From Limnohabitans sp. Rim8 (GTDB taxonomy: Bacteria > Pseudomonadota > Gammaproteobacteria > Burkholderiales > Burkholderiaceae_C), in assembly GCA_945897465.1 (NCBI GenBank), contig CAMDFK010000006.1, forward strand, positions 1 to 64,000: 64,000 nucleotides of DNA, read 5' to 3'. The stretch's first letter is position 1, and every line of letters starts with the position of its first letter. The translations under genes were made by a program, and so were the position numbers. This document shows, piece by piece, positions 1 to 64,000 of the stretch. Under the pieces are notes generated by a model. It had not been told where the DNA came from and ran no database searches. It worked only from the letters and a program-made list of their open reading frames with translations.

Positions 1-2
1 CG

Positions 3-113
3 GTGATGGCACAGCTGCCCAAATGGTTCGATGACTACAATTCTTTCCACCCGCACAGCGCGTTGGGCTACGTGCCACCAAAGCTGTTCAGGGAGAAAAG
101 AGCGGTAAATTAA
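3..113 (+). CDS. IS3-type transposase (OrfB), C-terminal end only
   Basis: The frame enters from the left window edge and stops at a TAA at 111. The 36 visible residues contain the signature WFDDYNSFHPHSALGY followed by PPK, typical of the C-terminus of IS3-family OrfB (rve integrase fold), just after the last catalytic glutamate. The catalytic domain lies outside the window, so intactness cannot be judged. It borders an AT-rich stretch with two peptidase-like genes and a second IS remnant, which suggests an insertion hot spot. Confidence 0.85.
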   Translation: MMAQLPKWFDDYNSFHPHSALGYVPPKLFREKRAVN

Positions 114-304
114 AAATGCCGGCGGTACTGGGTTACGGGGTCAAGACCAGACACACCGTATTTATGGCGCTTACGGTGATGCGCTGGCAGTATCAACGAT
201 AGTTGCTCGGGCGCCCATCGAATGCAAAACAGACAAAAAACCTTTACAATGGTTCGATCACTGATGCATTAATTTTTGGCGTATTTAATATTTTGGAGAT
301 AGCA

Positions 305-850
305 ATGGGGTTTGAAGTAATCGGTAATCGAAAACAATTTGACGAGGCAGTTCATACGCTAATTCAAAAGCCTGCTTCTAATGCTTTGTGGACATTTCTG
401 AACGGTAACGATATAAAATTTATTGTTAATATAGTAGATGGACCTTCAGAGTTCGGAGCGTTACTGAATGGTGGACTTTATCATCCTACAATAATGTGGA
501 ATCCACAAAAAGACTTGGCTATCTTTGGCAGAAATAGACCGGAACAACAAATACAAAAAAGTTGGAGAACTGTCGATGGCGTTCCGGTTAGAGTTGAGAC
601 GCTAAAATGGGTTAGCAAAGGAGATCCAAAAGATGAAATCTTGCCGCCTTACATCTGTCTTGCTCATGAGATGGGCCATGCTAAACAATATGCAGAAAAT
701 CCGGCGCTATTTACAAGTCTCGGAACAAGCGAGTCAATTAGCAACATTGAGGCGATCGAGGCCGAAAATCTTGTGATGCATGAGTGGCCAATATGTTTAG
801 AACACAATTTTAAGGTCCGAGTGAACTACCAAGATTTTCGATCACGCTGA
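305..850 (+). CDS. Putative HExxH zinc metallopeptidase, M91 (NleD)-like
   Basis: A 181-residue protein when started at the ATG at 305, which has a GGAG six to seven bases upstream; an upstream in-frame start at 203 has no ribosome site. The centre holds CLAHEMGHAKQY, an HExxH zinc site with a following H/Q pattern, and the C-terminus has an acidic ENLVMHEW segment that could supply the third ligand. The neighbour on the opposite strand has the same two elements in the same order. No signal peptide or membrane segment is visible. The M91 family contains type III effector peptidases and many uncharacterised bacterial proteins, so the assignment is tentative. The gene is clearly AT-rich compared with the rest of the window, suggesting transfer. 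Confidence 0.6.
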   Translation: MGFEVIGNRKQFDEAVHTLIQKPASNALWTFLNGNDIKFIVNIVDGPSEFGALLNGGLYHPTIMWNPQKDLAIFGRNRPEQQIQKSWRTVDGVPVRVETLKWVSKGDPKDEILPPYICLAHEMGHAKQYAENPALFTSLGTSESISNIEAIEAENLVMHEWPICLEHNFKVRVNYQDFRSR

Positions 851-942
851 AGTTTCTATTACCAGATGAAAAGTCATTAATTTTCAAGTTGGTCGAAGAG
901 TGGATGGTCACAATTTTGCAATTTATCAGAATCAAATTTCAA

Positions 943-1548
943 CTATGCTACAAGAATAATATCGTCATATTTAGATCGAATTGGCAATCCAAGCTCTCGT
1001 GATATTTTATACTCGTGCAGCATTAAATTATTGTATTCAAGATAGTAATCAAAATGATAAAATGAGAAGGCAGAATTTTTCTTTAAAGTCACCTTTGCTC
1101 TACCGCGATAGTCAATAAAAGTTTCATTTCTAGTTAAGGAGTCTTGCTTTAAATTAGATTCACCAGTAAGCATTTCTGAATTTTTTATTACCAAATGCTG
1201 CACTGCATGCCCCAGCTCATGATAAAGTAATACACGAGAATCCATTAGGACTGTACCTGGGTACTCTGACAGCTTATACTTCTTATCAGTTCGAACTATC
1301 ACAGTCATTGTGGCTGGATCATACAATGAACCAACTATTTCGTCCCCACCATTTACAAATGCCACTTTTACTTCTTCTTCCAAGCAGTGAAGAGACGCAA
1401 AGATCTGACTTGCTGTTGGACTTTGAAGACATACCCTTGAAAGAGCATTGATATCACACCCTGGCGTGGCAGCAACTCCAGTATTACCTGGAAAAACTAA
1501 TCCTATTTGCTCAATAACTTGCCGAGAGTTCAAAACAGTAATTGTCAT
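943..1548 (-). CDS. Putative HExxH zinc metallopeptidase, M91 (NleD)-like
   Basis: A 201-residue protein whose ATG at 1548 follows a GGAG ribosome site. It carries LLYHELGHAVQH, an HExxH zinc-binding helix, at about residue 110, and ends with NNLMLHEY and then RELGLPIRSKYDD, the kind of C-terminal block I associate with M91 (effector peptidase) proteins. It is convergent with the peptidase-like gene at 305-850 and shares its architecture but little overall sequence, so they may be diverged paralogues. No export signal is visible. Function and substrate are unknown; a toxin or effector role is only a guess. The AT-rich composition marks it as foreign to the flanking GC-rich genes. Confidence 0.62.
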   Translation of the reverse strand: MTITVLNSRQVIEQIGLVFPGNTGVAATPGCDINALSRVCLQSPTASQIFASLHCLEEEVKVAFVNGGDEIVGSLYDPATMTVIVRTDKKYKLSEYPGTVLMDSRVLLYHELGHAVQHLVIKNSEMLTGESNLKQDSLTRNETFIDYRGRAKVTLKKNSAFSFYHFDYYLEYNNLMLHEYKISRELGLPIRSKYDDIILVA

Positions 1549-2009
1549 TTAGTTTACTCCAAGGTTAACTCTGAAAAATAACGACCAAGTACTAAAAAAT
1601 TTATTTTCTGCAATTAAATTGATGAATTTTCAAGTCAAAGCACCTTGGTACTAAAAATAATCAAACATTAGACATCCAGTCTTAAAGACAAATTTCAAGC
1701 CTCTAGCATTGTGAAATTTTACACCTATGAATTGTGAAGTTTACTAAAGTTGAGCAAAAAATAGGGTTTTAAAAGGATTATTACTTGGTAGGTGGTTTAA
1801 AGCAAGAACGGATTTAAACGTGAATTGCAACAGTTTTGAATTTAGTGGATGTGTGTCAGGTGTTGCAGACTGCTCACTAGCTGTCGCATCTCAGATGATT
1901 TCAGTGACTCAAAACGGTTCCCCATGTTCATGGCCAAAGGGGTCTTGCGGTAGTCTATAGATGATCTTTACGTAACCACAGCAGTCCACCCGTAGGCCTT
2001 ATCTGATGA
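1549..2009. other. AT-rich intergenic stretch without a recognisable gene
   Basis: About 460 bases between the minus-strand peptidase gene and the decayed IS481-type transposase. No reading frame of convincing length or similarity was found. The left part presumably carries the promoter of the minus-strand gene; the right end should contain the left end of the IS, but no inverted repeat could be defined by eye. Confidence 0.5.
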
Positions 2010-2994
2010 TTGCATTACGTAAAAAACACACGCACGACGCGAGCCACCTGTGCTGAGATAGCGGCCAGTTCGGAGACTGCTGTAACTTTGGCGCTGCGAT
2101 ATGGCGTAAATGAAGGCACCGTTTACAAATGGAAGGGCCTAGACAGCTTTCATGACGCGTCCCACACTCCGCAGCGGCTGCAAACCACGCTCACACCCTC
2201 ACAAGAACAATTCGTGGTCGAACTCAGAAAGACGCTATTGTTGCCAGTGGGTGATTTGTTGGCCGTCAAACGCCGTTTTCTTTGCCTCCAAGCCAAGCAC
2301 TCGGGTCTTGATCTTTGCTTACGTCGCCACGGCGTTGGCAACCTGAATGCGCTCAAGCCCAAAGAGCCGACTCAGCCTCACAAAGCCTTAAAAAAAGGCA
2401 ACGAGCCGGGTTCATTAACTTCGATGTCAAATAACCGCCCCAGATGGCGGAAGAAACCAGCAGGCACTATATTATTGTTGCCATTGACCGCGCCACGCGC
2501 TGGCTGTTTGTTCAGATCAAGAGTCACAAGACGGCCCCCGCCGGAGGATCGTTCCTCAACGCCTTGTACTAGGCTTGCCCGATCAAGATGCGGAAATTCT
2601 GACTAGTAACGGCAAAGAGTTCACCGACAGGTTGTTTGCCAGCCGTAAGCGCCAGGCCACGGCACGAGTTTGAACACCCGTGCCAAGCCCTGAGCATTGA
2701 GCACCGCCTTACTAAGCCACGCACACCCCAAACCAATGGAATGGTTGAACGCTTCAATTGGCGCATTGCCGCTGCGCTAAAACGCATCGATTAAGCAGTG
2801 ATGAAGATTTGGAGCAAAAGCTCATTCGTTAAGTGGCTTTGTACAACCATCAATTACCCCAGTCGGCACTCAAGAGCAAAGCCCCGATGAGGGTCATGAA
2901 AGACTGGTGTGGTTTTCATCCCCATTTGTTTAAAAAACGGCCTTACGATCATCCTGAATGCGACAACTACCGAACCGAAAAAAAACTGCAATAA
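2010..2994 (+). pseudogene. Decayed IS481-type transposase
   Basis: Pieces in all three frames read in order as one transposase. An N-terminal helix-turn-helix part (ALRYGVNEGTVYKWKG) leads to RHGVGNLNALKPKEP. The catalytic part follows as VAIDRATRWLFVQIKSHKTA and then SNGKEFTDRLFASR, and the C-terminus reads ALYNHQLPQSALKSKAPM and finally FKKRPYDHPECDN. Several frameshifts and stops (for example after the FLNALY segment near 2570) separate these blocks, so no functional protein can be made. The order and motifs match DDE transposases of the IS481 type. It probably disrupted the yccF-like remnant next to it. Confidence 0.8.
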
Positions 2995-2996
2995 AA

Positions 2997-3265
2997 TTTA
3001 AATTAATCTCAGGCTCTTTAGGTTTGTTGGACTACATCGTATGGTCTCTGTTTGCCGATGTTTGGCTGGCGCATGGGCAAGTGATGTCTGCCGTGGCCTG
3101 CTTTTTCACCTTCATTGGCATCCCTTTCGGGATTCAGCACCTCTAACTACCAAGTATCGCACTGACACAGGTGGGCAAAACCATTGCGAGCAAAGAGCTA
3201 GCTCCCTCAGCTCTGGAGCGCAATGCACAGGCCGGGGTGGTCAGCTTTCGCGGCAAATGCGCACC
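2997..3265 (+). pseudogene. Remnant of a YccF-type inner-membrane protein
   Basis: A single frame gives SLFADVWLAHGQVMSAVA, then FFTFIGIPFGIQHL, a TAA stop at 3144, and continues in the same frame with VGKTIASKELA. This matches the family pattern in which two membrane segments end in IGIPFGIQHLKLA followed by PxGKTIVSKE, with the stop replacing the expected lysine codon. The upstream edge abuts the decayed transposase and has no good start. YccF proteins are small inner-membrane proteins of unknown role. Calling it a pseudogene rests on the in-frame stop and missing start. Confidence 0.6.
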
Positions 3266-3277
3266 CCACTGCCTTTG

Positions 3278-3595
3278 TCAGGGCTGAGGCCCCCAAGGGG
3301 CGGACAGCATGAGCTTGTTTTGCTGCTGCGCAATCAGAGGGCGAATTTTGGCGGCGAACGCCATGAAGTCGGCGTCGCCATAGACCCCGGCCCAAAAGGC
3401 GCGGCGGTCGGCGTCGTCGTCGAATTTCCAAACATGAATCAGCTCATTGATAGCGCCTACATCGCCCGTGAAATAGCCCACCAGTTTCTGCGGGTGTTTG
3501 GCTAGAGCAGGCCATCCTTCGTTTTTGTAATGCGAGACGACCTCGGACATTTTTCCGACGATCACGTTGTAAGTGCGCAGTTCATAGATGGCCAT
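3278..3595 (-). CDS. NIPSNAP family protein
   Basis: A 105-residue protein with the typical opening MAIYELRTYNVIVGKM, the central YFTGDVGAINELIHVWKFDD segment and a final SAPWGP block, all characteristic of single-domain bacterial NIPSNAP proteins (dimeric alpha-beta barrel fold). Length is normal for the family. Bacterial NIPSNAPs often lie near aromatic or acyl-CoA catabolic genes, but no biochemical role can be read from the sequence. It is divergent from argE with a 142-base spacer. Confidence 0.88.
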   Translation of the reverse strand: MAIYELRTYNVIVGKMSEVVSHYKNEGWPALAKHPQKLVGYFTGDVGAINELIHVWKFDDDADRRAFWAGVYGDADFMAFAAKIRPLIAQQQNKLMLSAPWGPQP

Positions 3596-3737
3596 GGGAA
3601 CTCCAAATGTTGAATGAAAAGACGACTCACTTTAGGGTCTCTAGCACGGCCATGCTGTCGGCAAGGTGACGCGGGTGGCCAAAGGCCCCTGTAAGATGAA
3701 AATGCCCTGATTGGGCTTTTTCTGGATGGAGTCCCTC

Positions 3738-4958
3738 ATGAACGCCTCCCTTTCGCACACTGCTCTGGCTCCGGTCAAGGCCTCAGACTTGGCCGCCTTG
3801 CCCCTGATCGAAAAATGGATCGCCTTTGCCACTGTCTCGCGCGACAGCAACTTGGCCCTGCTGGACTGGACCGAGGCTTACCTGAAGGACTTGGGTATTG
3901 CCTGCAGCCGCACCTATGACGACAGCGGCCAAAAAGCCAACCTGTGGGCCACACTGCCCGCGCACGACGGCGAAACCAAAATCGGTGGCCTGGTGCTGTC
4001 GGGCCACACCGACGTAGTGCCCGTAGACGGCCAGCCCTGGGACACCGACCCATTCAAAGTTGTGATCCAAGGCGACAAGATGTACGGCCGGGGCGTGACC
4101 GACATGAAGAGTTTTGGCGCCATCTGTTTGATGATGGTGCCCGAGTTGCTAAAAAGAAAACTCAAGCGCCCGATTCACTTGGCCTTCAGCTACGACGAAG
4201 AAGTGGGCTGCATCGGCGTGCGCCGCATGATTGCCGACATGCAGGCGCAGGGCTTCAAACCCGCAGGTTGCATCGTGGGCGAGCCCACGGGCATGCAGGT
4301 GGTGATTGCGCACAAAGGCAAGCACTCTTACAAAACCACGGTGCACGGTTTTGAGGCGCATTCTTCGCTCACCCCGCTGGGTGTGAACGCGGTTGAGATT
4401 GCTTGCGAGTTTGTGGCCAACCTGAAAAGCATGCACCGCGAGCTGGTACAAAACGGCCCGTTTGACCCGATTTACGACGTGCCCCACACCACCGTGCACA
4501 CGGGCGTGATCGCGGGTGGCACGGCGCTCAACATCATTCCCCGCCAGTGCGAAGTGACCTGGGAAATCCGCCACCACCACCTGAACACGCCCGAAGATTT
4601 GTTTGCCCGGGCCCAAGCCTTTGGCGAGAGCCTGGTGCCCGCCATGCAGGCAGTCGCACCGGGCACGGGCATCACGCACGAGCTCAAATCGGTGTTGCCC
4701 GGTTTTGCCACGGCGGCCGACAGCGAGATCGCCAACCTGTGTTTTGACTGCGCCGAGGTCGACCCGGCCAGCGGCGCGGGCAAGGTGTCGTTTGGCACGG
4801 AAGCTGCTCTGTTTCACCAAGCCGGCGTGCCCACCATCGTGTGCGGCCCCGGCCACATTGCGCAGGCGCACCAGCCCAACGAATGGGTCACGCTGGAGCA
4901 GCTGGCCTGGTGCGAGCGCTTCATGCGCCGCCTGGCCGACCGGGTGTGCGTGGCCTGA
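3738..4958 (+). CDS. argE: Acetylornithine deacetylase (M20 family)
   Basis: A 406-residue metallo-deacylase of the ArgE/DapE (M20) family that hydrolyses N-acetylornithine to ornithine in arginine synthesis. Metal-site motifs are present in order: LSGHTDVVPVDGQPW, GRGVTDMKSF, the catalytic YDEEVGCIGVRR and GEPTGMQVV, with the dimerisation-domain HKGKHSYKTTVHG and a C-terminal GPGHIAQAHQPNEW metal histidine. The ATG at 3738 is chosen because a GGAG lies seven bases upstream; upstream in-frame starts at 3711 and 3726 lack this. A TctC receptor gene follows after 38 bases, so the true substrate could be another N-acyl amino acid. Confidence 0.9.
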   Translation: MNASLSHTALAPVKASDLAALPLIEKWIAFATVSRDSNLALLDWTEAYLKDLGIACSRTYDDSGQKANLWATLPAHDGETKIGGLVLSGHTDVVPVDGQPWDTDPFKVVIQGDKMYGRGVTDMKSFGAICLMMVPELLKRKLKRPIHLAFSYDEEVGCIGVRRMIADMQAQGFKPAGCIVGEPTGMQVVIAHKGKHSYKTTVHGFEAHSSLTPLGVNAVEIACEFVANLKSMHRELVQNGPFDPIYDVPHTTVHTGVIAGGTALNIIPRQCEVTWEIRHHHLNTPEDLFARAQAFGESLVPAMQAVAPGTGITHELKSVLPGFATAADSEIANLCFDCAEVDPASGAGKVSFGTEAALFHQAGVPTIVCGPGHIAQAHQPNEWVTLEQLAWCERFMRRLADRVCVA

Positions 4959-4996
4959 TTTTTTCAAACGATCGAACCCTACTCAAGGAAACTCAC

Positions 4997-5965
4997 ATGA
5001 TTCAACGTCGTGAAATTTTGACCTCCAGCCTCGGCATGGCCATTCTGTCGGCCGTGGGCTTGGCCCAAGCCCAATCCACCAAAACGGTGCGCATCGTGGT
5101 GCCCTTTGCCTCCAGTGGTGTGCAGGACACCTTGGCCCGCGCACTGTCGCAGGAAATGGGCGTGGCCCTGGGTCAAACAGTGATTGTGGAAAACCGACCC
5201 GGTGCAGGTGGCACTGTGGGCACCGGCTACGTGGCCCGCGCCGAGGCCGATGGCACCGTCATGGTGGCCGCGGCCGCCAGCCACAACATTGCCGGATCGC
5301 TGTACACCAAGCTGGCCTACGACCCGCAAAAAGACTTCACGCCACTGGCCCACATTGGCAGCGCGAGCTACGTGCTCATGGTGAACCCCGACGTGCCCGC
5401 CAAGACCGCCGCCGAATTCATCCGCTACGCCAAGGCCAACCCCGGCAAGATGAATTACGCCAGCGCAGGTGTGGGCAGTGCCACGCATTTGGCCATGGCG
5501 TACTTCACCGGTTTGGCGGGCATCGATGTGGTGCACATCCCGCTCAAGGCCACAGGCGAAGCCATCAACGAAGTGCTGGCGGGCCGAGCTCAGGCCGTGA
5601 TTGCCGCCAGCATTGGCGCGCTGGCCTTTGCCAAGGACAGCCGCGTGCGTTTGTTGGGCGTGACCTCGCCCCAGCGCAGCAAATACCTGCCCGACTTGCC
5701 CACCATTGCCGAGAGCGGTTTGCCGGGTTATCAGTTTGATTCGTGGTTCGGTTTTCTGGGCCCTGCGGCCATCCCGGCCGCCGAGGCCAACCGCATCAAC
5801 GCGGCTGTGAGCAAGTTGCTCAAAGACCCGGTGGTGTTGGCGCGCCTGGACAGGCAAGGCATCGAGCCGCGCGACATGAGCAATGCCGACTTCGCCAAGC
5901 TTTTGGCGGCCGACTATGTGCGCATGGCGCAAGTGGTCAAGGCCTCGGGCGCGAAAATCGACTGA
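4997..5965 (+). CDS. Bug/TctC family periplasmic solute receptor
   Basis: A 322-residue periplasmic binding protein of the tripartite tricarboxylate transporter receptor family. A Tat- or Sec-like signal (MIQRREILTSSLGMAI, ending SAVGLAQAQS) is followed by IRIVVPF-type strand VRIVVPFASSG and then ENRPGAGGTVGTGYVA and NYASAGVGSATHLAM, the family hallmarks. An AAGGA precedes the ATG. No TctA/TctB membrane genes are nearby, as is usual for orphan Bug receptors in Burkholderiales. Placement 38 bases after argE suggests co-transcription; the ligand is unknown. Confidence 0.9.
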   Translation: MIQRREILTSSLGMAILSAVGLAQAQSTKTVRIVVPFASSGVQDTLARALSQEMGVALGQTVIVENRPGAGGTVGTGYVARAEADGTVMVAAAASHNIAGSLYTKLAYDPQKDFTPLAHIGSASYVLMVNPDVPAKTAAEFIRYAKANPGKMNYASAGVGSATHLAMAYFTGLAGIDVVHIPLKATGEAINEVLAGRAQAVIAASIGALAFAKDSRVRLLGVTSPQRSKYLPDLPTIAESGLPGYQFDSWFGFLGPAAIPAAEANRINAAVSKLLKDPVVLARLDRQGIEPRDMSNADFAKLLAADYVRMAQVVKASGAKID

Positions 5966-6016
5966 GTCCTGCGGGGGGGTGCTTGCACTGACTCAGCAGC
6001 CCCAGTGTTCACTGTC

Positions 6017-6802
6017 TCAGGCAAAGGTGTAGCCGTCCATGGCGATGACGTGGTCGCTGATGCCCCGGAAAAACGCCTCGGGCTGTGCATCGGGCCCTGC
6101 TGCGCCCAATGCGGTGAACAGCGGCAGCAGGTGTTCATCGGTGGGGTGAGCACGCTGACCGGCAGCTTGCTGGCGGTCAGCGAGCAGGCCGGGCAGATCA
6201 CGGGCCGTCATGTGGGTGTGAATCCAGTCGGCAAATGCCTGAACATAGTCGGGCTTGGCGCCGCCTTGCGTGCGCACGGCCATCAAATCGCGCAGATTGT
6301 GGGTGATGTTGCCCGAGGCCAGCACCAAAATGCCTTGTTGGGCCAAAGGGGCCAGCGCCTTACCAACGCGGTAAGCGTGCTCGGGGCCCAGATGGCTTTG
6401 CACCGACAGGGGCACCACGGGCACTTCGGCCTCGGGGAACATCTGGCGCAGCGGCGTCCAGGCACCGTGGTCCAGGCCGCGCTGGGCGTCTTGCCCCACA
6501 GAAAAGCCTGCCGTTTGCAGCGCGCTGACCAGCTGGGCCGCCACTTTGGGGCTGCCCATGGCGGGGTATTGCATCTCGTACAGGCGCGGGTCAAAGCCGC
6601 CAAAGTCGTGGATGGTTTCGGGCTGGATGGCAAAGCCCACGGTGGGCACAGCGGTTTCCCAATGCGGGCTGACCACCACAATGGCGCGCAGGGCGCCCAG
6701 TTGGGGCACCAATGCGCTCATGGCCGCGCCTGCGGCACCGGGGTGCAATGCAAACATGGGCGAGCCATGGGGGACAAACAAGACGGATGAAGGTGAGTGC
6801 AT
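6017..6802 (-). CDS. ygiD: DODA-type (class III) extradiol ring-cleavage dioxygenase, YgiD-like
   Basis: A 261-residue protein of the LigB/DODA superfamily. The opening VLFVPHGSPMFAL carries the first metal histidine, VVSPHWET the second, GLDHGAWTPLRQMFPEA the characteristic DHGxWxPL motif, and LVLASGNITHNLRDL another conserved histidine. Length fits YgiD/4,5-DOPA dioxygenase proteins, which are zinc- or iron-dependent and act on catechol-like substrates. It is convergent with the TctC gene and divergent from the aldehyde dehydrogenase. The physiological substrate cannot be inferred. Confidence 0.87.
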   Translation of the reverse strand: MHSPSSVLFVPHGSPMFALHPGAAGAAMSALVPQLGALRAIVVVSPHWETAVPTVGFAIQPETIHDFGGFDPRLYEMQYPAMGSPKVAAQLVSALQTAGFSVGQDAQRGLDHGAWTPLRQMFPEAEVPVVPLSVQSHLGPEHAYRVGKALAPLAQQGILVLASGNITHNLRDLMAVRTQGGAKPDYVQAFADWIHTHMTARDLPGLLADRQQAAGQRAHPTDEHLLPLFTALGAAGPDAQPEAFFRGISDHVIAMDGYTFA

Positions 6803-6992
6803 GGTGTTGAGTTGGCTCTGACTATTTGGCTCTCAAAATGTGGTTTTGAGGTGCCCCACTGTAGGCCAATGCAACGGTCACCTCTTTGTCTGTCTCGGGT
6901 TTGACCAAATTGTCGCAAAATGCGGCCACAATTTGCCCAGGGCTAAGGGCCCTTGTTTTTTTCATTGCCCCCCTCGAATTCAGGAACACGAC

Positions 6993-8429
6993 ATGACTTA
7001 CCCCAACACCCAACTCTTCATCAACGGCCAATGGTGTGATGCCGAAGGCGGCCGCACCCTGGCCGTGTTCAACCCCGCCACCGGCACCGAAATCGGCCGC
7101 CTGGCGCACGCGGGCGTCCCCGACCTGGAGCGGGCCGCACAGGCCGCGCACAAGGGCTTTGAAATCTGGCGCGACACGCCCGCCAACGAGCGCAGCGCGA
7201 TCCTGCGCAAGGCCGCCGCCTTGATGCGCGAACGCGCCCCCCAAATTGCCGAACTCCTCACCCTAGAACAAGGCAAGCCTCTGGCCGAAGCCAAGGTCGA
7301 AGCCATGTCGGCCGCCGACATCATCGAATGGTTCGCCGAAGAGAGCCGCCGCGTGTATGGCCGCATCGTGCCGCCACGCAACATCAATGTGCAGCAGCAG
7401 GTGCTCAAGCAACCAGTAGGTCCCGTGGCCGCTTTCACGCCCTGGAACTTCCCGATCAACCAGGCCGTGCGCAAGATGTCCGCTGCCCTGGCCACCGGTT
7501 GCTCCATCATCGTCAAAGCGCCCGAAGAAACGCCTGCTGCGCCTGCTGAGTTGATCCGCGCCTTCCACGATGCAGGCGTGCCTGCGGGCGTGATCGGTTT
7601 GGTCTACGGCACCCCCGCCGAGATCTCGAACTACCTGATCGCGCACCCGCTGATCCGCAAGATCACCTTCACCGGCTCCACCCCCGTGGGCAAGCAATTG
7701 GCCGCCTTGGCAGGTCAGCACATGAAGCGGGTGACCATGGAGCTGGGCGGCCACGCCCCGGTCATCCTGGCCGAAGACGCCGACATCGCGTTGGCGCTGA
7801 AGACCGCAGGCGCGGCCAAGTTCCGCAACGCGGGCCAGGTCTGCATCTCGCCCACCCGCTTTTTGGTGCACCACAGCATTGCCGACGCCTTTGCCGAACA
7901 GTTTGCCGCGCAGGCACAAGCCCTGAAAGTGGGTGACGGCCTGACCGCAGGCACCCAAATGGGGCCGCTCGCCAACGATCGCCGCTTGGCCGCCATGCAG
8001 TCCATCGTGCAAGACGCCCGCGCCAAAGGCGCCAAGGTGCTCACGGGTGGTGAGCGCATTGGCACACAGGGCAACTTCTTTGCGCCCACGGTACTCTCGC
8101 ATGTGCCGCTCGACGCCGATGTGGTGGTCAACGAGCCCTTTGGCCCGATCGCCGCGATCCGCAGTTTCGACAACATCGACGACGCGATTGCCGAAGCCAA
8201 CCGCCTGCCCTTCGGCTTGGCCGGTTACGCCTTCACCAACTCCATGAAAACCATGCACCAGCTCAGCCAGCGCCTGGACCTGGGCATGCTGTGGGTCAAC
8301 CAGCCTGCCGCGCCTTGGCCCGAGCTGCCTTTTGGCGGCGTCAAGGACTCGGGCTACGGCTCCGAAGGCGGCCCCGAGGCGCTGGAGGCTTACCTCAACA
8401 GCAAGACGGTCTCGATCTTCAACGCCTGA
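6993..8429 (+). CDS. gabD: NAD(P)-dependent succinate-semialdehyde dehydrogenase-like aldehyde dehydrogenase
   Basis: A 478-residue aldehyde dehydrogenase. It shows the oxyanion-site segment [15 protein letters not shown], the cofactor loop [12 protein letters not shown], the general-base glutamate in [13 protein letters not shown], the catalytic cysteine in [13 protein letters not shown], and the C-terminal [15 protein letters not shown]. These fit the GabD branch, which oxidises succinate semialdehyde to succinate, although close relatives accept other semialdehydes. The ATG at 6993 follows a CAGGAA site; the longer upstream frame is not supported. It is followed after five bases by pcp. 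Confidence 0.85.
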
Positions 8430-8434
8430 CCACC

Positions 8435-9109
8435 ATGGCCGTGGTGCGCATCCTGGTCACTGGCTTTGAGCCCTTTAATGGGCAAAGCCTCAACCCATCT
8501 TGGGAGGTGGCGCGGGCCTTACACGGCTTGCCACTGCAGGGTGTTCGGGGTGCGCAGATCACAGCGGTACAACTGCCCTGTGTGTTTGCGACGGCCCTGC
8601 CCAATTTGCAACAGGCCCTGGCAGAGCACCGCCCGGACATCGTGCTGGCCCTGGGCCAGGCTGAAGGGCGATGCGACTTCTCGGTGGAGCGTGTGGCCAT
8701 CAACGTGCAAGACGCACGCATTCCCGACAACGCGGGGGCCCAGCCCATCGATGTGCCGGTGATCGCCGGGGGACCGGCCGCTTACTTCAGCACCTTGCCC
8801 ATCAAGACGCTGGTGGCGGGCTTGAAGGCGGCAGGTTATCCGGCCTCGGTCTCACAAACCGCGGGCACCTTTGTCTGCAACCAGGTGTTTTATGCCCTGC
8901 AGCACACGCTCGCTGGGCTGGGGGTGCACAGCGGGTTCATGCACCTGCCGCTGCTGCCCGAGCAAGCCGCGCAGTGGAAAGGCCCAACCCTGCCCAGCTG
9001 GCCCGCCCCTTTTCAAATCGCAGGGGTGACCGAGGCCTTGGCCTTGCTGGTGGCGCAGCGCCAGCAAGGACGGGGTGACGCGGCCATCACTGGCGGCGCA
9101 CTGAACTGA
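8435..9109 (+). CDS. pcp: Pyroglutamyl-peptidase I
   Basis: A 224-residue C15 cysteine peptidase that removes N-terminal pyroglutamate. The start MAVVRILVTGFEPFNGQSLN is the family signature. The catalytic glutamate lies near VERVAINVQDARIPDN, the cysteine is in GTFVCNQVFYAL, and the histidine is in GFMHLPLLPEQA. Length is typical. Its ATG is five bases past the aldehyde dehydrogenase stop, so the two are probably co-translated. Confident family call. Confidence 0.93.
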   Translation: MAVVRILVTGFEPFNGQSLNPSWEVARALHGLPLQGVRGAQITAVQLPCVFATALPNLQQALAEHRPDIVLALGQAEGRCDFSVERVAINVQDARIPDNAGAQPIDVPVIAGGPAAYFSTLPIKTLVAGLKAAGYPASVSQTAGTFVCNQVFYALQHTLAGLGVHSGFMHLPLLPEQAAQWKGPTLPSWPAPFQIAGVTEALALLVAQRQQGRGDAAITGGALN

Positions 9110-9256
9110 AACTCATCGCTTGCCCCCTAGGCTTGGAGCCTGGCCAATTAGAAAAACCTATTTGAGACAACCCATTCAAGGCCCGCGCCAAGACGGTGCC
9201 GGGCGACTCGGCCGCCACCGCCGAGTGGTCGGCACGCAAGCGCATCGTGTTCTGGC

Positions 9257-10231
9257 TCAAGTACCTGGAGACGATTCTGCGGCCTTGAACGCCGGGCTTG
9301 TCATTGCCGAGTCCATGCGTTGGCGTGCGCGGGCGGCCACGCCCGTATCGGCAAAAGCCCAGGCCAGCGACGCGCCCATGCCTTGCAAGGCCGTGCGCAC
9401 TGCCGCTTGCTCCAGCGGGCAGCTGCGTTCGCGCCCCAGCATCTCCAGCGCCCAATCGGGCAGCATCTGAAACGCCGCCCGCACGATCAAACTCACCAAG
9501 GGCCGGTCCAGGGGCGCACACGGGTAATGCTCAATCAAGTCAATCGTCTCTCGCGTGCGCTCGTCCACCCGCAACTCGGGCCGAAAGGCTTGCAGCTGCG
9601 TGAGGGCCTGATGGCGTGTCAGGGGCAGGTCGATGGCGCCCAGCCGTTCGCCAATTTGTGCCATTTCGGCAAAGTACAGGTCTTGCCTGTTGGTGGGCAA
9701 AGGCTGCAGCGACAGGTCTTGGTAGGCCCGCAAAAAACTGGTGGTCTCGCCCAGATGCACCCACCGGATCAGTTCCGGGTCGTTGGCCACATAGGGCGTG
9801 CCATCGGGCAGTGCGCCGCGAATGTTCGCATGGATGCGGTTGACCCGATCGATGGCCTGCGAAGCCGCCGCCGTGCCACCATAGGTGGTGGTGGCCACAA
9901 ACAAGGCCGTGCGCCCCAGCCGTGCCTGCAGCTGGGTGCGAAAACTGGAGTGGTCCCACACGGCAGCCAGCGCCCGGGGGTGCAGGGCCTGCAGCATGAG
10001 CGACGACAAGCCCCCAGTCATCATGGCCACAAAGTGGGCATGCACCTGCCAGGCGGCCGAGTTGGGGCCCAACAGACCCGGGTCACCCGCAGGCTGCAAG
10101 AAGTCCCGTGCATCGCCCGTGGCCCCAGTCATGGCCCGCACGCGCTGGCCCAGCTGGTCCTTGATCTGCGCTTCGATCTGCGTTTGCAGCTGCGCGAGCA
10201 AGGGCGATGGAAAAAATGAAGGTCTGGCCAT
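9257..10231 (-). CDS. DUF2236 / MpaB-type putative oxygenase
   Basis: A 324-residue protein of the DUF2236 family, related to MpaB/latex-clearing heme oxygenases. Recognisable features are the N-terminal LQPAGDPGLLGPNSAAWQVH, the AALxxQALHPRALAAVWDHS block, RVNRIHANIRGALPDG and WVHLGETTSFLRAY. These contain the conserved histidines that in relatives bind heme b. No signal peptide is evident, so it is probably cytoplasmic. It stands alone, divergent from a small hypothetical gene. Enzyme activity is not demonstrated for close relatives, so the call is to family only. Confidence 0.82.
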   Translation of the reverse strand: MARPSFFPSPLLAQLQTQIEAQIKDQLGQRVRAMTGATGDARDFLQPAGDPGLLGPNSAAWQVHAHFVAMMTGGLSSLMLQALHPRALAAVWDHSSFRTQLQARLGRTALFVATTTYGGTAAASQAIDRVNRIHANIRGALPDGTPYVANDPELIRWVHLGETTSFLRAYQDLSLQPLPTNRQDLYFAEMAQIGERLGAIDLPLTRHQALTQLQAFRPELRVDERTRETIDLIEHYPCAPLDRPLVSLIVRAAFQMLPDWALEMLGRERSCPLEQAAVRTALQGMGASLAWAFADTGVAARARQRMDSAMTSPAFKAAESSPGT

Positions 10232-10418
10232 GGCCCGCTGATTTGGAAAACCCTAGTGTGGTCTAGCGGGCGTTGCCCTGCAGGCCCAAGGGCAATGGCG
10301 TCGGACAGAACGCCCTGGGTCGAACGAATAACCCGGCGCAAATCAAGCCCATTGCATGGGCTGTGGGTCTGCACCCCGAGCCATGGCCGAATATAGCCTG
10401 TTAAATTTTGGAGACCTT

Positions 10419-11036
10419 ATGGCTTGGCTGGACTTTTTGAAAAACGGCAACGAACTGAGTGAATTGCTGATCGAGGGCAACAACCCCTACTGTGCTCACT
10501 TGCTCAGGCAAGCCGATGTGGACCAGATGCGCAATCACATCCAGCCCAACGAGCGGGTTCTGGGCTATGTGCTGGGCCGCGTGGTCTTGTCCGGCCGTGG
10601 CCTGTGGTTGTTGACCGACCGCCATCTGCTGGTTTCAGAAAACGACACCGACACCCTGGTGCACCACTTTGCCCTGAAAGACATCACCCAAGCCGAATGC
10701 GTCAAAGGCAAATACGGCTACACCCTGCGTGTAACCGCCGCTGGCCAGCAGCGCAGCGTTTACGGTGCGTCCAGCCACCTGGCCGCGGTGTTTTACCGCG
10801 CTCTGGGCCAAAAAGTCTCTTGCAGCCCTGTGCACAAACCCACCGCCTTGGACGCCGACGACGTAGCCAAAGCGGTGCACCACTTCTCGGACGCCGCGCT
10901 GCGCCTGCAACCGGTGGCCCTGGTCAACGCCGATGCCCGCGCCCTGATCGCCCAATTGGCCCAAGACGCAGCGGACCAAGGCTGGCTAAAGGCCAGCGAG
11001 GCCAGCCAAGTGCGCGAGACCGAAGCCGCGCACTGA
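10419..11036 (+). CDS. Conserved hypothetical protein with a PH-like domain
   Basis: A 205-residue protein starting at the ATG at 10419, which has TTGGAG seven bases upstream; the alternative ATG at 10383 lacks a site. Residues of about 45-120 (RVLGYVLGRVVLSGRGLWLL, TDRHLLVSEN, HHFALKDI and YTLRVTAAG) have the alternating strands and the TDRxLLV pattern of bacterial pleckstrin-homology-like domains. The C-terminal part is alpha-helical and rich in alanine. No signal or membrane segment was seen. Function unknown. Confidence 0.7.
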   Translation: MAWLDFLKNGNELSELLIEGNNPYCAHLLRQADVDQMRNHIQPNERVLGYVLGRVVLSGRGLWLLTDRHLLVSENDTDTLVHHFALKDITQAECVKGKYGYTLRVTAAGQQRSVYGASSHLAAVFYRALGQKVSCSPVHKPTALDADDVAKAVHHFSDAALRLQPVALVNADARALIAQLAQDAADQGWLKASEASQVRETEAAH

Positions 11037-11039
11037 GGC

Positions 11040-11597
11040 TCAAGGACGACTGGGCTCGATCCGTTTCAGGTCGAAGCCCCGGTTGTGCAGTCTGCCCAGC
11101 AACTCCTGGTAGGCGGCGGCTGGCATTTGTGGCGTGCGCGAGAGGATCCACAGGTAGTTTCGATCAGGCTCACTCACCACCACCCATTGGTAGCTCGGGT
11201 CCAGGTCGATGATCCAGTAATCACCCCAGACCAAGGGGACTAAGGACAACCACTCGGGGGCAAAACGCACCTGGAGTCGAGGTGAATTGGGCCCGCCAAT
11301 TTGGCGTGCTGCACCCAGCGCCTCGCTCCATTCGCCCTTGTCGGTTTTGCAACGGTTGAGCACCTGCACCCAGCCATCGGCTTGCAGCGTGTAGGTGGCC
11401 TGTGTGCTGCTGACGCATTTCTTCTGAAACCAGTTCGGGTATTTGGCGATCTCGTGCCAGGTGCCCATGTAGCGCGTCACGTCGACCGAGGGCACGGTTT
11501 TCAAAGGCGCAGGCTCGGCCTGTGCGCACAGGGCCATCAACAAACTCAACACCAGGAGCGATGCAAGCCCCTGATAGCGCTGAAAGCTGCGCCGCAT
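11040..11597 (-). CDS. blc: Outer-membrane lipocalin-like protein (Blc family)
   Basis: A 185-residue bacterial lipocalin. A hydrophobic N-terminal signal (ASLLVLSLLMALCAQAEP) is followed by the lipocalin motif TRYMGTWHEIAKYPNWFQKK and by VWGDYWIIDLDPSYQW and LWILSRTPQMP. A cysteine near the end of the signal could be a lipobox-like LxxC residue, but LLMALCAQ is only partly convincing. The start at 11597 overlaps the stop of the upstream SDR gene as TGATG, indicating translational coupling. Probable role is envelope lipid or hydrophobic-ligand binding. Confidence 0.85.
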   Translation of the reverse strand: MRRSFQRYQGLASLLVLSLLMALCAQAEPAPLKTVPSVDVTRYMGTWHEIAKYPNWFQKKCVSSTQATYTLQADGWVQVLNRCKTDKGEWSEALGAARQIGGPNSPRLQVRFAPEWLSLVPLVWGDYWIIDLDPSYQWVVVSEPDRNYLWILSRTPQMPAAAYQELLGRLHNRGFDLKRIEPSRP

Positions 11598-12391
11598 CAC
11601 ACCACGATCGGGGTCAGTGCGCCGTCCATGCTCATGCAAATGCCAGTGACGTAACTGGCTTTGGACGAGGCCAAAAACAGCACCGCGTTGGCGATCTCTT
11701 CGGGCTCGGCCATGCGGCCCAGCGGGATTTTGGCGACCGACTGCGCCTTGACCTGTTCGGGGCTGATGCCCTGGAGTCGGGCTTCAGCGGCCAGGCCCTC
11801 GTTCAGACGGTCGGTCAGGGTCAGGCCCGGGTTGACCGCGTTCACGCGGATGCCCTTCCCGCCATAAGCGGCGGCCATGCCTGCGCTCACCAGCATCAGC
11901 GCCGCATTGGCCGCGCCGCCGGGCAGGTGAATGGGGCTGGCCACTTTGCCGCCGTTGCCCACCACATTCACCACGGCGCCCTGCCCGCGTGCGGCCATGC
12001 GCTGGATGCAGGGCGTGAGCATGTGAATGGTGGTGAAGTACTTGGCCTGCATGGCGTCGGCAAAAGCCTCGGGGATGAGCTCGGAGGCCGGTGTGCGTTT
12101 GGCCGCGCCCGCCGAATTGACCAGCACATCGACGGGGCCGAACACGGCTTCAGCCGCATCCAGCGCGGCCAGTGCGGCCGATGCGTCGCGCAAATTGGCG
12201 GCCACGGTGTGGATGCGTTCGGCGGGAAACGCGGCTTGCAGCTGAGCGCGAGCAGCGTCCAAATTGGCGCTGTCACGCGAGACCAGGCTCACGCGTGCGC
12301 CTTCGGCCAGAAAGCCCCGCGCACAGGCCAGGCCAATGCCTTTGCTGCCGCCAGTGATGAGGATGTGCTTGTCGCTTAGGTGCAGGTCCAT
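11597..12391 (-). CDS. Short-chain dehydrogenase/reductase with a non-canonical active site
   Basis: A 264-residue SDR with the cofactor motif ITGGSKGIGLACA and the structural VLVNSAG. The C-terminal segment PLGRMAEPEEIANAVLFLAS and YVTGICMSMDGA are typical of the classical family. The expected catalytic YxxxK is missing: the aligned segment reads HLPGGAANAALML, with glycine at about residue 158 and asparagine at about 162. The serine about 13 residues earlier is also replaced by glycine. It may be a catalytically altered or binding-only SDR. It is coupled to the lipocalin and divergent in function from the FadR-type regulator located 56 bases upstream on the same strand. Confidence 0.85.
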   Translation of the reverse strand: MDLHLSDKHILITGGSKGIGLACARGFLAEGARVSLVSRDSANLDAARAQLQAAFPAERIHTVAANLRDASAALAALDAAEAVFGPVDVLVNSAGAAKRTPASELIPEAFADAMQAKYFTTIHMLTPCIQRMAARGQGAVVNVVGNGGKVASPIHLPGGAANAALMLVSAGMAAAYGGKGIRVNAVNPGLTLTDRLNEGLAAEARLQGISPEQVKAQSVAKIPLGRMAEPEEIANAVLFLASSKASYVTGICMSMDGALTPIVV

Positions 12392-12447
12392 GAGGGTCCT
12401 TGAATGAACGTTCTAAATGGGCAAATGATGGGGCCGCAAAAAGGTCT

Positions 12448-13221
12448 TCAGCCCCGCAGCCCCTTGACCAAGGGCTGCGCCAGACGCTCGCCTTCTTGTA
12501 CCCAGAAGGCCGGGTCTGCGCTGCGGATGCGGCCGATGGCATTGCCCATGTGCGCGGCGGCGGTTTGTCGCGCTTGAACTGGATCGCCAGCCCGCACGGC
12601 TTGCAGGATGGCCAGGTGCTCGCTGCGCACAGCAGATGCAAAGTCTCCGCGCCGGGCCTCATTGGCACGGGTGACGCGGGTGGCGCCGTGCACAAACTGG
12701 CCAAGGTAGGCCAGGGTCTGGATCAAAAAAGGGTTGCGTGTGGCCTCGGCAATGGCGCGGTGAAAATTCACGTCCTCGGCCACGCCATCGCCGCCAGACA
12801 GCACCGCCCGGTCCAGCGCCTGGACCGCCTGCTCAATGGCCCGCAGATCGCTTGCATTGCGCCGCTCGGCCGCCAGTGCCGCCACCTCGGCCTCCAGGGC
12901 GCGTCGCACCTCCACCATCTGGACCACGGCCTCTTGCGAAGCGGCATGCCGGGCTTCGAAGTTCAGGGGCGCAAAAGGCTGCTGCGCACTCACAAACACC
13001 CCACTGCCCTGTCGCGAATCCACCAAGCCCAGCGATTTGAGGCGCGACACCGCCTCGCGCACCACGGTGCGGCTGACGGCGAACTGCTCGACCAGTCGCG
13101 CCTCGGTGGGCAGTTTGTCGCCCGGCACCAAACGCCCAAGCTTGATCTCGGCGCTCAATTGCTCGGCCACCTGATCGGACAAATGGGCACCGCTGGAAAC
13201 AGGGGTGAAGTGCTGGCTCAT
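12448..13221 (-). CDS. GntR-family (FadR/FCD) transcriptional regulator
   Basis: A 257-residue regulator when started at the ATG at 13221. Residues of about 15-75 form a winged helix: LSAEIKLGRLVPGDKLPTEA, then FAVSRTVVREAVSRLKSLGL and SRQGSGVFV. The C-terminal FCD domain includes the metal-site motifs EDVNFHRAIAEATRNP and SEHLAILQAV with DxxH and H residues. It lies upstream of the SDR and lipocalin genes on the same strand and probably controls them and itself. Relatives respond to carboxylates or sugar acids. Confidence 0.9.
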   Translation of the reverse strand: MSQHFTPVSSGAHLSDQVAEQLSAEIKLGRLVPGDKLPTEARLVEQFAVSRTVVREAVSRLKSLGLVDSRQGSGVFVSAQQPFAPLNFEARHAASQEAVVQMVEVRRALEAEVAALAAERRNASDLRAIEQAVQALDRAVLSGGDGVAEDVNFHRAIAEATRNPFLIQTLAYLGQFVHGATRVTRANEARRGDFASAVRSEHLAILQAVRAGDPVQARQTAAAHMGNAIGRIRSADPAFWVQEGERLAQPLVKGLRG

Positions 13222-13225
13222 GGGT

Positions 13226-13236
13226 TTGTCATACAA
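13226..13236. promoter_or_regulatory. FadR/FCD-type GntR operator
   Basis: TTGTCATACAA is a TTGT-N3-ACAA palindrome that fits the TNGTNNNACNA consensus known for FCD-type GntR regulators. It lies four bases upstream of the GntR gene start, so autoregulation is the simplest reading. Confidence 0.6.
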
Positions 13237-13686
13237 ATAACAAACTTGAGCATAACGGGCCTTGAGTTGAAGGGCTGTCAAAAAGGTGTCGTTGAAGGAT
13301 AGTCGTAGAACATTCAGGGTTGATTAAATGACAACACCGCCGCAGCGCATACCGGAGTTCGTCATGACGATGAGATTTGTGGGACGGTTGCTGCCTACGA
13401 AACCCAGTGATAAGGCCTGCCTGTGCGGGTGCAGGTCAAGGACAAGACGGTATCGCTTGGCCAGTGGTTGGTGTCGGAAGTGAAGCTTGCGATGTCTTAC
13501 GGCCTTTGCTTCAAACCGACCCATTGGGCGTCAAAATAACCGTGAACTTGAGCAAGTGTCTGTGACTTGTCTTCGCGCTACTACGTAGTGTCCCTATTGA
13601 CAGTCTCTGGCTGGCACACAAAATAAACTGGCGCTGAATCTAGTAATTTCAGCACTTCAGATCCACATTCAACCCTTGAGATTTAA
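13237..13686. other. Intergenic stretch, probable junction and promoter of the following receptor gene
   Basis: About 450 bases without a convincing gene. Base composition drops from the GC-rich left side to the lower-GC catabolic block. A TTGACA at 13597-13602 followed 17 bases later by an A/T-rich hexamer is a possible sigma-70 promoter for the TctC gene at 13687. Short frames on both strands match nothing I recognise. Confidence 0.4.
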
Positions 13687-14661
13687 ATGAATTTTCGATG
13701 CAAAAATCTTTTGCTGGCGGTCATGATGCCGATCGCTTGTGTACCCATGTCAGCTTTCTCCCAAGATGCAACATGGCCCAATAAGCCGGTCAAAATCATT
13801 GTTCCGTTTGCTGCTGGAGGTAGTTCCGATGCCTTGGGCCGATTGGTAGCCAATGGTTTGAGTGATATCTTTAAACAGACCTTCATCATTGAAAACAAGG
13901 GTGGGGCTGGTGGTGTTCTTGGATCCCAAATTGTGTCTAAGTCCGCGCCCGATGGTTATACCTTGGTCGTGTCAGGCGTCGCTTCGCACGTCATTGCACC
14001 GCTTGCAAACCCCAGTGTTTTTGATCCTGTCAAAGACTTCACGCACATCGCCATCTTGGGTGGCCCTCCCATCGCTTTAGCCGTTAATTCGAGCGTCAGT
14101 GCGACCGATGTCAAAAGCTTCATCAGCATGGCCAAGGCCACACCTAAGGGCATCAGCTGGGGATCACCCGGTCAAGGGACACACGGCTATCTGATTGGTG
14201 AGGCATTTGAGGTTCTCACCAAAACGCCCATGCAGCACATTTCCTACAAAGGTGCCGCGCCTGCGGTGGCGGACCTGGTGGCAGGGCATATCCCCGCTTC
14301 TTTCACCACCTTAAGCACTGCAGCCACTCAGGTCAAATCTGGCAAGGTTCGCTTGCTTGCCGCATCCTCTTCAAAGCGTTTGCCAGCTTTCCCCGATGTG
14401 CCGACTTTTACGGAGCTGGGCTATCCAACGCTCACGGGCGTGACTTGGTTCTCTCTGTCGGGTCCTCCTGGTATGTCACCCGAATTGGTTGCACGCCTGA
14501 ACGCTGCCGTCCGAAAGGTTATGAGCTCTCCGCAGGCTCAAGAACAGTTGATCAAAACTTCAATGGAAACATTTGATTTTGATGTGCCTCGTTTCAACCA
14601 ATTCATCGCTGCAGAGATCAAACAATGGGCGCCTATGGTGAAACAAGTCAAAACCGATTGA
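13687..14661 (+). CDS. Bug/TctC family periplasmic solute receptor
   Basis: A 324-residue receptor with a Sec signal ending PMSAFSQDA, then WPNKPVKIIVPFAAGGSSDA, ENKGGAGGVLGSQIVSK and SWGSPGQGTHGYLIGEAFE, which define the family. It is the first gene of the lower-GC catabolic block and is transcribed towards a strong terminator. No TctAB membrane partners are present. It may supply the Rieske oxygenase pathway downstream, but the ligand is unknown. Confidence 0.9.
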   Translation: MNFRCKNLLLAVMMPIACVPMSAFSQDATWPNKPVKIIVPFAAGGSSDALGRLVANGLSDIFKQTFIIENKGGAGGVLGSQIVSKSAPDGYTLVVSGVASHVIAPLANPSVFDPVKDFTHIAILGGPPIALAVNSSVSATDVKSFISMAKATPKGISWGSPGQGTHGYLIGEAFEVLTKTPMQHISYKGAAPAVADLVAGHIPASFTTLSTAATQVKSGKVRLLAASSSKRLPAFPDVPTFTELGYPTLTGVTWFSLSGPPGMSPELVARLNAAVRKVMSSPQAQEQLIKTSMETFDFDVPRFNQFIAAEIKQWAPMVKQVKTD

Positions 14662-14685
14662 TGGGGTTTTGACGCCAAACCAAAA

Positions 14686-14710
14686 ACGGCCCTTCAGGGC
14701 CGTCTTTTCT
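14686..14710. terminator. Rho-independent terminator between convergent genes
   Basis: An eight-base perfect stem ACGGCCCT/AGGGCCGT with a two-base loop, followed by CTTTTCTT on the plus strand and preceded by an A-run that serves the minus strand. It separates the TctC gene from the convergent Rieske ferredoxin gene. Confidence 0.85.
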
Positions 14711-14727
14711 TGGTAACAAAGTCGGTT

Positions 14728-15045
14728 TCAGTTCTCGATTTCTACTTCACCGTCATGGAGGCGTACTTTATAGGTCTTCAATGGGATCATGCAAGGTGGG
14801 GCGACAACTTCACCTGTCCGAATGTTGAATGAACCATTGTGGAAATCACACTCCACCACGTCGCCGTCGATTTCACCTTCAGACAAAGATCCAGGCCCGT
14901 GCGTGCAAACGTCATCGGTGACGAAGAACTCGCCTTCAATGTTGAACACGGCCAGCGTCAGTCCATCCTTCTCAATCTTGATGGCTTTGCCTGGCGCCAC
15001 TTCGGATGATTTGCAGAGTGAGAGATATTTGCATGGGCCTGTCAT
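14728..15045 (-). CDS. Rieske-type ferredoxin component of a ring-hydroxylating oxygenase
   Basis: A 105-residue small electron carrier. Cluster ligands are in CTHGPGSLSEG (C-x-H) and CDFHNGSFNIRTG (C-xx-H), the pattern of BphA3/NdoA ferredoxins; the usual tyrosine after the second histidine region is replaced within FHNGSF. The ATG at 15045 is chosen for the GGAG eight bases upstream. It is divergent from the Rieske oxygenase at 15193, with a shared operator between them, so it likely passes electrons from the reductase at 22058-23080 to that oxygenase. Confidence 0.88.
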   Translation of the reverse strand: MTGPCKYLSLCKSSEVAPGKAIKIEKDGLTLAVFNIEGEFFVTDDVCTHGPGSLSEGEIDGDVVECDFHNGSFNIRTGEVVAPPCMIPLKTYKVRLHDGEVEIEN

Positions 15046-15100
15046 AGTGAATCTCCGGTTGACAACATCAAGTTTGCAATGATAACCTTGTTTCGAATGA

Positions 15101-15116
15101 AAGAACAATGTTCCTT
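15101..15116. promoter_or_regulatory. Candidate IclR operator, site 1
   Basis: AAGAACAATGTTCCTT contains the perfect half-sites GAAC and GTTC three bases apart. It sits in the 147-base spacer between the Rieske ferredoxin and Rieske oxygenase genes. The same palindrome recurs at 23938, 34358 and 34561, the first of these in front of the iclR gene, which is why IclR is the suggested binder. Confidence 0.6.
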
Positions 15117-15192
15117 CATGATGAACGATTTTTCTTCTCTCCCATGCATCCCAACGGGGTGCTGTTTTTTTTAAGTATCAGGAAATACCAGC

Positions 15193-16476
15193 ATGTTGAA
15201 AAAAGAACAAAACGACTTGATCACACAAACAGGACCTGGCACGCCAATGGGTGACGTATTTCGTCGCTATTGGTTGCCCGCTTTGCTGTCTGAGCAGTTG
15301 CCAAACCCTGATTGTGAGCCTGTGCGTTTGGAGTTGTTGTCTGAAAAAATGCTGGCTTTCCGCGACACCGAAAGTCGCTTGGGTTTGGTGGATGAGTTTT
15401 GCGCACACCGGGGTGTCTCGCTCTGGTTTGGCCGCAACGAACAAGGCGGCATCCGTTGCCCTTACCACGGCTGGAAGTACGACATCACAGGCCAGTGCGT
15501 TGAGGTGCCCTCCGAGCCGAACAGTGGCTATGCCGATCGCATCAAGCTCAAGTCCTATCCGATGGTTGAACGTGGTGGCGTGATTTGGGTCTACATGGGC
15601 CCACCCGAGCGGCAACCTGCTTTGCCTGAGTGGGAATTTGCCACCTTGCCAGTGTCCCACTCGTACATGTCCAAGCGTTTGCAGGCCAGCAATTGGCTGC
15701 AAGCCCTGGAAGGTGGCATCGATTCCAGCCACGTGTCCTTTTTGCACAGTGCCTCACTCAGCCGTGACCCCTTGTTCAAAGGCGCGAAAGGCAACCAGTA
15801 CAACCTGAACGATTTGAGCCCCGTTTTTGAAGTGGTGGAAGCCGATGGTGGTCTGCTGGTGGGTGCGCGCCGCAATGCCGAAGACGACCAGTACTACTGG
15901 CGTGTGACACCATGGATCATGCCTTGCTTCACCATGGTGCCCCCACGCGGCGATCACCCTGTGCACGGTCATTTCTGGGTGCCCATCAATGACACCACCT
16001 GCTGGACATGGAGCTTTGACTACCATCCAACACGGCCTTTGACCGATGCTGAACGTCAAGCCATGATCGGTGGCGCAGGCATACACGTCTTGGTGGACAA
16101 GAACTATGTGCCCTTGCAGCGCGCAGAAAACGATTACCTCATGGACCGCCAAGCGCAGCGAGAAGGCAGCTTGTACAGCGGCATCGAGGGCATTGGCATG
16201 CAAGACGCTTCCCTTCAGGAAAGCATGGGTGCCATTCAAGATCGAACCAAAGAAAACTTGGTGTCTACAGACAACGGCATCATCATGACCCGTCAACGTC
16301 TGATGAAAGCCGCCAAAGCATTGGCCGCCGATCCAGATTACAAACTGCCAGGCCTCGATCCCGAGCACCAAAAAATCCGCTCTGTGGCGGTTCTGCTCAA
16401 GCGCGACTTGGTTTTCAAAGAGGCAGCCCAAGACGCATTCCGTGCGGAACCCGGCAAACCACACGCCACCGTTTGA
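15193..16476 (+). CDS. Rieske non-heme iron oxygenase, alpha subunit
   Basis: A 427-residue oxygenase of the phthalate-dioxygenase type. The N-terminal Rieske site has C70-x-H72 in EFCAHRGVSLWFG and C89-xx-H92 in CPYHGWKYD. The catalytic domain has NWLQALEGGIDSSHVSFLHS, giving the bridging aspartate and two iron histidines. The third iron ligand lies in the C-terminal part. Such enzymes hydroxylate or demethylate aromatic acids. It starts a plus-strand unit with the zinc dehydrogenase and shares an operator with the divergent ferredoxin gene. Substrate not determinable. Confidence 0.92.
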   Translation: MLKKEQNDLITQTGPGTPMGDVFRRYWLPALLSEQLPNPDCEPVRLELLSEKMLAFRDTESRLGLVDEFCAHRGVSLWFGRNEQGGIRCPYHGWKYDITGQCVEVPSEPNSGYADRIKLKSYPMVERGGVIWVYMGPPERQPALPEWEFATLPVSHSYMSKRLQASNWLQALEGGIDSSHVSFLHSASLSRDPLFKGAKGNQYNLNDLSPVFEVVEADGGLLVGARRNAEDDQYYWRVTPWIMPCFTMVPPRGDHPVHGHFWVPINDTTCWTWSFDYHPTRPLTDAERQAMIGGAGIHVLVDKNYVPLQRAENDYLMDRQAQREGSLYSGIEGIGMQDASLQESMGAIQDRTKENLVSTDNGIIMTRQRLMKAAKALAADPDYKLPGLDPEHQKIRSVAVLLKRDLVFKEAAQDAFRAEPGKPHATV

Positions 16477-16503
16477 AGCCACTTTCTGAACTGGAGCTTT
16501 CCC

Positions 16504-17613
16504 ATGGGTCTGAGTTTTAAAGCCGCTGTTGCGCTGCAGGACAGTCGCATCGAAATTCGCAACTTTGAAACCCCCGAACCCCAGCCCAATGCGGGCTTGC
16601 TCAAGGTGGCGATCACGGGTGTCTGTGGCAGTGACTGGATGTTTTTCCAGGACCTGCCCAAGTTGAAAGGCCCCACCATTTTGGGCCACGAAACCGTGGG
16701 CTATGTGCAAGAGGTGGGTGCCATTGCCGGTCCCAAGTGGGGCGTCAAAGAGGGTGATTTGGTCGCTTTGGAGGAGTACCTGCCGTGCGGGCACTGTGAG
16801 TTTTGTCGCAGTGGCGATTTCCGCTTGTGCAATGCCACCGACTGGCGTTTGGGCGGTCCAAGGTATGGCGCAACCGGTTTGAGTGTGGGCTCAGGTTTGT
16901 GGGGCGGTTTTGCTCAATACCAAGAGCTGCACATGAACACGGTCTTTCACAAAGTGCCTCAAGGTGTTGACCCCAAATACGCTGCATTGGCTTTGCCCAT
17001 GTCCAACGGCATCGAGTGGACCTATCTGCAAGGGGGTGCAGGACCCGGTCAAACCGTGCTGATCCAAGGGCCTGGTCAACAAGGTTTGTCGTGTGTGATT
17101 GCGGCCCGTGAAGCGGGTGTGGCCAACATCATCGTGACCGGTTTGAACAACCCCACTGACCTCAAACGATTGGCGCTGGCCAAGCGTTTGGGCGCACACC
17201 ACACTGTCGCCTTTGGCGAGCAGGATCTGCTGGAAAGCGTGGCAGACATCACGGGTGGCCAAATGGCCGATCTGGTCATTGACTGCGCTTCTGGCGGCAC
17301 TGCCTCTGTGGTCAGCGCCTTGCAGTTGGCACGCAAAAAAGGGACTGTCATTTTGGGTGGCATCAAGCGGCAAAAAGTGCCCATGTTTGACAGCGACATG
17401 ATCATTGCCAAGTTCCTGACGGTCAAAGGCATGCGGGGTCACAGCTTCGAGTCGGTCGAGTTGGCTTTGCAACTGATTGCGGGCAACCGTCACAACGTCA
17501 AAGAAATGAGCACCCACACGTTTGGTTTGGACCAGACCGAATACGCCTTGCGCACGCTGGTGGGCGAAGGTGCACCCGATGCGATTCACATGACCATTGA
17601 CCCTTGGTTGTGA
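16504..17613 (+). CDS. Zinc-dependent alcohol dehydrogenase (MDR superfamily)
   Basis: A 369-residue medium-chain dehydrogenase. Catalytic zinc residues lie in GVCGSDWMFF and LGHETVGYV; the structural zinc lobe is CGHCEFCRSGDFRLC with four cysteines. The cofactor fold contains VLIQGPGQQGLSCVIAA, a GxGxxG variant. It follows the Rieske oxygenase by 27 bases and precedes a strong terminator, so the two form one operon; it may oxidise a diol or alcohol made by the oxygenase. Confidence 0.9.
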   Translation: MGLSFKAAVALQDSRIEIRNFETPEPQPNAGLLKVAITGVCGSDWMFFQDLPKLKGPTILGHETVGYVQEVGAIAGPKWGVKEGDLVALEEYLPCGHCEFCRSGDFRLCNATDWRLGGPRYGATGLSVGSGLWGGFAQYQELHMNTVFHKVPQGVDPKYAALALPMSNGIEWTYLQGGAGPGQTVLIQGPGQQGLSCVIAAREAGVANIIVTGLNNPTDLKRLALAKRLGAHHTVAFGEQDLLESVADITGGQMADLVIDCASGGTASVVSALQLARKKGTVILGGIKRQKVPMFDSDMIIAKFLTVKGMRGHSFESVELALQLIAGNRHNVKEMSTHTFGLDQTEYALRTLVGEGAPDAIHMTIDPWL

Positions 17614-17638
17614 GGACGATCAACCCTCAACAGGTATG

Positions 17639-17667
17639 AGCCAGGTTTTCGGACCTGGCTTTTTTTG
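17639..17667 (+). terminator. Rho-independent terminator of the Rieske oxygenase-dehydrogenase operon
   Basis: A stem AGCCAGG/CCTGGCT with the loop TTTTCGGA is followed directly by a run of seven T residues. It ends the plus-strand unit starting at 15193. Confidence 0.9.
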
Positions 17668-17675
17668 AGGTGATT

Positions 17676-18722
<1,047 letters not shown>

Positions 18723-18789
18723 AAAAACAGATCCTGAAGTTCGGCGATGTTCGCCACATGAGGTGTTTGTCAAAAAGGAAACCATTTGC

Positions 18790-19260
18790 ATGGAACGCAT
18801 CACCATATCCATTGAACCTGAGTTGGCCACTATTTTGGATGAACTCACCCAGCGACACGGTTATGCATCCCGTTCTGAAGCGATGCGCGATTTGATCCGC
18901 GGTTGGCACTCACAAGACGCGGTGCAAAAAAACGAAACCGTCCATTGCGTCGCCTACATGGGCTATGTTTACAACCACCATGATCGCACCGTGGCCGAGC
19001 GCTTGGCTCACATTCAGCATGACCAGCACAACTTGACGATCTCCAGCATGCACATGCACCTTGACCATGACCATTGCTTGGAGGTTGCATTTTTAAAAGG
19101 GCGAACCAAAGAAGTGCGCCAATTTGCACACCGTGTGATCGCCCAAACGGGGGTGCGTCATGGTCAGGTTCAAATTTTGCCCATGCACCAAAGTCAAGCC
19201 GATGCAGGGCACGACCATGGCGACGGTGTTCACCACGTGCATTTGCAACCCACCAGTTGA
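18790..19260 (+). CDS. nikR: Nickel-responsive transcriptional regulator NikR
   Basis: A 156-residue ribbon-helix-helix repressor. The N-terminus ERITISIEPELATILDELTQ and YASRSEAMRDLIRGW form the DNA-binding domain; the ACT-like domain carries the high-affinity nickel ligands, including HMHLDHDHCLEVAFLKG with the HxH and cysteine. A His/Asp tail (HDHGDGVHHVHL) adds metal capacity. The ATG at 18790 is chosen over 18763 by homology. It is divergent from the COG0523 gene (67-base spacer), so it may control both and the NiCoT gene. Confidence 0.95.
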   Translation: MERITISIEPELATILDELTQRHGYASRSEAMRDLIRGWHSQDAVQKNETVHCVAYMGYVYNHHDRTVAERLAHIQHDQHNLTISSMHMHLDHDHCLEVAFLKGRTKEVRQFAHRVIAQTGVRHGQVQILPMHQSQADAGHDHGDGVHHVHLQPTS

Positions 19261-19297
19261 AGCGCCACAGGGCTGACACTCGCCCGTTGCGCTTCAA
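19257..19297. terminator. Bidirectional terminator-like hairpin between nikR and the nickel permease
   Basis: A nine-base perfect stem TTGAAGCGC/GCGCTTCAA spans the short gap between two convergent stop codons, with a further GGGC/GCCC stem inside the loop. No T-run follows, so it may be a weak terminator or an RNA-stabilising structure. Confidence 0.5.
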
Positions 19298-20101
19298 TCA
19301 AGTGGCTTTCATAGCAGATGATTTGCCTGGGGCGTGCCAACGACCAACGCTATAAACCAGCAGCAGGGTCAAAGTCAATCCTGCACCTATGTAACCGCCC
19401 CAGTGATCCCAAATGCCATCGAGTGTGGGCAGGTAATGGCTTGTATGGCTGACAAAAACCACCATCAAGGACATGAAACCCACAAGGCCGCTCATCCAAC
19501 GACCAGCCTGATTGGCCATTTGATCGCTTCGCTTGACCAACCAGTGCATGATCAGGCCATTGCCTGTATCGGCCAGCATCATGCCAAAACCAAAGCTCGC
19601 TGACAGCAACACAATCATCCAAATGCCACCCAACTCATGCCCTTTCGCGGCCATCAAACCGGCCTGTGCCAAGGAGTCAAATGAGATCGCAAAAGCGAAG
19701 CCAACCCCCATGGGGTGGGCAAATGGCCCCAGGGCTTTCAGGATGACGCGTTGCAACGGGCTGCTGATGTGCTCATGCTGATGCGGGGAAAAAAAGTTGC
19801 GCAGATTGACCAAGCCCAGCCATAGCAAAAATACCGTTGAGACCCAGAGACCCACTTGGTCTAACCACTGTGGCAACTGCAAACCCTGCCAGTAGAAAAT
19901 CAATGTAGCCAGCAAGATGGTCAAGCTGTGACCCAAAGCGAACTGGAATCCAGTCAAGCGAGCCGACCAATAAGCATTGGCTTTGTAACGCATGCGGGTC
20001 AGGCCATCCACGGTGGCGATGTGGTCTGGGTCCAAGCCATGCCGAAACCCCAGTGCCAGCAGCAACCCTAATGTCACCCAAAGAGAAGCGTTCGAGTCCA
20101 T
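19298..20101 (-). CDS. Nickel/cobalt permease (NiCoT, HoxN/NixA family)
   Basis: A 267-residue integral membrane protein with about seven to eight hydrophobic segments. The family signature is RHGLDPDHIATVDG, a variant of the HX4DH nickel motif of helix II, followed by FALGHSLTILL and later SFDSLAQAGLMA and ADTGNGLIMHWL. The ATG at 20101 avoids an implausible His/Met-rich extension in the longer frame, which is a shadow of the neighbouring His-rich gene. It imports Ni2+ (or Co2+) by proton motive force. It sits between nikR and the His-rich EutA-like gene, which is unusual. Confidence 0.9.
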   Translation of the reverse strand: MDSNASLWVTLGLLLALGFRHGLDPDHIATVDGLTRMRYKANAYWSARLTGFQFALGHSLTILLATLIFYWQGLQLPQWLDQVGLWVSTVFLLWLGLVNLRNFFSPHQHEHISSPLQRVILKALGPFAHPMGVGFAFAISFDSLAQAGLMAAKGHELGGIWMIVLLSASFGFGMMLADTGNGLIMHWLVKRSDQMANQAGRWMSGLVGFMSLMVVFVSHTSHYLPTLDGIWDHWGGYIGAGLTLTLLLVYSVGRWHAPGKSSAMKAT

Positions 20102-20102
20102 G

Positions 20103-20129
20103 ATATGAAGTTCCTTTAATTTGTCATAC
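20103..20129. promoter_or_regulatory. Possible NikR-type operator before the nickel permease gene
   Basis: ATATGA and TCATAC form an inverted pair with a 15-base spacer two bases upstream of the permease start. The classical NikR site is GTATGA-N16-TCATAC, so one arm base and the spacer differ by one. Location next to nikR supports it, the spacing speaks against it. Confidence 0.35.
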
Positions 20130-20136
20130 TTGAATA

Positions 20137-20166
20137 GAAAAAAACGCCCGGCAAGTCTGCCGGGCG
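20137..20166 (-). terminator. Rho-independent terminator of the His-rich eutA-like gene
   Basis: Reading the minus strand, an eight-base stem CGCCCGGC/GCCGGGCG with a six-base loop is followed by a run of T residues. It lies 12 bases after the EutA-like stop and 36 bases before the permease start, so it should separate the two genes transcriptionally. Confidence 0.9.
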
Positions 20167-20177
20167 ACACCGTTTGT

Positions 20178-22019
20178 TCAGGCCTTCGAGGAGTGAACAT
20201 GAGAAGGGGCATGACGGTGGTCATGGCCATGTTCATGGTCGTGGCCATGCTCATGCTCATGCGCGTGGTGGTGACCATGTTCGTGATCATGTTCATGACC
20301 GTGCGCATGAGGGTGGTGGTGTTCATATGGATGGTGGTGTTCATGCGAATGCGCCTTCGCATGTCGATGCATGTGTCCATCCTCATGTGCATGCCATTCC
20401 CCCGCGTCCGACTTGCCATGGGCCCTGGGGTCCTCATTAAAAACGAGTGATTTGACCGTCACGGGCACAGTCCAGGAGGGCATGCGAATGCGGCCAAGAT
20501 CCACAAAGTCAAAGCCCCACAAAGTGACGCCGTCGATGACCAAGACTTCGCTGTGCATGCGCTCGTCTTCTTTCAGCAAGTGCCCCAAATTGTGTGCAAT
20601 GTCACCATCTGCCACGACATAAATGGGCCGTTTTTGAGCCAGGGACTCCGGCAACGCATCCAGAAGGCCACGCGCCAATGCGGACAGCCGGTCGAATGAG
20701 GGGGCTCCGGCCCAGCGCAATGAAACCGCAACGTCCTGTGCGCCTTCTACCAAGTCGTGTCGACGGAAAGATTGACGCAAAGCATGGGCGATTTCTTCAC
20801 TTGAAATGACGGGTCCCAGCGCCAGATTGAGCGGAATCACCTGCAAATTTTTGCGGGGCAACAAAATGGCCGGCTCAGAAATGTAGGTCGTGTTGCCACT
20901 GAGCTGCACACTGTATTCCGATGCGCCCAATACCGTTGCACGAATGCATTCACCGGCGGGCAGCAAAGGCGCAGACAAAGCAGATTGGTCAATCCGGTTT
21001 CTCACCGACTCCCCAAACAATTTGCCCAGATCCCCAAAGTCACGCGTTTCGCGGTGGTATACATACTCACCCACACCGCCAGAAAACATGATGCCGTCCA
21101 GTTGGCCCCAGTCTTCAACCGGGTCTGTCAAGAACAGATGCTCTAAATCTTCGCGTGTAAAGCGTTGGGTCAATACACGCATCAAGGCGTCTGCCATCCA
21201 CGATGCCACCTGGGCCAGCTGATCACGGCCGACTTGTTGGCCGACCACCCAATCAAATCCCGCTTGTTGGGCCAAATATTGACCTGCCGGATCCAGTCGT
21301 GTGAGGACATTTTTCTCGTCCACCACCATCAGCCGGCCTCCCAAGTGAACCGCAGCGGTGGCCACCAACTCACCGTTTTGCACCAAGCCCAGCTTGGTGG
21401 TGCCACCGCCAATGTCGATGTTCAAGATGCGCTGCTTGTCGTCGTAACTTCGTTTGGCAGCGCCTGAGCCATACACCGCCAGCATGGACTCCATGTGGTG
21501 GCCTGCCGTGGCGCAGACAAACTCGCCGCCTTGCTCTGCCAGCACGGCGGCAATCGACTCGCTGTTTTCCCGGCGCAAGGCTTCACCGGTCAGGATCACC
21601 GCGCCCGCATCCACTTCGTCCGGGTGCAAACCGGATTCTTGGTACGCCTTGTCGATGATGGCGCCCAAAGCTTTGGCGTCCATCAGGGTGTCACTTTGGT
21701 AGGGCGTCAAAGAAATGGGTGACTGGTAAATGGAGGTGCGTTCGACCACCGTGTAACGGCTCGACAAATCTTCGGCAATACGGCGCAGGTGGATGCGCGA
21801 AAAGACCACTTGTGTGCCGGAAGAGCCCACGTCAATGCCGACGCTGTGCAAGATCACATTGTCTTGACGCCACAAGGACTCTTGAGAAGGGTCATCACCC
21901 GCGAAATCATGGTCATGGTCGTGGTCGGCTTCGCCATCGTGTGTATGGCTGTAGTCCTGCCCATATTGATGGTCCTGCACTGAATGGATGTTGGGCTTGG
22001 GGGTGTCTTGAGAACTCAT
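20178..22019 (-). CDS. EutA-like ASKHA ATPase with His-rich N- and C-terminal extensions
   Basis: A 613-residue protein homologous to EutA, the ATP-dependent reactivator of ethanolamine ammonia-lyase. It has HSVGIDVGSSGTQVVFSRI (phosphate 1), EVDAGAVILTGEALRREN, ILNIDIGGGTTKLGLVQNG (phosphate 2), DGIMFSGGVGEYVYHRET, CIRATVLGASEYSVQLSGNT and VPVTVKSLVF, in the same order as EutA. A His/Asp-rich segment precedes the ATPase (about residues 15-35). A tail of about 80 residues is dominated by His with Glu, Asp and Gly, resembling metal-storage tails of HypB or UreE. The start at 22019 follows the reductase stop by 38 bases. No EutBC is in the window, so the client is unknown; nickel handling is inferred from the tail and neighbours. 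Confidence 0.88.
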   Translation of the reverse strand: MSSQDTPKPNIHSVQDHQYGQDYSHTHDGEADHDHDHDFAGDDPSQESLWRQDNVILHSVGIDVGSSGTQVVFSRIHLRRIAEDLSSRYTVVERTSIYQSPISLTPYQSDTLMDAKALGAIIDKAYQESGLHPDEVDAGAVILTGEALRRENSESIAAVLAEQGGEFVCATAGHHMESMLAVYGSGAAKRSYDDKQRILNIDIGGGTTKLGLVQNGELVATAAVHLGGRLMVVDEKNVLTRLDPAGQYLAQQAGFDWVVGQQVGRDQLAQVASWMADALMRVLTQRFTREDLEHLFLTDPVEDWGQLDGIMFSGGVGEYVYHRETRDFGDLGKLFGESVRNRIDQSALSAPLLPAGECIRATVLGASEYSVQLSGNTTYISEPAILLPRKNLQVIPLNLALGPVISSEEIAHALRQSFRRHDLVEGAQDVAVSLRWAGAPSFDRLSALARGLLDALPESLAQKRPIYVVADGDIAHNLGHLLKEDERMHSEVLVIDGVTLWGFDFVDLGRIRMPSWTVPVTVKSLVFNEDPRAHGKSDAGEWHAHEDGHMHRHAKAHSHEHHHPYEHHHPHAHGHEHDHEHGHHHAHEHEHGHDHEHGHDHRHAPSHVHSSKA

Positions 22020-22057
22020 GGAAAAACGTGTCTGACAATAAAAAGTGGATTCAATAA

Positions 22058-23080
22058 TCAATAAAACTGGTCAAAGTGCACTTGGTCCATGGGCACCTTG
22101 CGCTCCACCAACACCTTGATCAAGGATTGCGCCATGAGTGGCGGGCCAGCAAAATAAATTTCCATTTCAGTCAGCCGTTCCCCCCAAATGTCATTGACGG
22201 CATCGTGCACAAACCCTTGCAATTGACCTTCTTGCAGGGGTGCATCCGCAGTTGCGCCAGAAATGACGGCTTGGTAGTGGCCTCGTGCAGACCAAGCGTC
22301 CAGTGCTTCCAGCATGTCCAGCCCACAGACGTCCTGTGGGGTGCGCGCACCGTACACAAAATGCAGGCGTTGGTTGACCAATTTGGGGCTGTTCATCGCG
22401 CCGCGCGCCACAGACACCATGGGCGCCAAGCCCGAGCCACCGGCAATGCACAAAATATCTCGGGGTGCATCTTCTCTGACGTAGGCCATGCCATAAGGAC
22501 CATCGATCTCTACACGCTCACCCAAAGGCAAGTTAAAAAGCGCTGAAGAGCCCACACCATCGGGCGTGCGGCGCACCTGGAAGTCGATGAAAGTCGCGTC
22601 GCCGCCTTGCGTGCTCATGGAGTAGGCGCGCGGCCCCTGAATGCCGGACATCTGAAGCAGCGCATATTGACCAGACGAAAAAGCCATCGGTTGGGCCAGC
22701 TCAAAACGAAACTCGGACAGATCGTGCGTGATGGTGCGTGAGCCTCTGAGCCAAGCCTCGGTTTTCAGGGGCGTGTGCACAGGCTTGTATTTGTCAGAAG
22801 TGCGCAGCTTGATGTGCAAATCGCCCAGGGCATGCGTCTGGCAGCCCAGCCATTTGTTTTTGAGTTTGTCCTTTTGGCTCAGGCCCGGTGCTTCCACCCA
22901 GGAAGACTTGACCTCGCCTTCCAGCAACTCAAATTTGCAATTGCCACACGAGCCCACATTGCACTCATAGGGAAACGCCAAGCCTTCACGCAAAGCTGCA
23001 CGCAAAAGGGTGTCGCCGGGTTGGCAAGAGAAAGACAGGTCGCTGCCGGAAATTTGGACACGGTGAGAAGAATTGGACAT
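22058..23080 (-). CDS. NAD(P)H:ferredoxin-type reductase with plant-type 2Fe-2S domain
   Basis: A 340-residue class I oxygenase reductase. The N-terminal ferredoxin domain has YECNVGSCGNCKFELLEG with three cluster cysteines and the fourth in WLGCQTHA. The FAD domain has GPRAYSMST and the NAD domain IAGGSGLAPMVSVARG and YFAGPPLMAQ. It lies between iclR and the EutA-like gene, all on the minus strand with gaps of about 35 bases, so they form one unit. It is the likely electron donor for the Rieske ferredoxin and oxygenase at 14.7-16.5 kb. Confidence 0.92.
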   Translation of the reverse strand: MSNSSHRVQISGSDLSFSCQPGDTLLRAALREGLAFPYECNVGSCGNCKFELLEGEVKSSWVEAPGLSQKDKLKNKWLGCQTHALGDLHIKLRTSDKYKPVHTPLKTEAWLRGSRTITHDLSEFRFELAQPMAFSSGQYALLQMSGIQGPRAYSMSTQGGDATFIDFQVRRTPDGVGSSALFNLPLGERVEIDGPYGMAYVREDAPRDILCIAGGSGLAPMVSVARGAMNSPKLVNQRLHFVYGARTPQDVCGLDMLEALDAWSARGHYQAVISGATADAPLQEGQLQGFVHDAVNDIWGERLTEMEIYFAGPPLMAQSLIKVLVERKVPMDQVHFDQFY

Positions 23081-23113
23081 AAATTTGAGCGTTGGCCGAG
23101 GCGCAAAGGGCCC

Positions 23114-23890
23114 TCAAGGGCGATAACCCAATTGCGCCGAAATGGCGTTGGCAGTGTTGATCAGTTCGGCCGACAAGCCGCGCAATTTTTTGAGCGTCAG
23201 GCGCTGACTGGGACCACCAATGCCGATGGCCGCAACCACATTGCCTGCAATGTCACGGATTGGCGCGCCAATGCCCCGCATGCCTTGTTCAGATTCTTCA
23301 TCATCGATGGCAAAACCGTTGTGCCTGATGGCTTCGAGCATTTTTGAAAGTTTGACCGGATCTGTTTCTGTGGCGGACGTTCGCGGAACCAATGGGCCAG
23401 ACAAAATCTTGCCGATCATGGCCCCACCCGAAAATGCCACGATCGCCCGGCCTTCGCAGGTGAAGATTGCTGGCTTGATGGTGCCGATGTAACTTTTCAT
23501 GCGAATCGCTTGACGGCTTTCCAGGTTGTAGAGGTAGATGATGTTGGTGTCCGTCATGACCGCCAAGTGCACCGTCTCACCCGTGCGCTCTCGCAAAACA
23601 TTCAAAAACGGCTGCGCCATGTTCGACACTTCCAGTCGACGGCGCACCAAGGCACCCATCACGAACAAATTGATACCGAGCCGGTATTTGCCCGATTCAG
23701 GGCTTTGCTCCAGCAAGCCTTCGCTGGTCAACGTGACGGCCAAGCGGTGAACTGTACTTTTGGCCAAATCCAGGCGTTTGGCCAGGCTGCTGATGCCGAT
23801 CTCTGTCTCCACCTCTGAAAAGCACTTCAAAACACGCACAGCCGCTGTCACGGAAGACAGGCGGGGGCTTTGAGAAATTTTGGGTTCCAT
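23114..23890 (-). CDS. IclR-family transcriptional regulator
   Basis: A 258-residue regulator. The winged helix is in GISSLAKRLDLAKSTVHRLA with LTSEGLLEQ; the effector domain includes RTGETVHLAVMTDTNIIYL and the C-terminal GMRGIGAPIRDIAGNVVAAI. A perfect AAAGAAC-N3-GTTCTTT palindrome lies 48 bases upstream, so it probably regulates itself and the divergent ABC transporter genes. The same palindrome occurs in front of the Rieske genes, the porin and the 408-residue cupin, which makes it the likely master regulator of the block. Confidence 0.92.
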   Translation of the reverse strand: MEPKISQSPRLSSVTAAVRVLKCFSEVETEIGISSLAKRLDLAKSTVHRLAVTLTSEGLLEQSPESGKYRLGINLFVMGALVRRRLEVSNMAQPFLNVLRERTGETVHLAVMTDTNIIYLYNLESRQAIRMKSYIGTIKPAIFTCEGRAIVAFSGGAMIGKILSGPLVPRTSATETDPVKLSKMLEAIRHNGFAIDDEESEQGMRGIGAPIRDIAGNVVAAIGIGGPSQRLTLKKLRGLSAELINTANAISAQLGYRP

Positions 23891-23937
23891 AGGACAAGAA
23901 CAAAAGCTTTTCCAGCATCATACGCAGGTTCCACTTT

Positions 23938-23954
23938 AAAGAACATCGTTCTTT
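23938..23954. promoter_or_regulatory. Candidate IclR operator, site 2 (iclR promoter)
   Basis: AAAGAACATCGTTCTTT is a palindrome with seven-base perfect arms and a three-base centre, upstream of iclR in the 294-base divergent spacer before the ABC permease gene. A looser AAGAAC/GTTCTTT pair with an 11-base spacer lies at 24121-24143, close to the permease start. The rest of the spacer shows no gene. Confidence 0.7.
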
Positions 23955-24184
23955 ATGAAAGAATTTGATGAACTGTTATTTTTTTGCACATTCAGCCAAT
24001 GCGACCCTTAAAAACACAAATTCATACAAGGGAAAACCCGAAACCAAACGTGTTGACTTCATGAAGGAGATCAAGCTTAATTAAGAATGTCCCTGTATGC
24101 GGATCTTAGTTCCACATAGAAGAACGATCAATTCGGGTTCTTTGAGTCCAAAAATGCAGTCACTACTGCGAAGGAGATCAATTC

Positions 24185-25918
24185 GTGCAAAGCTTTGAAG
24201 CTGGAACTGCGCCACCACCTTGGTGGCAAAAGTTCGATGCCAAATGGTTGGTTATTGGTGGGTGCTTGGCCTTGGTGGCTGTCCTCGCTTTGGTTCCCTT
24301 GGGATTCATGATTTGGCAAAGCTTTCACACGCCAGAAACAAACGCCGCGCCGTCTGTCTTTACATTGGGGAACTATGAAAAGGCTTACACGAACCCAGAA
24401 ACGATCACGATCTTCTGGAATTCGGTGCAGTTTGCCTTGGGCACCTCTGCAGTAGCGTTCACTTTGGGCACGACCCTGGCATGGATCAACGAACGAACCA
24501 ACACGCCCATGCGTCGTTTGTTTTATACCTTGTCCATTGTGCCTTTGATCATTCCCGGCATCTTGTTCACGATTTCATGGATCATGCTGGCCAGTCCCAA
24601 AATCGGACTGATCAATCTGGTTATGCAGTCTTGGTTTGGTTTGGATTCACCGCCCTTCAACATCTACTCCATGGGGGGGATGATCTGGGTCGACGGTTTG
24701 CATTATTCGCCCTTGGCATTCTTGTTAATGTCAGCCGCCTTCAGGGCCATGGACCCCTCGCTCGAAGAGTCGGCGACCATGAGTGGTTCGGGGGTGTTGA
24801 ATACCTTGTACCGCATCACATTGAAATTGGCACTGCCCGCTATTTTGGCCACAGTGCTGACCCTGTTCATTGAGGCCATTGCTTCATTTGAAGTGCCTGC
24901 ATTGCTTGGTTTGCCAGCGGGGATACAGGTTTTCACTTCGGCGATTTATCAATCGATTCACCAATACCCAAGCCAAATCGGTTTGGCGGCGGCCTATTCG
25001 GTGATTTTGCTGATGCTCACCACGGGGGGTATTTACATTCAGTCCCGAATTTCATCGAGTGGCAGCAAATACTCAACCGTCACGGGCAAAGGCTTTCGGC
25101 CCCGCACCATCGACTTGGGCAAGTGGCGCTTTTTCACGTTGGGCATCTTCATTGTGTATTTCTTGCTCATCGTGGTGCTGCCTTTCTTTGTGCTGTTGTG
25201 GTCGTCGCTGCAAAAGTTTTATGCACCGCCTTCCATGGCGGCGCTGCAAAACATCACGCTGGACGGCTACCGTTATGTGTTTGCGTCCTCCAACATCCGA
25301 GACGCTGCGCTGAACAGCTTGTGGATGTCGGTCACCACAGCCACGGTGGTGATGCTGCTGGCTTCTGTGATCAGTTGGATTGTGGTGAAAACCAAAATCC
25401 CAGGGCGCTGGTTGCTGGACAACATGGCTTCATTGCCCATGGTGTTCCCAGGCCTGGTCTTGGGTGTCTCGATCATGATTTTCTATCTGACCTTTGACAT
25501 TGGCATTTACGGCACGTTCTGGATCATTTTGTTGGCCTACGTCACACGTTTTATGCCATACGGCTTGCGGTACAGCACCACGTCGATGATCCAAATCCAC
25601 AAAGACCTTGAAGAGTCCGCCGGCATGAGTGGTGCCAGTTGGTTCACCGTTTTCCGCCGCATCATTTTGCCGCTGCTCAAACCTGGCCTTATTGCCGGCT
25701 GGATCTACGTGATGATTGTGTCAATCCGTGAATTGTCAACCTCGATTCTTCTCTACAGCCCAGGCAACGAAGTGATCTCGGTCATGATTTGGGAACTTTG
25801 GGAGAACGGTCAGTACGTCGAGTTATCAGCACTGAGTGTGATGTTCATCTTGATGTTGTTGGTGTTGGTGGGCTTGGCTCAGGCCGCAGGCAAACGCTTT
25901 GGCGTCAAAGAGGGCTAA
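24185..25918 (+). CDS. ABC transporter permease, fused two-domain FbpB/AfuB type
   Basis: A 577-residue inner-membrane protein with about 12 hydrophobic helices in two BPD_transp_1 halves. Each half has the EAA loop that contacts the ATPase: SLEESATMSGSGVLNTLYRI in the first and DLEESAGMSGASWFTVFRRI in the second. This duplicated layout is typical of Fe(III)- and phosphonate-type importers. It begins with GTG at 24185, preceded by AAGGAG nine bases upstream. It is the first gene of a transport and cupin operon and would work with the ATPase and the solute-binding proteins nearby. Confidence 0.93.
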   Translation: MQSFEAGTAPPPWWQKFDAKWLVIGGCLALVAVLALVPLGFMIWQSFHTPETNAAPSVFTLGNYEKAYTNPETITIFWNSVQFALGTSAVAFTLGTTLAWINERTNTPMRRLFYTLSIVPLIIPGILFTISWIMLASPKIGLINLVMQSWFGLDSPPFNIYSMGGMIWVDGLHYSPLAFLLMSAAFRAMDPSLEESATMSGSGVLNTLYRITLKLALPAILATVLTLFIEAIASFEVPALLGLPAGIQVFTSAIYQSIHQYPSQIGLAAAYSVILLMLTTGGIYIQSRISSSGSKYSTVTGKGFRPRTIDLGKWRFFTLGIFIVYFLLIVVLPFFVLLWSSLQKFYAPPSMAALQNITLDGYRYVFASSNIRDAALNSLWMSVTTATVVMLLASVISWIVVKTKIPGRWLLDNMASLPMVFPGLVLGVSIMIFYLTFDIGIYGTFWIILLAYVTRFMPYGLRYSTTSMIQIHKDLEESAGMSGASWFTVFRRIILPLLKPGLIAGWIYVMIVSIRELSTSILLYSPGNEVISVMIWELWENGQYVELSALSVMFILMLLVLVGLAQAAGKRFGVKEG

Positions 25919-25953
25919 ACCCTTCTAGCGACAGACTTGAATAGGAAAAAAAC

Positions 25954-27063
25954 GTGTTATCAGTTAAAAATCTCTTTACAGAATATGTCAGCGACAAGGG
26001 TGCCATCGTCAAAGCCGCTCAAGATGTGAGCTTTGAAGTGCCTGAAGGCAAGCTGTTCACTTTGCTGGGCCCCAGTGGTTGCGGAAAGACCACCACCTTG
26101 CGCTCCATTGCCGGTTTGGAAAAACCCACATCCGGTCAGATTGAGGTGGCCGGGGTCGCGGTGTACAGTTCTGACAAAAAAGTGTTTGTCCAACCCAACA
26201 AGCGTGGGTTCGGCATGGTTTTTCAGTCATATGCCATCTGGCCACACATGACTGTTTTTCAAAATGCGAGCTTCCCTCTGGAGGTGGGCAACAAAAAGTA
26301 CACCGCGAAAGAAATTGAAACCAAAGTGATGTGCACCTTGGAGGCTGTAGAGCTGGCACAGTACCGTGACCGTGATGCCACCCGTTTATCAGGGGGTCAA
26401 CAGCAGCGATTGGCTTTGGCGCGTGCGTTGGTCATGGAGCCCAAACTCTTGTTGCTCGATGAGCCTTTGTCCAACCTGGATGCCAAACTGCGCGAAAAAA
26501 TGCGCTTTGAGCTGAAAAAAATCCAACGTGAGATGGGCATCACCACCATCTATGTGACGCACGATCAGTCGGAAGCCTTGGCACTCTCGCACGAAATCGC
26601 GGTCATGCGCGACGGCAGGATCGTCCAGCGTGGCACGCCGCGTGAAATTTACGAGACACCCAACAGCGAATTCGTGGCAGATTTTGTAGGCAGCATCAAC
26701 TTTGTCAAAGGCACCATCAAAGACCTGAACGCGCCAGGCAGCATGATGGTGATCGATACCGAAATTGGCGTCTTGCAAGCCCCCTTGCGCAGTGGTTTTG
26801 CGGTGGGTGAACAAGTCCAGGTTTGTGTCCGGCCTGAGGATGTCTTCCTGAGCGAAGAAGTGCCTCAACTGGATCACCATAACCATTGTCATGGCACCGT
26901 TTTTGCCAAGATTTTCTTGGGTGAAGTTTTGGATTTTCAGGTCAAGGTGGGCGAAAAAGTCATGTTGGCACGCGTCCACCCCAGCCAGAAGACGCCTGTC
27001 GATCACCCCATCCACATCGTCTTGGACCCCAAAGATTGCATCGTGATCAAGGGCCATGCTTAA
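25954..27063 (+). CDS. ABC transporter ATP-binding protein (FbpC/PotA type)
   Basis: A 369-residue ATPase starting at GTG 25954. Walker A is LLGPSGCGKTTTLRS, the Q-loop VFQSYAIWPHMTVFQN, the signature LSGGQQQRLALARAL, Walker B LLLLDEPLSNLD and the H-loop YVTHDQSEALALS. A C-terminal TOBE-like domain (from about residue 240) includes VCVRPEDVFLSEE and a His cluster. It follows the permease by 35 bases and energises it. Confidence 0.94.
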   Translation: MLSVKNLFTEYVSDKGAIVKAAQDVSFEVPEGKLFTLLGPSGCGKTTTLRSIAGLEKPTSGQIEVAGVAVYSSDKKVFVQPNKRGFGMVFQSYAIWPHMTVFQNASFPLEVGNKKYTAKEIETKVMCTLEAVELAQYRDRDATRLSGGQQQRLALARALVMEPKLLLLDEPLSNLDAKLREKMRFELKKIQREMGITTIYVTHDQSEALALSHEIAVMRDGRIVQRGTPREIYETPNSEFVADFVGSINFVKGTIKDLNAPGSMMVIDTEIGVLQAPLRSGFAVGEQVQVCVRPEDVFLSEEVPQLDHHNHCHGTVFAKIFLGEVLDFQVKVGEKVMLARVHPSQKTPVDHPIHIVLDPKDCIVIKGHA

Positions 27064-27092
27064 GGCATTATTTTTTGAAAAGGAAAATCACC

Positions 27093-27695
27093 ATGAGTGA
27101 TGACAAGCAACCCGCCGCTTCACCGGAATTCGTTCCCAATGAGTCGCATTACCACAGCAAAAAAGACCGCACGTTTGTACGAGCCATCGCTGGTCCGTAC
27201 AACCTGAACGATGAGCTCAAGCGCTTGCGCGCCATGCCACGGGTTCGCAAGGGTAAGGACATCAAATTCAACGATGGTCCCCAGGCATTCAGCCGCCACT
27301 ATGTGGAACCCAAGGATGGCATCACGCAGACATTCCACATGCACCTGGAAGAGTACGGCCCCGGTGGCAACTCGCAAAAGCACGGTCATGTGAACGAAGC
27401 CGCCTTTTACATTTTGGATGGCACGGGCTACGAAATTCACGACGGCATCCGTTACGACTGGAAGGCCGGCGACATTGCTGTGGTGCACAATAACTGCGTG
27501 CACCAACACTTCAATGCCAGCAGCGAGCGTCCTGCCCGGGCCTTGGTGATCAAAACAAAACCCATGTACATGTTCATGAACATGTTGTTCCAGCAACAAG
27601 TGGAGCCACGTCCTAGCGAACCTGCGCCAGGCGGTGAGGGCTTCAAAGCCCGCAATGAGGAAGAGGACTTCAACTACCCTAAGGGAGGTTACTGA
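27093..27695 (+). CDS. Cupin-domain protein (HQHFN cupin family), copy 1
   Basis: A 200-residue single-cupin protein. Motif 1 is GGNSQKHGHVNEAAFYILDG, with HxH and the glutamate as metal ligands. Motif 2 is WKAGDIAVVHNNCVHQHFNA, providing the fourth histidine in HQHFN. The metal site looks complete, consistent with an Fe, Mn or Ni dioxygenase, decarboxylase or isomerase. The ATG at 27093 follows AAGGAAA. It lies 29 bases after the ABC ATPase and one base before the next cupin gene, so all are co-transcribed. Substrate unknown. Confidence 0.88.
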   Translation: MSDDKQPAASPEFVPNESHYHSKKDRTFVRAIAGPYNLNDELKRLRAMPRVRKGKDIKFNDGPQAFSRHYVEPKDGITQTFHMHLEEYGPGGNSQKHGHVNEAAFYILDGTGYEIHDGIRYDWKAGDIAVVHNNCVHQHFNASSERPARALVIKTKPMYMFMNMLFQQQVEPRPSEPAPGGEGFKARNEEEDFNYPKGGY

Positions 27696-27696
27696 T

Positions 27697-28293
27697 ATGG
27701 CTTGGGACGAATCAAAATCATGGCTCAAAGGCACAGAGCAGGGACAGTATTACCAAGGTTTGCTTGACGATGCCGAGCAAATGCCTGCGCGCAACGCGAA
27801 ACGCCACAAAGTGGTGCGCCCAGAGGACATGCCATGGGAGATGGCACGTCAAGGTCTGCTCAAGCATTTGCTCAATGAGTCAATGAACACGCGCATTGAA
27901 ACGGTGGATGCTTACATGCAAATCATTCCTCCGGGCAGCAAGTCGGGCAAGCACCGTCACCTCGCCGAAGAGTGTGTGTACGTTTTGGAAGGTCGTGGCT
28001 ATGACTTGCACCAGGACTGCGATGTGAAAATCACGGACACCTACCACTGGAAGCCTCAGGACGAAATCAAACGCTACGAGTGGGAAGCCGGTGATGTGAT
28101 TTACATCCCACCAAACACCATTCACCAGCACTTCAATGCCGACCCGGACCGGCCTGTTCGCCTGATCTCCTCCATCAACCGCATCTTCAAGTACTGCGGT
28201 CTGAACGATTTGGAGCAAATCGAAAATGCACCCGAATTCGACCCTTCGGTGGTGTTGGACGGCGAAAAAATCCTGAAGTACCTGCGCAAGTAA
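27697..28293 (+). CDS. Cupin-domain protein (HQHFN cupin family), copy 2
   Basis: A 198-residue single-cupin protein preceded by the strong ribosome site AAGGGAGG. Motif 1 is GSKSGKHRHLAEECVYVLEG (HxH and glutamate) and motif 2 is WEAGDVIYIPPNTIHQHFNA. An insertion between the strands (around DTYHWKPQDEIKRYEW) adds a histidine. It is paralogous to the preceding cupin, and the ATG lies one base beyond that gene's TGA, so equimolar expression and a hetero-oligomer are plausible. Confidence 0.88.
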   Translation: MAWDESKSWLKGTEQGQYYQGLLDDAEQMPARNAKRHKVVRPEDMPWEMARQGLLKHLLNESMNTRIETVDAYMQIIPPGSKSGKHRHLAEECVYVLEGRGYDLHQDCDVKITDTYHWKPQDEIKRYEWEAGDVIYIPPNTIHQHFNADPDRPVRLISSINRIFKYCGLNDLEQIENAPEFDPSVVLDGEKILKYLRK

Positions 28294-28337
28294 ACAGGTC
28301 AAACCAGACACTCAATTCATAAGAAAAAAATCTCGAT

Positions 28338-29453
28338 ATGGCAAAAGACGCTCTTGTATCCGAAGACTTGGCTTCGAAATTCGCAACTGAAAAAGAAACA
28401 CCTTACACACGTTGGGTGAAAGACGAGGGGCTGGACATCATCAGCGCCCACTATGTTCGCAACCTCAACACCGTTGACCTCAAGCCTTGGGCCCGCCGCG
28501 GTGGCAAAGGGGTGTACATCAACCACGAAGCCTCACGCACCTCCAACGACTGCTATGTGGTGGAGATTGCGCCAGGCAAGCAATTGGAGCCACAGCGTCA
28601 GATCTTCGAGGAAATGATTTATGTCCTCTCGGGTCGAGGCTCCACAACGGTCTGGAACGACCAGGGTCACCGCATCACCTTCGAGTGGCAAGCGGGCGCC
28701 TTGTTTGCCATTCCCTTGAACTGCTTACATCAGCACTTCAATGGTTCGGGCAAAGATGCGGCACGTTTTGTGGCGGTGACCAATGGCCCACCCGTCATCA
28801 ACTTGTACGAAGACCTGAACTTCGTGTTCAACACCCAATACGATTTCGGCAACCGCTTCAATGGTGAGCCTGATTATTTCAGTGGCAAAGGTGAGCAAAA
28901 AGGCTTATTGCTCGAGACCAACTTTGTGGCTGATGCCGTGAACTTGCCCTTGATCAGTGCCAAAGAACGCGGTGCGGGTGGTGGTCACATCCGCTTCAAC
29001 ATGGCACGCGGCTCCATGAACAGCCACATCTCTCAGTTCCCAATTGGCACATATAAAAAAGCCCATTGTCACGGTCCAGGAGCCCACGTTATTATTTTGA
29101 GCGGCGAGGGTTACAGCCTGATGTGGCCAGAGGGCGAAGAGCCTCGCCAATACGACTGGGAAGTCGGCTCGATGATTGTGCCGCCCAACATGTGGTTCCA
29201 TCAGCACTTCAACACAGGCACCACGCCAGCACGCTATTTGGCGTTCAAGCACGAAGTGGTTTCTGTGCGCAATGCACAAGGCGTACCCAAAGCCTGGATC
29301 AGCCGCCGAATCGGCGGAGATCAGATTGATTACGCCGATGAGAGCACTGCTGTGCGCGATCGTTTTGCCGATGCTTTGTCCAAGCACGGCATGGCGCCCC
29401 GCATGACCGAAGCATACGAAGCTGAACTGCCCTCTTTGCCCCCTAAAAACTAA
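28338..29453 (+). CDS. Bicupin protein (HQHFN cupin family), copy 3
   Basis: A 371-residue protein with two cupin domains. The first has QRQIFEEMIYVLSGRG in place of an HxH motif, so its metal site lacks the first two histidines, but keeps NCLHQHFNG. The second is complete: TYKKAHCHGPGAHVIILSGE and PPNMWFHQHFNTG. Only the second domain is therefore expected to be catalytic. Gentisate dioxygenase-type bicupins have a similar length but different motifs. It is the third cupin in the operon and precedes two solute-binding protein genes. Confidence 0.87.
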   Translation: MAKDALVSEDLASKFATEKETPYTRWVKDEGLDIISAHYVRNLNTVDLKPWARRGGKGVYINHEASRTSNDCYVVEIAPGKQLEPQRQIFEEMIYVLSGRGSTTVWNDQGHRITFEWQAGALFAIPLNCLHQHFNGSGKDAARFVAVTNGPPVINLYEDLNFVFNTQYDFGNRFNGEPDYFSGKGEQKGLLLETNFVADAVNLPLISAKERGAGGGHIRFNMARGSMNSHISQFPIGTYKKAHCHGPGAHVIILSGEGYSLMWPEGEEPRQYDWEVGSMIVPPNMWFHQHFNTGTTPARYLAFKHEVVSVRNAQGVPKAWISRRIGGDQIDYADESTAVRDRFADALSKHGMAPRMTEAYEAELPSLPPKN

Positions 29454-29479
29454 CCTTCATCAGGAAACAAGAGACTTAT

Positions 29480-30547
29480 ATGAACCACTTCAACAAGACA
29501 CGCCGACAGCTGGTGCAAGCCGGTGCATTGGCTTTGGGCAGTGGGGCTTTGCCCTTCGCCCATGCCCAAGCATCGTCACCGCTGATGACGCAATTGGCCA
29601 ATTTGACCGGGCAAGACCGCCTGAACAAACTGGCCGAAGGCGCGCGCAAAGAAGGCAACTTGAGTATTTACACCTCCATGCCTGTCGACGACATTGGCGC
29701 ATTGACTGCTGCCTTTGAGCAGCGCTACGGTGTCAAGTCCAAAGTCTGGCGCAGTGGTTCAGAAAAAATTTTGCAACGCGGTCTGTTGGAGGCCCGGGCC
29801 AAACGTTACGAAGTCGACGTGTTTGAAACCAACGGCCCTGAGCTGGAGGTTTTGTCCCGCGAAAAACTCCTGCACGAATGCAAGTCACCTCATCTGGGCG
29901 ACCTCATTCCACAAGCCATTCGCCCCCACAAGGAGTGGATTGCCACGCGCCTGAATATTTTCACGTGTGCCTACAACACCAAGTTGGTCAAAAAAGAAGA
30001 GCTGCCCAAAACCTATGCCGATTTGCTCGATCCCAAGTGGAAAGGCAAATTGGCGGTCGAAGCAGAAGACAGCGATTGGCTGGCTGAAATCGTGATGAAA
30101 ATGGGCGAGGAAAAGGGCATCGCCTTGTTCAAGGAAATCGTCCGCAAGAACGGCATGTCCGTGCGCAAGGGCCACACCCTGTTGGCCAACTTGGTGGCCT
30201 CGGGTGAGGTGCCACTGGGCTTGACGCTGTACAACTACAAAATCGAACAGATGAAAAACTCCGGGGCACCGGTGGAATGGTTCTCCCTCGATCCCGTCGT
30301 GGCACGCCCCAACGGCAATGGCGTGGCCAGAAATGCACCCAATCCCCACGCCGCCATCTTGTTCCAGGATTTTGAGTTGTCCGAAGGTCAGGCCATTCTG
30401 GGCAAACGGGACTTTATTCCCGTCAGCAACAAGGTGCCCTCCACACTCAACAAAATGCCTCTGATTTTTGCGGACCCCAAGGTCACTTTGGACGATGGCA
30501 ACAAGTGGACGCGCATCTACGAAGAAATATTCAGTCGCAAGGGTTGA
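29480..30547 (+). CDS. Extracellular solute-binding protein of an Fe(III)-type ABC importer, copy 1
   Basis: A 355-residue type 2 periplasmic binding protein. A likely Tat signal (TRRQLVQAGALALGS, ending LPFAHAQAS) precedes the mature domain. Family blocks are KVWRSGSEKILQRGLLEARA, KTYADLLDPKWKGKLAVEAE and MSVRKGHTLLANLVASGEVP. It follows the bicupin gene by 26 bases. With the permease and ATPase upstream it should form a complete importer. Four paralogues exist in the window, so the ligand may be an organic compound rather than iron. Confidence 0.9.
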   Translation: MNHFNKTRRQLVQAGALALGSGALPFAHAQASSPLMTQLANLTGQDRLNKLAEGARKEGNLSIYTSMPVDDIGALTAAFEQRYGVKSKVWRSGSEKILQRGLLEARAKRYEVDVFETNGPELEVLSREKLLHECKSPHLGDLIPQAIRPHKEWIATRLNIFTCAYNTKLVKKEELPKTYADLLDPKWKGKLAVEAEDSDWLAEIVMKMGEEKGIALFKEIVRKNGMSVRKGHTLLANLVASGEVPLGLTLYNYKIEQMKNSGAPVEWFSLDPVVARPNGNGVARNAPNPHAAILFQDFELSEGQAILGKRDFIPVSNKVPSTLNKMPLIFADPKVTLDDGNKWTRIYEEIFSRKG

Positions 30548-30564
30548 AGCACCAAACATGGATA

Positions 30565-30597
30565 GGGAAAGAAACTTCTGGCTTCTTTCCCTTTTTT
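30565..30597 (+). terminator. Terminator-like hairpin between two solute-binding protein genes
   Basis: A perfect nine-base stem GGGAAAGAA/TTCTTTCCC with a nine-base loop, followed by six T residues. It can cause partial termination, lowering expression of the second binding protein and the MFS gene relative to the cupins. Confidence 0.75.
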
Positions 30598-30617
30598 CAT
30601 TCGACAGGAGACAAAAA

Positions 30618-31676
30618 ATGAGTCACGCAGCATCTTTCAAACAACGCGCCAAAAAATGGGCCCTTTTGAGCCTCTTCGCACTGCCTCTTTGGGCGCAAGC
30701 GCAGGGCTTTGATCCGGGATTGCTGACCAGCACCGCCCCGGACCGTGCGGCCAAGTTGCTCGCTGCAGCGAAGGTGGACGGCTCTTTGACGATGTACACA
30801 TCCATCGCAGAGAAGGATCTCAAACCCATCATTGAACCGTTTGAAAAAAAGTACGGCATCAAGGTGATCACTTGGCGCGCCAGTGGGGACAGTGTCTTGA
30901 ACCGCACACTCAATGAAAACCGTGCCAAGCGCTACACCGCAGACTTGGTCCATGCAGGGTCGGTCGAGCTTGAAGCTTTGTCGCGTGAAAAAGTGCTGCA
31001 GCAAGTCAACTCGCCGCATTTTGCCGATTTGATGCCCGGCAGTGTGCCCGCGCACCGCGAATGGGCATCCACCATTTATTCATTGTGGGTACAGGCCTAC
31101 AACACCAACGCCATCAAAAAAGCCGATACGCCGAAAACCTATGCCGACTTGCTCGACCCCAAATGGAAAGGCAAATTGGGTTATGAGGTTGAAAACATCG
31201 ACTGGTTTGTGACCGTGGTCAAGTCCATGGGCGAAGCCAATGGCTTGAAATATTTTCGCGATCTGGCCAGCACCAATGGCATCTCCATTCGCAAGGGGCA
31301 TACCAACCTGACCAACATGGTGGGTGCGGGTGAGGTTCCCATGGCCCTGACCGTCTACAACTACATGCCCGAACAGCTCAAGAAAAAAGGCGCGCCGATT
31401 GACTGGGTGGTGCTTCAACCGGCGGTGGCACGGGCCAATGCTGTGGGCCTGATGCGCAACGCACCCAAGCCGGCAGCCGCCGCACTGTTCATGGATTACT
31501 TGTTGAGCGAAGGCCAGCAAGCCTTTGCCGACCTGGAGTATTTGCCCAGCAACACCAAAGTCACCTCGGATCTGCGCAGTTTCAAGATCAACTTTGTGGA
31601 CCCAGCGGATAGCTTGGACAACCGGGAAAAATGGCGCAAACTCTACGATGAAATCATCATGCGTGGAGGAAAGTGA
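30618..31676 (+). CDS. Extracellular solute-binding protein, copy 2
   Basis: A 352-residue binding protein paralogous to the preceding gene. A Sec signal (WALLSLFALPLWAQAQG) is followed by TMYTSIAEKDLKPIIEPFEK, the TWRASGDSVLNRTLNE block, TYADLLDPKWKGKLGYEVE and ISIRKGHTNLTNMVGAGEVP. The ATG at 30618 has an AGGAG site. Its TGA overlaps the MFS start as TGATG, so the two are translationally coupled. Confidence 0.9.
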   Translation: MSHAASFKQRAKKWALLSLFALPLWAQAQGFDPGLLTSTAPDRAAKLLAAAKVDGSLTMYTSIAEKDLKPIIEPFEKKYGIKVITWRASGDSVLNRTLNENRAKRYTADLVHAGSVELEALSREKVLQQVNSPHFADLMPGSVPAHREWASTIYSLWVQAYNTNAIKKADTPKTYADLLDPKWKGKLGYEVENIDWFVTVVKSMGEANGLKYFRDLASTNGISIRKGHTNLTNMVGAGEVPMALTVYNYMPEQLKKKGAPIDWVVLQPAVARANAVGLMRNAPKPAAAALFMDYLLSEGQQAFADLEYLPSNTKVTSDLRSFKINFVDPADSLDNREKWRKLYDEIIMRGGK

Positions 31677-32959
31677 TGGCAACAGCTCTTTTGAGTGGGA
31701 TGACGCGACTAGAGTCGCGCAACATGGGCCTGATCATCTTGGGTCATGCCCTGACCCACTGGTACCCCGCCACCTTTTACATGCTTTTGCCATTGATTGG
31801 CAGTGAAATGGGTTTGAGCTACAGCCAAATCGGTTTCATCATGACGTGCCAATACGCGGCAGGGGCCATCTCGAATGTGCCCGGAGGCATGTTGGTGGAT
31901 GTCTGGGGGAAAAAGGGCCAGTTGATGGCCCTTTCGCTTTTTTGGGTGGGGTTTCCCTATTTATTAATGGGTTTCACCACCGAATACTGGATGTTGTTGT
32001 TGTGCGTGATGCTGGTGGGCATTGGCAACAACCTGTGGCACCCGACCGCCATCCCGTTATTAGGCCGCATGTTTCCAGAACGCAAAGGTTTTGTGTTGTC
32101 ACTGCACGGCATGGGCGGTAATGTGGGCGATGCTTTGGCACCGTTGGTGGTGGGTGTTTTGCTGACCACTTTGTCCTGGCGAGAAATCGTGCTACTAAAC
32201 GTTGTGCCGGGTGCTGCGATGTCGGTGCTGCTGTTGTTTTTCTTGGGTGCTCTGACCTTTGCACCCAAGGCTAAAGCGTCCCCAAGCGATGCCGATCACA
32301 GCAAAAACCAGCCTGCAACCAACCAGCCTGCCATCGTCAATGGTGGCGGTCAAAGCATGACCAGTTACATGGAGGGCCTCAGGACCTTGATGCGCACACG
32401 CGGTCTTTTCATGCTGACCTTGAGCTCGTCCTTTCGCTCGATGACACAAGGCACCTTGCTGACCTTTTTGCCCCTGTACTTGGCCAAGGACATGAAATAC
32501 GACATCTTCTGGGTCGGTGTGATTTTGGCCATATTGCAATTGGCGGGCTTCATTGCCGCACCCATTGCCGGCCACTTGTCGGACACCATGGGGCGCAAGA
32601 CCATTTTGGTGTCTTGTTTTGGTGTCAGCGGTGTGGTGCTGTTGTTGATGACTTTTGCCGGTGCTACCCCGTTGTTTGTGTTCTTGATTGCGGTGCTGGG
32701 CTTCTTTTTGTACGCAGCGCGCCCCATCATGCAAGCCTGGATGCTGGAAGCCACGCCCAAAAACATGGGCGGCACAGCCATTGGTTTGATGTTCGGCATG
32801 CAATCCGGTGCGCAAGCCATTGCACCTGTTTTGGGCGGCATTGTGGCTGATCAATACGGTTTGCTGTCTGCTTTTTACCTCCTGGCTGCCACCATCATCT
32901 TGGCCAACATCATGGTCATCTGGATTCCTTCAAGCGACACGGTTGAGGCCAAAAAATAA
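31676..32959 (+). CDS. Major facilitator superfamily transporter
   Basis: A 427-residue protein with about 12 hydrophobic helices. The loop between helices 2 and 3 reads GGMLVDVWGKKGQLMALS, and the equivalent in the second half is GHLSDTMGRKTILVSC, both the typical MFS G-x-x-x-D-x-x-G-R/K-K pattern. A polar central loop (SDADHSKNQPATNQPA) separates the halves. The start at 31676 overlaps the preceding TGA, with GGAGGAAAG upstream. Probably imports or exports the pathway substrate or a product. Confidence 0.92.
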   Translation: MATALLSGMTRLESRNMGLIILGHALTHWYPATFYMLLPLIGSEMGLSYSQIGFIMTCQYAAGAISNVPGGMLVDVWGKKGQLMALSLFWVGFPYLLMGFTTEYWMLLLCVMLVGIGNNLWHPTAIPLLGRMFPERKGFVLSLHGMGGNVGDALAPLVVGVLLTTLSWREIVLLNVVPGAAMSVLLLFFLGALTFAPKAKASPSDADHSKNQPATNQPAIVNGGGQSMTSYMEGLRTLMRTRGLFMLTLSSSFRSMTQGTLLTFLPLYLAKDMKYDIFWVGVILAILQLAGFIAAPIAGHLSDTMGRKTILVSCFGVSGVVLLLMTFAGATPLFVFLIAVLGFFLYAARPIMQAWMLEATPKNMGGTAIGLMFGMQSGAQAIAPVLGGIVADQYGLLSAFYLLAATIILANIMVIWIPSSDTVEAKK

Positions 32960-33085
32960 ATTGACCCTTTGCGGGTCATCACGGCCACCAACGAAAGTGG
33001 TGCACCGTTACTGAAAGCGCTAGACTGCGTCAGGCATCGACGTGACCCGGCGCTTTTTTCATGGCACTAAGGGCAAACAGAGACG

Positions 33086-33118
33086 AAAAAAAACGGATAC
33101 TCCACATGGAGCATCCGT
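33086..33118 (-). terminator. Rho-independent terminator of the porin gene
   Basis: On the minus strand an imperfect stem ACGGATGCTCCA/TGGAGTATCCGT (one mismatch) closes on a two-base loop and is followed by a T-run of eight. It lies 26 bases past the porin stop. Confidence 0.88.
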
Positions 33119-33144
33119 GTCAATTTAACTTTGGAGTTGCGCGA

Positions 33145-34287
33145 TCAGAACTTGAACTGAACACCGACAGACATGTCGGTCAAAGAACCGCCGAACATGG
33201 TTGCGGCTGAACTGTTGAAGGAAGCATTGGCATTCGCGTTTTTCTTGCCGTAGAGCATGAAGATGCCGATGTCTTTGTCGTAGTCGTAGCGAGCACCCAA
33301 GCTCATCATATCTCCGCCCAAACCCGTTGTTGCACAGGCAGCGCCACTAACCAATGTGCAGCTGCCAGCATTGCCTTTGGCAAAGTTCGCAGCAACAGTC
33401 CATTGATTAGTCAACGCGTATTGACCGGTGACTTGCCAAGTGGTGGTCTTGTAGTTGCTGACGGCTGCGTTGGGATTGTCGTACGAGAGGTTTGAAAAAT
33501 CCATGCCAACGCGCAATTTGCCTGCGGTGTAACCCAAGCTCAAACGATTGCCCGTGTCTTTGTCGTTGCCAGCAGCAATGTAACCTTTGTGGGTCTCTTG
33601 TGCCAAACCCACATAATAAGTTTTGTTGCTCCAGTTCACGCCTGCCGAAGACAATTTCTTCGTGGTGGCTAAGCCCTTATCCCATGGCTTCGCTTGCGAA
33701 AAACCAGCTTTGAAACCGTTCAGAGTGGGTGTTTCGTAGGCCAAATGCTGACCAATGCGGGTGTTGAAGTTGGCAGCACTTTTCCAGCTCACATCCGAGG
33801 CAACCGTACTTGTTGATACAAAATTGGAAGAACTGACACCCAACATGCGAACGCGGTCGCCGTATTTTTTGTAAATGGTGTCCATTTGACCCATGGTTAC
33901 GGTACCAAATTTCTCGTGCTGAACAAACACATATGCGTCGCGGGGTTTGGTCGTGAAACCAGCGTCTTTAGAACTTTCGTCGAGGCTAACATTACCTTGT
34001 AAATCAAAACCTGCCCGAACTTCGCCAAATTTGCGTGAAGCCTTGAAACCTATGTAAGAGTTCACCGGTGTGACTTGGGTTTTGTCAACCAATGCGGTTG
34101 ATTTGGACGCTTTGGGCAACGCGCTTGTTGCAGAGCTTGTGCCTCCGTCATAGGAACTACTTTGGTATTGAGGATAAAGATTGCCGTAAACCTCAAAATC
34201 AGCGCCAACTTTGGCAGCATGTGCCGTTGTAACCATACCGAGTGTTGCCATGGAGGCGATAGCCAATGCGTGGTATTTCAATTTCAT
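33145..34287 (-). CDS. Gram-negative general porin (OmpC/Omp32-like)
   Basis: A 380-residue outer-membrane porin. A Sec signal ends TLGMVTTAHA, and the mature protein begins AKVGADFEVYGNLYPQYQ. The repeated amphipathic strands, RKFGEVRAGFDLQGN and EKFGTVTMGQMDTIYKKYG (loop 3 region), and the terminal phenylalanine in VGVQFKF are as expected for betaproteobacterial porin_4 proteins. The ATG at 34287 is supported by GGAGAC. A candidate IclR operator lies 70 bases upstream, so it may be a substrate-specific channel for this pathway. Confidence 0.93.
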   Translation of the reverse strand: MKLKYHALAIASMATLGMVTTAHAAKVGADFEVYGNLYPQYQSSSYDGGTSSATSALPKASKSTALVDKTQVTPVNSYIGFKASRKFGEVRAGFDLQGNVSLDESSKDAGFTTKPRDAYVFVQHEKFGTVTMGQMDTIYKKYGDRVRMLGVSSSNFVSTSTVASDVSWKSAANFNTRIGQHLAYETPTLNGFKAGFSQAKPWDKGLATTKKLSSAGVNWSNKTYYVGLAQETHKGYIAAGNDKDTGNRLSLGYTAGKLRVGMDFSNLSYDNPNAAVSNYKTTTWQVTGQYALTNQWTVAANFAKGNAGSCTLVSGAACATTGLGGDMMSLGARYDYDKDIGIFMLYGKKNANANASFNSSAATMFGGSLTDMSVGVQFKF

Positions 34288-34357
34288 GATGTCTCCAAAA
34301 TTTTTGTAATGAATGAGCCCATAGGGGATCGGGTTGACCGCCTGGCGTTCTTTTATT

Positions 34358-34373
34358 CGGAACACCGTTCCTT
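34358..34373. promoter_or_regulatory. Candidate IclR operator, site 3 (porin promoter)
   Basis: CGGAACACCGTTCCTT has the arms GGAAC and GTTCC around a three-base centre. It lies in the spacer between the porin and the cupin at 34604, nearer the porin start. Confidence 0.55.
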
Positions 34374-34560
34374 CAAACGCGACAGTAAAGTTATTAAGCA
34401 AAAAAAACAACGGGAGTCGTATCGGTGATAACCCGCAAATTGTGGCGTCTGAGCATCACAAAAAAAGTTTCACAATTTTTCTCGCAAGCTTGTCCCAACA
34501 ATTTGGGGGTGCTTCGGGCTTTACCTGTTGACGCTTAGCGTGCGCGTGATCTAACATTTA

Positions 34561-34576
34561 AAGAACGCTGTTCCAT
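34561..34576. promoter_or_regulatory. Candidate IclR operator, site 4 (cupin-eutA promoter)
   Basis: AAGAACGCTGTTCCAT lies 28 bases upstream of the cupin start at 34604. It overlaps a second inverted pair, GTTCC and GGAAC seven bases apart (34570-34586), which might extend the binding region. Confidence 0.6.
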
Positions 34577-34603
34577 ATATGGGAACAGCAAACGGGAACT
34601 GAT

Positions 34604-35830
34604 ATGCCACACGACAAAGACAACGCCCACTGGCACGAGCCAGCGGGCCATAAAAAGGCCGGGTACGGCGTTTTCAAAAAACAACCCACGCCTTATGACG
34701 CTTTCATGGAGCAAGAAGGCTTGCCGGTATTCCGCGATGTGGGCATCGACAAAGTGCAAAACCTGCCATTGGTCGACTGGAAACGAACCGGCGGCAAAGG
34801 CCACTTCATTCAGCTTTACGGCACCGAGACCAAATGGGGTTGCTACGTGGTCGAGGTGCCGGGTGCTGGTGCGCTGCGCCCCGAAAAGCACATGTACGAG
34901 GAAATCTACCTCGTTGTGGAGGGGCGCGGAACGACCGAGGTTTGGCAAGAAGGCGATACCAAAAACCATGTGTTCGAGTGGCAAAAGGGGTCGATGTTTT
35001 CGATCCCGATCAACGCTTGGCACCGCATTGTCAATGCCACCTCCAGTGGTGCTTTGTTGTTGGCCGGCACCACCGCGCCCAACGTGCTGAACATGCTGCA
35101 AAGCAAAGAGGCGGTGTTCAACAACCCCTTTGTTTTCCGCGATCGCTTCAACGGTGCCGATGATTTCTACAAAGCCAGTGATGAGATCGAGGCCGACCCG
35201 GTGCGTGGTTTGGCCATGCGACGGACCAACTTCATTCCGGATGTGATGACCTGTGACTTGCCGCTGGACAACCGGCGCTCGCCGGGTTACCGCCGGATTG
35301 AGCCGTTCATGACCAACAACTGCTTCTACTTCTGGATTGGTCAACACGAGAACGGCCGTTACTCGCGTGCGCACGCCCACACCTCAGCGGCGGTGCTCAT
35401 TTGCCTCAATGGCAAAGGCTACACCTACACCTGGCCAGAAGACGAAGGCGAAACCCCTTGGAAAGACGGCAAAGAGCATTTGGTGCGGCGCATCGATTAC
35501 GAGCCGGTCGGCTTGGTCTCGGCAGCTCCTGGCGGCGCGCGTTGGTACCACCAGCATTTCAGCTCCGGCTCGGAGGCCTTGCGTTTGACCGCTTGGTTTG
35601 GCCCCCACAACCCGGGCCGTGACCCCGGCGCACCAGGCTCCAAACACACCGACTACACAGCGCAAGATGTGACCGAGGGGGGCACCACCATCCCGTATTG
35701 GCTGGAAGACCCGCACATTCGAAACGAATATCAGGCCTTGCTCAAGCGAAACAGCGTGCCCGATCGCATGGATCCAGACTGGTACAACATACCAGCGGAA
35801 TTCATGGAAAAGTTTGGCCCCAAAAAGTGA
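34604..35830 (+). CDS. Bicupin protein (HQHF cupin family), copy 4
   Basis: A 408-residue protein with two cupin domains. The first has RPEKHMYEEIYLVVEGRG, with a single histidine where HxH is expected, and AWHRIVNA instead of HQHFN, so its site is degraded. The second has GRYSRAHAHTSAAVLICLNG (HxH) and, after an insertion, RWYHQHFSSGSEALRL. It is related to the bicupin at 28338. It lies ten bases upstream of the second EutA-like gene, which argues for a functional pairing of cupin and EutA-like protein. Confidence 0.87.
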   Translation: MPHDKDNAHWHEPAGHKKAGYGVFKKQPTPYDAFMEQEGLPVFRDVGIDKVQNLPLVDWKRTGGKGHFIQLYGTETKWGCYVVEVPGAGALRPEKHMYEEIYLVVEGRGTTEVWQEGDTKNHVFEWQKGSMFSIPINAWHRIVNATSSGALLLAGTTAPNVLNMLQSKEAVFNNPFVFRDRFNGADDFYKASDEIEADPVRGLAMRRTNFIPDVMTCDLPLDNRRSPGYRRIEPFMTNNCFYFWIGQHENGRYSRAHAHTSAAVLICLNGKGYTYTWPEDEGETPWKDGKEHLVRRIDYEPVGLVSAAPGGARWYHQHFSSGSEALRLTAWFGPHNPGRDPGAPGSKHTDYTAQDVTEGGTTIPYWLEDPHIRNEYQALLKRNSVPDRMDPDWYNIPAEFMEKFGPKK

Positions 35831-35840
35831 GTGGGGGAAC

Positions 35841-37352
35841 ATGAGCGACGTGCCAGAATGCGGTCGGGTCTTTTTCAGCCATGTTCGGCGCAGCCTCGAA
35901 CAAGAAGATGAAATTGAGCTGACCAGTGTGGGTGTGGACATTGGATCGTCCACATCGCACCTGGTTTTTTCAAAATTGCTCATGGAGCGCTTGGACAACC
36001 GCTACATCGTCAGCGAGCGCACAGTGCTGCATGAATCAGCCGTCTTGTTGACACCCTATGCGGCCGACCAAAGCATCGATGCACAAGCGCTCAAAGTCTT
36101 CATCGATGCGCAATACGCACGCGCGGGCCTCCAGCCCGATGACATCGATTCAGGGGCCTTGATCCTCACCGGTGTGGCGGTGCGCAGAAACAATTCACGT
36201 GCCATCGCCGATTTGTTTGCCAGCCAGGCCGGCAAGTTTGTCTCGGTGAGCGCAGGCGATGCGCTCGAAACCACTTTGGCGGCCTTTGGCTCTGGGGCGG
36301 CTGCACGCTCGATACGCGAAACCGCACGGGTCATGAACATCGACATCGGTGGCGGCACCACCAAAATTGCCGTTTGCGAGGGCGGTGAGCTGGTCGATCT
36401 CACGGCGATCGACATTGGCGCACGCCTCTTGGCCCTGGATGACGCATCTCGCTTGGTGCGCATGGAAGAAGCCGGGCGGTATTTTTTGCAACAAGCCGGC
36501 TTGGATGTGGCGATGGGTCAACCCTTGACCGATGCTGATCTTCAGGTTGTGACCGATTTGATGGCGTCCAAGATTTTGGAGGCCTGCGGTCAGGGTGTGA
36601 TGTCCACCGACACAGCGAAGTTGTTGCGTCTGCCTGAATTGAAACACCGGGGCTTGCCCGATGTGTTGACTTTTTCAGGCGGTGTTTCTGAATACATCTA
36701 TGGCCGGGAAGTTCAGGCTTATGGCGATTTGGGCCCTCACCTGGCCAAAGCCGTGCTGGCCAAAGCACAGGCCTGGGGCGCCAAGATCGTCCAACCCGAG
36801 CAGGGCATTCGCGCCACCGTGATTGGTGCCTCGCAGTACACGGTGCAAATCAGTGGCAGCACGATTTACGTCGAGCCCTCCGGCCAATTGCCTGTGCGCA
36901 ATGTCCCGGTCATCGCTCCGGTGCTGGACCTGCAGGCCGAGGCGCTCGATGTCCAAGCGATCGCCCAAGCCATTCGTGACGCCTTGATCAGAATCGACAT
37001 GCATCAGGGCGAGCAAGCCGTTGGCCTGTGCTACCAATGGCAAGGCTCCGCCACTTTTGCGCGGCTGGATGCGTTTTGCCGTGCCTTGGGGCTGGGCCTG
37101 CAAGCCATCACCGAGCAAGGCCACGCCTTGTTGTTGGTCGGGGATGCCGACTGCGGCGGTTTGATCGGTATCCATTGCCATGAAGAATTGCACATGACCT
37201 GTCCGGTGATTTCAATCGATGGCATCCATTTGAAAGCGCTGGATTTCATTGATGTCGGGGCCATGCTGGAGACATCCGGTGCCGTGCCCGTGGTCATCAA
37301 ATCATTGGTTTTTCCGGCCACTGCGGCTTTGGGCCAAGTGCACAAGGTTTGA
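35841..37352 (+). CDS. EutA-like ASKHA ATPase without His-rich tail
   Basis: A 503-residue EutA homologue, close to the EutA length. It has TSVGVDIGSSTSHLVFSKL, DIDSGALILTGVAVRRNN, VMNIDIGGGTTKIAVCEGG, VLTFSGGVSEYIYGREVQ, IRATVIGASQYTVQISGSTI and VPVVIKSLVF. The start at 35841 follows GTGGGGGAAC. It lacks the metal-binding extensions of the paralogue at 20178-22019, so the two may have different roles. It follows the 408-residue cupin by ten bases and precedes the iminopeptidase by three. EutBC is absent, so ethanolamine metabolism is unlikely; the client protein is unknown. Confidence 0.88.
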   Translation: MSDVPECGRVFFSHVRRSLEQEDEIELTSVGVDIGSSTSHLVFSKLLMERLDNRYIVSERTVLHESAVLLTPYAADQSIDAQALKVFIDAQYARAGLQPDDIDSGALILTGVAVRRNNSRAIADLFASQAGKFVSVSAGDALETTLAAFGSGAAARSIRETARVMNIDIGGGTTKIAVCEGGELVDLTAIDIGARLLALDDASRLVRMEEAGRYFLQQAGLDVAMGQPLTDADLQVVTDLMASKILEACGQGVMSTDTAKLLRLPELKHRGLPDVLTFSGGVSEYIYGREVQAYGDLGPHLAKAVLAKAQAWGAKIVQPEQGIRATVIGASQYTVQISGSTIYVEPSGQLPVRNVPVIAPVLDLQAEALDVQAIAQAIRDALIRIDMHQGEQAVGLCYQWQGSATFARLDAFCRALGLGLQAITEQGHALLLVGDADCGGLIGIHCHEELHMTCPVISIDGIHLKALDFIDVGAMLETSGAVPVVIKSLVFPATAALGQVHKV

Positions 37353-37355
37353 ACC

Positions 37356-38309
37356 ATGGGCATGCTCTACCCCCCGATTGAACCGCACAGCCAAGGCGTG
37401 CTCGATGTGGGGGACGGTCACCACCTGTATTGGGAAGCGTGTGGCAATCCACAAGGCCAACCGGTGGTGTTCTTGCATGGTGGGCCGGGCGCTGGGTGCA
37501 CGGCTCAGTCCAGGCGGTTTTTTAACCCGCAAAAATACCGAACCATCTTGTTTGACCAACGAGGTTGCGGGCGTTCTAGGCCTTTGGGCAACACACACCA
37601 CAACGATTTGGCGCACCTGGTGCAAGACATGGAGTTACTCAGGCAGCATTGCGCGGTTGATGCTTGGCTGTTGTTTGGGGGATCTTGGGGCAGCACCTTG
37701 GCCTTGGCCTATGCCCAAGCGCATGCCGATCGGGTGACAGGCTTGGTGCTGCGGGGTGTGTTCACCGCCAGTGCGCAGGAGTTGGCATGGCTCTACACAG
37801 AAGGCGGTGCCAGCCGGTTGTTTCCTGAGGCCTGGACCAAATTTTCCAGGGCATTGGGGCAGGACCATCCTAGTGGCTTGTTGGCCAACTATGCGGAGCA
37901 CTTGAGCGGTGGTGATCGCAAGACTCAAGTGCAGGCCGCGTTGGCTTGGTGCGCTTGGGAAGACAGTTTGAGCAGCATCGAATCCGAGGCACCCAGCAGC
38001 CTGGACCCCGATGCTTGCTGGGCCATGGCGCGCATTTCGGCGCACATGTTTGTGCACGATGCCCAACTGAAGACAGGCTTGGCTTGGCCAACAGGTCATG
38101 GGCGGGCTGTCTCGCCCAGCAGCACAACGCCTTGCATCGTGGTCCAGGGGCGGTTTGATGTGGTCACGCCCATGGCCACAGCCTGGGACTTGCATCAGGC
38201 TTGGCCAGGCAGCACCTTGCGCATCGTGCACAACGCAGGGCACAGCAGTTCAGACCCTGCTTTGCAACAAGTTTTGGTTGAAGCCTTGGATGGCTTGGTA
38301 TTTCATTGA
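37356..38309 (+). CDS. pip: Proline iminopeptidase (S33 alpha/beta hydrolase)
   Basis: A 317-residue alpha/beta hydrolase. The oxyanion motif is VVFLHGGPGAGC, then TILFDQRGCGRSRP, the nucleophile elbow LLFGGSWGSTLALAYA, and the catalytic histidine near IVHNAGHSSSDP. These match proline iminopeptidases. In this setting it might instead cleave a pathway amide or ester. It starts three bases after the EutA-like stop and is the last gene before the molybdenum hydroxylase genes. Confidence 0.88.
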   Translation: MGMLYPPIEPHSQGVLDVGDGHHLYWEACGNPQGQPVVFLHGGPGAGCTAQSRRFFNPQKYRTILFDQRGCGRSRPLGNTHHNDLAHLVQDMELLRQHCAVDAWLLFGGSWGSTLALAYAQAHADRVTGLVLRGVFTASAQELAWLYTEGGASRLFPEAWTKFSRALGQDHPSGLLANYAEHLSGGDRKTQVQAALAWCAWEDSLSSIESEAPSSLDPDACWAMARISAHMFVHDAQLKTGLAWPTGHGRAVSPSSTTPCIVVQGRFDVVTPMATAWDLHQAWPGSTLRIVHNAGHSSSDPALQQVLVEALDGLVFH

Positions 38310-38332
38310 TTTTCAATTCACAAGGAGACAAT

Positions 38333-38797
38333 ATGGCAATCACAGAATTTCTGTTGGATGGTAAAAGAGTCAGAATTGACAGCGATCCACAAATGCCCCT
38401 GCTGTACGCGTTGCGCGACGATCTGAAACTCAACAACCCCAAATTTGGGTGCGGCGTGGCGCAATGTGGCGCATGCACCGTGCACTTGGATGGACAACCC
38501 ATCCGTTCGTGTGTGGTGCCTGTGTCAGAGATCAAGAACAAAAAGGTCACCACCTTGGCTGGCCTGGGCACACCCGAAAAACCACACCCCATTCAGGTGG
38601 CATTCGTAGAAGAGCAAGTGCCTCAATGCGGTCACTGCATCAATGGTTGGGTCATGACAGCGGCTGCGTTTTTAAAGACAAACCCGAAGGCCAACGACGA
38701 CCAAATTCGTGATGCCCTGCAAGGGCTGAAGTGCCGTTGTGGCACCCATGTGTCGATTTTACGTGCCATCAAGCGCGCCCAAACCCAAATGGCCTGA
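38333..38797 (+). CDS. 2Fe-2S subunit of a molybdenum hydroxylase (isoquinoline 1-oxidoreductase type)
   Basis: A 154-residue iron-sulfur subunit of the xanthine oxidase family. The plant-type cluster is in CGVAQCGACTVHLDG and RSC; the second cluster is in QCGHCINGWVMTAA and GLKCRCGTHVSILRA. The ATG at 38333 follows AAGGAGACAAT. It precedes the large subunit by ten bases. No FAD subunit is nearby, matching two-subunit enzymes such as IorAB. Confidence 0.93.
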   Translation: MAITEFLLDGKRVRIDSDPQMPLLYALRDDLKLNNPKFGCGVAQCGACTVHLDGQPIRSCVVPVSEIKNKKVTTLAGLGTPEKPHPIQVAFVEEQVPQCGHCINGWVMTAAAFLKTNPKANDDQIRDALQGLKCRCGTHVSILRAIKRAQTQMA

Positions 38798-38807
38798 AGG
38801 AGACAAC

Positions 38808-41168
38808 ATGACACAAGACTCACAAACTCAAGCCATGTCATCCACCGAATTGGTCACTTCACGCCGAGACTTTCTCAGTGCTGCAGGCGCCTTGGTCGTC
38901 TCCGTCACGGGTGCCTTGCCCGGCTTGGCAGCGGCCCAATCTGCAGCAGTGCCAGCCACAGCGGCGGCAGCGGGTGCATCTGGCGCGGCATTGGCTGCGG
39001 CCATCAGTGCGGTCAAACCCGCACTCAAAGCCGACGAACTCGACTCGTGGGTGGCCATTGAGGCCGATGGTAAAGTGACCGCTTATTACGGCAAGGTTGA
39101 TTTGGGCCAAAGTCTGGATGTGGCCATTGCCCAGATCGTCGCTGAAGAATTGGATGTGGCCTACAACAAGGTCAAGGTGATGATGGGCGATTCGGCCAGC
39201 TCGCTGAACCAAGGCGGTGCCTCCAGCGCCTTGGGCATTCAGGCCGGCGCCAAGCCCCTGCGCAGCGCTGCAGCAGAAGCGCGACGCATTTTGTTGGAGT
39301 TGGCCGCTGTGAAATTGGGCGTGCCCGCTGACCAATTGAAGGTCAACAACGGCCTGGTTGCCCATGCCGCAGACGCAAGCAAATCCGTCAGCTACGCAGA
39401 TTTGATTGGCGGCAAATTTTTCAACAGCAAGGTCGACTGGAACAAGCGCATCGGCAACCCGCTCGACATCAAAGTGCAGGCCAAGCTCAAGCCAGTTTCT
39501 GAGTACAAAGTGGTCGGCCAGCCGTTTGCACGCAACGATGTGGCTTGGAAACTGTATGGCACCGATGGCAATATGGGTGACGTGCGTGTGCCTGGCATGT
39601 TGCATGCGCGGGTGGTGCGGACCCCCGTGGCGGGCAGCACCCCCGAGAAAGTCGACGCGGCCTCCATTGCGCACATCAAGGGTGCAAAAGTCGTGCAGGA
39701 AAAAAACTTCATTGCCGTGGTGGCTGAAAGAGAGTGGGACGCCGTACGTGCAGCCCGCGACTTGAAGGTGACTTGGTCGGCTTCCACCAGCCCTTTTCCC
39801 GAATACAACAAATTGTTCGATCACATTCGGCAAGCGCCGACGGTCAAGCAAGACCTGACAGATAAAAAAGGTGACGTAGAGGCTGTGTTTAAAAATGCGG
39901 CGCGGGTGGTGGAGGCTGAGTATTACTGGCCCTTCCAATCCCATGCCAGCATGGGCCCAGCCAGTGCCATTGCCGACGTCAAGGCCGATGGCATCACGCT
40001 GTGGACAGGCAGTCAAAAGCCGCATTACGCTCGCGACGGCGTGGCGAAGTTATTGAAGGTGCCAGTTGATAAGGTCCATGCCATTTGGGTACAAGGGCCC
40101 GGATCGTACGGCAGAAACGATGCGGGTGATGCTGCACTGGATGCCGCGATGATTTCGAAAATGACGGGCCGCCCGGTGCGTGTGCAATACATGCGCCATG
40201 ACGCCACGGCCTGGGACCCGAAAGCCCCTGCATCGATCCACCGTGCTCGCGCGGCACTCGATGCCAATGGCAAAGTCACCGGTTACGAATTCATTACGCG
40301 CGCCTTTTCGCGGGCCACCATTGCCAGCAACGAGTCTGATCCTCGAGACAGTTTGGTGGGCATGGAGTTGGGCCTGCCGCCAACAGCAGGTGTGGGTTTT
40401 GGCACGCCCGCTGAGAGTTATGGTTTTGACGGCAAGCTCTTGGGCTGGGAGGTGATCCCGGATTTGATCGCCAGTGCTTCGCCCATGCGCACCTCGCACC
40501 TGCGCGATCCTGTGGGTTTGCAGATCCAGTTTGCCAGCGAGCAGTTCATGGACGAGCTGGCGCTCGCCACGGGCGATGACCCGGTGGCATTCCGACTCAA
40601 ATACGCCAAAGCCCCACGCGACTTGGCGGTGTTGAAGGCGGCTGCAGAAAAGTCAGGTTGGCAACCACGGGGTAATGCACCACGCGACCGAACGGGCAAT
40701 CTGCTGACCGGTCGCGGTATTGCCTACGCACAACGTGCGGGCACCATCGTGGCGGTGGTGGCCGAAATTGAAGTCAATCGTCAAACAGGGCGTGTCTGGG
40801 GCCGCAAGTTCACGGTGGCCCATGATTGCGGCTTGATTGTCAACCCGTTGGGTCTTCGTTACACCATCGAGGGAGGACTGGTCCAAGCTTTGTCGCGCAC
40901 CTTGTTTGAAGAGGTGCAGTTTGCCCCCGACAAAGTGGTCAGTGTGGACTGGAACACCTACCCCATTCTGGACATGCAAGATGCACCCGAAAAAATCGAG
41001 GTGGTGCTGATCAACCGACCTGAAGTCGCACCCACGGGGGCAGGCGAAGCCACGTGCCGGGTCGTGCCAGCTGCGATGGCAAATGCCTTCTTTGATGCCA
41101 CCGGCGTTCGGGCGCGACAAGCCCCCCTGTCGCCTTCCCGTGTTCGCACTTTGTTGGCCAAGGCCTGA
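38808..41168 (+). CDS. Molybdopterin-binding subunit of a xanthine dehydrogenase-family hydroxylase (IorB-like)
   Basis: A 786-residue large subunit. A twin-arginine signal TSRRDFLSAAGALVVSVTG, ending PGLAAAQS, suggests periplasmic location. Family blocks include YYGKVDLGQSLDVAIAQIVA, WVQGPGSYGRNDAGDAALDA (molybdopterin loop) and RLKYAKAPRDLAVL. The catalytic glutamate lies near the C-terminus in PTGAGEATCRVVPAAMANA. Such enzymes hydroxylate N-heteroaromatics or oxidise aldehydes and pass electrons to cytochromes. An accessory MocA/XdhC maturation gene was not seen. Confidence 0.92.
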   Translation: MTQDSQTQAMSSTELVTSRRDFLSAAGALVVSVTGALPGLAAAQSAAVPATAAAAGASGAALAAAISAVKPALKADELDSWVAIEADGKVTAYYGKVDLGQSLDVAIAQIVAEELDVAYNKVKVMMGDSASSLNQGGASSALGIQAGAKPLRSAAAEARRILLELAAVKLGVPADQLKVNNGLVAHAADASKSVSYADLIGGKFFNSKVDWNKRIGNPLDIKVQAKLKPVSEYKVVGQPFARNDVAWKLYGTDGNMGDVRVPGMLHARVVRTPVAGSTPEKVDAASIAHIKGAKVVQEKNFIAVVAEREWDAVRAARDLKVTWSASTSPFPEYNKLFDHIRQAPTVKQDLTDKKGDVEAVFKNAARVVEAEYYWPFQSHASMGPASAIADVKADGITLWTGSQKPHYARDGVAKLLKVPVDKVHAIWVQGPGSYGRNDAGDAALDAAMISKMTGRPVRVQYMRHDATAWDPKAPASIHRARAALDANGKVTGYEFITRAFSRATIASNESDPRDSLVGMELGLPPTAGVGFGTPAESYGFDGKLLGWEVIPDLIASASPMRTSHLRDPVGLQIQFASEQFMDELALATGDDPVAFRLKYAKAPRDLAVLKAAAEKSGWQPRGNAPRDRTGNLLTGRGIAYAQRAGTIVAVVAEIEVNRQTGRVWGRKFTVAHDCGLIVNPLGLRYTIEGGLVQALSRTLFEEVQFAPDKVVSVDWNTYPILDMQDAPEKIEVVLINRPEVAPTGAGEATCRVVPAAMANAFFDATGVRARQAPLSPSRVRTLLAKA

Positions 41169-41182
41169 TGAAAGGGGTTGCC

Positions 41183-42283
41183 ATGTTGAACATGCTCAAT
41201 CTATCGCGGCCTTGGGCGCGACGTCAAATGATCCGTGCCTCGATCTTGGCGGTGGCTTTGTCAGGCATATCGGCCCTGCCGAGTGTGTCTCTGGCGCAAA
41301 CGGCACCTGTGGCCAACCCGCATGAAGCCATCTACATGTACAAGGGCGCAGACCGTGAGGCCTGGCTGTTGGAGCGGGCGCGCAAGGAAGGCGGGGTGGT
41401 AACGTTCTACTCTTCCTTGTCGCCGACGGAGGCGACGCCTTTGATGCGTGAGTTTGAGAAAAAATATGGCATCAAGGTGGAGATGTGGCGCGGCTTGAGT
41501 GAAGGCGTCGTTCAGCGGGTGGTGAATGAGGGCAGAGCTCGGCGACATACGGTCGATGTGATCGAGACCAATGGACCCGAGATGGAAATGCTGGCGCGTG
41601 AGCGTTTGCTCAGCGAGTTTCACAGCCCACACATTGAAGACTTGCCGCAAGGGATGATTCCCAAACACCGCATGTGGATGCCTGACCGCGTCAACTTTTT
41701 TGTGGTGGCTTACAACACCCAAAAAATCAAATCTGCGGATTTACCCAAACACTATGAGGGATTTCTGGATCCCAAGTGGAAAGGTTTGCTGGGCATTGAG
41801 TCAACCGATGCGGAGTGGATGGGCGGCTTGGTCAACACCTTGGGTGAAGAGCGTGGGATGAGCTTCTTCAAGCGGCTTTCTGAACAAAAGCCCGATGTCC
41901 GTAAAGGCCACATTTTGCTGGCCCAAATGGTGGCGGCTGGCGAGATTCATGTGGGCCTGACCATCTACAACGCCAATGCCCAATCGCTCAAGCAACGCGG
42001 TGCGGCCATCGATTGGGTGCCCATCGAGCCCACCTTGGCCAGGCCACAGGGTGTGGCGGTGGCCAGAAATGCACCACGTCCCCACTCGGCGGCTTTGTTG
42101 GCGGAATACATGATCTCTCCAGAGGCGCAAGCGCTTTTCAACAGCATGGGGCGACCACCCGCCAACCTGAAGGTCAAATCCAATTTGAACAACTTCAAAT
42201 TTGTGATGACCGACCCCAGCCTCGTGGTGGATGAAGCCGAAAAATGGCACAAGCTTTGGACGCAACTTTTCTTGGTGAAATGA
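41183..42283 (+). CDS. Extracellular solute-binding protein, copy 3
   Basis: A 366-residue binding protein when started at ATG 41183, which has AAAGGGG upstream; the ATG at 41168, overlapping the hydroxylase TGA, is an alternative. The signal ends LPSVSLAQTAP. Family blocks are KVEMWRGLSEGVVQRVVNEG, HYEGFLDPKWKGLLGIESTD and PDVRKGHILLAQMVAAGEIH. No permease or ATPase accompanies it, so it may share the importer at 24-27 kb. Confidence 0.88.
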   Translation: MLNMLNLSRPWARRQMIRASILAVALSGISALPSVSLAQTAPVANPHEAIYMYKGADREAWLLERARKEGGVVTFYSSLSPTEATPLMREFEKKYGIKVEMWRGLSEGVVQRVVNEGRARRHTVDVIETNGPEMEMLARERLLSEFHSPHIEDLPQGMIPKHRMWMPDRVNFFVVAYNTQKIKSADLPKHYEGFLDPKWKGLLGIESTDAEWMGGLVNTLGEERGMSFFKRLSEQKPDVRKGHILLAQMVAAGEIHVGLTIYNANAQSLKQRGAAIDWVPIEPTLARPQGVAVARNAPRPHSAALLAEYMISPEAQALFNSMGRPPANLKVKSNLNNFKFVMTDPSLVVDEAEKWHKLWTQLFLVK

Positions 42284-42292
42284 CAGTTTTGA

Positions 42293-43024
42293 ATGAAAAT
42301 GAACACGATGTTGAATGTCTCGAAAGGCTTGCTGGACGATCTGGTCAGTGCCAACCATATTTTGGTGAATGAAGGTGTGTTTGACGGTTTCGGCCATGTG
42401 TCGGTTCGTCATGAAAGCCGGCCTGACCGCTTCTTGATTTCGCGCAGTTTGCCGCCTTCCATGGTTCAGGCAGAAGACATTTTGGAGTGTGACTTGGATG
42501 GCCATGTGCACGATGCGCAAGGCCGCAAGTCTTACTTGGAGCGCTTTATTCACAGTGCGGTTTACAAAGCACGGCCTGATGCGATGGCGGTGATCCACAG
42601 CCATTCGCCAGCCATCATTCCGTTTGGGGTGACGGGTGCACGCTTGCGACCCATCTGTCACATGAGCGGTTTCCTGGGCAGCGTCACACCGGTGTTTGAG
42701 ATCCGCCATGCGGCAGGTGAGTCGAGTGACATGCTGATCCGCAACCAAGCTTTGGGTGAGTCTTTGGCTGCAACCTTGGGTCAAAGTGCTGTGGCTTTGA
42801 TGCGTGGGCATGGCAGCGTGACCGTAGGCAAGTCTTTGCCGCAGGCGGTGTTCCGTGCCATTTACACCGAGTCCAATGCGCGTTTGCAAGCCCAGTCGAT
42901 GATGCTGGGTGAAGTGACTTACCTCACCGACGATGAGGCCTTCAATTCTTCGGAAATCAACGATCTGCAAATTGAGCGCCCATGGCAGTTGTGGAAGCAA
43001 AAACTCAAGGCCGTCGAGCTTTGA
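42293..43024 (+). CDS. Class II aldolase/adducin-fold protein, copy 1
   Basis: A 243-residue protein with the class II aldolase fold. Metal ligands are in MAVIHSHSPAIIPFG (HxH) and ALMRGHGSVTVG (third histidine). Members include fuculose-phosphate aldolase and aromatic decarboxylases such as 3,4-dihydroxyphthalate decarboxylase; in this catabolic setting the latter is attractive. Two starts (42293, 42299) are possible. It lies nine bases after the binding-protein gene. Confidence 0.87.
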   Translation: MKMNTMLNVSKGLLDDLVSANHILVNEGVFDGFGHVSVRHESRPDRFLISRSLPPSMVQAEDILECDLDGHVHDAQGRKSYLERFIHSAVYKARPDAMAVIHSHSPAIIPFGVTGARLRPICHMSGFLGSVTPVFEIRHAAGESSDMLIRNQALGESLAATLGQSAVALMRGHGSVTVGKSLPQAVFRAIYTESNARLQAQSMMLGEVTYLTDDEAFNSSEINDLQIERPWQLWKQKLKAVEL

Positions 43025-43037
43025 ACGAAAGATCCCC

Positions 43038-44015
43038 ATGAAAAAAACACTTGCTGTTTTGCTGTTGACCGCTTCGTGTCTTCCCGCTTGGTCACAGGCC
43101 CCCTCTGGGGCTGCAGCATACCCATCGCGAAATTTGACTTTTGTTGTGCCGTTTTCAACGGGAACGGGCGCGGATTTGCTGGCGCGCCTGTTGGGCCCCA
43201 AATTGGCTGAGCGCTGGAAAGTCTCGGTGGTCACCGAAAACCGTGTGGGCGAGAGCGGTGCCATTGGCACCGAGTTCGCTGCCAAAGCCGCGCCGAACGG
43301 TTTGACGGTCTTGTTCACCGCCACTGCGCACGGCACGGTGCCTGCTTTAGACCGCAAGCTGGCTTATGCACCTTTGCAATCTTTTGATCCCGTAGTGTTG
43401 TTGGGCACCAGCGCCTTGGGCGTGTTGATTTCTGGCAAATCGCCCATGACCAACTTCAAAGACTTTGTAGTGGCCTCTAAATTGAACCCGGGTCAGTTGA
43501 ACTAAGCTTCCCCGGGTTTGGGTTCGCCTCAGCATTTGGCCATGGAATTCTTGATCCACGAGACGAACATCAAACTGCTGCATGTGCCTTACAAAGGCAC
43601 CTCGGGTGCTTTGACCAACTTGATGGGCAACCAGGTGCAAGCCAGTGTGGTGGCCTTGCAGACGGCAGCGCCCCATTTGCAAACCGGTGCCTTGCGCATG
43701 TTGGCGCTCATGAGTCCTGAGCGCATGCCTGCTTTCGCCAATGTGCCTACACTCAAGGAACTCGGTTTGCCCAATGCGGTGGTAGAAACTTGGTACGGCG
43801 TTTTTGTGCCTGCCGGAACACCCACCGACATCGTTCAAAAACTCAATGCCGACATCAACAGTGTGTTGCATTCGGCCGAAGTCAAAGACACCATGAACCG
43901 CCAAGGCTTGGTGATGGCGGGTGGCAAGCCGGATCGGCTGCAAACCCTGGTCAAAGAGGAGTTGGCCCGCTGGGTGCGTGTGGTGGACACTGCGGGCACT
44001 CAAGCCGACAAATGA
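43038..44015 (+). pseudogene. Bug/TctC solute receptor interrupted by an in-frame stop
   Basis: A signal (KKTLAVLLLTASCLPAWSQA), then FVVPFSTGTGADLLARLLG and the ENRVGESGAIGTEFAAKAA block, is followed by LNPGQLN and a TAA at 43503-43505. The same frame continues with ASPGLGSPQHLAMEFLIHE through to a normal C-terminus. The family pattern at this point is NYASPG, so a tyrosine codon has become TAA. Except for this codon all 325 residues are intact, which implies a recent mutation or a sequencing error. Confidence 0.88.
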
Positions 44016-44064
44016 TTTTGAGTATCTCCATGCTGACGAGCATTCATCCCTTAGAAAGAAAAAC

Positions 44065-45054
44065 ATGTCCCTTTTAAAACTGTCGATCGCCACCACCGAT
44101 TACGACCACTTTCGCGACCTGCGCATGGGTTTTGTGCAGTCTGAAGGCATCGATTTGAATTGGCTCAATTTGGGCCACCATGAGTGTTTTGCGCGCTTCA
44201 CAGCCAACCGGGAATTTGACATTTCCGAATTGTCTTTCGCCAAGTTTTCGACCCAAGTCACGCGGCCTGACAGCGACATCATTGGTTTGCCCGTGGTGTG
44301 CTCCCGTTTGTTCAGGTTCAGCTCTTTTTATGTGAACCGCAAAAGTGGCATCAAGACTGTCAAAGACTTGATTGGCAAGAAAGTGGGCTCGCCCGAATGG
44401 GCCCACTCGGCAGCGGTCTACATGCGTGGCTGGTTGCACAATGAAATGGGTGTCAAGCTCAGCGATGTGCATTGGTACCAAGCCGGTGCCAATGCGCCTG
44501 GACGCGAAGAAAAAGTGGAAATCACCTTGCCAGAAGGTGTCAACCTGACGCGGGTGTCCGACAAGTCCTTGAGCGAAATGCTTGCATCGGGCGAAATCGA
44601 TTGCGCGATCATCGCGCGTCCTCCAACGTGTTTCTTGGAAGGCAACCCCGACATCGTCCGCCTATTCCCCGATTACCTGGAAATGGAAGAAGCGTACTAC
44701 GCGCGCACCAAAGTCTGGCCGATCATGCACATCATTGCCATGAAGAAAAGTGTGGTCGAGGAGCACCCTTGGGTACCGCGCAATTTGTACAACGGTTTTC
44801 TGGAATCCAAACGTCGCAGCATCGAACGCTTGATGGACCCCGCGGTGTCACGTTACCCCCTGCCCTGGTTGGCGACGTATGCCCGCAAGATGCGCGACAT
44901 GTTTGACGGTGACACCTTTCCCTTTGGCATCGAGGAAAACCGTGCCACTTGGGAGCAGATGGCCCTGTACACCTTCCAGCAGGGCATTGCCCACAAGCAG
45001 TTCACCCCTGAAGAAATTTTCCCCAATGGCATGATGACCAAGGTGGTGATATGA
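44065..45054 (+). CDS. 4,5-dihydroxyphthalate decarboxylase-like protein (Pht5/OphC family), copy 1
   Basis: A 329-residue protein with a periplasmic-binding-protein fold but no signal peptide, as in cytoplasmic 4,5-dihydroxyphthalate decarboxylases. Blocks include FDISELSFAKFSTQVTRPDS, LIGKKVGSPEWAHSAAVYMR and MLASGEIDCAIIARPP. The copy at 58082-59077 shares SELSFS, the GGIDTPGRPEK-like segment and ARPP. It converts dihydroxyphthalate-type acids to protocatechuate in known pathways. The end overlaps the next gene as ATGA. Confidence 0.82.
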   Translation: MSLLKLSIATTDYDHFRDLRMGFVQSEGIDLNWLNLGHHECFARFTANREFDISELSFAKFSTQVTRPDSDIIGLPVVCSRLFRFSSFYVNRKSGIKTVKDLIGKKVGSPEWAHSAAVYMRGWLHNEMGVKLSDVHWYQAGANAPGREEKVEITLPEGVNLTRVSDKSLSEMLASGEIDCAIIARPPTCFLEGNPDIVRLFPDYLEMEEAYYARTKVWPIMHIIAMKKSVVEEHPWVPRNLYNGFLESKRRSIERLMDPAVSRYPLPWLATYARKMRDMFDGDTFPFGIEENRATWEQMALYTFQQGIAHKQFTPEEIFPNGMMTKVVI

Positions 45055-45722
45055 GCCAGGCACTCAAGCAACAACTCGTCGATTGCATCCGGATGCTGGA
45101 GCAATCGGACATCATCGACTACAACGGGCATGCCAGCATTTTGTTGGACAACGGTCACATGCTCATCAATGCGGGCTCATGTCAGCGCAGCTGTTTGACT
45201 GTGGATGACATTTGCACGATTGACATGGAAGGTCAGGGGGTGGACGGCGGCCAGTTTAAGCCACCACTCGAATTCCATTTGCATGCCGGCATTTACCGTG
45301 CAAGGCCAGACGTGAAGGCGGTGGTGCATGCCCACCCCAAATGGTCAACTTTTTTGAGCATGGCCGCAAAGCCCTACTTGCCGGTTTATGCCCAAGGCTC
45401 TTTGGTTTACCCCATGCCGGTTCTGGATTCGCCCAACTCCATCAACAACAAGGTGATGGCCGACCGTCTGGCCGCCACTTTGGGCGACCGTTCCGCCGCC
45501 ATGATGAAAGCCCACGGTGCTGTGACGGTGGGGCCAAACATCGTTGAGGCATTTGTTCTGGCCAATTACATGGAAGAAAACGCGTACCGCCAGTACATGG
45601 CCATGCAAATTGGTGAGCCTTATGTCTTCAATGAGCATGAGCTGTCCATGTGCCGCGAGAAGCTGTGGAATGACACCTTGTTCAAGCGGGCATGGGATCA
45701 TTTCAAGGCTAAGCTGAAGTGA
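45051..45722 (+). CDS. Class II aldolase/adducin-fold protein, copy 2
   Basis: A 223-residue class II aldolase-fold protein. Metal ligands are in AVVHAHPKWSTFLSMA (HxH) and AMMKAHGAVTVGPN. The ATG overlaps the preceding decarboxylase TGA (ATGA), showing tight coupling; the two may act on successive or alternative hydroxy-aromatic acids. It is the last gene of the plus-strand operon from 38.3 kb and converges with aroE, overlapping by 14 bases. Confidence 0.87.
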   Translation: MSQALKQQLVDCIRMLEQSDIIDYNGHASILLDNGHMLINAGSCQRSCLTVDDICTIDMEGQGVDGGQFKPPLEFHLHAGIYRARPDVKAVVHAHPKWSTFLSMAAKPYLPVYAQGSLVYPMPVLDSPNSINNKVMADRLAATLGDRSAAMMKAHGAVTVGPNIVEAFVLANYMEENAYRQYMAMQIGEPYVFNEHELSMCREKLWNDTLFKRAWDHFKAKLK

Positions 45723-46560
45723 TGCTGTTTTCGAGCAAGCGGCGCAAAGCGGGTGTGACAGCGGGCTCCATGCCACACCATGCTTTCCAGGCCAGCGGGC
45801 CTTGGTGCAGCAGCATACCCAGCCCATTGACCGTGGTGTTGCCTCGCAACCTGGCTTCGGCCAGGAACGGGGTCTCTAGCGGGATGTAAACAATGTCCGC
45901 GACCAATGCGGATATGGGCAGGCTGTGGAGTTGCACATCGAGTGCGGTTTGTCCAACCATGCCTTGGCTGGTGGTGTTCACGACCAGTGCGGCATAGGCT
46001 AACAGCTCATGGCGCTGTGACCAAGGGTAGGCGGTGATGCCGCCACCGAAGTCGGTGGCCAATTGCAGCGCCCGCTCAAAGTGCCGGTTGACCAAGCGGA
46101 TTTCGCGAGCGCCTACCTGCAGGAGTCCATAGCACACGGCCCTTGAGCCGCCACCTGCACCGATGACGACCACTGGGCCTTGGTCAGCTCGCCAGTCGGG
46201 TTGGGCCTCCTTGAGGTTGCGGATGAAGCCGGCGGCATCGTTGTTGCTCCCTGCCAACGAGCCATCTGGGCGAACGGTGACGCAGCTGATGGCACCTATG
46301 CGTTGCGCGGCATCGTCCACCTCATCGACGATCAGCATGGCGGTTTGTTTGTGCGGAATAGTGAGGTTGCAGCCTGCAAAACCCAAAGGTTTGAGCGAGT
46401 GCAATGCTGCCGCCAAGCCTTCTGGCGCAATCGCCAAAGGCACATACGCCCCGGCCATTTGGTGTTGCTGCATCCAGTGGTTGTGCATCAGCGGTGAGCG
46501 TGAGTGCATCACGGGCCATCCCATGACGCCCGCCAGTAAAAACGGGGAATTGTGTGACAT
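45709..46560 (-). CDS. aroE: Shikimate dehydrogenase-like protein
   Basis: A 283-residue AroE-family protein. The shikimate-binding N-terminus has GWPVMHSRSPLMHNHW and NLTIPHKQTAM, the catalytic lysine being in PHK; the cofactor loop is VVIGAGGGSRAVCYGLL, and NTTSQGM follows. Genuine biosynthetic AroE and quinate/shikimate catabolic paralogues are hard to tell apart; its position among catabolic genes and an AbrB-type transporter favours a paralogue (YdiB- or QuiA-like role). Confidence 0.85.
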   Translation of the reverse strand: MSHNSPFLLAGVMGWPVMHSRSPLMHNHWMQQHQMAGAYVPLAIAPEGLAAALHSLKPLGFAGCNLTIPHKQTAMLIVDEVDDAAQRIGAISCVTVRPDGSLAGSNNDAAGFIRNLKEAQPDWRADQGPVVVIGAGGGSRAVCYGLLQVGAREIRLVNRHFERALQLATDFGGGITAYPWSQRHELLAYAALVVNTTSQGMVGQTALDVQLHSLPISALVADIVYIPLETPFLAEARLRGNTTVNGLGMLLHQGPLAWKAWCGMEPAVTPALRRLLENSITSA

Positions 46561-46658
46561 AAATTCGGGCTTGAGAGGTTCAAATCAAACGGATGGCGCC
46601 CAGCGCCAACCAGGGCAAGGTCAAACCGCAAAAGCGGTGGGCAGATGCACAGGATAAA

Positions 46659-47714
46659 TCAGGTTTTGATCCAATTCATGCGGATGAGCCAGCGCCCTAC
46701 TGATTGCGTGAAAAGCAGCGCAAAGACCATGCGCAACAAATGGAAGGTGATGACCATGGGCACGGCCAAACCAAAGAGTTTGGCGATCAGACCCATTTCG
46801 GTCATGCCACCTGGAGCCATGGCCAAAAATGCGGTGATCAGGGGCATGTTGATCTGTGGGGACAACAACCAGGCCACGCCCATGCACCCGGCCATCAGCA
46901 GCAAAGTGGTTGCGGCCATGGCAAGCATGGCCTTGGGCGCGCGTGTGAAAAATGAGCGGGTCATGTTTTGCCCCAAACCCCAACCAATGATCATTTGTGC
47001 GATCACGATGCCCTCTTGTGGCCAACGTCCTTGCAGGCCTGAAAGGGCAAACAAAGCTCCGACCAGCAAGGCCCCCAGCTTCCAGGCGCTGATGATGCGC
47101 AGTCGCACAAACAACATCCCCATCAGGTAAGAGCCGATCAGCAGCACGGCGGCGTTGCTACAAGACAAGAGGTGCGCCGTTGTATCTGGCAAGGGCATGC
47201 CACCGCCGCTGGCGCCTGCAATGAGGGAGGTGGTCAGCATGACCATCACGACGCGAACGGTATGAGACAGCGCCACCATGGGCGCATCAGCGCCCACCTC
47301 TTGGGCTTGTGCACTCATCTCGGAGGCTCCCCCCAAAGCGATGGCATAAAGGGTGGTGGCCCCATCCAGTCCGGCCATTTTTTGCAACAGGGGCGCGACC
47401 AGCAAAGACATCAGGATGACCGATGCAGCGCCGAACGTGATCCACGGCAAAAGTCCCCACAGTTGCTGAAATATCAAGGGCGTGAAGAACAGACCCAGTG
47501 CACTGCCAATGAACACCTGTGCGCTTCTGCGTGCCCATTTGGGTTGTGGGTACACCTGACCGGCCAAGGTGATGCAAGCCACGCCAAACATGGAGCCGAG
47601 CATCCATGGCAATGGGATGTGCAGGAGGTAAGCCGCTTCCCCGCCGCAGAAAGCGGCCAAGGCGGTCAGCACAGGGCGCAGCCATGACGCCGGTTTGAGC
47701 AGGCTTGAACCCAT
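46659..47714 (-). CDS. AbrB-family membrane protein (putative transporter)
   Basis: A 351-residue protein with about ten hydrophobic segments and the duplicated AbrB family pattern. The first half has PLPWMLGSMFGVA and YAIALGGASEMSAQAQEVGA; the second has FLAMAPGGMTEMGLIAKLFG, both containing the conserved A-x-G-G-x-x-E-M motif. Family members (PF05145) are poorly characterised membrane proteins. It lies between aroE and a DUF4936 gene on the same strand. Confidence 0.87.
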   Translation of the reverse strand: MGSSLLKPASWLRPVLTALAAFCGGEAAYLLHIPLPWMLGSMFGVACITLAGQVYPQPKWARRSAQVFIGSALGLFFTPLIFQQLWGLLPWITFGAASVILMSLLVAPLLQKMAGLDGATTLYAIALGGASEMSAQAQEVGADAPMVALSHTVRVVMVMLTTSLIAGASGGGMPLPDTTAHLLSCSNAAVLLIGSYLMGMLFVRLRIISAWKLGALLVGALFALSGLQGRWPQEGIVIAQMIIGWGLGQNMTRSFFTRAPKAMLAMAATTLLLMAGCMGVAWLLSPQINMPLITAFLAMAPGGMTEMGLIAKLFGLAVPMVITFHLLRMVFALLFTQSVGRWLIRMNWIKT

Positions 47715-47723
47715 TGATCGGGC

Positions 47724-48020
47724 TCAGTTCAGCGACGTGAAAACTTCAGAGGCCCGTTTGGCGGGCAAACCCATCTCTTGGGCCAATCGCTCAATGCCGA
47801 GCATCATGTCCTCGCTCAAGCCCTGTGGGTGGTGGTACACCTCCATCCAGGTTTCAATGCCTTCGGGCGTGGCTTGTGGGCGCTGCAAGAGCTCGCAGCG
47901 CAGCGCTGGCCAATCGCGCTGAACCTGTTGCTGAAATTTTTCAGCCAAAGGTCGAAGCAGGGCGTGTTGCTCGATCGGAACTTTGTAATAAAAGAACAGT
48001 GATTTCATGGTGTTGGGCAT
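47724..48020 (-). CDS. DUF4936 family protein
   Basis: A 98-residue protein with LFFYYKVPIEQHALLRPLAE, LLQRPQATPEGIETWMEVY and ERLAQEMGLPAKRASEVF, the DUF4936 pattern found widely in Burkholderiales. An alternative ATG is at 48008. Usually a single-copy gene of unknown function. It is nine bases upstream of the AbrB-like gene and 12 bases downstream of the broken ubiX. Confidence 0.8.
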   Translation of the reverse strand: MPNTMKSLFFYYKVPIEQHALLRPLAEKFQQQVQRDWPALRCELLQRPQATPEGIETWMEVYHHPQGLSEDMMLGIERLAQEMGLPAKRASEVFTSLN

Positions 48021-48032
48021 GGCGGTGGGCCT

Positions 48033-48637
48033 TCAGGGTTTGTCGGCACTCTTGCCCATGCCAGACCAGCGTTTGACCTGCTCGGCTTCAATGTCAAACA
48101 AGTCCAGGCAACGGCCCACGGTGTAGTTGACCATGTCGTCCAGAGATTCTGGACGGGAGTAAAGAGCGGGAACATGGGGCATCAAAATGGCGCCATTTTC
48201 GGCCGCTTGCAGCATGGACCTCAGATGGCCCATGTGCAGCGGCGTCTCGCGCACCATGAGCACCAAGCGCCGGCGTTCTTTCAGCACCACATCGGCGGCG
48301 CGGGTGAGCAAGCCGCCGGTCATGCCATAGGCAATTTCTGACAGGGAACGGATGGAACAGGGGGCCACCAACATGCCCATGGTTTTGAAAGAGCCAGAAG
48401 AAATCGTCGCGCCGATGATTTTGGCGTTGTGCACTTCGGTGGCGAGGGCTTCGACCTCTTTGAAACTCATGTCTGTTTCAGTGGCCAAAGTGAGCCTGGC
48501 CGAATCGCACATCACAAATGGGTTTCGATGCATGAGCCTTGCAACACCTGCAAAATTCGTATACCGTAAATGATGCCAGAGGCGCCACTGATGCCGACAA
48601 TCAGGCGGCGTGGTGGAGCGAGGGGGGCGTTTTCCAT
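48033..48637 (-). pseudogene. ubiX: Flavin prenyltransferase UbiX-like gene with a one-base frameshift
   Basis: From the ATG at 48637 the frame gives [32 protein letters not shown] and then a TGA. In the next frame the family sequence continues as [18 protein letters not shown], then ISSGSFKTMGMLVAPCSIRS and KERRRLVLMVRETPLH. One missing base near 48511-48518 joins the two (the expected CATTTGGTGATG reads CATTTGTGATG). UbiX makes prenyl-FMN for UbiD decarboxylases. The rest is intact, so the lesion is recent or a sequencing error. Confidence 0.87.
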
Positions 48638-48855
48638 GGGGGGCCTCAAATTCGATCTGGACTCAATTGGGATTCGGCCTTGACGTCAGGGTGTGGCAGG
48701 CCTGGGCAGATTTTACCGTTCTCCGGCAAGTGAGCCGCGCATGCACGCCAGCGCCGAGCCGTTGGTTCTCCAGGGTGTCTCTGAGGTGACGATGCGGCCA
48801 CCAAAACTGCAGAAAATAAATTGTTCAAGTGAGCCAAAAATCCAAAGGAGTGCGA

Positions 48856-50094
48856 GTGGAAAGCCCGGAACAAAACCAAATATTGACCCAAGTCGGTCGG
48901 GGAACGCCGATGGGCGAATTGATGCGGCGTTACTGGCAACCGATTGCCGCTGCGTTGGAGATGCAGGACAAGTGGACCAAGCGCGTTCGCTTGCTGGGCG
49001 AAAACTTGGTGTTGTTCAAGGACCGTCAGGGCCGCTTGGGGCTGATCGCCGAGCAATGCCCGCACCGCAGGGCCTCTTTTGCCCATGGCATTCCGACGCA
49101 AAACGGCATCCGCTGTCCTTACCATGGCTGGGAGTTTGGAGCCCAAGGCGAGTGTCTGAACCAGCCCAACGAAAAAGAAAATCCAGCGTTTCGCGCCGCG
49201 GTGTCTACCGATGCCTATCCGGTGCAGGAGTTGGGCGGCTTGCTGTTTGCTTATTTGGGCCCGCAGCCCCAACCTTTGCTGCCCCGTTTTGACGGTTTTG
49301 TTGCCGAGGGCACGATCCGCATGATGGGCCGAGTCGTCTTGCCGGTGAATTGGTTGCAGGTGATGGAAAACTCACTCGACCCCGTTCACACCGAATGGCT
49401 GCATGGTCACCACTATGAATTCCTCCAGGAGCAAGAGGGGGTCAAAGTGGCCATCAGTGCGCACCACGAAAAAATCGATTTCAAAGAGTTTGAATACGGC
49501 ATCACCAAACACCGCTTGCTCGCAGGCCATTCGGAGGAAGATGACGATTGGAAAATCGGTCACCCCATTGTTTTCCCGAACATGCTGGCGGTGGGCAACG
49601 GTGACGAAAAGTCCCGATACTACTCCTTCCAGATCCGTGTGCCGGTCGACGATGGGCACACCCTGCACCTTTGGTACAACGCCTATGTGCCGCCTGCGGG
49701 CAAAGTGGTGCCAGCGCATTTGTTGGACAAGGTGCACATCTACGAGGTGCCCTATCTGGATGCCGATGGCGAATTCATTGTGGACAACGTCGACGGGCAA
49801 GACATGATGGCTTGGGTTTCACAAGGCGCGATCGCTGACCGCAGTCTTGAAAACCTGGGCGCGACGGACAAGGGCATTGCCATGTACCGCCGAACACTGC
49901 GCCGTGAAATGAAAAAGGTGCAGGACGGTCAAGACCCGATGGGTTTGGTGCGTGATCCTTTGCGCAATGCGTGCATCGACTTGCCCAACGAGAAAAAGAA
50001 GCACCACAACAGCGACGGTTTTTCGAGTTTCATGATGCGCACGCACGCGAAATATTCACCCATCGCCAATGACTTGGCGCAAATTTTTGATTGA
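48856..50094 (+). CDS. Rieske non-heme iron oxygenase, alpha subunit (phthalate-dioxygenase type)
   Basis: A 412-residue oxygenase. Rieske ligands lie in EQCPHRRASFAHG and RCPYHGWEFGAQG. The catalytic domain has NWLQVMENSLDPVHTEWLHG, containing the aspartate and two histidines. The GTG at 48856 is favoured because AAAGGAG lies five bases upstream; a GTG at 48829 has no site. It leads an operon with a class II aldolase-fold protein, a binding protein and a Gfo/Idh dehydrogenase. No reductase follows directly; the one at 55413 may serve it. Confidence 0.91.
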   Translation: MESPEQNQILTQVGRGTPMGELMRRYWQPIAAALEMQDKWTKRVRLLGENLVLFKDRQGRLGLIAEQCPHRRASFAHGIPTQNGIRCPYHGWEFGAQGECLNQPNEKENPAFRAAVSTDAYPVQELGGLLFAYLGPQPQPLLPRFDGFVAEGTIRMMGRVVLPVNWLQVMENSLDPVHTEWLHGHHYEFLQEQEGVKVAISAHHEKIDFKEFEYGITKHRLLAGHSEEDDDWKIGHPIVFPNMLAVGNGDEKSRYYSFQIRVPVDDGHTLHLWYNAYVPPAGKVVPAHLLDKVHIYEVPYLDADGEFIVDNVDGQDMMAWVSQGAIADRSLENLGATDKGIAMYRRTLRREMKKVQDGQDPMGLVRDPLRNACIDLPNEKKKHHNSDGFSSFMMRTHAKYSPIANDLAQIFD

Positions 50095-50107
50095 ACTGAA
50101 AAACCCC

Positions 50108-50839
50108 ATGATGGATGCAACTATCGCCAAACAAAAAGTGATCGATTCCGGATTGATCCTGGATGCCGAAGACTTGGGTGATTTGACCCGTGGGCACATG
50201 AGTATTCGGGTCCCGGGTGATCCGACCCATTTCTTCATGAAGCCGCACAGCGTGGGCTTTGACGAAATCACACTAGACAACATGGTGCTGTGTGACTTGG
50301 ACGGCGAAAAGGTGGGCGGTGCTGGGCGCAAGCACAGCGAGGTCTACATCCACTCTGAAATTTACAAATACAGACCGGATGTCAACAGCGTCATTCACAC
50401 CCACCCCCGCCATGCCGTGGCTTTGTCGGCATCAGGTCAAAGCTTGCAACCCATCAGCCAACCGGCTGTGGCTTTTTCGGACGGCTTGCCTTATTTTCGT
50501 GAGACGATCGATTTGATCCGGTCTCAGGCCATGGGCGCCGGTGTGGCCAAAGCCTTGGGCATGCACAAGGCCGTGCTCATGCGCAACCATGGGGTGGCTG
50601 TTGTCGGTGCCAGCCTTGAAGAGTCCACCATTTTGACCATCATGCTGGAGAACGCTTGCCAGATCCAGTTGGCGGCCATGGCAGGCGGTGGCATCGGGGA
50701 GCAGTTTGATGCGCAAAACATCGAACGCTTGCACTTCAACATCACCCGGCCTGAACAGTATGTGGTGAACTTTGAGTACCTCAAACGCAAAGCGTACCGC
50801 GCGCTGGGACGCATCCGCACCAACCATGAAGGAAACTGA
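50108..50839 (+). CDS. Class II aldolase/adducin-fold protein, copy 3
   Basis: A 243-residue protein with SVIHTHPRHAVALSASG (HxH) and VLMRNHGVAVVGASLEES, the metal-binding motifs of the family. It starts 13 bases after the Rieske oxygenase and is followed within two bases by a binding-protein gene. Phthalate clusters of actinobacteria use a protein of this fold as 3,4-dihydroxyphthalate decarboxylase, so a decarboxylase or aldolase role on an oxygenase product is plausible. Confidence 0.87.
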   Translation: MMDATIAKQKVIDSGLILDAEDLGDLTRGHMSIRVPGDPTHFFMKPHSVGFDEITLDNMVLCDLDGEKVGGAGRKHSEVYIHSEIYKYRPDVNSVIHTHPRHAVALSASGQSLQPISQPAVAFSDGLPYFRETIDLIRSQAMGAGVAKALGMHKAVLMRNHGVAVVGASLEESTILTIMLENACQIQLAAMAGGGIGEQFDAQNIERLHFNITRPEQYVVNFEYLKRKAYRALGRIRTNHEGN

Positions 50840-50840
50840 A

Positions 50841-51923
50841 ATGACTTCTCCATCACGTCAAATCCTGAAGCCTTTTTGCCTGGCTTCTTTGGCCGCTTTG
50901 TGTTTGAGTTTTGCGCCCACGCTTTGGGCGCAGAACGCCGAGCCCTTGAAAGCTTCTGCGTCAGTGGTTGAATTGGCGATGTACACCGGCGCAGACAGAC
51001 AGGCACGCCTGATTGCCGGGGCCAAAAAAGAAGGCACCCTCACGGTCTACCATGTGTACCCGGCACTGTCCAAAGTGATGGCCGCATTCACCCAAAAATA
51101 CGACATCAAAACCAAGGCATGGCGGGCGGGCTCTGAGGCCGTTTTGCAGCGGGTCATAGCCGAGGCCAGAGCCAACAAGTTTGAAGTGGACATTGTGCAA
51201 AACAATGCCCCAGAAAACGAAGCCGCCTCGCGTGAAAAATTGCTGCAAGAAGTGCGCTCGGTGTTTCACCAGGACTTGATCCCCCAAGCGGTTCCTGCGC
51301 ACAAAGAGTGGGCCGGGATCACCGTCGACGTGTGGACCGCGGCCTACAACACCAGCAAGATCAAAAAAGAAGATTTGCCAAAGACCTACGACGATTTGCT
51401 CGCGCCCAAGTGGAAGGGCCAACTGGGCATTGAAGGCAACAACCACGCGTGGTTTGGTGCCTTGATGGCACAGATGGGTGAAGACAAGGGGCTGGCACTC
51501 TTCAACAACTTGGCGGCCAACAACGGGATTTCTGTGCGCAAAGGGCACTCGCTCTTGACCATGTTGGTCTCGTCCGGAGAGGTGCCTTTGGCGCTGACGG
51601 TGTACAGCTGGAACCCGGAGCAAATCAAATCGAAGGGGGCACCTGTCGAAGGTCTGGCGCTGCAGCCTTTGTTGGCGCAGCCCAGCACCATTGCGATGCT
51701 CAAAAAATCACCCAACCCCCATGCGGCCTTGCTGTTTTATGAGTTCTTGTTGAGCGATGGACAAAAGCTGTTGGCCGAAGACAAATTTGTGCCCGCCAGC
51801 AAAAAGATTGAAAACCCGTTCAGCCAAACCTCTGTCAAATACATCGACCCTGGCGTGGCCATTGACATGCAGGCCAAATGGACCAAGATGTTCGAGGACA
51901 CCGTGACCAAGCGGGCCAAGTGA
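50841..51923 (+). CDS. Extracellular solute-binding protein, copy 4
   Basis: A 360-residue binding protein of the same family as copies 1-3. A Sec signal ends SFAPTLWAQNAE. Blocks are KAWRAGSEAVLQRVIAEARA, KTYDDLLAPKWKGQLGIEGN and ISVRKGHSLLTMLVSSGEVP. The start at 50841 follows GAAGGAAACTGAA. It sits inside a Rieske oxygenase operon with no permease or ATPase. Confidence 0.89.
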   Translation: MTSPSRQILKPFCLASLAALCLSFAPTLWAQNAEPLKASASVVELAMYTGADRQARLIAGAKKEGTLTVYHVYPALSKVMAAFTQKYDIKTKAWRAGSEAVLQRVIAEARANKFEVDIVQNNAPENEAASREKLLQEVRSVFHQDLIPQAVPAHKEWAGITVDVWTAAYNTSKIKKEDLPKTYDDLLAPKWKGQLGIEGNNHAWFGALMAQMGEDKGLALFNNLAANNGISVRKGHSLLTMLVSSGEVPLALTVYSWNPEQIKSKGAPVEGLALQPLLAQPSTIAMLKKSPNPHAALLFYEFLLSDGQKLLAEDKFVPASKKIENPFSQTSVKYIDPGVAIDMQAKWTKMFEDTVTKRAK

Positions 51924-51939
51924 TCGCGAAGGCGGCGCC

Positions 51940-53106
51940 ATGATGGACCACCCGGTGGTGCGCATGGGTTTGGTGGGGTTTGGTGCTGCGGGCCAGGCAT
52001 TTTTGCCGGCCATCGGCAAGCATCTGGGGTATGAACTGGTGGCCATTGCCGAGCCTGTAGCGCGCTTGCGCGAAGGCTTGCAACAACGCTTGGATGTGGC
52101 GCTTTACGACAGTCTGGAAGCCTTGCTGCAGCACCCAAACCTGGATGCGGTTTATTTGGCAACGCCCACGGAGTTGCACGCCTCTCAGGTGGTGCTGTGT
52201 GCCCAACGCGGCAAGCATGTGCTGGTTGAAAAACCCATGGCCACTGGCCTGCCCGATGCACACGCCATGGTGACCGCCGCCGAGCAAGCCCAGGTGGTCT
52301 TGTTGGTGGGGCATTCGCACAGCTTTGACCGACCTGTGCAGGCCATGGGGGACATCATTGCCTCAGGCGAGTTGGGCCGCGTGCGCATGGTCAACACCTG
52401 GTGCTTTACCGATTGGATGTACCGGCCAAGGCGTGCCGATGAATTGGATGTGGCCAAGGGCGGTGGTGTGACCTTTCGCCAAGGCGCACACCAATTCGAT
52501 ATTTTGCGGTGGTTGTGTGCCGCTCAAGTGCGCAGTGTGAAGGCGAGGGCCTTTGACTTTGACCCCGAGAGGTCCTCGGTGGGGGCGCACACGGTCTTCC
52601 TGGATTTTGACAACGGCGCTGCGGCCACTGCCGTTTACAGCGGCTATGCGGGCCTGTCGAGCATGGACTTGGGGTTTCCGATTTCAGAGTGGGGATTTGC
52701 GCAAGCCCCAGAGGAGCGTCCTTGGGCGCGCAAGTTGCAGGTCGCTCTTGACCCCCAGCAAGAGCGCTTGGCCAAAGAAAAACGGGCGGTCCACGCCATT
52801 CCTGACCAGGCCCCCTTTCAGCCCTTTTTTGGCTTGACGGTGGTGCACTGTGAAAAAGGCGACATCCGTCAAACGCCCACCGGCTTGCGCATTTCAACGG
52901 CGATGGGCGCGCGTGAGCTTGAGGTGCCCAATGACCTCAGCCCCAGAGATCTGGTTTTGATGGAGTTCCATGACGCGATTTCAGGGCGAAAAGCGGCTGT
53001 GCACGATGGGCGCTGGGGCCTGGCGACTTTGGCGGTGTGTGAGGCCGTGATCGCTTCCAGCGCTTCGGGCCGTGAAGTGCTGTTGTCAGCCGACTTCAAG
53101 CGGTGA
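51940..53106 (+). CDS. Gfo/Idh/MocA-family dehydrogenase, copy 1
   Basis: A 388-residue NAD(P)-dependent dehydrogenase. The nucleotide motif is GLVGFGAAGQAFLPAI; the catalytic lysine is in VLVEKPMATGLPDA; GHSHSFDRPVQAMG and GGGVTFRQGAHQFDILRWLC follow. This matches the Pht4-type phthalate dihydrodiol dehydrogenases. Together with the Rieske oxygenase upstream it could oxidise a cis-dihydrodiol. It overlaps the hemerythrin gene by 11 bases at its 3-prime end. Confidence 0.88.
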   Translation: MMDHPVVRMGLVGFGAAGQAFLPAIGKHLGYELVAIAEPVARLREGLQQRLDVALYDSLEALLQHPNLDAVYLATPTELHASQVVLCAQRGKHVLVEKPMATGLPDAHAMVTAAEQAQVVLLVGHSHSFDRPVQAMGDIIASGELGRVRMVNTWCFTDWMYRPRRADELDVAKGGGVTFRQGAHQFDILRWLCAAQVRSVKARAFDFDPERSSVGAHTVFLDFDNGAAATAVYSGYAGLSSMDLGFPISEWGFAQAPEERPWARKLQVALDPQQERLAKEKRAVHAIPDQAPFQPFFGLTVVHCEKGDIRQTPTGLRISTAMGARELEVPNDLSPRDLVLMEFHDAISGRKAAVHDGRWGLATLAVCEAVIASSASGREVLLSADFKR

Positions 53107-53545
53107 CGTTGGCCACTGAACGTTTGAAAACCAGGGGTTTGGCGCCGTATTTGATTTTGCACATCCAGTGCGACAACGCCGAATCCAGGTGGTCGGCGTG
53201 CGATGGGAACCAGCGTGCCAAATCATTGGCCAAGTGCAGGCATTTTTCGGTTGCGCCTTGGCGGGCCAACGCGCGCACGCCTGTGATAGAGGCCAGCACG
53301 GCGGCATGCTCGTCCATGTGACAAGTTCGGGGTGGAAATTCGGTTGTCATCATCCAATCGTCTTCTTGCTTGAAATGTGCGGTGGCGTGTTCCAACAATT
53401 GATCCATCAAAACCAGGCAATCTTTCGGCTCAGCGTTTTGAATGGCAGCAATGCATGTGACAAATTCTTGATGGGTTTCGTCCATGGGGCCAAAGCCCAA
53501 AAGAAAATCGTCCGTCCAGTGGATGCTTGTGTTCGTGGTGTTCAT
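53096..53545 (-). CDS. Bacteriohemerythrin
   Basis: A 149-residue hemerythrin-fold protein with the diiron ligand pattern: DETHQEF, ATAHFKQEDDWM, TCHMDEHAAV and SHADHLDSAL. The usual N-terminal histidine is in IHWTDDFLLG. These bind O2 and may deliver it or scavenge it. Placed among several oxygenases, an O2-supply or sensing role is possible. It is transcribed against the dehydrogenase and sits six bases upstream of the TauE gene's 3-prime end. Confidence 0.86.
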   Translation of the reverse strand: MNTTNTSIHWTDDFLLGFGPMDETHQEFVTCIAAIQNAEPKDCLVLMDQLLEHATAHFKQEDDWMMTTEFPPRTCHMDEHAAVLASITGVRALARQGATEKCLHLANDLARWFPSHADHLDSALSHWMCKIKYGAKPLVFKRSVANVTA

Positions 53546-53551
53546 GGTGGT

Positions 53552-54304
53552 TTATTTCAGGGTCAGCACAATGGCCAACACAAACAGGTAAATCAACAAC
53601 AGTTTGCGAAACAAGTCTTCAGAGAGACGCTGACGCAGCGCTTTTCCCATTTTGAGCCCGAGAAACATGGGGATGAGACCTAAGGCGGAAAGTCCCACTT
53701 CGGTCCATCCAAATCGTTCATACCAGAGCATGGCTCCGTACATGGGAATGCTACCAGCCAGGTAAACGATGCTGATGCTGCCAATGAAGTGCTCACGGCT
53801 GAGTTTGAGCGCCATCAACAACGTGATGATGAAAGGGCCTGTGAGTGAGGACAACCCACCCATGAGACCCGCTAAAGCGCCCACGACAATGCAGGCCATG
53901 TGCTCGAATTTCGGAGGCACATGGACGTTGGGTTTCAGACCCATCCATCCTACTGCCACCAACAAACTGACGCCGATCAGCAAGTTCAAGTTGTCGACAC
54001 TTAAACCGGAACTGTATTTGACGGTCAGCAGTGTGATGGCCATTTGAACCACGATCAAACTGCCAAAACGTTGAATGCTGTAGCGAACATTTCCGCCTTC
54101 TAAGGCTTGCCACAAGTTAGAGATCAACACGGGCACAACCAAGAGGCCCATGGCTTGGGGCGCCGGTATGAGAAGGCTGAGGGTAGGGACCACGACGAGG
54201 GGCAAACCGACACCCATCGTGCCTTTAACAAACCCCCCCATCGTGAAAAACAAAGCACACGACAACCACAGCACGATTTGTGCAGGGCTGAACTCTAAGC
54301 TCAT
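53552..54304 (-). CDS. TauE/SafE-family membrane transporter
   Basis: A 250-residue protein with about seven to eight hydrophobic segments. The duplicated motif appears as GGFVKGTMGVGLPLVVVPTL in the first half and GALAGLMGGLSSLTGPFI in the second, typical of TauE/SafE (DUF81) exporters of sulfonates or organic anions. Its ATG overlaps the preceding TctC TGA (ATGA at 54301-54304), so receptor and permease are translationally coupled. Confidence 0.9.
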   Translation of the reverse strand: MSLEFSPAQIVLWLSCALFFTMGGFVKGTMGVGLPLVVVPTLSLLIPAPQAMGLLVVPVLISNLWQALEGGNVRYSIQRFGSLIVVQMAITLLTVKYSSGLSVDNLNLLIGVSLLVAVGWMGLKPNVHVPPKFEHMACIVVGALAGLMGGLSSLTGPFIITLLMALKLSREHFIGSISIVYLAGSIPMYGAMLWYERFGWTEVGLSALGLIPMFLGLKMGKALRQRLSEDLFRKLLLIYLFVLAIVLTLK

Positions 54305-55281
54305 TGGTCGGCTTTGAGATCGGCCGCTTTCCCGGCTTTCGCCATGGCTGCGTTTTCAAGTTCAATGACTTTGGCATAGGCATCGGGCGTGGAGCCTACC
54401 GCTTCAATGCCTGCGGTGGTGAGTTTTTCGATCACCTCAGGTGCTTTGACGGCTTGAGCGATTTCATCGCTGAGCTTTTTGACGATGTCGGGCGGTGTAC
54501 CCGCACGGGCCAAGACGCCAATGGCGACGGAGAAGTCAAACTTGGGCAACACTTCCGCGATGGCAGGGACATCCGGGGCCTGGTTAGATCGCTTGGAATC
54601 GTTGCTGGCAATGAGTGTGACCTGGTTGTTTTTGACGAAACCCAGCATGGATGGCAAGGCAGAGAACAGAAAGTCAACTTGCCCACCCACCAAGGCCGGG
54701 ACCGATTGACCAGAGCCTCTGAAAGGAATATGGCGCAAATCCAGTTTCATTTCGGCTTTTAAGGCCTCCATGGTCAAGTGGTGTGAGCTGCCAATCCCGG
54801 AGGAGCCGTAGGTGTAATGGCCTGGCTTTTCCTTCACCCTGGCCAAGAAGTCTTGCAAATTTTTGACACCACTTTTGGGGTGAGCCACCAAAAACAAAGG
54901 TGAGCGTGCAATCAAGGACACGGCCATCAAATCCTTGCCCAGGGTGTACTGAGCGTTTTTATTGATCTGGGGGGTGATGGACAACATGGACCCATCTGAC
55001 ACGATGAATGTGTAACCGTCGTTGGGAGCGCTGACCAGGTTTTGGTACGACACCACACCGTTGCCGCCAGGCTTGTTGTCAATCACAAACGGTTGACCCA
55101 GGCGTTCGGTGAGTTTTTGAGCCACGATGCGTGCGACAGAGTCGGGCAGGCCGCCTGCCGCATAGGGCACGATGAATTTGACCGGCTTGTTGGGAAAGGC
55201 TTGACCTTGAGCCAACGCCCAGGAGGGAGCAAGGGCCATACCCAATGCCATGGCTGCGAGTGCACGACGTTTCATTTTCAT
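54301..55281 (-). CDS. Bug/TctC family periplasmic solute receptor
   Basis: A 326-residue receptor. A Sec signal ends APSWALAQG, followed by FPNKPVKFIVPYAAGGLPDS, IDNKPGGNGVVSYQNLVSA and YGSSGIGSSHHLTMEALKAE. Its stop overlaps the TauE/SafE start, an unusual coupling of a TctC receptor with a TauE-type protein. The divergent spacer towards the reductase at 55413 contains a small palindrome. Confidence 0.92.
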   Translation of the reverse strand: MKMKRRALAAMALGMALAPSWALAQGQAFPNKPVKFIVPYAAGGLPDSVARIVAQKLTERLGQPFVIDNKPGGNGVVSYQNLVSAPNDGYTFIVSDGSMLSITPQINKNAQYTLGKDLMAVSLIARSPLFLVAHPKSGVKNLQDFLARVKEKPGHYTYGSSGIGSSHHLTMEALKAEMKLDLRHIPFRGSGQSVPALVGGQVDFLFSALPSMLGFVKNNQVTLIASNDSKRSNQAPDVPAIAEVLPKFDFSVAIGVLARAGTPPDIVKKLSDEIAQAVKAPEVIEKLTTAGIEAVGSTPDAYAKVIELENAAMAKAGKAADLKADQ

Positions 55282-55326
55282 ATCCTTGATTCAGATGGTA
55301 AGACTTGGGGCAAAAATGATCTTTTT

Positions 55327-55340
55327 CTTAGCAATCTAAG
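55327..55340. promoter_or_regulatory. Palindrome in the tctC-reductase divergent promoter
   Basis: CTTAGCAATCTAAG has five-base arms CTTAG/CTAAG around four bases. It is followed by ATAAACTGATTTC, and TAAACTGATTT also occurs at 60536-60546 near the Rieske oxygenase gene at 60396, so the MarR regulator at 57575 could bind both regions. Confidence 0.35.
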
Positions 55341-55412
55341 ATAAACTGATTTCAATAAATCATTGATGTTTTGTCAATGGTGTTTACCCACCTTCGTTGA
55401 AAGGCTTGAGAC

Positions 55413-56375
55413 ATGGATCCCACATCGGGTTGGATGCAACTCAGAATTACTGAAAAACGCGTGATCGCAAAGGACACGTATTGGTTTGTTTTGGAGTACC
55501 CTGACGGTACAGCGTTGCCTAAGTTTGAAGCCGGTGCGCATGTGACCATGAAGATGCCCAATGGTGTCAACCGTCCGTATTCTTTGTGCGGAGACCCCGC
55601 GGACACGCGCCATTACGAGGTGGCCATCAAGCGTGAAGCGAACGGACGCGGGGGCTCCATCAGCCTGGCCGACGACACGCAGGTCGGCGATGGGATGGAG
55701 GTGTCTGCACCCATCAACGCGTTCAGCCTGGATGACAAGGCCAAAAGTTTTTTGTTGGTGGCCGGTGGCATTGGCATCACCCCGATGCGGTCCATGTTGC
55801 TGCAATTGCAAGCAGAGGGTTTGCGGCCATTCAAGCTGGTTTACCTGACGCGCGACGAAGACAGCACGGCGTTTTTGGATGAGTTGAAATCCGAGGCTTG
55901 GGCGGGCAAAGTGCTGATTCACCATGACCAAGGGGATGCCCAGAAGGCCTTTGATTTGTGGAAGTTGTTTGAAAAGCCTGCGTCAGGATGCCATGTGTAT
56001 TGCTGCGGCCCCCAACGTCTCATGGACGAGGTCCAAGACATGACAGGGCACTGGCCGACCAGCGCGGTGCATTTTGAAAGCTTTGGCGCAGGCCAGTCGG
56101 CGCAGACGGACGACCGAGCGTTCACCGTTGGATTGGCGCGCACAGGCAAGACGGTCCAGGTGGGCGCAGGCCAAAGCTTGCTCGATGCCTTGCGAGGCGA
56201 ACGCGTTCTGGTGCCCAGCTCTTGCGAAAGCGGCACGTGTGGTTCTTGCAAAGTCGGCTTGCTCGAGGGTGAGGCCGATCACCGCGACTTTGTGTTGATG
56301 GACGATGAAAAAAGCCAGCACATCATGGTCTGTGTTTCGCGGGCCTGCAGTGCGCATTTGGTGTTGGATTTATGA
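55413..56375 (+). CDS. Phthalate-dioxygenase-type reductase (FMN/NAD/2Fe-2S)
   Basis: A 320-residue class IA oxygenase reductase. The FMN domain has NGVNRPYSLCGDPADTRHYE, the NAD domain LLVAGGIGITPMRSMLLQLQ and VYCCGPQRLMDEVQD. The C-terminal plant-type ferredoxin has PSSCESGTCGSCKVGLLEG with the fourth cysteine in IMVCVSRA. This domain order defines the PDR/VanB group. It is coupled (ATGA) to the Gfo/Idh gene and likely feeds the Rieske oxygenases at 59077 and perhaps 48856. Confidence 0.94.
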   Translation: MDPTSGWMQLRITEKRVIAKDTYWFVLEYPDGTALPKFEAGAHVTMKMPNGVNRPYSLCGDPADTRHYEVAIKREANGRGGSISLADDTQVGDGMEVSAPINAFSLDDKAKSFLLVAGGIGITPMRSMLLQLQAEGLRPFKLVYLTRDEDSTAFLDELKSEAWAGKVLIHHDQGDAQKAFDLWKLFEKPASGCHVYCCGPQRLMDEVQDMTGHWPTSAVHFESFGAGQSAQTDDRAFTVGLARTGKTVQVGAGQSLLDALRGERVLVPSSCESGTCGSCKVGLLEGEADHRDFVLMDDEKSQHIMVCVSRACSAHLVLDL

Positions 56376-57571
56376 GTGGTGAACAGCCATTGCGGGTGGG
56401 TGTGCTGGGTTTGGGTCGTGCTTTCACTTTGATGCTGCCCACCTGGTCTGCAGATCCGCGCATTCAACTGGTGGCCTGCTGTGACCCCCAGGAAAATGCC
56501 ACCGCACTTTTCCATGCGCAATTTGGCGCGCGGGTGCATGACAGTGCGCAGGCCTTGTGTGCGGACCCGAGGGTGGAGTGGGTTTACATTGCGACACCCC
56601 ATCCATTGCATGGGGCCCATGCGGCTTTGGCGGCTGCGCATGGCAAACACGTCTTGGTTGAAAAACCGATGGCCTTGAGTCTGGCCGAGTGCGACCGCAT
56701 GATTCATGCGGCACAGCAAGCTGGTACCCATTTGTTGGTGGGTCACAGCCACAGTTTTGACAGTCCAGTTCGTGTGGCCTTGGACTTGATTCAAAGTGGT
56801 CGCTATGGCCCGGTTCAATCGATACTGGCCTTCAATTTCACAGATTTTTTATACCGCCCACGTCGACCGCAAGAGCTGGACACAGCACAAGGCGGCGGTG
56901 TTGCGTTCAGCCAAGCAGCCCACCAAATTGACGTAGTCCGTCTGTTGGCGGGTGGTTTGGTGACCTCTGTTTATGCGCGCACGGGTGCTTGGGACAGATC
57001 ACGGCCCACAGAAGGTGCGTACAGCGCTCTGTTGAATTTTGAGTCTGGCGCTTTTGCGCAGGTCCATTACAACGGTTATGGCTTTTTTGACTCGGATATT
57101 TGGATGGGTCAAGTGGGGGAGTTGGGGCAAATCAAAAAACCGCTGACCCACCAGGCAACGCGTCAAAAACGCATCAGCGAGGCTGATGAAATGCGCGAGG
57201 TGCGGCAAAAGGCTGAGCGCAATTACGGCGGCTCCTCTTACACACCAACTGCCATGCAAGCGCCAGCAGGCTTTCAACATTTTGGACCTGTATTGGTGTC
57301 TTGCAGCCAAGCCGATCTGCGCCTGACCCCACAAGGTGTGGAGGTGCATGATGTCAATGGCATTCAGTTGGTGCCTTGCGTCGCCATGGAGGTGCCCCGT
57401 CAAGAAGTGGTGAATGAGCTGTGGTCGGTGGCACGGCAAGGTGCTAAGCCCTTGCACAGCGGTGCTTGGTCCAAAGCCACCATGGAAGTGTGCCTGGGTA
57501 TCCTGGCGTCTGCTCAACAAGGTCAGTTGGTCACCATGCAACACCAGACTGCCCCTGACTTTCCGGTTTGA
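56372..57571 (+). CDS. Gfo/Idh/MocA-family dehydrogenase, copy 2 (Pht4-like)
   Basis: A 399-residue dehydrogenase with VGVLGLGRAFTLMLPTW, HVLVEKPMALSLAECDRM, GHSHSFDSPVRVALDL and GGGVAFSQAAHQIDVVRLL. It is a paralogue of the gene at 51940. The ATG overlaps the reductase TGA. In phthalate pathways a protein of this family oxidises 4,5-dihydro-4,5-dihydroxyphthalate to the catechol. Together with the reductase, decarboxylase-like and Rieske genes here it fits such a route. Confidence 0.88.
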   Translation: MSGEQPLRVGVLGLGRAFTLMLPTWSADPRIQLVACCDPQENATALFHAQFGARVHDSAQALCADPRVEWVYIATPHPLHGAHAALAAAHGKHVLVEKPMALSLAECDRMIHAAQQAGTHLLVGHSHSFDSPVRVALDLIQSGRYGPVQSILAFNFTDFLYRPRRPQELDTAQGGGVAFSQAAHQIDVVRLLAGGLVTSVYARTGAWDRSRPTEGAYSALLNFESGAFAQVHYNGYGFFDSDIWMGQVGELGQIKKPLTHQATRQKRISEADEMREVRQKAERNYGGSSYTPTAMQAPAGFQHFGPVLVSCSQADLRLTPQGVEVHDVNGIQLVPCVAMEVPRQEVVNELWSVARQGAKPLHSGAWSKATMEVCLGILASAQQGQLVTMQHQTAPDFPV

Positions 57572-57574
57572 GCC

Positions 57575-58096
57575 ATGTCTTCCAGACCCAATGAAACCCA
57601 AAAACTATTGCAGCATTGGCGCGAATCGGTGCCCAATGACCGATTGGCCCACCTGATCCGGGATGTGGGGCGTGCGCAGATGCGCGCCTTGCAATTGAGG
57701 TTAAGCGCTCACGGTGTGTCGTTTGGCCATTGGACGTTTTTGCGCATCCTCTGGATCAAAGACGGATTGACACAAAAAGAGTTGAGCGATTTGGCAGGGG
57801 TGATGGAACCAACCACCTTCAGTGCGGTCAAGGCCATGGAAGGCATGGGCCTGATCGAGCGCCGACAGATGTCTGGCAACCGCAAAAACATGCACGTGTT
57901 TTTGACCCGTTCAGGCATGGCCCTTCAGAAAGATCTGGTGCCTTTGGCCGAAGAGGTCAATCGCATCAGCGTTGAGGGCATCAGCGACGCATCCATTGCC
58001 GAATTGCGAAGCACTCTGCTGACCATGATTGAAAATCTGGTCAAGGCAGAGGCGCAATCGATGCTGGCTGATGCCGACGCTTCAGATGCTGTATGA
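57575..58096 (+). CDS. MarR-family transcriptional regulator
   Basis: A 173-residue regulator. The winged helix is in LTQKELSDLAGVMEPTTFSA and MGLIERRQMSGNRKNMHVFL. It is three bases downstream of the dehydrogenase and overlaps the convergent decarboxylase-like gene by 15 bases. It probably responds to an aromatic intermediate and controls the reductase, dehydrogenase and the divergent Rieske promoter regions, but no site was proven. Confidence 0.9.
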   Translation: MSSRPNETQKLLQHWRESVPNDRLAHLIRDVGRAQMRALQLRLSAHGVSFGHWTFLRILWIKDGLTQKELSDLAGVMEPTTFSAVKAMEGMGLIERRQMSGNRKNMHVFLTRSGMALQKDLVPLAEEVNRISVEGISDASIAELRSTLLTMIENLVKAEAQSMLADADASDAV

Positions 58097-59077
58097 CTCG
58101 TAAGTCGAGGGGTCAAACAACTCCTCGATGGCCATTCGCTTGCTGGACAAGCCTTGGGCGTGGTGGTGGTGCAAGAAAGCATCCAATGTTTTGCGGTTGC
58201 CTTCCACGCCGTAGGACCAGAAATCATGGCCCAAGGTATCACGCGCTGCTTTGAGTTGCTCTTCAACAAATGGCAGCGTGACTTTTGTGGCTGAGGTATC
58301 TTCCAGCAACTCGAGCGCTTTGTGTTTGGATTGACTGAAGGCCTTGAACACCGCACCCGGTAACCAGCGGTGCTGTTGTGCCAACTCCTTGCGTATGCCC
58401 ACCACGTGCATGATCGGGAAAATGCCCGTGCGGCGGTAGTAGTCTTTGGCCACGGCGGTTGGATCATCGAACAACCAACCCACATTGGGGTTGTGCATGG
58501 CTGCACCACTGGGTGGACGCGGTGCAATGAAGCCGTCGATTTCTCCCTCATTGAGCAAGTCCGAAATGGTTTTGCCTTCGGGTGCGCTTTCAATCTTCAC
58601 GCCGGGTGGCAAGTCGAGTTTGATTTTCTCAGGCCGTCCGGGCGTATCAATTCCGCCGCGTACCCATGTCACATCTTCCGGACTGATGCCATAGTCGTCT
58701 TGCAAAATGGAGCGCGCCCACACGATGGCGGTGAGTTGGTATTCAGGAACGCCGATGCGCTTGCCTTTGAGGTCTGAGGCTTGGCGAATTCTGTCTTTAC
58801 GGACGTAGATCGATGTATGGCGAAACGCTCGCGACAGGAAAACCGGCACCGCAATGTACGGGCATTCACCGCGTGAGTGCTTGACCAGATAACTGGAAAA
58901 CGACAACTCCGTGATGTCAAAATCGCGGCTACGCATGGCCCGGAAAAACATCTCCTCAGGGTTCAAGAGCATGTAAACAGGGTCACAGCCGTCGATCTGC
59001 ACGCGCCCGTCGTAAAGTGCTCGGTTGCGGTCGTAATCGCCCATGGCGATTGAAATTTGGAGTTGGTTGGTGGTCAT
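58082..59077 (-). CDS. 4,5-dihydroxyphthalate decarboxylase-like protein (Pht5/OphC family), copy 2
   Basis: A 331-residue cytoplasmic protein without a signal peptide. Blocks are LQISIAMGDYDRNRALYDGR, FDITELSFSSYLVKHSRGE, LKGKRIGVPEYQLTAIVWAR and WVRGGIDTPGRPEKIKLDLP, with DGFIAPRPPSG. These match 4,5-dihydroxyphthalate decarboxylases. The ATG overlaps the TAA of the upstream Rieske gene (TAATG), so the oxygenase and decarboxylase are co-translated, which supports a phthalate-like pathway. Confidence 0.87.
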   Translation of the reverse strand: MTTNQLQISIAMGDYDRNRALYDGRVQIDGCDPVYMLLNPEEMFFRAMRSRDFDITELSFSSYLVKHSRGECPYIAVPVFLSRAFRHTSIYVRKDRIRQASDLKGKRIGVPEYQLTAIVWARSILQDDYGISPEDVTWVRGGIDTPGRPEKIKLDLPPGVKIESAPEGKTISDLLNEGEIDGFIAPRPPSGAAMHNPNVGWLFDDPTAVAKDYYRRTGIFPIMHVVGIRKELAQQHRWLPGAVFKAFSQSKHKALELLEDTSATKVTLPFVEEQLKAARDTLGHDFWSYGVEGNRKTLDAFLHHHHAQGLSSKRMAIEELFDPSTYESYSI

Positions 59078-60396
59078 TATTTCCTCACAGAATAAGCAGT
59101 GTCGAGTTCGGGATTGACGGGGCTGTCTTTCCTGATGTATTGGGCTTCATATTCCCGCCAGTCTGTTGTTTTGGGAATCACGTTTTGAAAAGAGCAAACC
59201 GATGCGGGGACGTGTTGATCACCCGAACCGATGGCCGGTTCGCCTTGTTGAAAGTCTTTCACGGCTTGCACCATCAACTTGCGAAACTCCACAATGGCCA
59301 AATCACTGGCACCCAGTCGGTCTTGGGTTCTGTCGGCAATGGGCCCCATCGTGAGCCACATGGCCATGTCTTGGTTGGGTATTCCCTGAATGCCTGTGAA
59401 GTTACCCGCCTTCATGGCCTGACGGTCTTGCCAAAAGCGATTGTCGTAGTTGCGCAGAGGTCGGTAATAAGCGTCTAGATCGACGCCCAAAGACATACCT
59501 AAAAATTTACGCCAAGTTTCGGTTTCTGGAGTTTGGCTGGCATCGCCCCAAGCGATGAAATAGAAACAGGTGTGCGTGTCGTCCATTGGAATATTGACGT
59601 TGGCCACGTTGTACAAATTGTTGGGCGGTATCAACACGGTCCATGGGGCCACAAAAACAGTGGTCCTGATGTAGTCGTGCGTCTGCGCATCAAAAATCGG
59701 TCGCCGAATGGCCGCATAGCGAAAACCGTACGAGGTCTTTTGCACTTGCATGCGGGGCGCTTTATCCGTGGACGGGCGCAGCCAATTTTTATCTGTGGCT
59801 TGCGCGCCGTGAACCCTGGCGGGCACCATGTCCGAACTGTGCAAACTGGAGCTGTGCGCCGAATCGATAGCGCCTTCCAAGATCTGCGCCCAGTTAACGG
59901 GCAAAACCGCTTTGCCCACACTCACCCGGGTGTCCTGTGTAGGTGCCCAACGCGGCGGCACAAACTCGGGCAGGGTCTCTTTCTCACCCAAATACGTCCA
60001 CACAAATGATCCCCATTCTTTGACGGGATAGGCTTTGTGTTTGATTTTGTTGGCCATGCCACTGGAGGCGGGTTCTGACACCATTTCGAGGACATTTCCC
60101 TCAACGTCCATTTTCCAGCCGTGGTACAGGCAACGCAGGCCCCCTTCTTCGTTCCTACCAAAAAGCAAGGAAGCACCTCGGTGTGGGCATTTCTCGTCGA
60201 CCACGCCGACGCGCCCTTCCGAATCACGGAAAACCACCAAGTTTTCCCCTAGGATTTTGGCTTTGACTGGGGTTCCATCGGATTCGCTGACTTCTTCGGA
60301 CAGGCAAACCGGGATCCAGTGTTGTCGCATCATCTGCCCTGCAGGTGCTTGGCCTTCAACCTGACACAGCAACAGATTGTCCTCGTGCGTGATCAT
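59077..60396 (-). CDS. Rieske non-heme iron oxygenase, alpha subunit (phthalate 4,5-dioxygenase type)
   Basis: A 439-residue oxygenase. Rieske ligands lie in EKCPHRGASLLFGRNEEG and RCLYHGWKMDVEG. The catalytic domain shows NWAQILEGAIDSAHSSSLHS, with the aspartate and two histidine ligands. Length and the motif around WIPVCLSEEV match Pht3/OphA2 phthalate 4,5-dioxygenases, although related enzymes attack other aromatic acids. It is coupled to the decarboxylase-like gene downstream and divergent from the MhpA-like hydroxylase. Confidence 0.92.
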   Translation of the reverse strand: MITHEDNLLLCQVEGQAPAGQMMRQHWIPVCLSEEVSESDGTPVKAKILGENLVVFRDSEGRVGVVDEKCPHRGASLLFGRNEEGGLRCLYHGWKMDVEGNVLEMVSEPASSGMANKIKHKAYPVKEWGSFVWTYLGEKETLPEFVPPRWAPTQDTRVSVGKAVLPVNWAQILEGAIDSAHSSSLHSSDMVPARVHGAQATDKNWLRPSTDKAPRMQVQKTSYGFRYAAIRRPIFDAQTHDYIRTTVFVAPWTVLIPPNNLYNVANVNIPMDDTHTCFYFIAWGDASQTPETETWRKFLGMSLGVDLDAYYRPLRNYDNRFWQDRQAMKAGNFTGIQGIPNQDMAMWLTMGPIADRTQDRLGASDLAIVEFRKLMVQAVKDFQQGEPAIGSGDQHVPASVCSFQNVIPKTTDWREYEAQYIRKDSPVNPELDTAYSVRK

Positions 60397-60429
60397 TCAA
60401 GAATCCTCAATGGCGCTGACCAAATGCTC

Positions 60430-60455
60430 AATATACTTCGTTACCTAAGAATATT
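60430..60455. promoter_or_regulatory. Inverted repeat upstream of the Rieske oxygenase gene
   Basis: AATATACTT and AAGAATATT are inverted arms (eight of nine pairs) separated by eight bases, 34 bases upstream of the Rieske start. It may be a regulator site or -10 related sequence; binder unknown. Confidence 0.35.
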
Positions 60456-60528
60456 GACCTCGGGAAAACCCTTAACCGGCTTGGGGGACATGTCAAGATT
60501 GACCCATCGGGACATCGCATTTAATTAC

Positions 60529-60540
60529 GTTTAGGTAAAC
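60529..60540. promoter_or_regulatory. Palindrome in the Rieske-hydroxylase divergent spacer
   Basis: GTTTAGGTAAAC has perfect five-base arms GTTTA/TAAAC around GG. It precedes TGATTTATC; the element TAAACTGATTT is shared with the 55.3 kb promoter. A MarR operator is one possibility. Confidence 0.35.
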
Positions 60541-60609
60541 TGATTTATCAATGGTAAATTACGGCCTGGGCACCACAGGGTGCTTTTTGACCCTTTTGGA
60601 GCTTGTGTC

Positions 60610-62277
60610 ATGGGTGCTTACGTCAACCCGATTTATCCCTACAAATCCTCCAACGAGTGGATGACCACACCGCCGCAGCGCAAACCTTTGATCGTGATTG
60701 GCGCAGGGCCGGTGGGTTTGGCCGCCGCCATCGACGCCCGCTTGCAGGGTTTGGAGGTGCTGGTGCTGGACGACGACAAGACGGTCTCGGTCGGCTCGCG
60801 GGCAGTGTGCTACGCCAAGCGCTCGCTCGAAATTCTGGACCGCCTGGGCATTGCCAACGAAGCTTGTGGCTTGGGCGTGAGCTGGAACATTGGCCGAACC
60901 TTTTTGGAAGAGGACGAGGTGTACCAGTTCAACCTGGTGCCCGACGCGGGCCACAAGCGCCCCGGCATGATCAACCTGCAGCAGTACCACGTCGAAGAGA
61001 TGCTGATTGCACGCGCCCTCGAATTGGGCGCCGACATCCGCTGGCAGCACAAAGTGACGGCCGTCACGCCATCAGCCGACCACGCCACACTCACCGTGGA
61101 AACACCCGAAGGCACGTTCGACATCGAGGCCGACTGGCTGGTGGTGGCCGACGGCGCACGCAGCCCGATCCGCCGCCATCTGGGCCTGGACATCGAAGGC
61201 CGGGTCTTCCAAGACCGCTTCTTGATCGCCGATGTGATCATGAAAGCCGACTACCCCGCCGAGCGCTGGTTCTGGTTTGACCCGCCCTTTCACCCCAACC
61301 AAAGCGTGTTGCTGCACAAACAAAGCAACAACGTCTGGCGCATCGACTTCCAGCTGGGCTGGGACGCCGACCCCGAAGAAGAAAAGAAGCCCGAAAAAGT
61401 CATCCCGCGCCTGAAGGCCATGCTGGGCGACGAGCGGCCATTTGAGCTGGAGTGGGTCAGCATCTACACCTTCCAGTGCCGCCGCATGACCGATTTCCGC
61501 CATGGCCGTGTGCTGTTTGCGGGCGATGCGGCGCACCAGGTCTCGCCATTTGGTGCTCGCGGGGCCAACTCGGGTTTTCAGGATGCGGACGATTTGATGT
61601 GGAAGTTGGGCTTGGTCATCAAGGGCCAGGCCAGCGAGAAATTGCTGGACACCTACGCGATGGACCGCCAGTTTGCCGCCGACGAGAACATCATGAACTC
61701 GACCCGCTCGACCGACTTCATCACGCCCAAGAGCCGTACCAGCAAGACCTTCCGCAACCAAGTACTGGCACTGGCCAAGCACCACCCGTTTGCCCGCAAG
61801 CTGGTCAACTCGGGCCGCTTGTCGGTGCCCTCTTTCTTGACCCAATCGGTGCTCAACACGCCCGATGCCGACGCGTTTGAAGGGAACATGGTGCCTGGCG
61901 CACCGATGGACGATGCACCGGTGCAGTTGGATGGCCAAGACGCCTGGCTGCTTGATCAAGTCGGTCGCGGCTTTGCGGCCTTGCATTTTGTGGATGCCGC
62001 GCCAGATGCCCAGACGCTGACCACGCTGCAAGCCCTGAAGCAAAGCGCGGTGCCGGTGGACAGCCTGATCGTTGCCCGCCAGGCCCTGCAGGTGCCCGGC
62101 TTCAAAGTGTTGGTGGACACACAAGGCTGGATGGCCAAGCGCTACGACGCCCAGCCCGGCACCACCTATTTGCTGCGCCCCGACCAGCATGTGCTGGCCC
62201 GCTGGCGCAGACTGGACAGCGCCTGCCTGCAAGCGGCCATGACCCGTGCCTTGGGGCAAGTGGGCACACAGGCCTGA
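60610..62277 (+). CDS. FAD-dependent aromatic hydroxylase (MhpA/PheA-like)
   Basis: A 555-residue class A flavoprotein monooxygenase. The nucleotide motif is IVIGAGPVGLAAAIDARLQG, the DG motif VVADGARSPIRRHLGLD, and the GD motif VLFAGDAAHQVSPFGARGAN. A C-terminal thioredoxin-like region begins near residue 450. The ATG at 60610 has GGAG nine bases upstream, better than the upstream frame start at 60580. MhpA hydroxylates 3-(3-hydroxyphenyl)propionate, but many related enzymes exist. A DUF2783 protein and a VOC protein follow, a common trio. Confidence 0.9.
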   Translation: MGAYVNPIYPYKSSNEWMTTPPQRKPLIVIGAGPVGLAAAIDARLQGLEVLVLDDDKTVSVGSRAVCYAKRSLEILDRLGIANEACGLGVSWNIGRTFLEEDEVYQFNLVPDAGHKRPGMINLQQYHVEEMLIARALELGADIRWQHKVTAVTPSADHATLTVETPEGTFDIEADWLVVADGARSPIRRHLGLDIEGRVFQDRFLIADVIMKADYPAERWFWFDPPFHPNQSVLLHKQSNNVWRIDFQLGWDADPEEEKKPEKVIPRLKAMLGDERPFELEWVSIYTFQCRRMTDFRHGRVLFAGDAAHQVSPFGARGANSGFQDADDLMWKLGLVIKGQASEKLLDTYAMDRQFAADENIMNSTRSTDFITPKSRTSKTFRNQVLALAKHHPFARKLVNSGRLSVPSFLTQSVLNTPDADAFEGNMVPGAPMDDAPVQLDGQDAWLLDQVGRGFAALHFVDAAPDAQTLTTLQALKQSAVPVDSLIVARQALQVPGFKVLVDTQGWMAKRYDAQPGTTYLLRPDQHVLARWRRLDSACLQAAMTRALGQVGTQA

Positions 62278-62295
62278 ACGGAAGAGAGAACAGAC

Positions 62296-62538
62296 ATGCC
62301 CACCGACACCCCCACAGCCCTGAACACCGCGCCGAATTTTCACGAAGCCGGACGCCGCTTCTTCCGAGATTTTTCACCCGGCGACGAGTTTTATGAACAC
62401 CTTATCGACGCGCACAACGGCCTGAGCGACGAACAAAGCGAGGCGCTCAACGCCCGCCTGATTTTGCTGCTGGCCAACCACATTGGCGACTTGCGCGTAT
62501 TGCGCGAAGCGCTGCAGGCCGCCCGGCTCGCGCCATGA
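62296..62538 (+). CDS. DUF2783 family protein
   Basis: An 80-residue protein with RRFFRDFSPGDEFYEHLIDA and LNARLILLLANHIGDLRVLR. This is the DUF2783 pattern, usually encoded just after an MhpA-like hydroxylase, as here (18 bases). It probably assists that enzyme, but its role is unknown. Confidence 0.85.
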   Translation: MPTDTPTALNTAPNFHEAGRRFFRDFSPGDEFYEHLIDAHNGLSDEQSEALNARLILLLANHIGDLRVLREALQAARLAP

Positions 62539-62552
62539 TGCGAAAAAGCATC

Positions 62553-62620
62553 GATTGCCTCGGCCTGCCTCCTTTGCTGTCACTGCGAGGAGCGCAGCGA
62601 CGCGGCAGTCTCAACCACGC
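62553..62620. repeat. Dispersed palindromic repeat element
   Basis: The stretch contains GTCACTGCGAGGAGCGCAGC followed by GACGCGGCAGTCTC, with partly complementary GATTGCC to its left. This strongly resembles the palindromic GTCATTGCGAGGCGCG-type repeats seen many times in betaproteobacterial genomes. It lies in the 133-base gap between two genes and may act as a processing or termination element. Confidence 0.55.
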
Positions 62621-62671
62621 CGGATTGACCATCGCCCATTGCCAGATTCGACTTCCTCTGAAGGAAACCCC

Positions 62672-63208
62672 ATGAAAATCGACCGCATCCACCACGTCGC
62701 CTACCGCTGCAAAGACGCCAAAGCCACCGTCGAGTGGTACGTGAAAAATCTGAACATGGAATTCGTGCTGGCCATCGCCGAAGACCTGGTGCCCTCCACC
62801 AAAGCCCCCGACCCTTACATGCACGTGTTTCTGGATGCGGGCGGCGGCAACGTGCTGGCGTTTTTTGAACTCCCCAACTCACCCGAGATGGGCCGCGACA
62901 CCAACACCCCGGAATGGGTGCAGCACATCGCCTTCAAAGTCGACAGCCTGCCAGCCCTGGAAGACGCCAAGGCCCGGCTGCAAGCCAATGGCATCGACGT
63001 GCTCGGCCCCACCAACCACACCATCTTCAAGAGCATCTACTTTTTTGACCCCAACGGCCACCGCCTGGAACTGGCCACTGACGTGGGCACGCCCGACATG
63101 TACGCCAAGCTCGATGCCTGCAAGTGGGACATGCTCCATGAGTGGGCCCAAACCAAACGCGCCCCCAAACACGCGGCCTGGATGCACGAGCCCGAGCTGC
63201 ACAGCTGA
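62672..63208 (+). CDS. VOC-family (glyoxalase/extradiol dioxygenase fold) protein
   Basis: A 178-residue protein with two beta-alpha-beta-beta-beta units. The opening RIHHVAYRCKDAKATVEWY, the central EWVQHIAFKVDSL and FFDPNGHRLELATD give the metal ligand histidines and glutamate of the superfamily. The ATG at 62672 follows AAGGAAACCCC. Close relatives are lyases or extradiol-type dioxygenases; a role after the hydroxylase is likely. Confidence 0.87.
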   Translation: MKIDRIHHVAYRCKDAKATVEWYVKNLNMEFVLAIAEDLVPSTKAPDPYMHVFLDAGGGNVLAFFELPNSPEMGRDTNTPEWVQHIAFKVDSLPALEDAKARLQANGIDVLGPTNHTIFKSIYFFDPNGHRLELATDVGTPDMYAKLDACKWDMLHEWAQTKRAPKHAAWMHEPELHS

Positions 63209-63261
63209 AGCGCCACGCTGCTGGGGGCCGAGTCTGCTGGCACCCCCTGACCCACGATGCT

Positions 63262-63513
63262 TCACCGTTTCGCCAGCGCCTCACGTTTGCGCTTAGCCAA
63301 TATTCGGGCCGAGTTGAGCCCGGTGAGCACCATGATGGGCCACAAAAAGGTGCAGACCAAGGCCCACAAGAGGCGAGCGCCCAAGGTGGCGCTCCCTTCG
63401 GGCGTATCGACTTGATGAGGCCCCTCGCTGAAGATGTGCTGATAGGAAAAAGTGGCCAGGCCGAATGCAGCACCAAACAAGAGAAACAGATAGATGTAGA
63501 TGTTCAAGGTCAT
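63262..63513 (-). CDS. Small hypothetical membrane protein
   Basis: A protein of about 83 residues with two hydrophobic segments: NIYIYLFLLFGAAFGLATF and LLWALVCTFLWPIMVLTGL, ending in a basic tail. The start is uncertain: ATG 63513 overlaps a GGAG, a GTG at 63540 has a weak site, and a TTG at 63507 is spaced correctly from CAGGAG. No family recognised. Confidence 0.55.
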   Translation of the reverse strand: MTLNIYIYLFLLFGAAFGLATFSYQHIFSEGPHQVDTPEGSATLGARLLWALVCTFLWPIMVLTGLNSARILAKRKREALAKR

Positions 63514-63743
63514 CTCCTGGGTAAGGGTCAACAGGGCCACCTGAATGGGCGGTTTACCTGACCTGAAGCCAATGGTCCAAATCAGTGTAACTTTAAATTT
63601 ACTCTAAAGATTGTAAAAAATTCGTTTCACAAAGGGCTTTAACGGCAGAGCCCTTCACCCATCTGGCGGCTGAAAGTCGCAAATTTAACTTTAGAGCTTG
63701 AAACGCTGTGCCACATCGATTGGCATACCAAACAATCTGTGAC

Positions 63744-64000
63744 TCATCGCCTGCGCAAGAGGTACTGCGCCACAGCACCCGTCAAGGCAAAGGCCAACAT
63801 CATCCAGCCCAGGTTCACCGCGCCTTCGTGTGGCACCAGTCCGACCAGGTAGCCGCCTGTGGCTCCGGTGAGTTGCTGCATGAGGCCTGCCACCGCTGCG
63901 GCCGATCCGGCCAGTGCGGGCACCACCCCCACGGTGCCTGCCAGGGCTGGCGGATTGAGCAAGCCATGGCCAAAACCCAGTATGAGCAGCGGCAAGGCCA
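63744..64000 (-). CDS. MFS transporter (Bcr/CflA-like), C-terminal end only
   Basis: The last 85 residues of a membrane protein running off the right edge. PLLILGFGHGLLNPPALAG and TGATGGYLVGLVP correspond to helices 10-12 of drug-resistance type MFS proteins, ending in a basic LLRRR tail. The N-terminal part is outside the window. Confidence 0.75.
   Translation of the reverse strand, partial: ALPLLILGFGHGLLNPPALAGTVGVVPALAGSAAAVAGLMQQLTGATGGYLVGLVPHEGAVNLGWMMLAFALTGAVAQYLLRRR

Follow-up and report, generated by a model that had tools for sequence, protein, structure and literature searches.

Introduction

Activators of the ASKHA type, in which an ATP switch drives re-reduction of an oxidised client, are known for corrinoid and dehydratase enzymes. 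Nickel metallochaperones of the UreE, SlyD, HypB/UreG and COG0523 types fall outside the ASKHA ATPases; the clients they are best known for are urease and hydrogenase rather than cupins. To our knowledge, cupin enzymes are usually thought to acquire their metal unaided; we know of no earlier case of a cupin enzyme matured or repaired by an ATP-dependent factor, nor of a dedicated ATPase requirement for the nickel cupins QueD and acireductone dioxygenase.

Published work describes how EutA, in a step that requires ATP, strips its client of damaged cofactor (PMC5821096), and reports His stretches on COG0523, UreG and HypB proteins (PMC2770081) and His-rich tails, of varying importance, on UreE and SlyD (PMC7055735). 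For the Ni-cupin QueD, one study reports that Ni or Co is taken in either a 3His/1Glu or a 4His form, and that replacing the Glu ligand by His preserves the fold and leaves residual activity with Ni or Co (PMC4416304). In the open literature (few subscription journals, no preprints) we found no paper joining the reactivating-factor name or an ASKHA ATPase with a cupin, and none joining NikR, a cupin, a dioxygenase and a gene cluster. The papers found there for EutA plus cupin appear to deal with ectoine eutA or with the ethanolamine compartment of C. difficile, and passages of PMC4334477 join ectoine eutA with a cupin solely in a reference.

Here we analyse a 64,000-nucleotide stretch of Limnohabitans sp. 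Rim8 (positions 1 to 64,000 of contig CAMDFK010000006.1; hereafter the window) that encodes a EutA-like ATPase, EutA1. We consider it probable that EutA1 uses ATP to load metal into, or to reactivate, a bicupin, cupC, in a catabolic cluster of the aromatic-acid type, and that the metal is likely to be Ni (or Co).

Results and Discussion

Gene content of the locus

Neighbouring genes were compared across 82 loci, namely the best 80 of 464 relatives (one genome per species) plus two loci of the close relative G130, a sample that leans toward close relatives and in which gene calling still misses some genes. The window holds the following features (homologue counts refer to these loci):

15193..16476, + strand: Rieske oxygenase, LigXa type (PF19301, PF00355; homologue in 28/82 loci)
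17676..18728, - strand: CobW/COG0523-type GTPase with an internal His/Glu repeat (PF02492, 118 bits)
18790..19260, + strand: NikR nickel-responsive regulator (PF08753; NF002815 174 bits, cut-off 83)
19298..20122, - strand: NicO/NiCoT-type nickel-cobalt permease, immediately downstream of EutA1 (PF03824, 44 bits)
20178..22019, - strand: EutA1, EutA-like (PF06277) ATPase with predicted metal-binding-type N- and C-terminal extensions (profile, alignment and tree)
20181..20435, - strand: His-rich C-terminal tail of EutA1 (34 His in the last 86 residues)
21906..21947, - strand: conserved N-terminal His/Asp motif HTHDGEADHDHDHD, EutA1 residues 25-38 (80-sequence alignment)
22058..23080, - strand: FdR, [2Fe-2S]/FAD/NAD oxidoreductase, immediately upstream of EutA1 (Fer2, FAD_binding_6, NAD_binding_1)
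23114..23890, - strand: IclR-type regulator on EutA1's strand, named by resemblance only (homologue in 26/82 loci)
24185..25918, + strand: ABC importer permease, named by resemblance (homologue in 40/82 loci)
25954..27063, + strand: ABC importer ATPase (PF00005; homologue in 50/82 loci)
27093..27695, + strand: cupA, single-domain cupin (PF07883)
27697..28293, + strand: cupB, single-domain cupin (PF07883)
28338..29453, + strand: cupC, bicupin, proposed EutA1 client (C-terminal site H243, H245, H250, H288)
29480..30547, + strand: ABC substrate-binding protein 1 (PF13343)
30558..31676, + strand: ABC substrate-binding protein 2, start uncertain (by similarity)
34604..35830, + strand: cupD, bicupin, proposed EutA2 client (profile and pairing)
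35841..37352, + strand: EutA2, second full-length EutA-like ATPase, without His tails (PF06277, 383 bits)
37356..38309, + strand: alpha/beta hydrolase, often beside EutA2, named by resemblance (homologue in 12/82 loci)
38333..41168, + strand: two-gene molybdenum hydroxylase (large subunit PF20256 and PF02738; small subunit by resemblance)

Along the minus strand the gene order is IclR-type gene, FdR, EutA1, NicO-type permease. The homologue of the ABC permease in locus L051 matches PF00528, and the two molybdenum hydroxylase genes have counterparts 70% and 77% identical in G130. Across the clusters we found Rieske oxygenases carrying a LigXa-type C-domain, an ABC importer, an amidohydrolase, the molybdenum hydroxylase near EutA2, and class II aldolase-type genes weakly similar to the dihydroxyphthalate decarboxylase PhtC. 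This gene content points to a pathway that degrades an aromatic or heteroaromatic acid aerobically.

An ATPase of the EutA family outside genuine EutA

The EutA1 coding sequence starts with the ATG at 22019 and yields a product of 613 aa, of which residues 57-528 are covered by PF06277 (EutA) almost end to end (profile positions 3-475 of 475; 377 bits, cut-off 27). In an alignment of 98 sequences (80 EutA1-type and 18 EutA2-like), residues D63, G65, S66, D202, G204-G206, T207, K209 and S313-V316 are invariant; these we take to be the two phosphate motifs and the SGGV motif, and the phosphate and adenosine motifs of the ATPase are, as judged by alignment, intact. EutA1 is 41% identical to EutA2, its match in L039 (Limnohabitans sp. 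15K) reaches 97%, and a search of solved structures with EutA1 returned no strong relative.

By model cut-off, by EutB content of the genome and by grouping in a tree, EutA1 falls outside genuine EutA. Four NCBIfam EutA equivalog models match it and none reaches its cut-off (the best with 316 of 598 bits). A search for EutB (PF06751) in the window's genome, which is listed as 99.48% complete, gave no match. Of 49 EutA1 genomes (from 48 of the 80 loci submitted, one genome being unavailable, plus the window's genome and G130), 39 likewise gave no EutB match and 10 gave one. A maximum-likelihood tree with 64 rows places the EutA1-type sequences in one clade (100/100) and four genuine EutA in a separate one (99/95), while EutA2-like rows do not form one clade; the tree took 39 of the 80 EutA1-type rows, and L037 and some genuine EutA sit on long branches. 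Three annotated genuine EutA controls each adjoin eutB and eutC.

That EutA1 reactivates some other adenosylcobalamin enzyme encoded elsewhere would suit its full-length PF06277 match, the EutB found in 10 genomes and the public record in which an EutA2-like gene is annotated as EutA. The 39 genomes with no EutB match, the separate clade of genuine EutA, the eutBC neighbours of the controls and the count of zero B12 enzymes among the subset of neighbour proteins submitted to Pfam make this reading highly improbable. No Rfam family, and hence no cobalamin or NiCo riboswitch, matched at gathering thresholds in the window, L043, L048 or L118.

Histidine is distributed unevenly along EutA1: the last 86 residues hold 34, the first 56 hold 7 and the 471-residue core 13. 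C-terminal tails with at least eight His occur in 53 of the 80 EutA1-type sequences (the 82 loci minus L051 and L073) versus none of the 18 EutA2-like ones, and tails with fewer in the other 27, actinobacterial and firmicute sequences included. In the N-terminal D-H-x-H-D, by contrast, the first His (His35) is kept in 78/80 and the second (His37) in 76/80 EutA1-type sequences. In these alignments the feature kept family-wide is therefore the short N-terminal motif, not the long C-terminal tail.

These results bear on an initial annotation of the locus, made from the letters of the DNA. Its EutA-like ATPase core, its His-rich extensions at both ends, its nickel import and regulation neighbours (NicO, NikR and CobW-type genes, recovered here with Pfam and NCBIfam) and its absence of ethanolamine ammonia-lyase were all borne out.

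EutA-like ATPase genes pair with bicupin genes by type

A dedicated client would be expected to be paired with its ATPase gene by gene and to co-occur with it across genomes; both patterns were found for bicupins. Specifically, among 55 tight co-directional pairs of a EutA-like gene and a bicupin (gap at most 450 bp), 50 were type-matched (28 EutA1-type with C-type, 14 EutA2-like with D-type, eight of other types with each other) and five were mixed; pairs on opposite strands joined EutA1-type with C-type in five cases, with D-type in three and with another type in one. This count excludes L036, L038, L121, L122, L123 and L135 as doubles or fragments, L135 repeating a place in L055. More broadly, 118 EutA-like stretches on 99 pieces of DNA (including two distant controls and the window, respectively) had a bicupin within 1.5 kb in 72 cases, farther off within the piece in 26 and none in 20, five of which (L052, L063, L066, L067 and L099) lack one despite 9-10 kb on both sides. 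One of the query cupins, taken from L110, is itself C-type.

In the window, EutA2 and cupD are adjacent, and EutA1 and cupC lie 6.5 kb apart on opposite strands. As EutA2 is tail-less yet paired, pairing as such does not require the tails.

The frequent presence of an importer raises the reading that EutA1 is an accessory, energy or regulatory partner of the ABC transporter. The permease homologue, present in 40/82 loci, often stands directly after EutA1, and in L051 EutA1 and the permease form one open frame of 1158 aa. Tight cupC-EutA1 pairs occur, however, in the L086, L093, L101, L102, L107 and L109 stretches with no permease detected, and EutA2 and other EutA-like lineages pair with bicupins too, so that we rate a transporter role as very improbable and retain the bicupin as the candidate partner.

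Co-occurrence extends the pattern from loci to genomes. A cupC homologue was present in 60/82 loci (drawn, as above, from the best 80 of 464 relatives and G130), its best match being 69-96% identical and usually exceeding the identity of EutA1 in the same locus. Of the 49 EutA1 genomes, 48 contain a cupC orthologue at 72% identity or higher; the exception, G522, is a draft in which the EutA1 contig (L046) stops after cupB. For L052 and L063, cupC (76-77%) is on another contig of a draft genome, and distant linkage is possible. A class-level sample of 369 genomes gave cupC (E 1e-30) in one, the window's own, and EutA1 (E 1e-20) in three, the other two matches being at 40% (partial) and at 30%. 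Because these genes are too rare there to test, we used 297 genomes from another order, that of G531 (record title Rhizobiales; cupC E 1e-100, EutA1-like E 1e-60), where cupC occurred in six, a EutA1-like gene in seven and both in six (p 7.7e-12). Four of these six carry the two genes within 0.5 kb, both matches in G829 are partial or weak, and the seventh EutA1-like genome (G723) has only a 41% match, which is paralogue level. In G534 there are 27 cupC-family matches, with no equal number of EutA-like genes shown.

The coupling of EutA1 with a bicupin is, from gene order and gene content, well supported. By record title the loci, again from the best 80 of 464 relatives, come from Proteobacteria, Actinobacteria, Firmicutes and Acidobacteria, and this spread, together with the cupC identity of at least 72% in 48 of 49 genomes, suggests that the pathway has been widely transferred.

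A recurrent but partial link to nickel and cobalt genes

In 17 of the 49 genomes EutA1 has a NicO gene (PF03824) no more than 20 kb away, on a contig confirmed as shared with cupC, where 0.46 would be expected if 58 NicO genes were placed at random, related genomes not being independent. Two more genomes have NicO inside the locus (L046, L051), which brings the count to 19/49. The 58 genes derive from 63 match rows once five second pieces of the same gene are excluded; coincidences of coordinates on unmatched contigs (in G528, G531, G534, G535, G549, G553 and G560, and for a second hit in G529) were not counted, and G522 and G527 are counted solely because NicO was seen within their loci. By record title the NicO-linked genomes comprise Limnohabitans and other Burkholderiales, an Oxalobacteraceae MAG, Paraburkholderia, Aromatoleum, Caulobacter, Rhodospirillales, Nevskia, Pseudomonas agarici and Paenibacillus, with differing gene orders and both strong and weak NicO matches. 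The association beyond chance with nickel uptake and regulation genes that was sought as a mark of a nickel metallochaperone is thus present. The nickel pairing noted by the initial annotation recurs in these 17-19 genomes and is without a confirmed link in the remaining 30, G130 among them, which retains the FdR-EutA1 pair and both tails with no adjacent NicO or NikR. The arrangement in G130 had led us to suspect a local accident of gene order, an explanation rejected by the 49-genome count; the link is partial. NikR has a homologue in 7/82 loci (from the same best 80 of 464 and the two of G130), and Paraburkholderia L047 shows the order EutA1, NikR, NicO.

The sole NicO match in the window's genome is the gene at 19298..20122. 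A search of that genome for urease alpha, NiFe hydrogenase and acireductone dioxygenase gave no match. Among 23 genomes searched, urease was over the cut-off in 15, NiFe hydrogenase in seven and acireductone dioxygenase in three; matches were strong for urease in 12 (E 1e-49 or better), so that nickel uptake there serves another use, and for hydrogenase in four. Five of the 19 NicO-linked genomes have no strong match to any of the three enzymes, G527, G540, G545 and G551 having weak or partial matches over a cut-off and the window's genome none; two others (G547, G562) lack urease and hydrogenase and have acireductone dioxygenase. Searching the window for GTATGA-N16-TCATAC, the NikR operator consensus, with up to three mismatches gave 8 matches versus 9.95 expected, none near these genes.

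The NikR and NicO neighbours and the His composition of the tails would also suit a metal sink, in which the tails buffer nickel and the bicupin pairing reflects co-regulation. We find this decidedly unlikely, given that the core ATPase motif positions are invariant in all 98 sequences, that EutA2 pairs with its bicupin without tails and that pairing is lineage-specific; a helper that acts on the bicupin remains our preferred reading.

The putative cupC metal site and the reductive alternative

At the C-terminal site of cupC, H243, H245 and H288 are present in 54/54 and H250 in 53/54 aligned C-type sequences; D-type sequences (n=11) have His in 11, His in 10, Val in 10 and His in 11 at H243, H245, H250 and H288, respectively. 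Assigned by motif, the four residues are conserved putative cupin metal ligands, the position equivalent to H250 usually being the ligand Glu in cupins. Position 86 is Gln in 49/54 C-type sequences, and the His pair usual in cupins seems to have been lost from the N-terminal domain. Since QueD tolerates the Glu-to-His change with Ni or Co, the four-His site of cupC would, by analogy, fit either metal.

A search of solved structures with cupC gave no strong relative, the best being auxin-binding protein 1 (1.1e-5), and the bicupin profile matches gentisate 1,2-dioxygenase (1.7e-5). The latter match bears on the main rival to metal loading, reductive reactivation of an Fe bicupin, in which the ATP switch of EutA1 and the [2Fe-2S]/FAD reductase would together re-reduce an oxidised Fe(III) dioxygenase. 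This reading also gains from the placement of FdR immediately upstream, with 38 bp from its stop to the EutA1 ATG, and from the match of EutA1 to PF01869 (BadF/BcrA activators; 38.8 bits, cut-off 31.5). However, FdR has a homologue in 14/82 loci and none at the threshold used in the other 68 (many of them under 20 kb), it could instead serve a Rieske oxygenase, and the recurrent metal genes are of the Ni/Co type. While we regard reductive reactivation as unlikely, it deserves more weight than the other alternatives considered here.

A proposed mechanism

We propose that EutA1, an actin-like (ASKHA) ATPase from the EutA family, has moved from adenosylcobalamin enzymes to become a dedicated helper of cupC. 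NicO, under NikR control, would bring in nickel (or cobalt), which the His-rich ends of EutA1 would gather; ATP-bound EutA1 would then dock on the apo- or wrongly metalated bicupin and open it, as EutA and related reactivases do with their clients; metal would be inserted or exchanged at the His site of the C-terminal cupin; and ATP hydrolysis would free the active bicupin. EutA2 may play the same role for cupD, perhaps without a metal store. The physical interaction, the identity of the metal, the direction of its transfer, the order of the steps and the reaction of the enzyme we infer from the genomic patterns above.

The initial annotation had envisaged a reactivase or metal-loading chaperone for a possibly nickel-dependent enzyme, an interpretation that is partly supported: an ATPase helper for something other than EutBC and a recurrent Ni/Co link stand, and what changes is that a client can now be named, most likely cupC. 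EutA2 (35841-37352), the four cupin genes of the window and the likely client had been overlooked.

Proteins annotated as ethanolamine ammonia-lyase reactivating factor in hosts that lack that enzyme thereby gain a concrete client candidate. More tentatively, and with rather less confidence than we place in the helper role itself, the system may represent a new form of metalloenzyme maturation, in which an ASKHA ATPase with His-rich stores opens a bicupin to insert or replace Ni (or Co), with paralogous pairs in one cluster. If the metal step is right, some cupin enzymes are served by a helper driven by ATP, and nickel has a part in aerobic catabolism of the aromatic type; if the nickel-maturation reading is true, it defines a new family of nickel-dependent enzymes in aerobic catabolism.

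Comparison with known systems

EutA1 resembles EutA in its full-length family match, its nucleotide-site motifs and the placement of the ATPase gene beside that of the client, and differs in that its proposed client gene encodes a bicupin, in its metal-type extensions and in falling below four equivalog cut-offs; identity to the EutA of Klebsiella, E. coli and Cetobacterium is about 31-33%. With activators of the BadF/BcrA/RACo type, to which the PF01869 match relates it, it has in common an ASKHA ATPase that prepares a metalloenzyme; those activators have an Fe-S cluster, or use one, to transfer electrons. To the nickel metallochaperones (UreE, SlyD and the HypB/UreG/COG0523 type) it is likened by His-rich ends and by nickel uptake and regulator genes nearby. 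On the client side, cupC shares with acireductone dioxygenase and QueD, both nickel cupins, the cupin fold and a His-rich metal site; it differs in carrying two cupin domains, and any resemblance to acireductone dioxygenase is weak at best (E 0.57).

Additional EutA-like genes and their surroundings

The window holds a second EutA-like ATPase gene, EutA2 (35841-37352), which carries no tails, is arranged in tandem with the bicupin gene cupD and goes unmentioned in the initial observation. A more distant EutA-related protein, about 30% identical, is encoded at L037:1468-2895; its gene adjoins that of a putative aminomethyltransferase (named from resemblance), and no bicupin gene lies near it within the 4.4-kb L037 stretch. 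At locus L051, EutA1, the ATPase with His-rich ends, and an ABC permease share a single 1158-aa open frame (9977-13453) whose joint is a His-rich stretch; either the two genes are naturally fused or the stop codon between them has been lost.

Among the loci compared, EutA-like genes repeatedly lie near chromate-transporter-type genes, so named from a PF02417 match in L045 (14039-14572), from annotation in L119 and from resemblance in L047 and L095. A ketopantoate-hydroxymethyltransferase-like enzyme (PF02548; L118:17047-17874) adjoins an amidohydrolase-like gene, and its group looks identical to one seen in 14 loci among the matches listed.

Nickel-related sequence features

A palindrome resembling a NikR box (window 58091-58118), with one mismatch to the consensus GTATGA-N16-TCATAC, lies distant from the window's nickel genes. 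Within the CobW-type GTPase gene, the part coding for the His-Glu stretch contains a perfect 6-bp tandem repeat of 6.3 copies (18001-18038).

Cupins

The cupC-type bicupins form a large family, judging from 27 matches in the genome of L058 (G534) alone. As for the single-domain cupins of the window, a single 350-aa Streptomyces protein (L094:13114-14166) resembles cupA followed by cupB, and because of this likeness in sequence the cupA and cupB products may together constitute a heteromeric bicupin.
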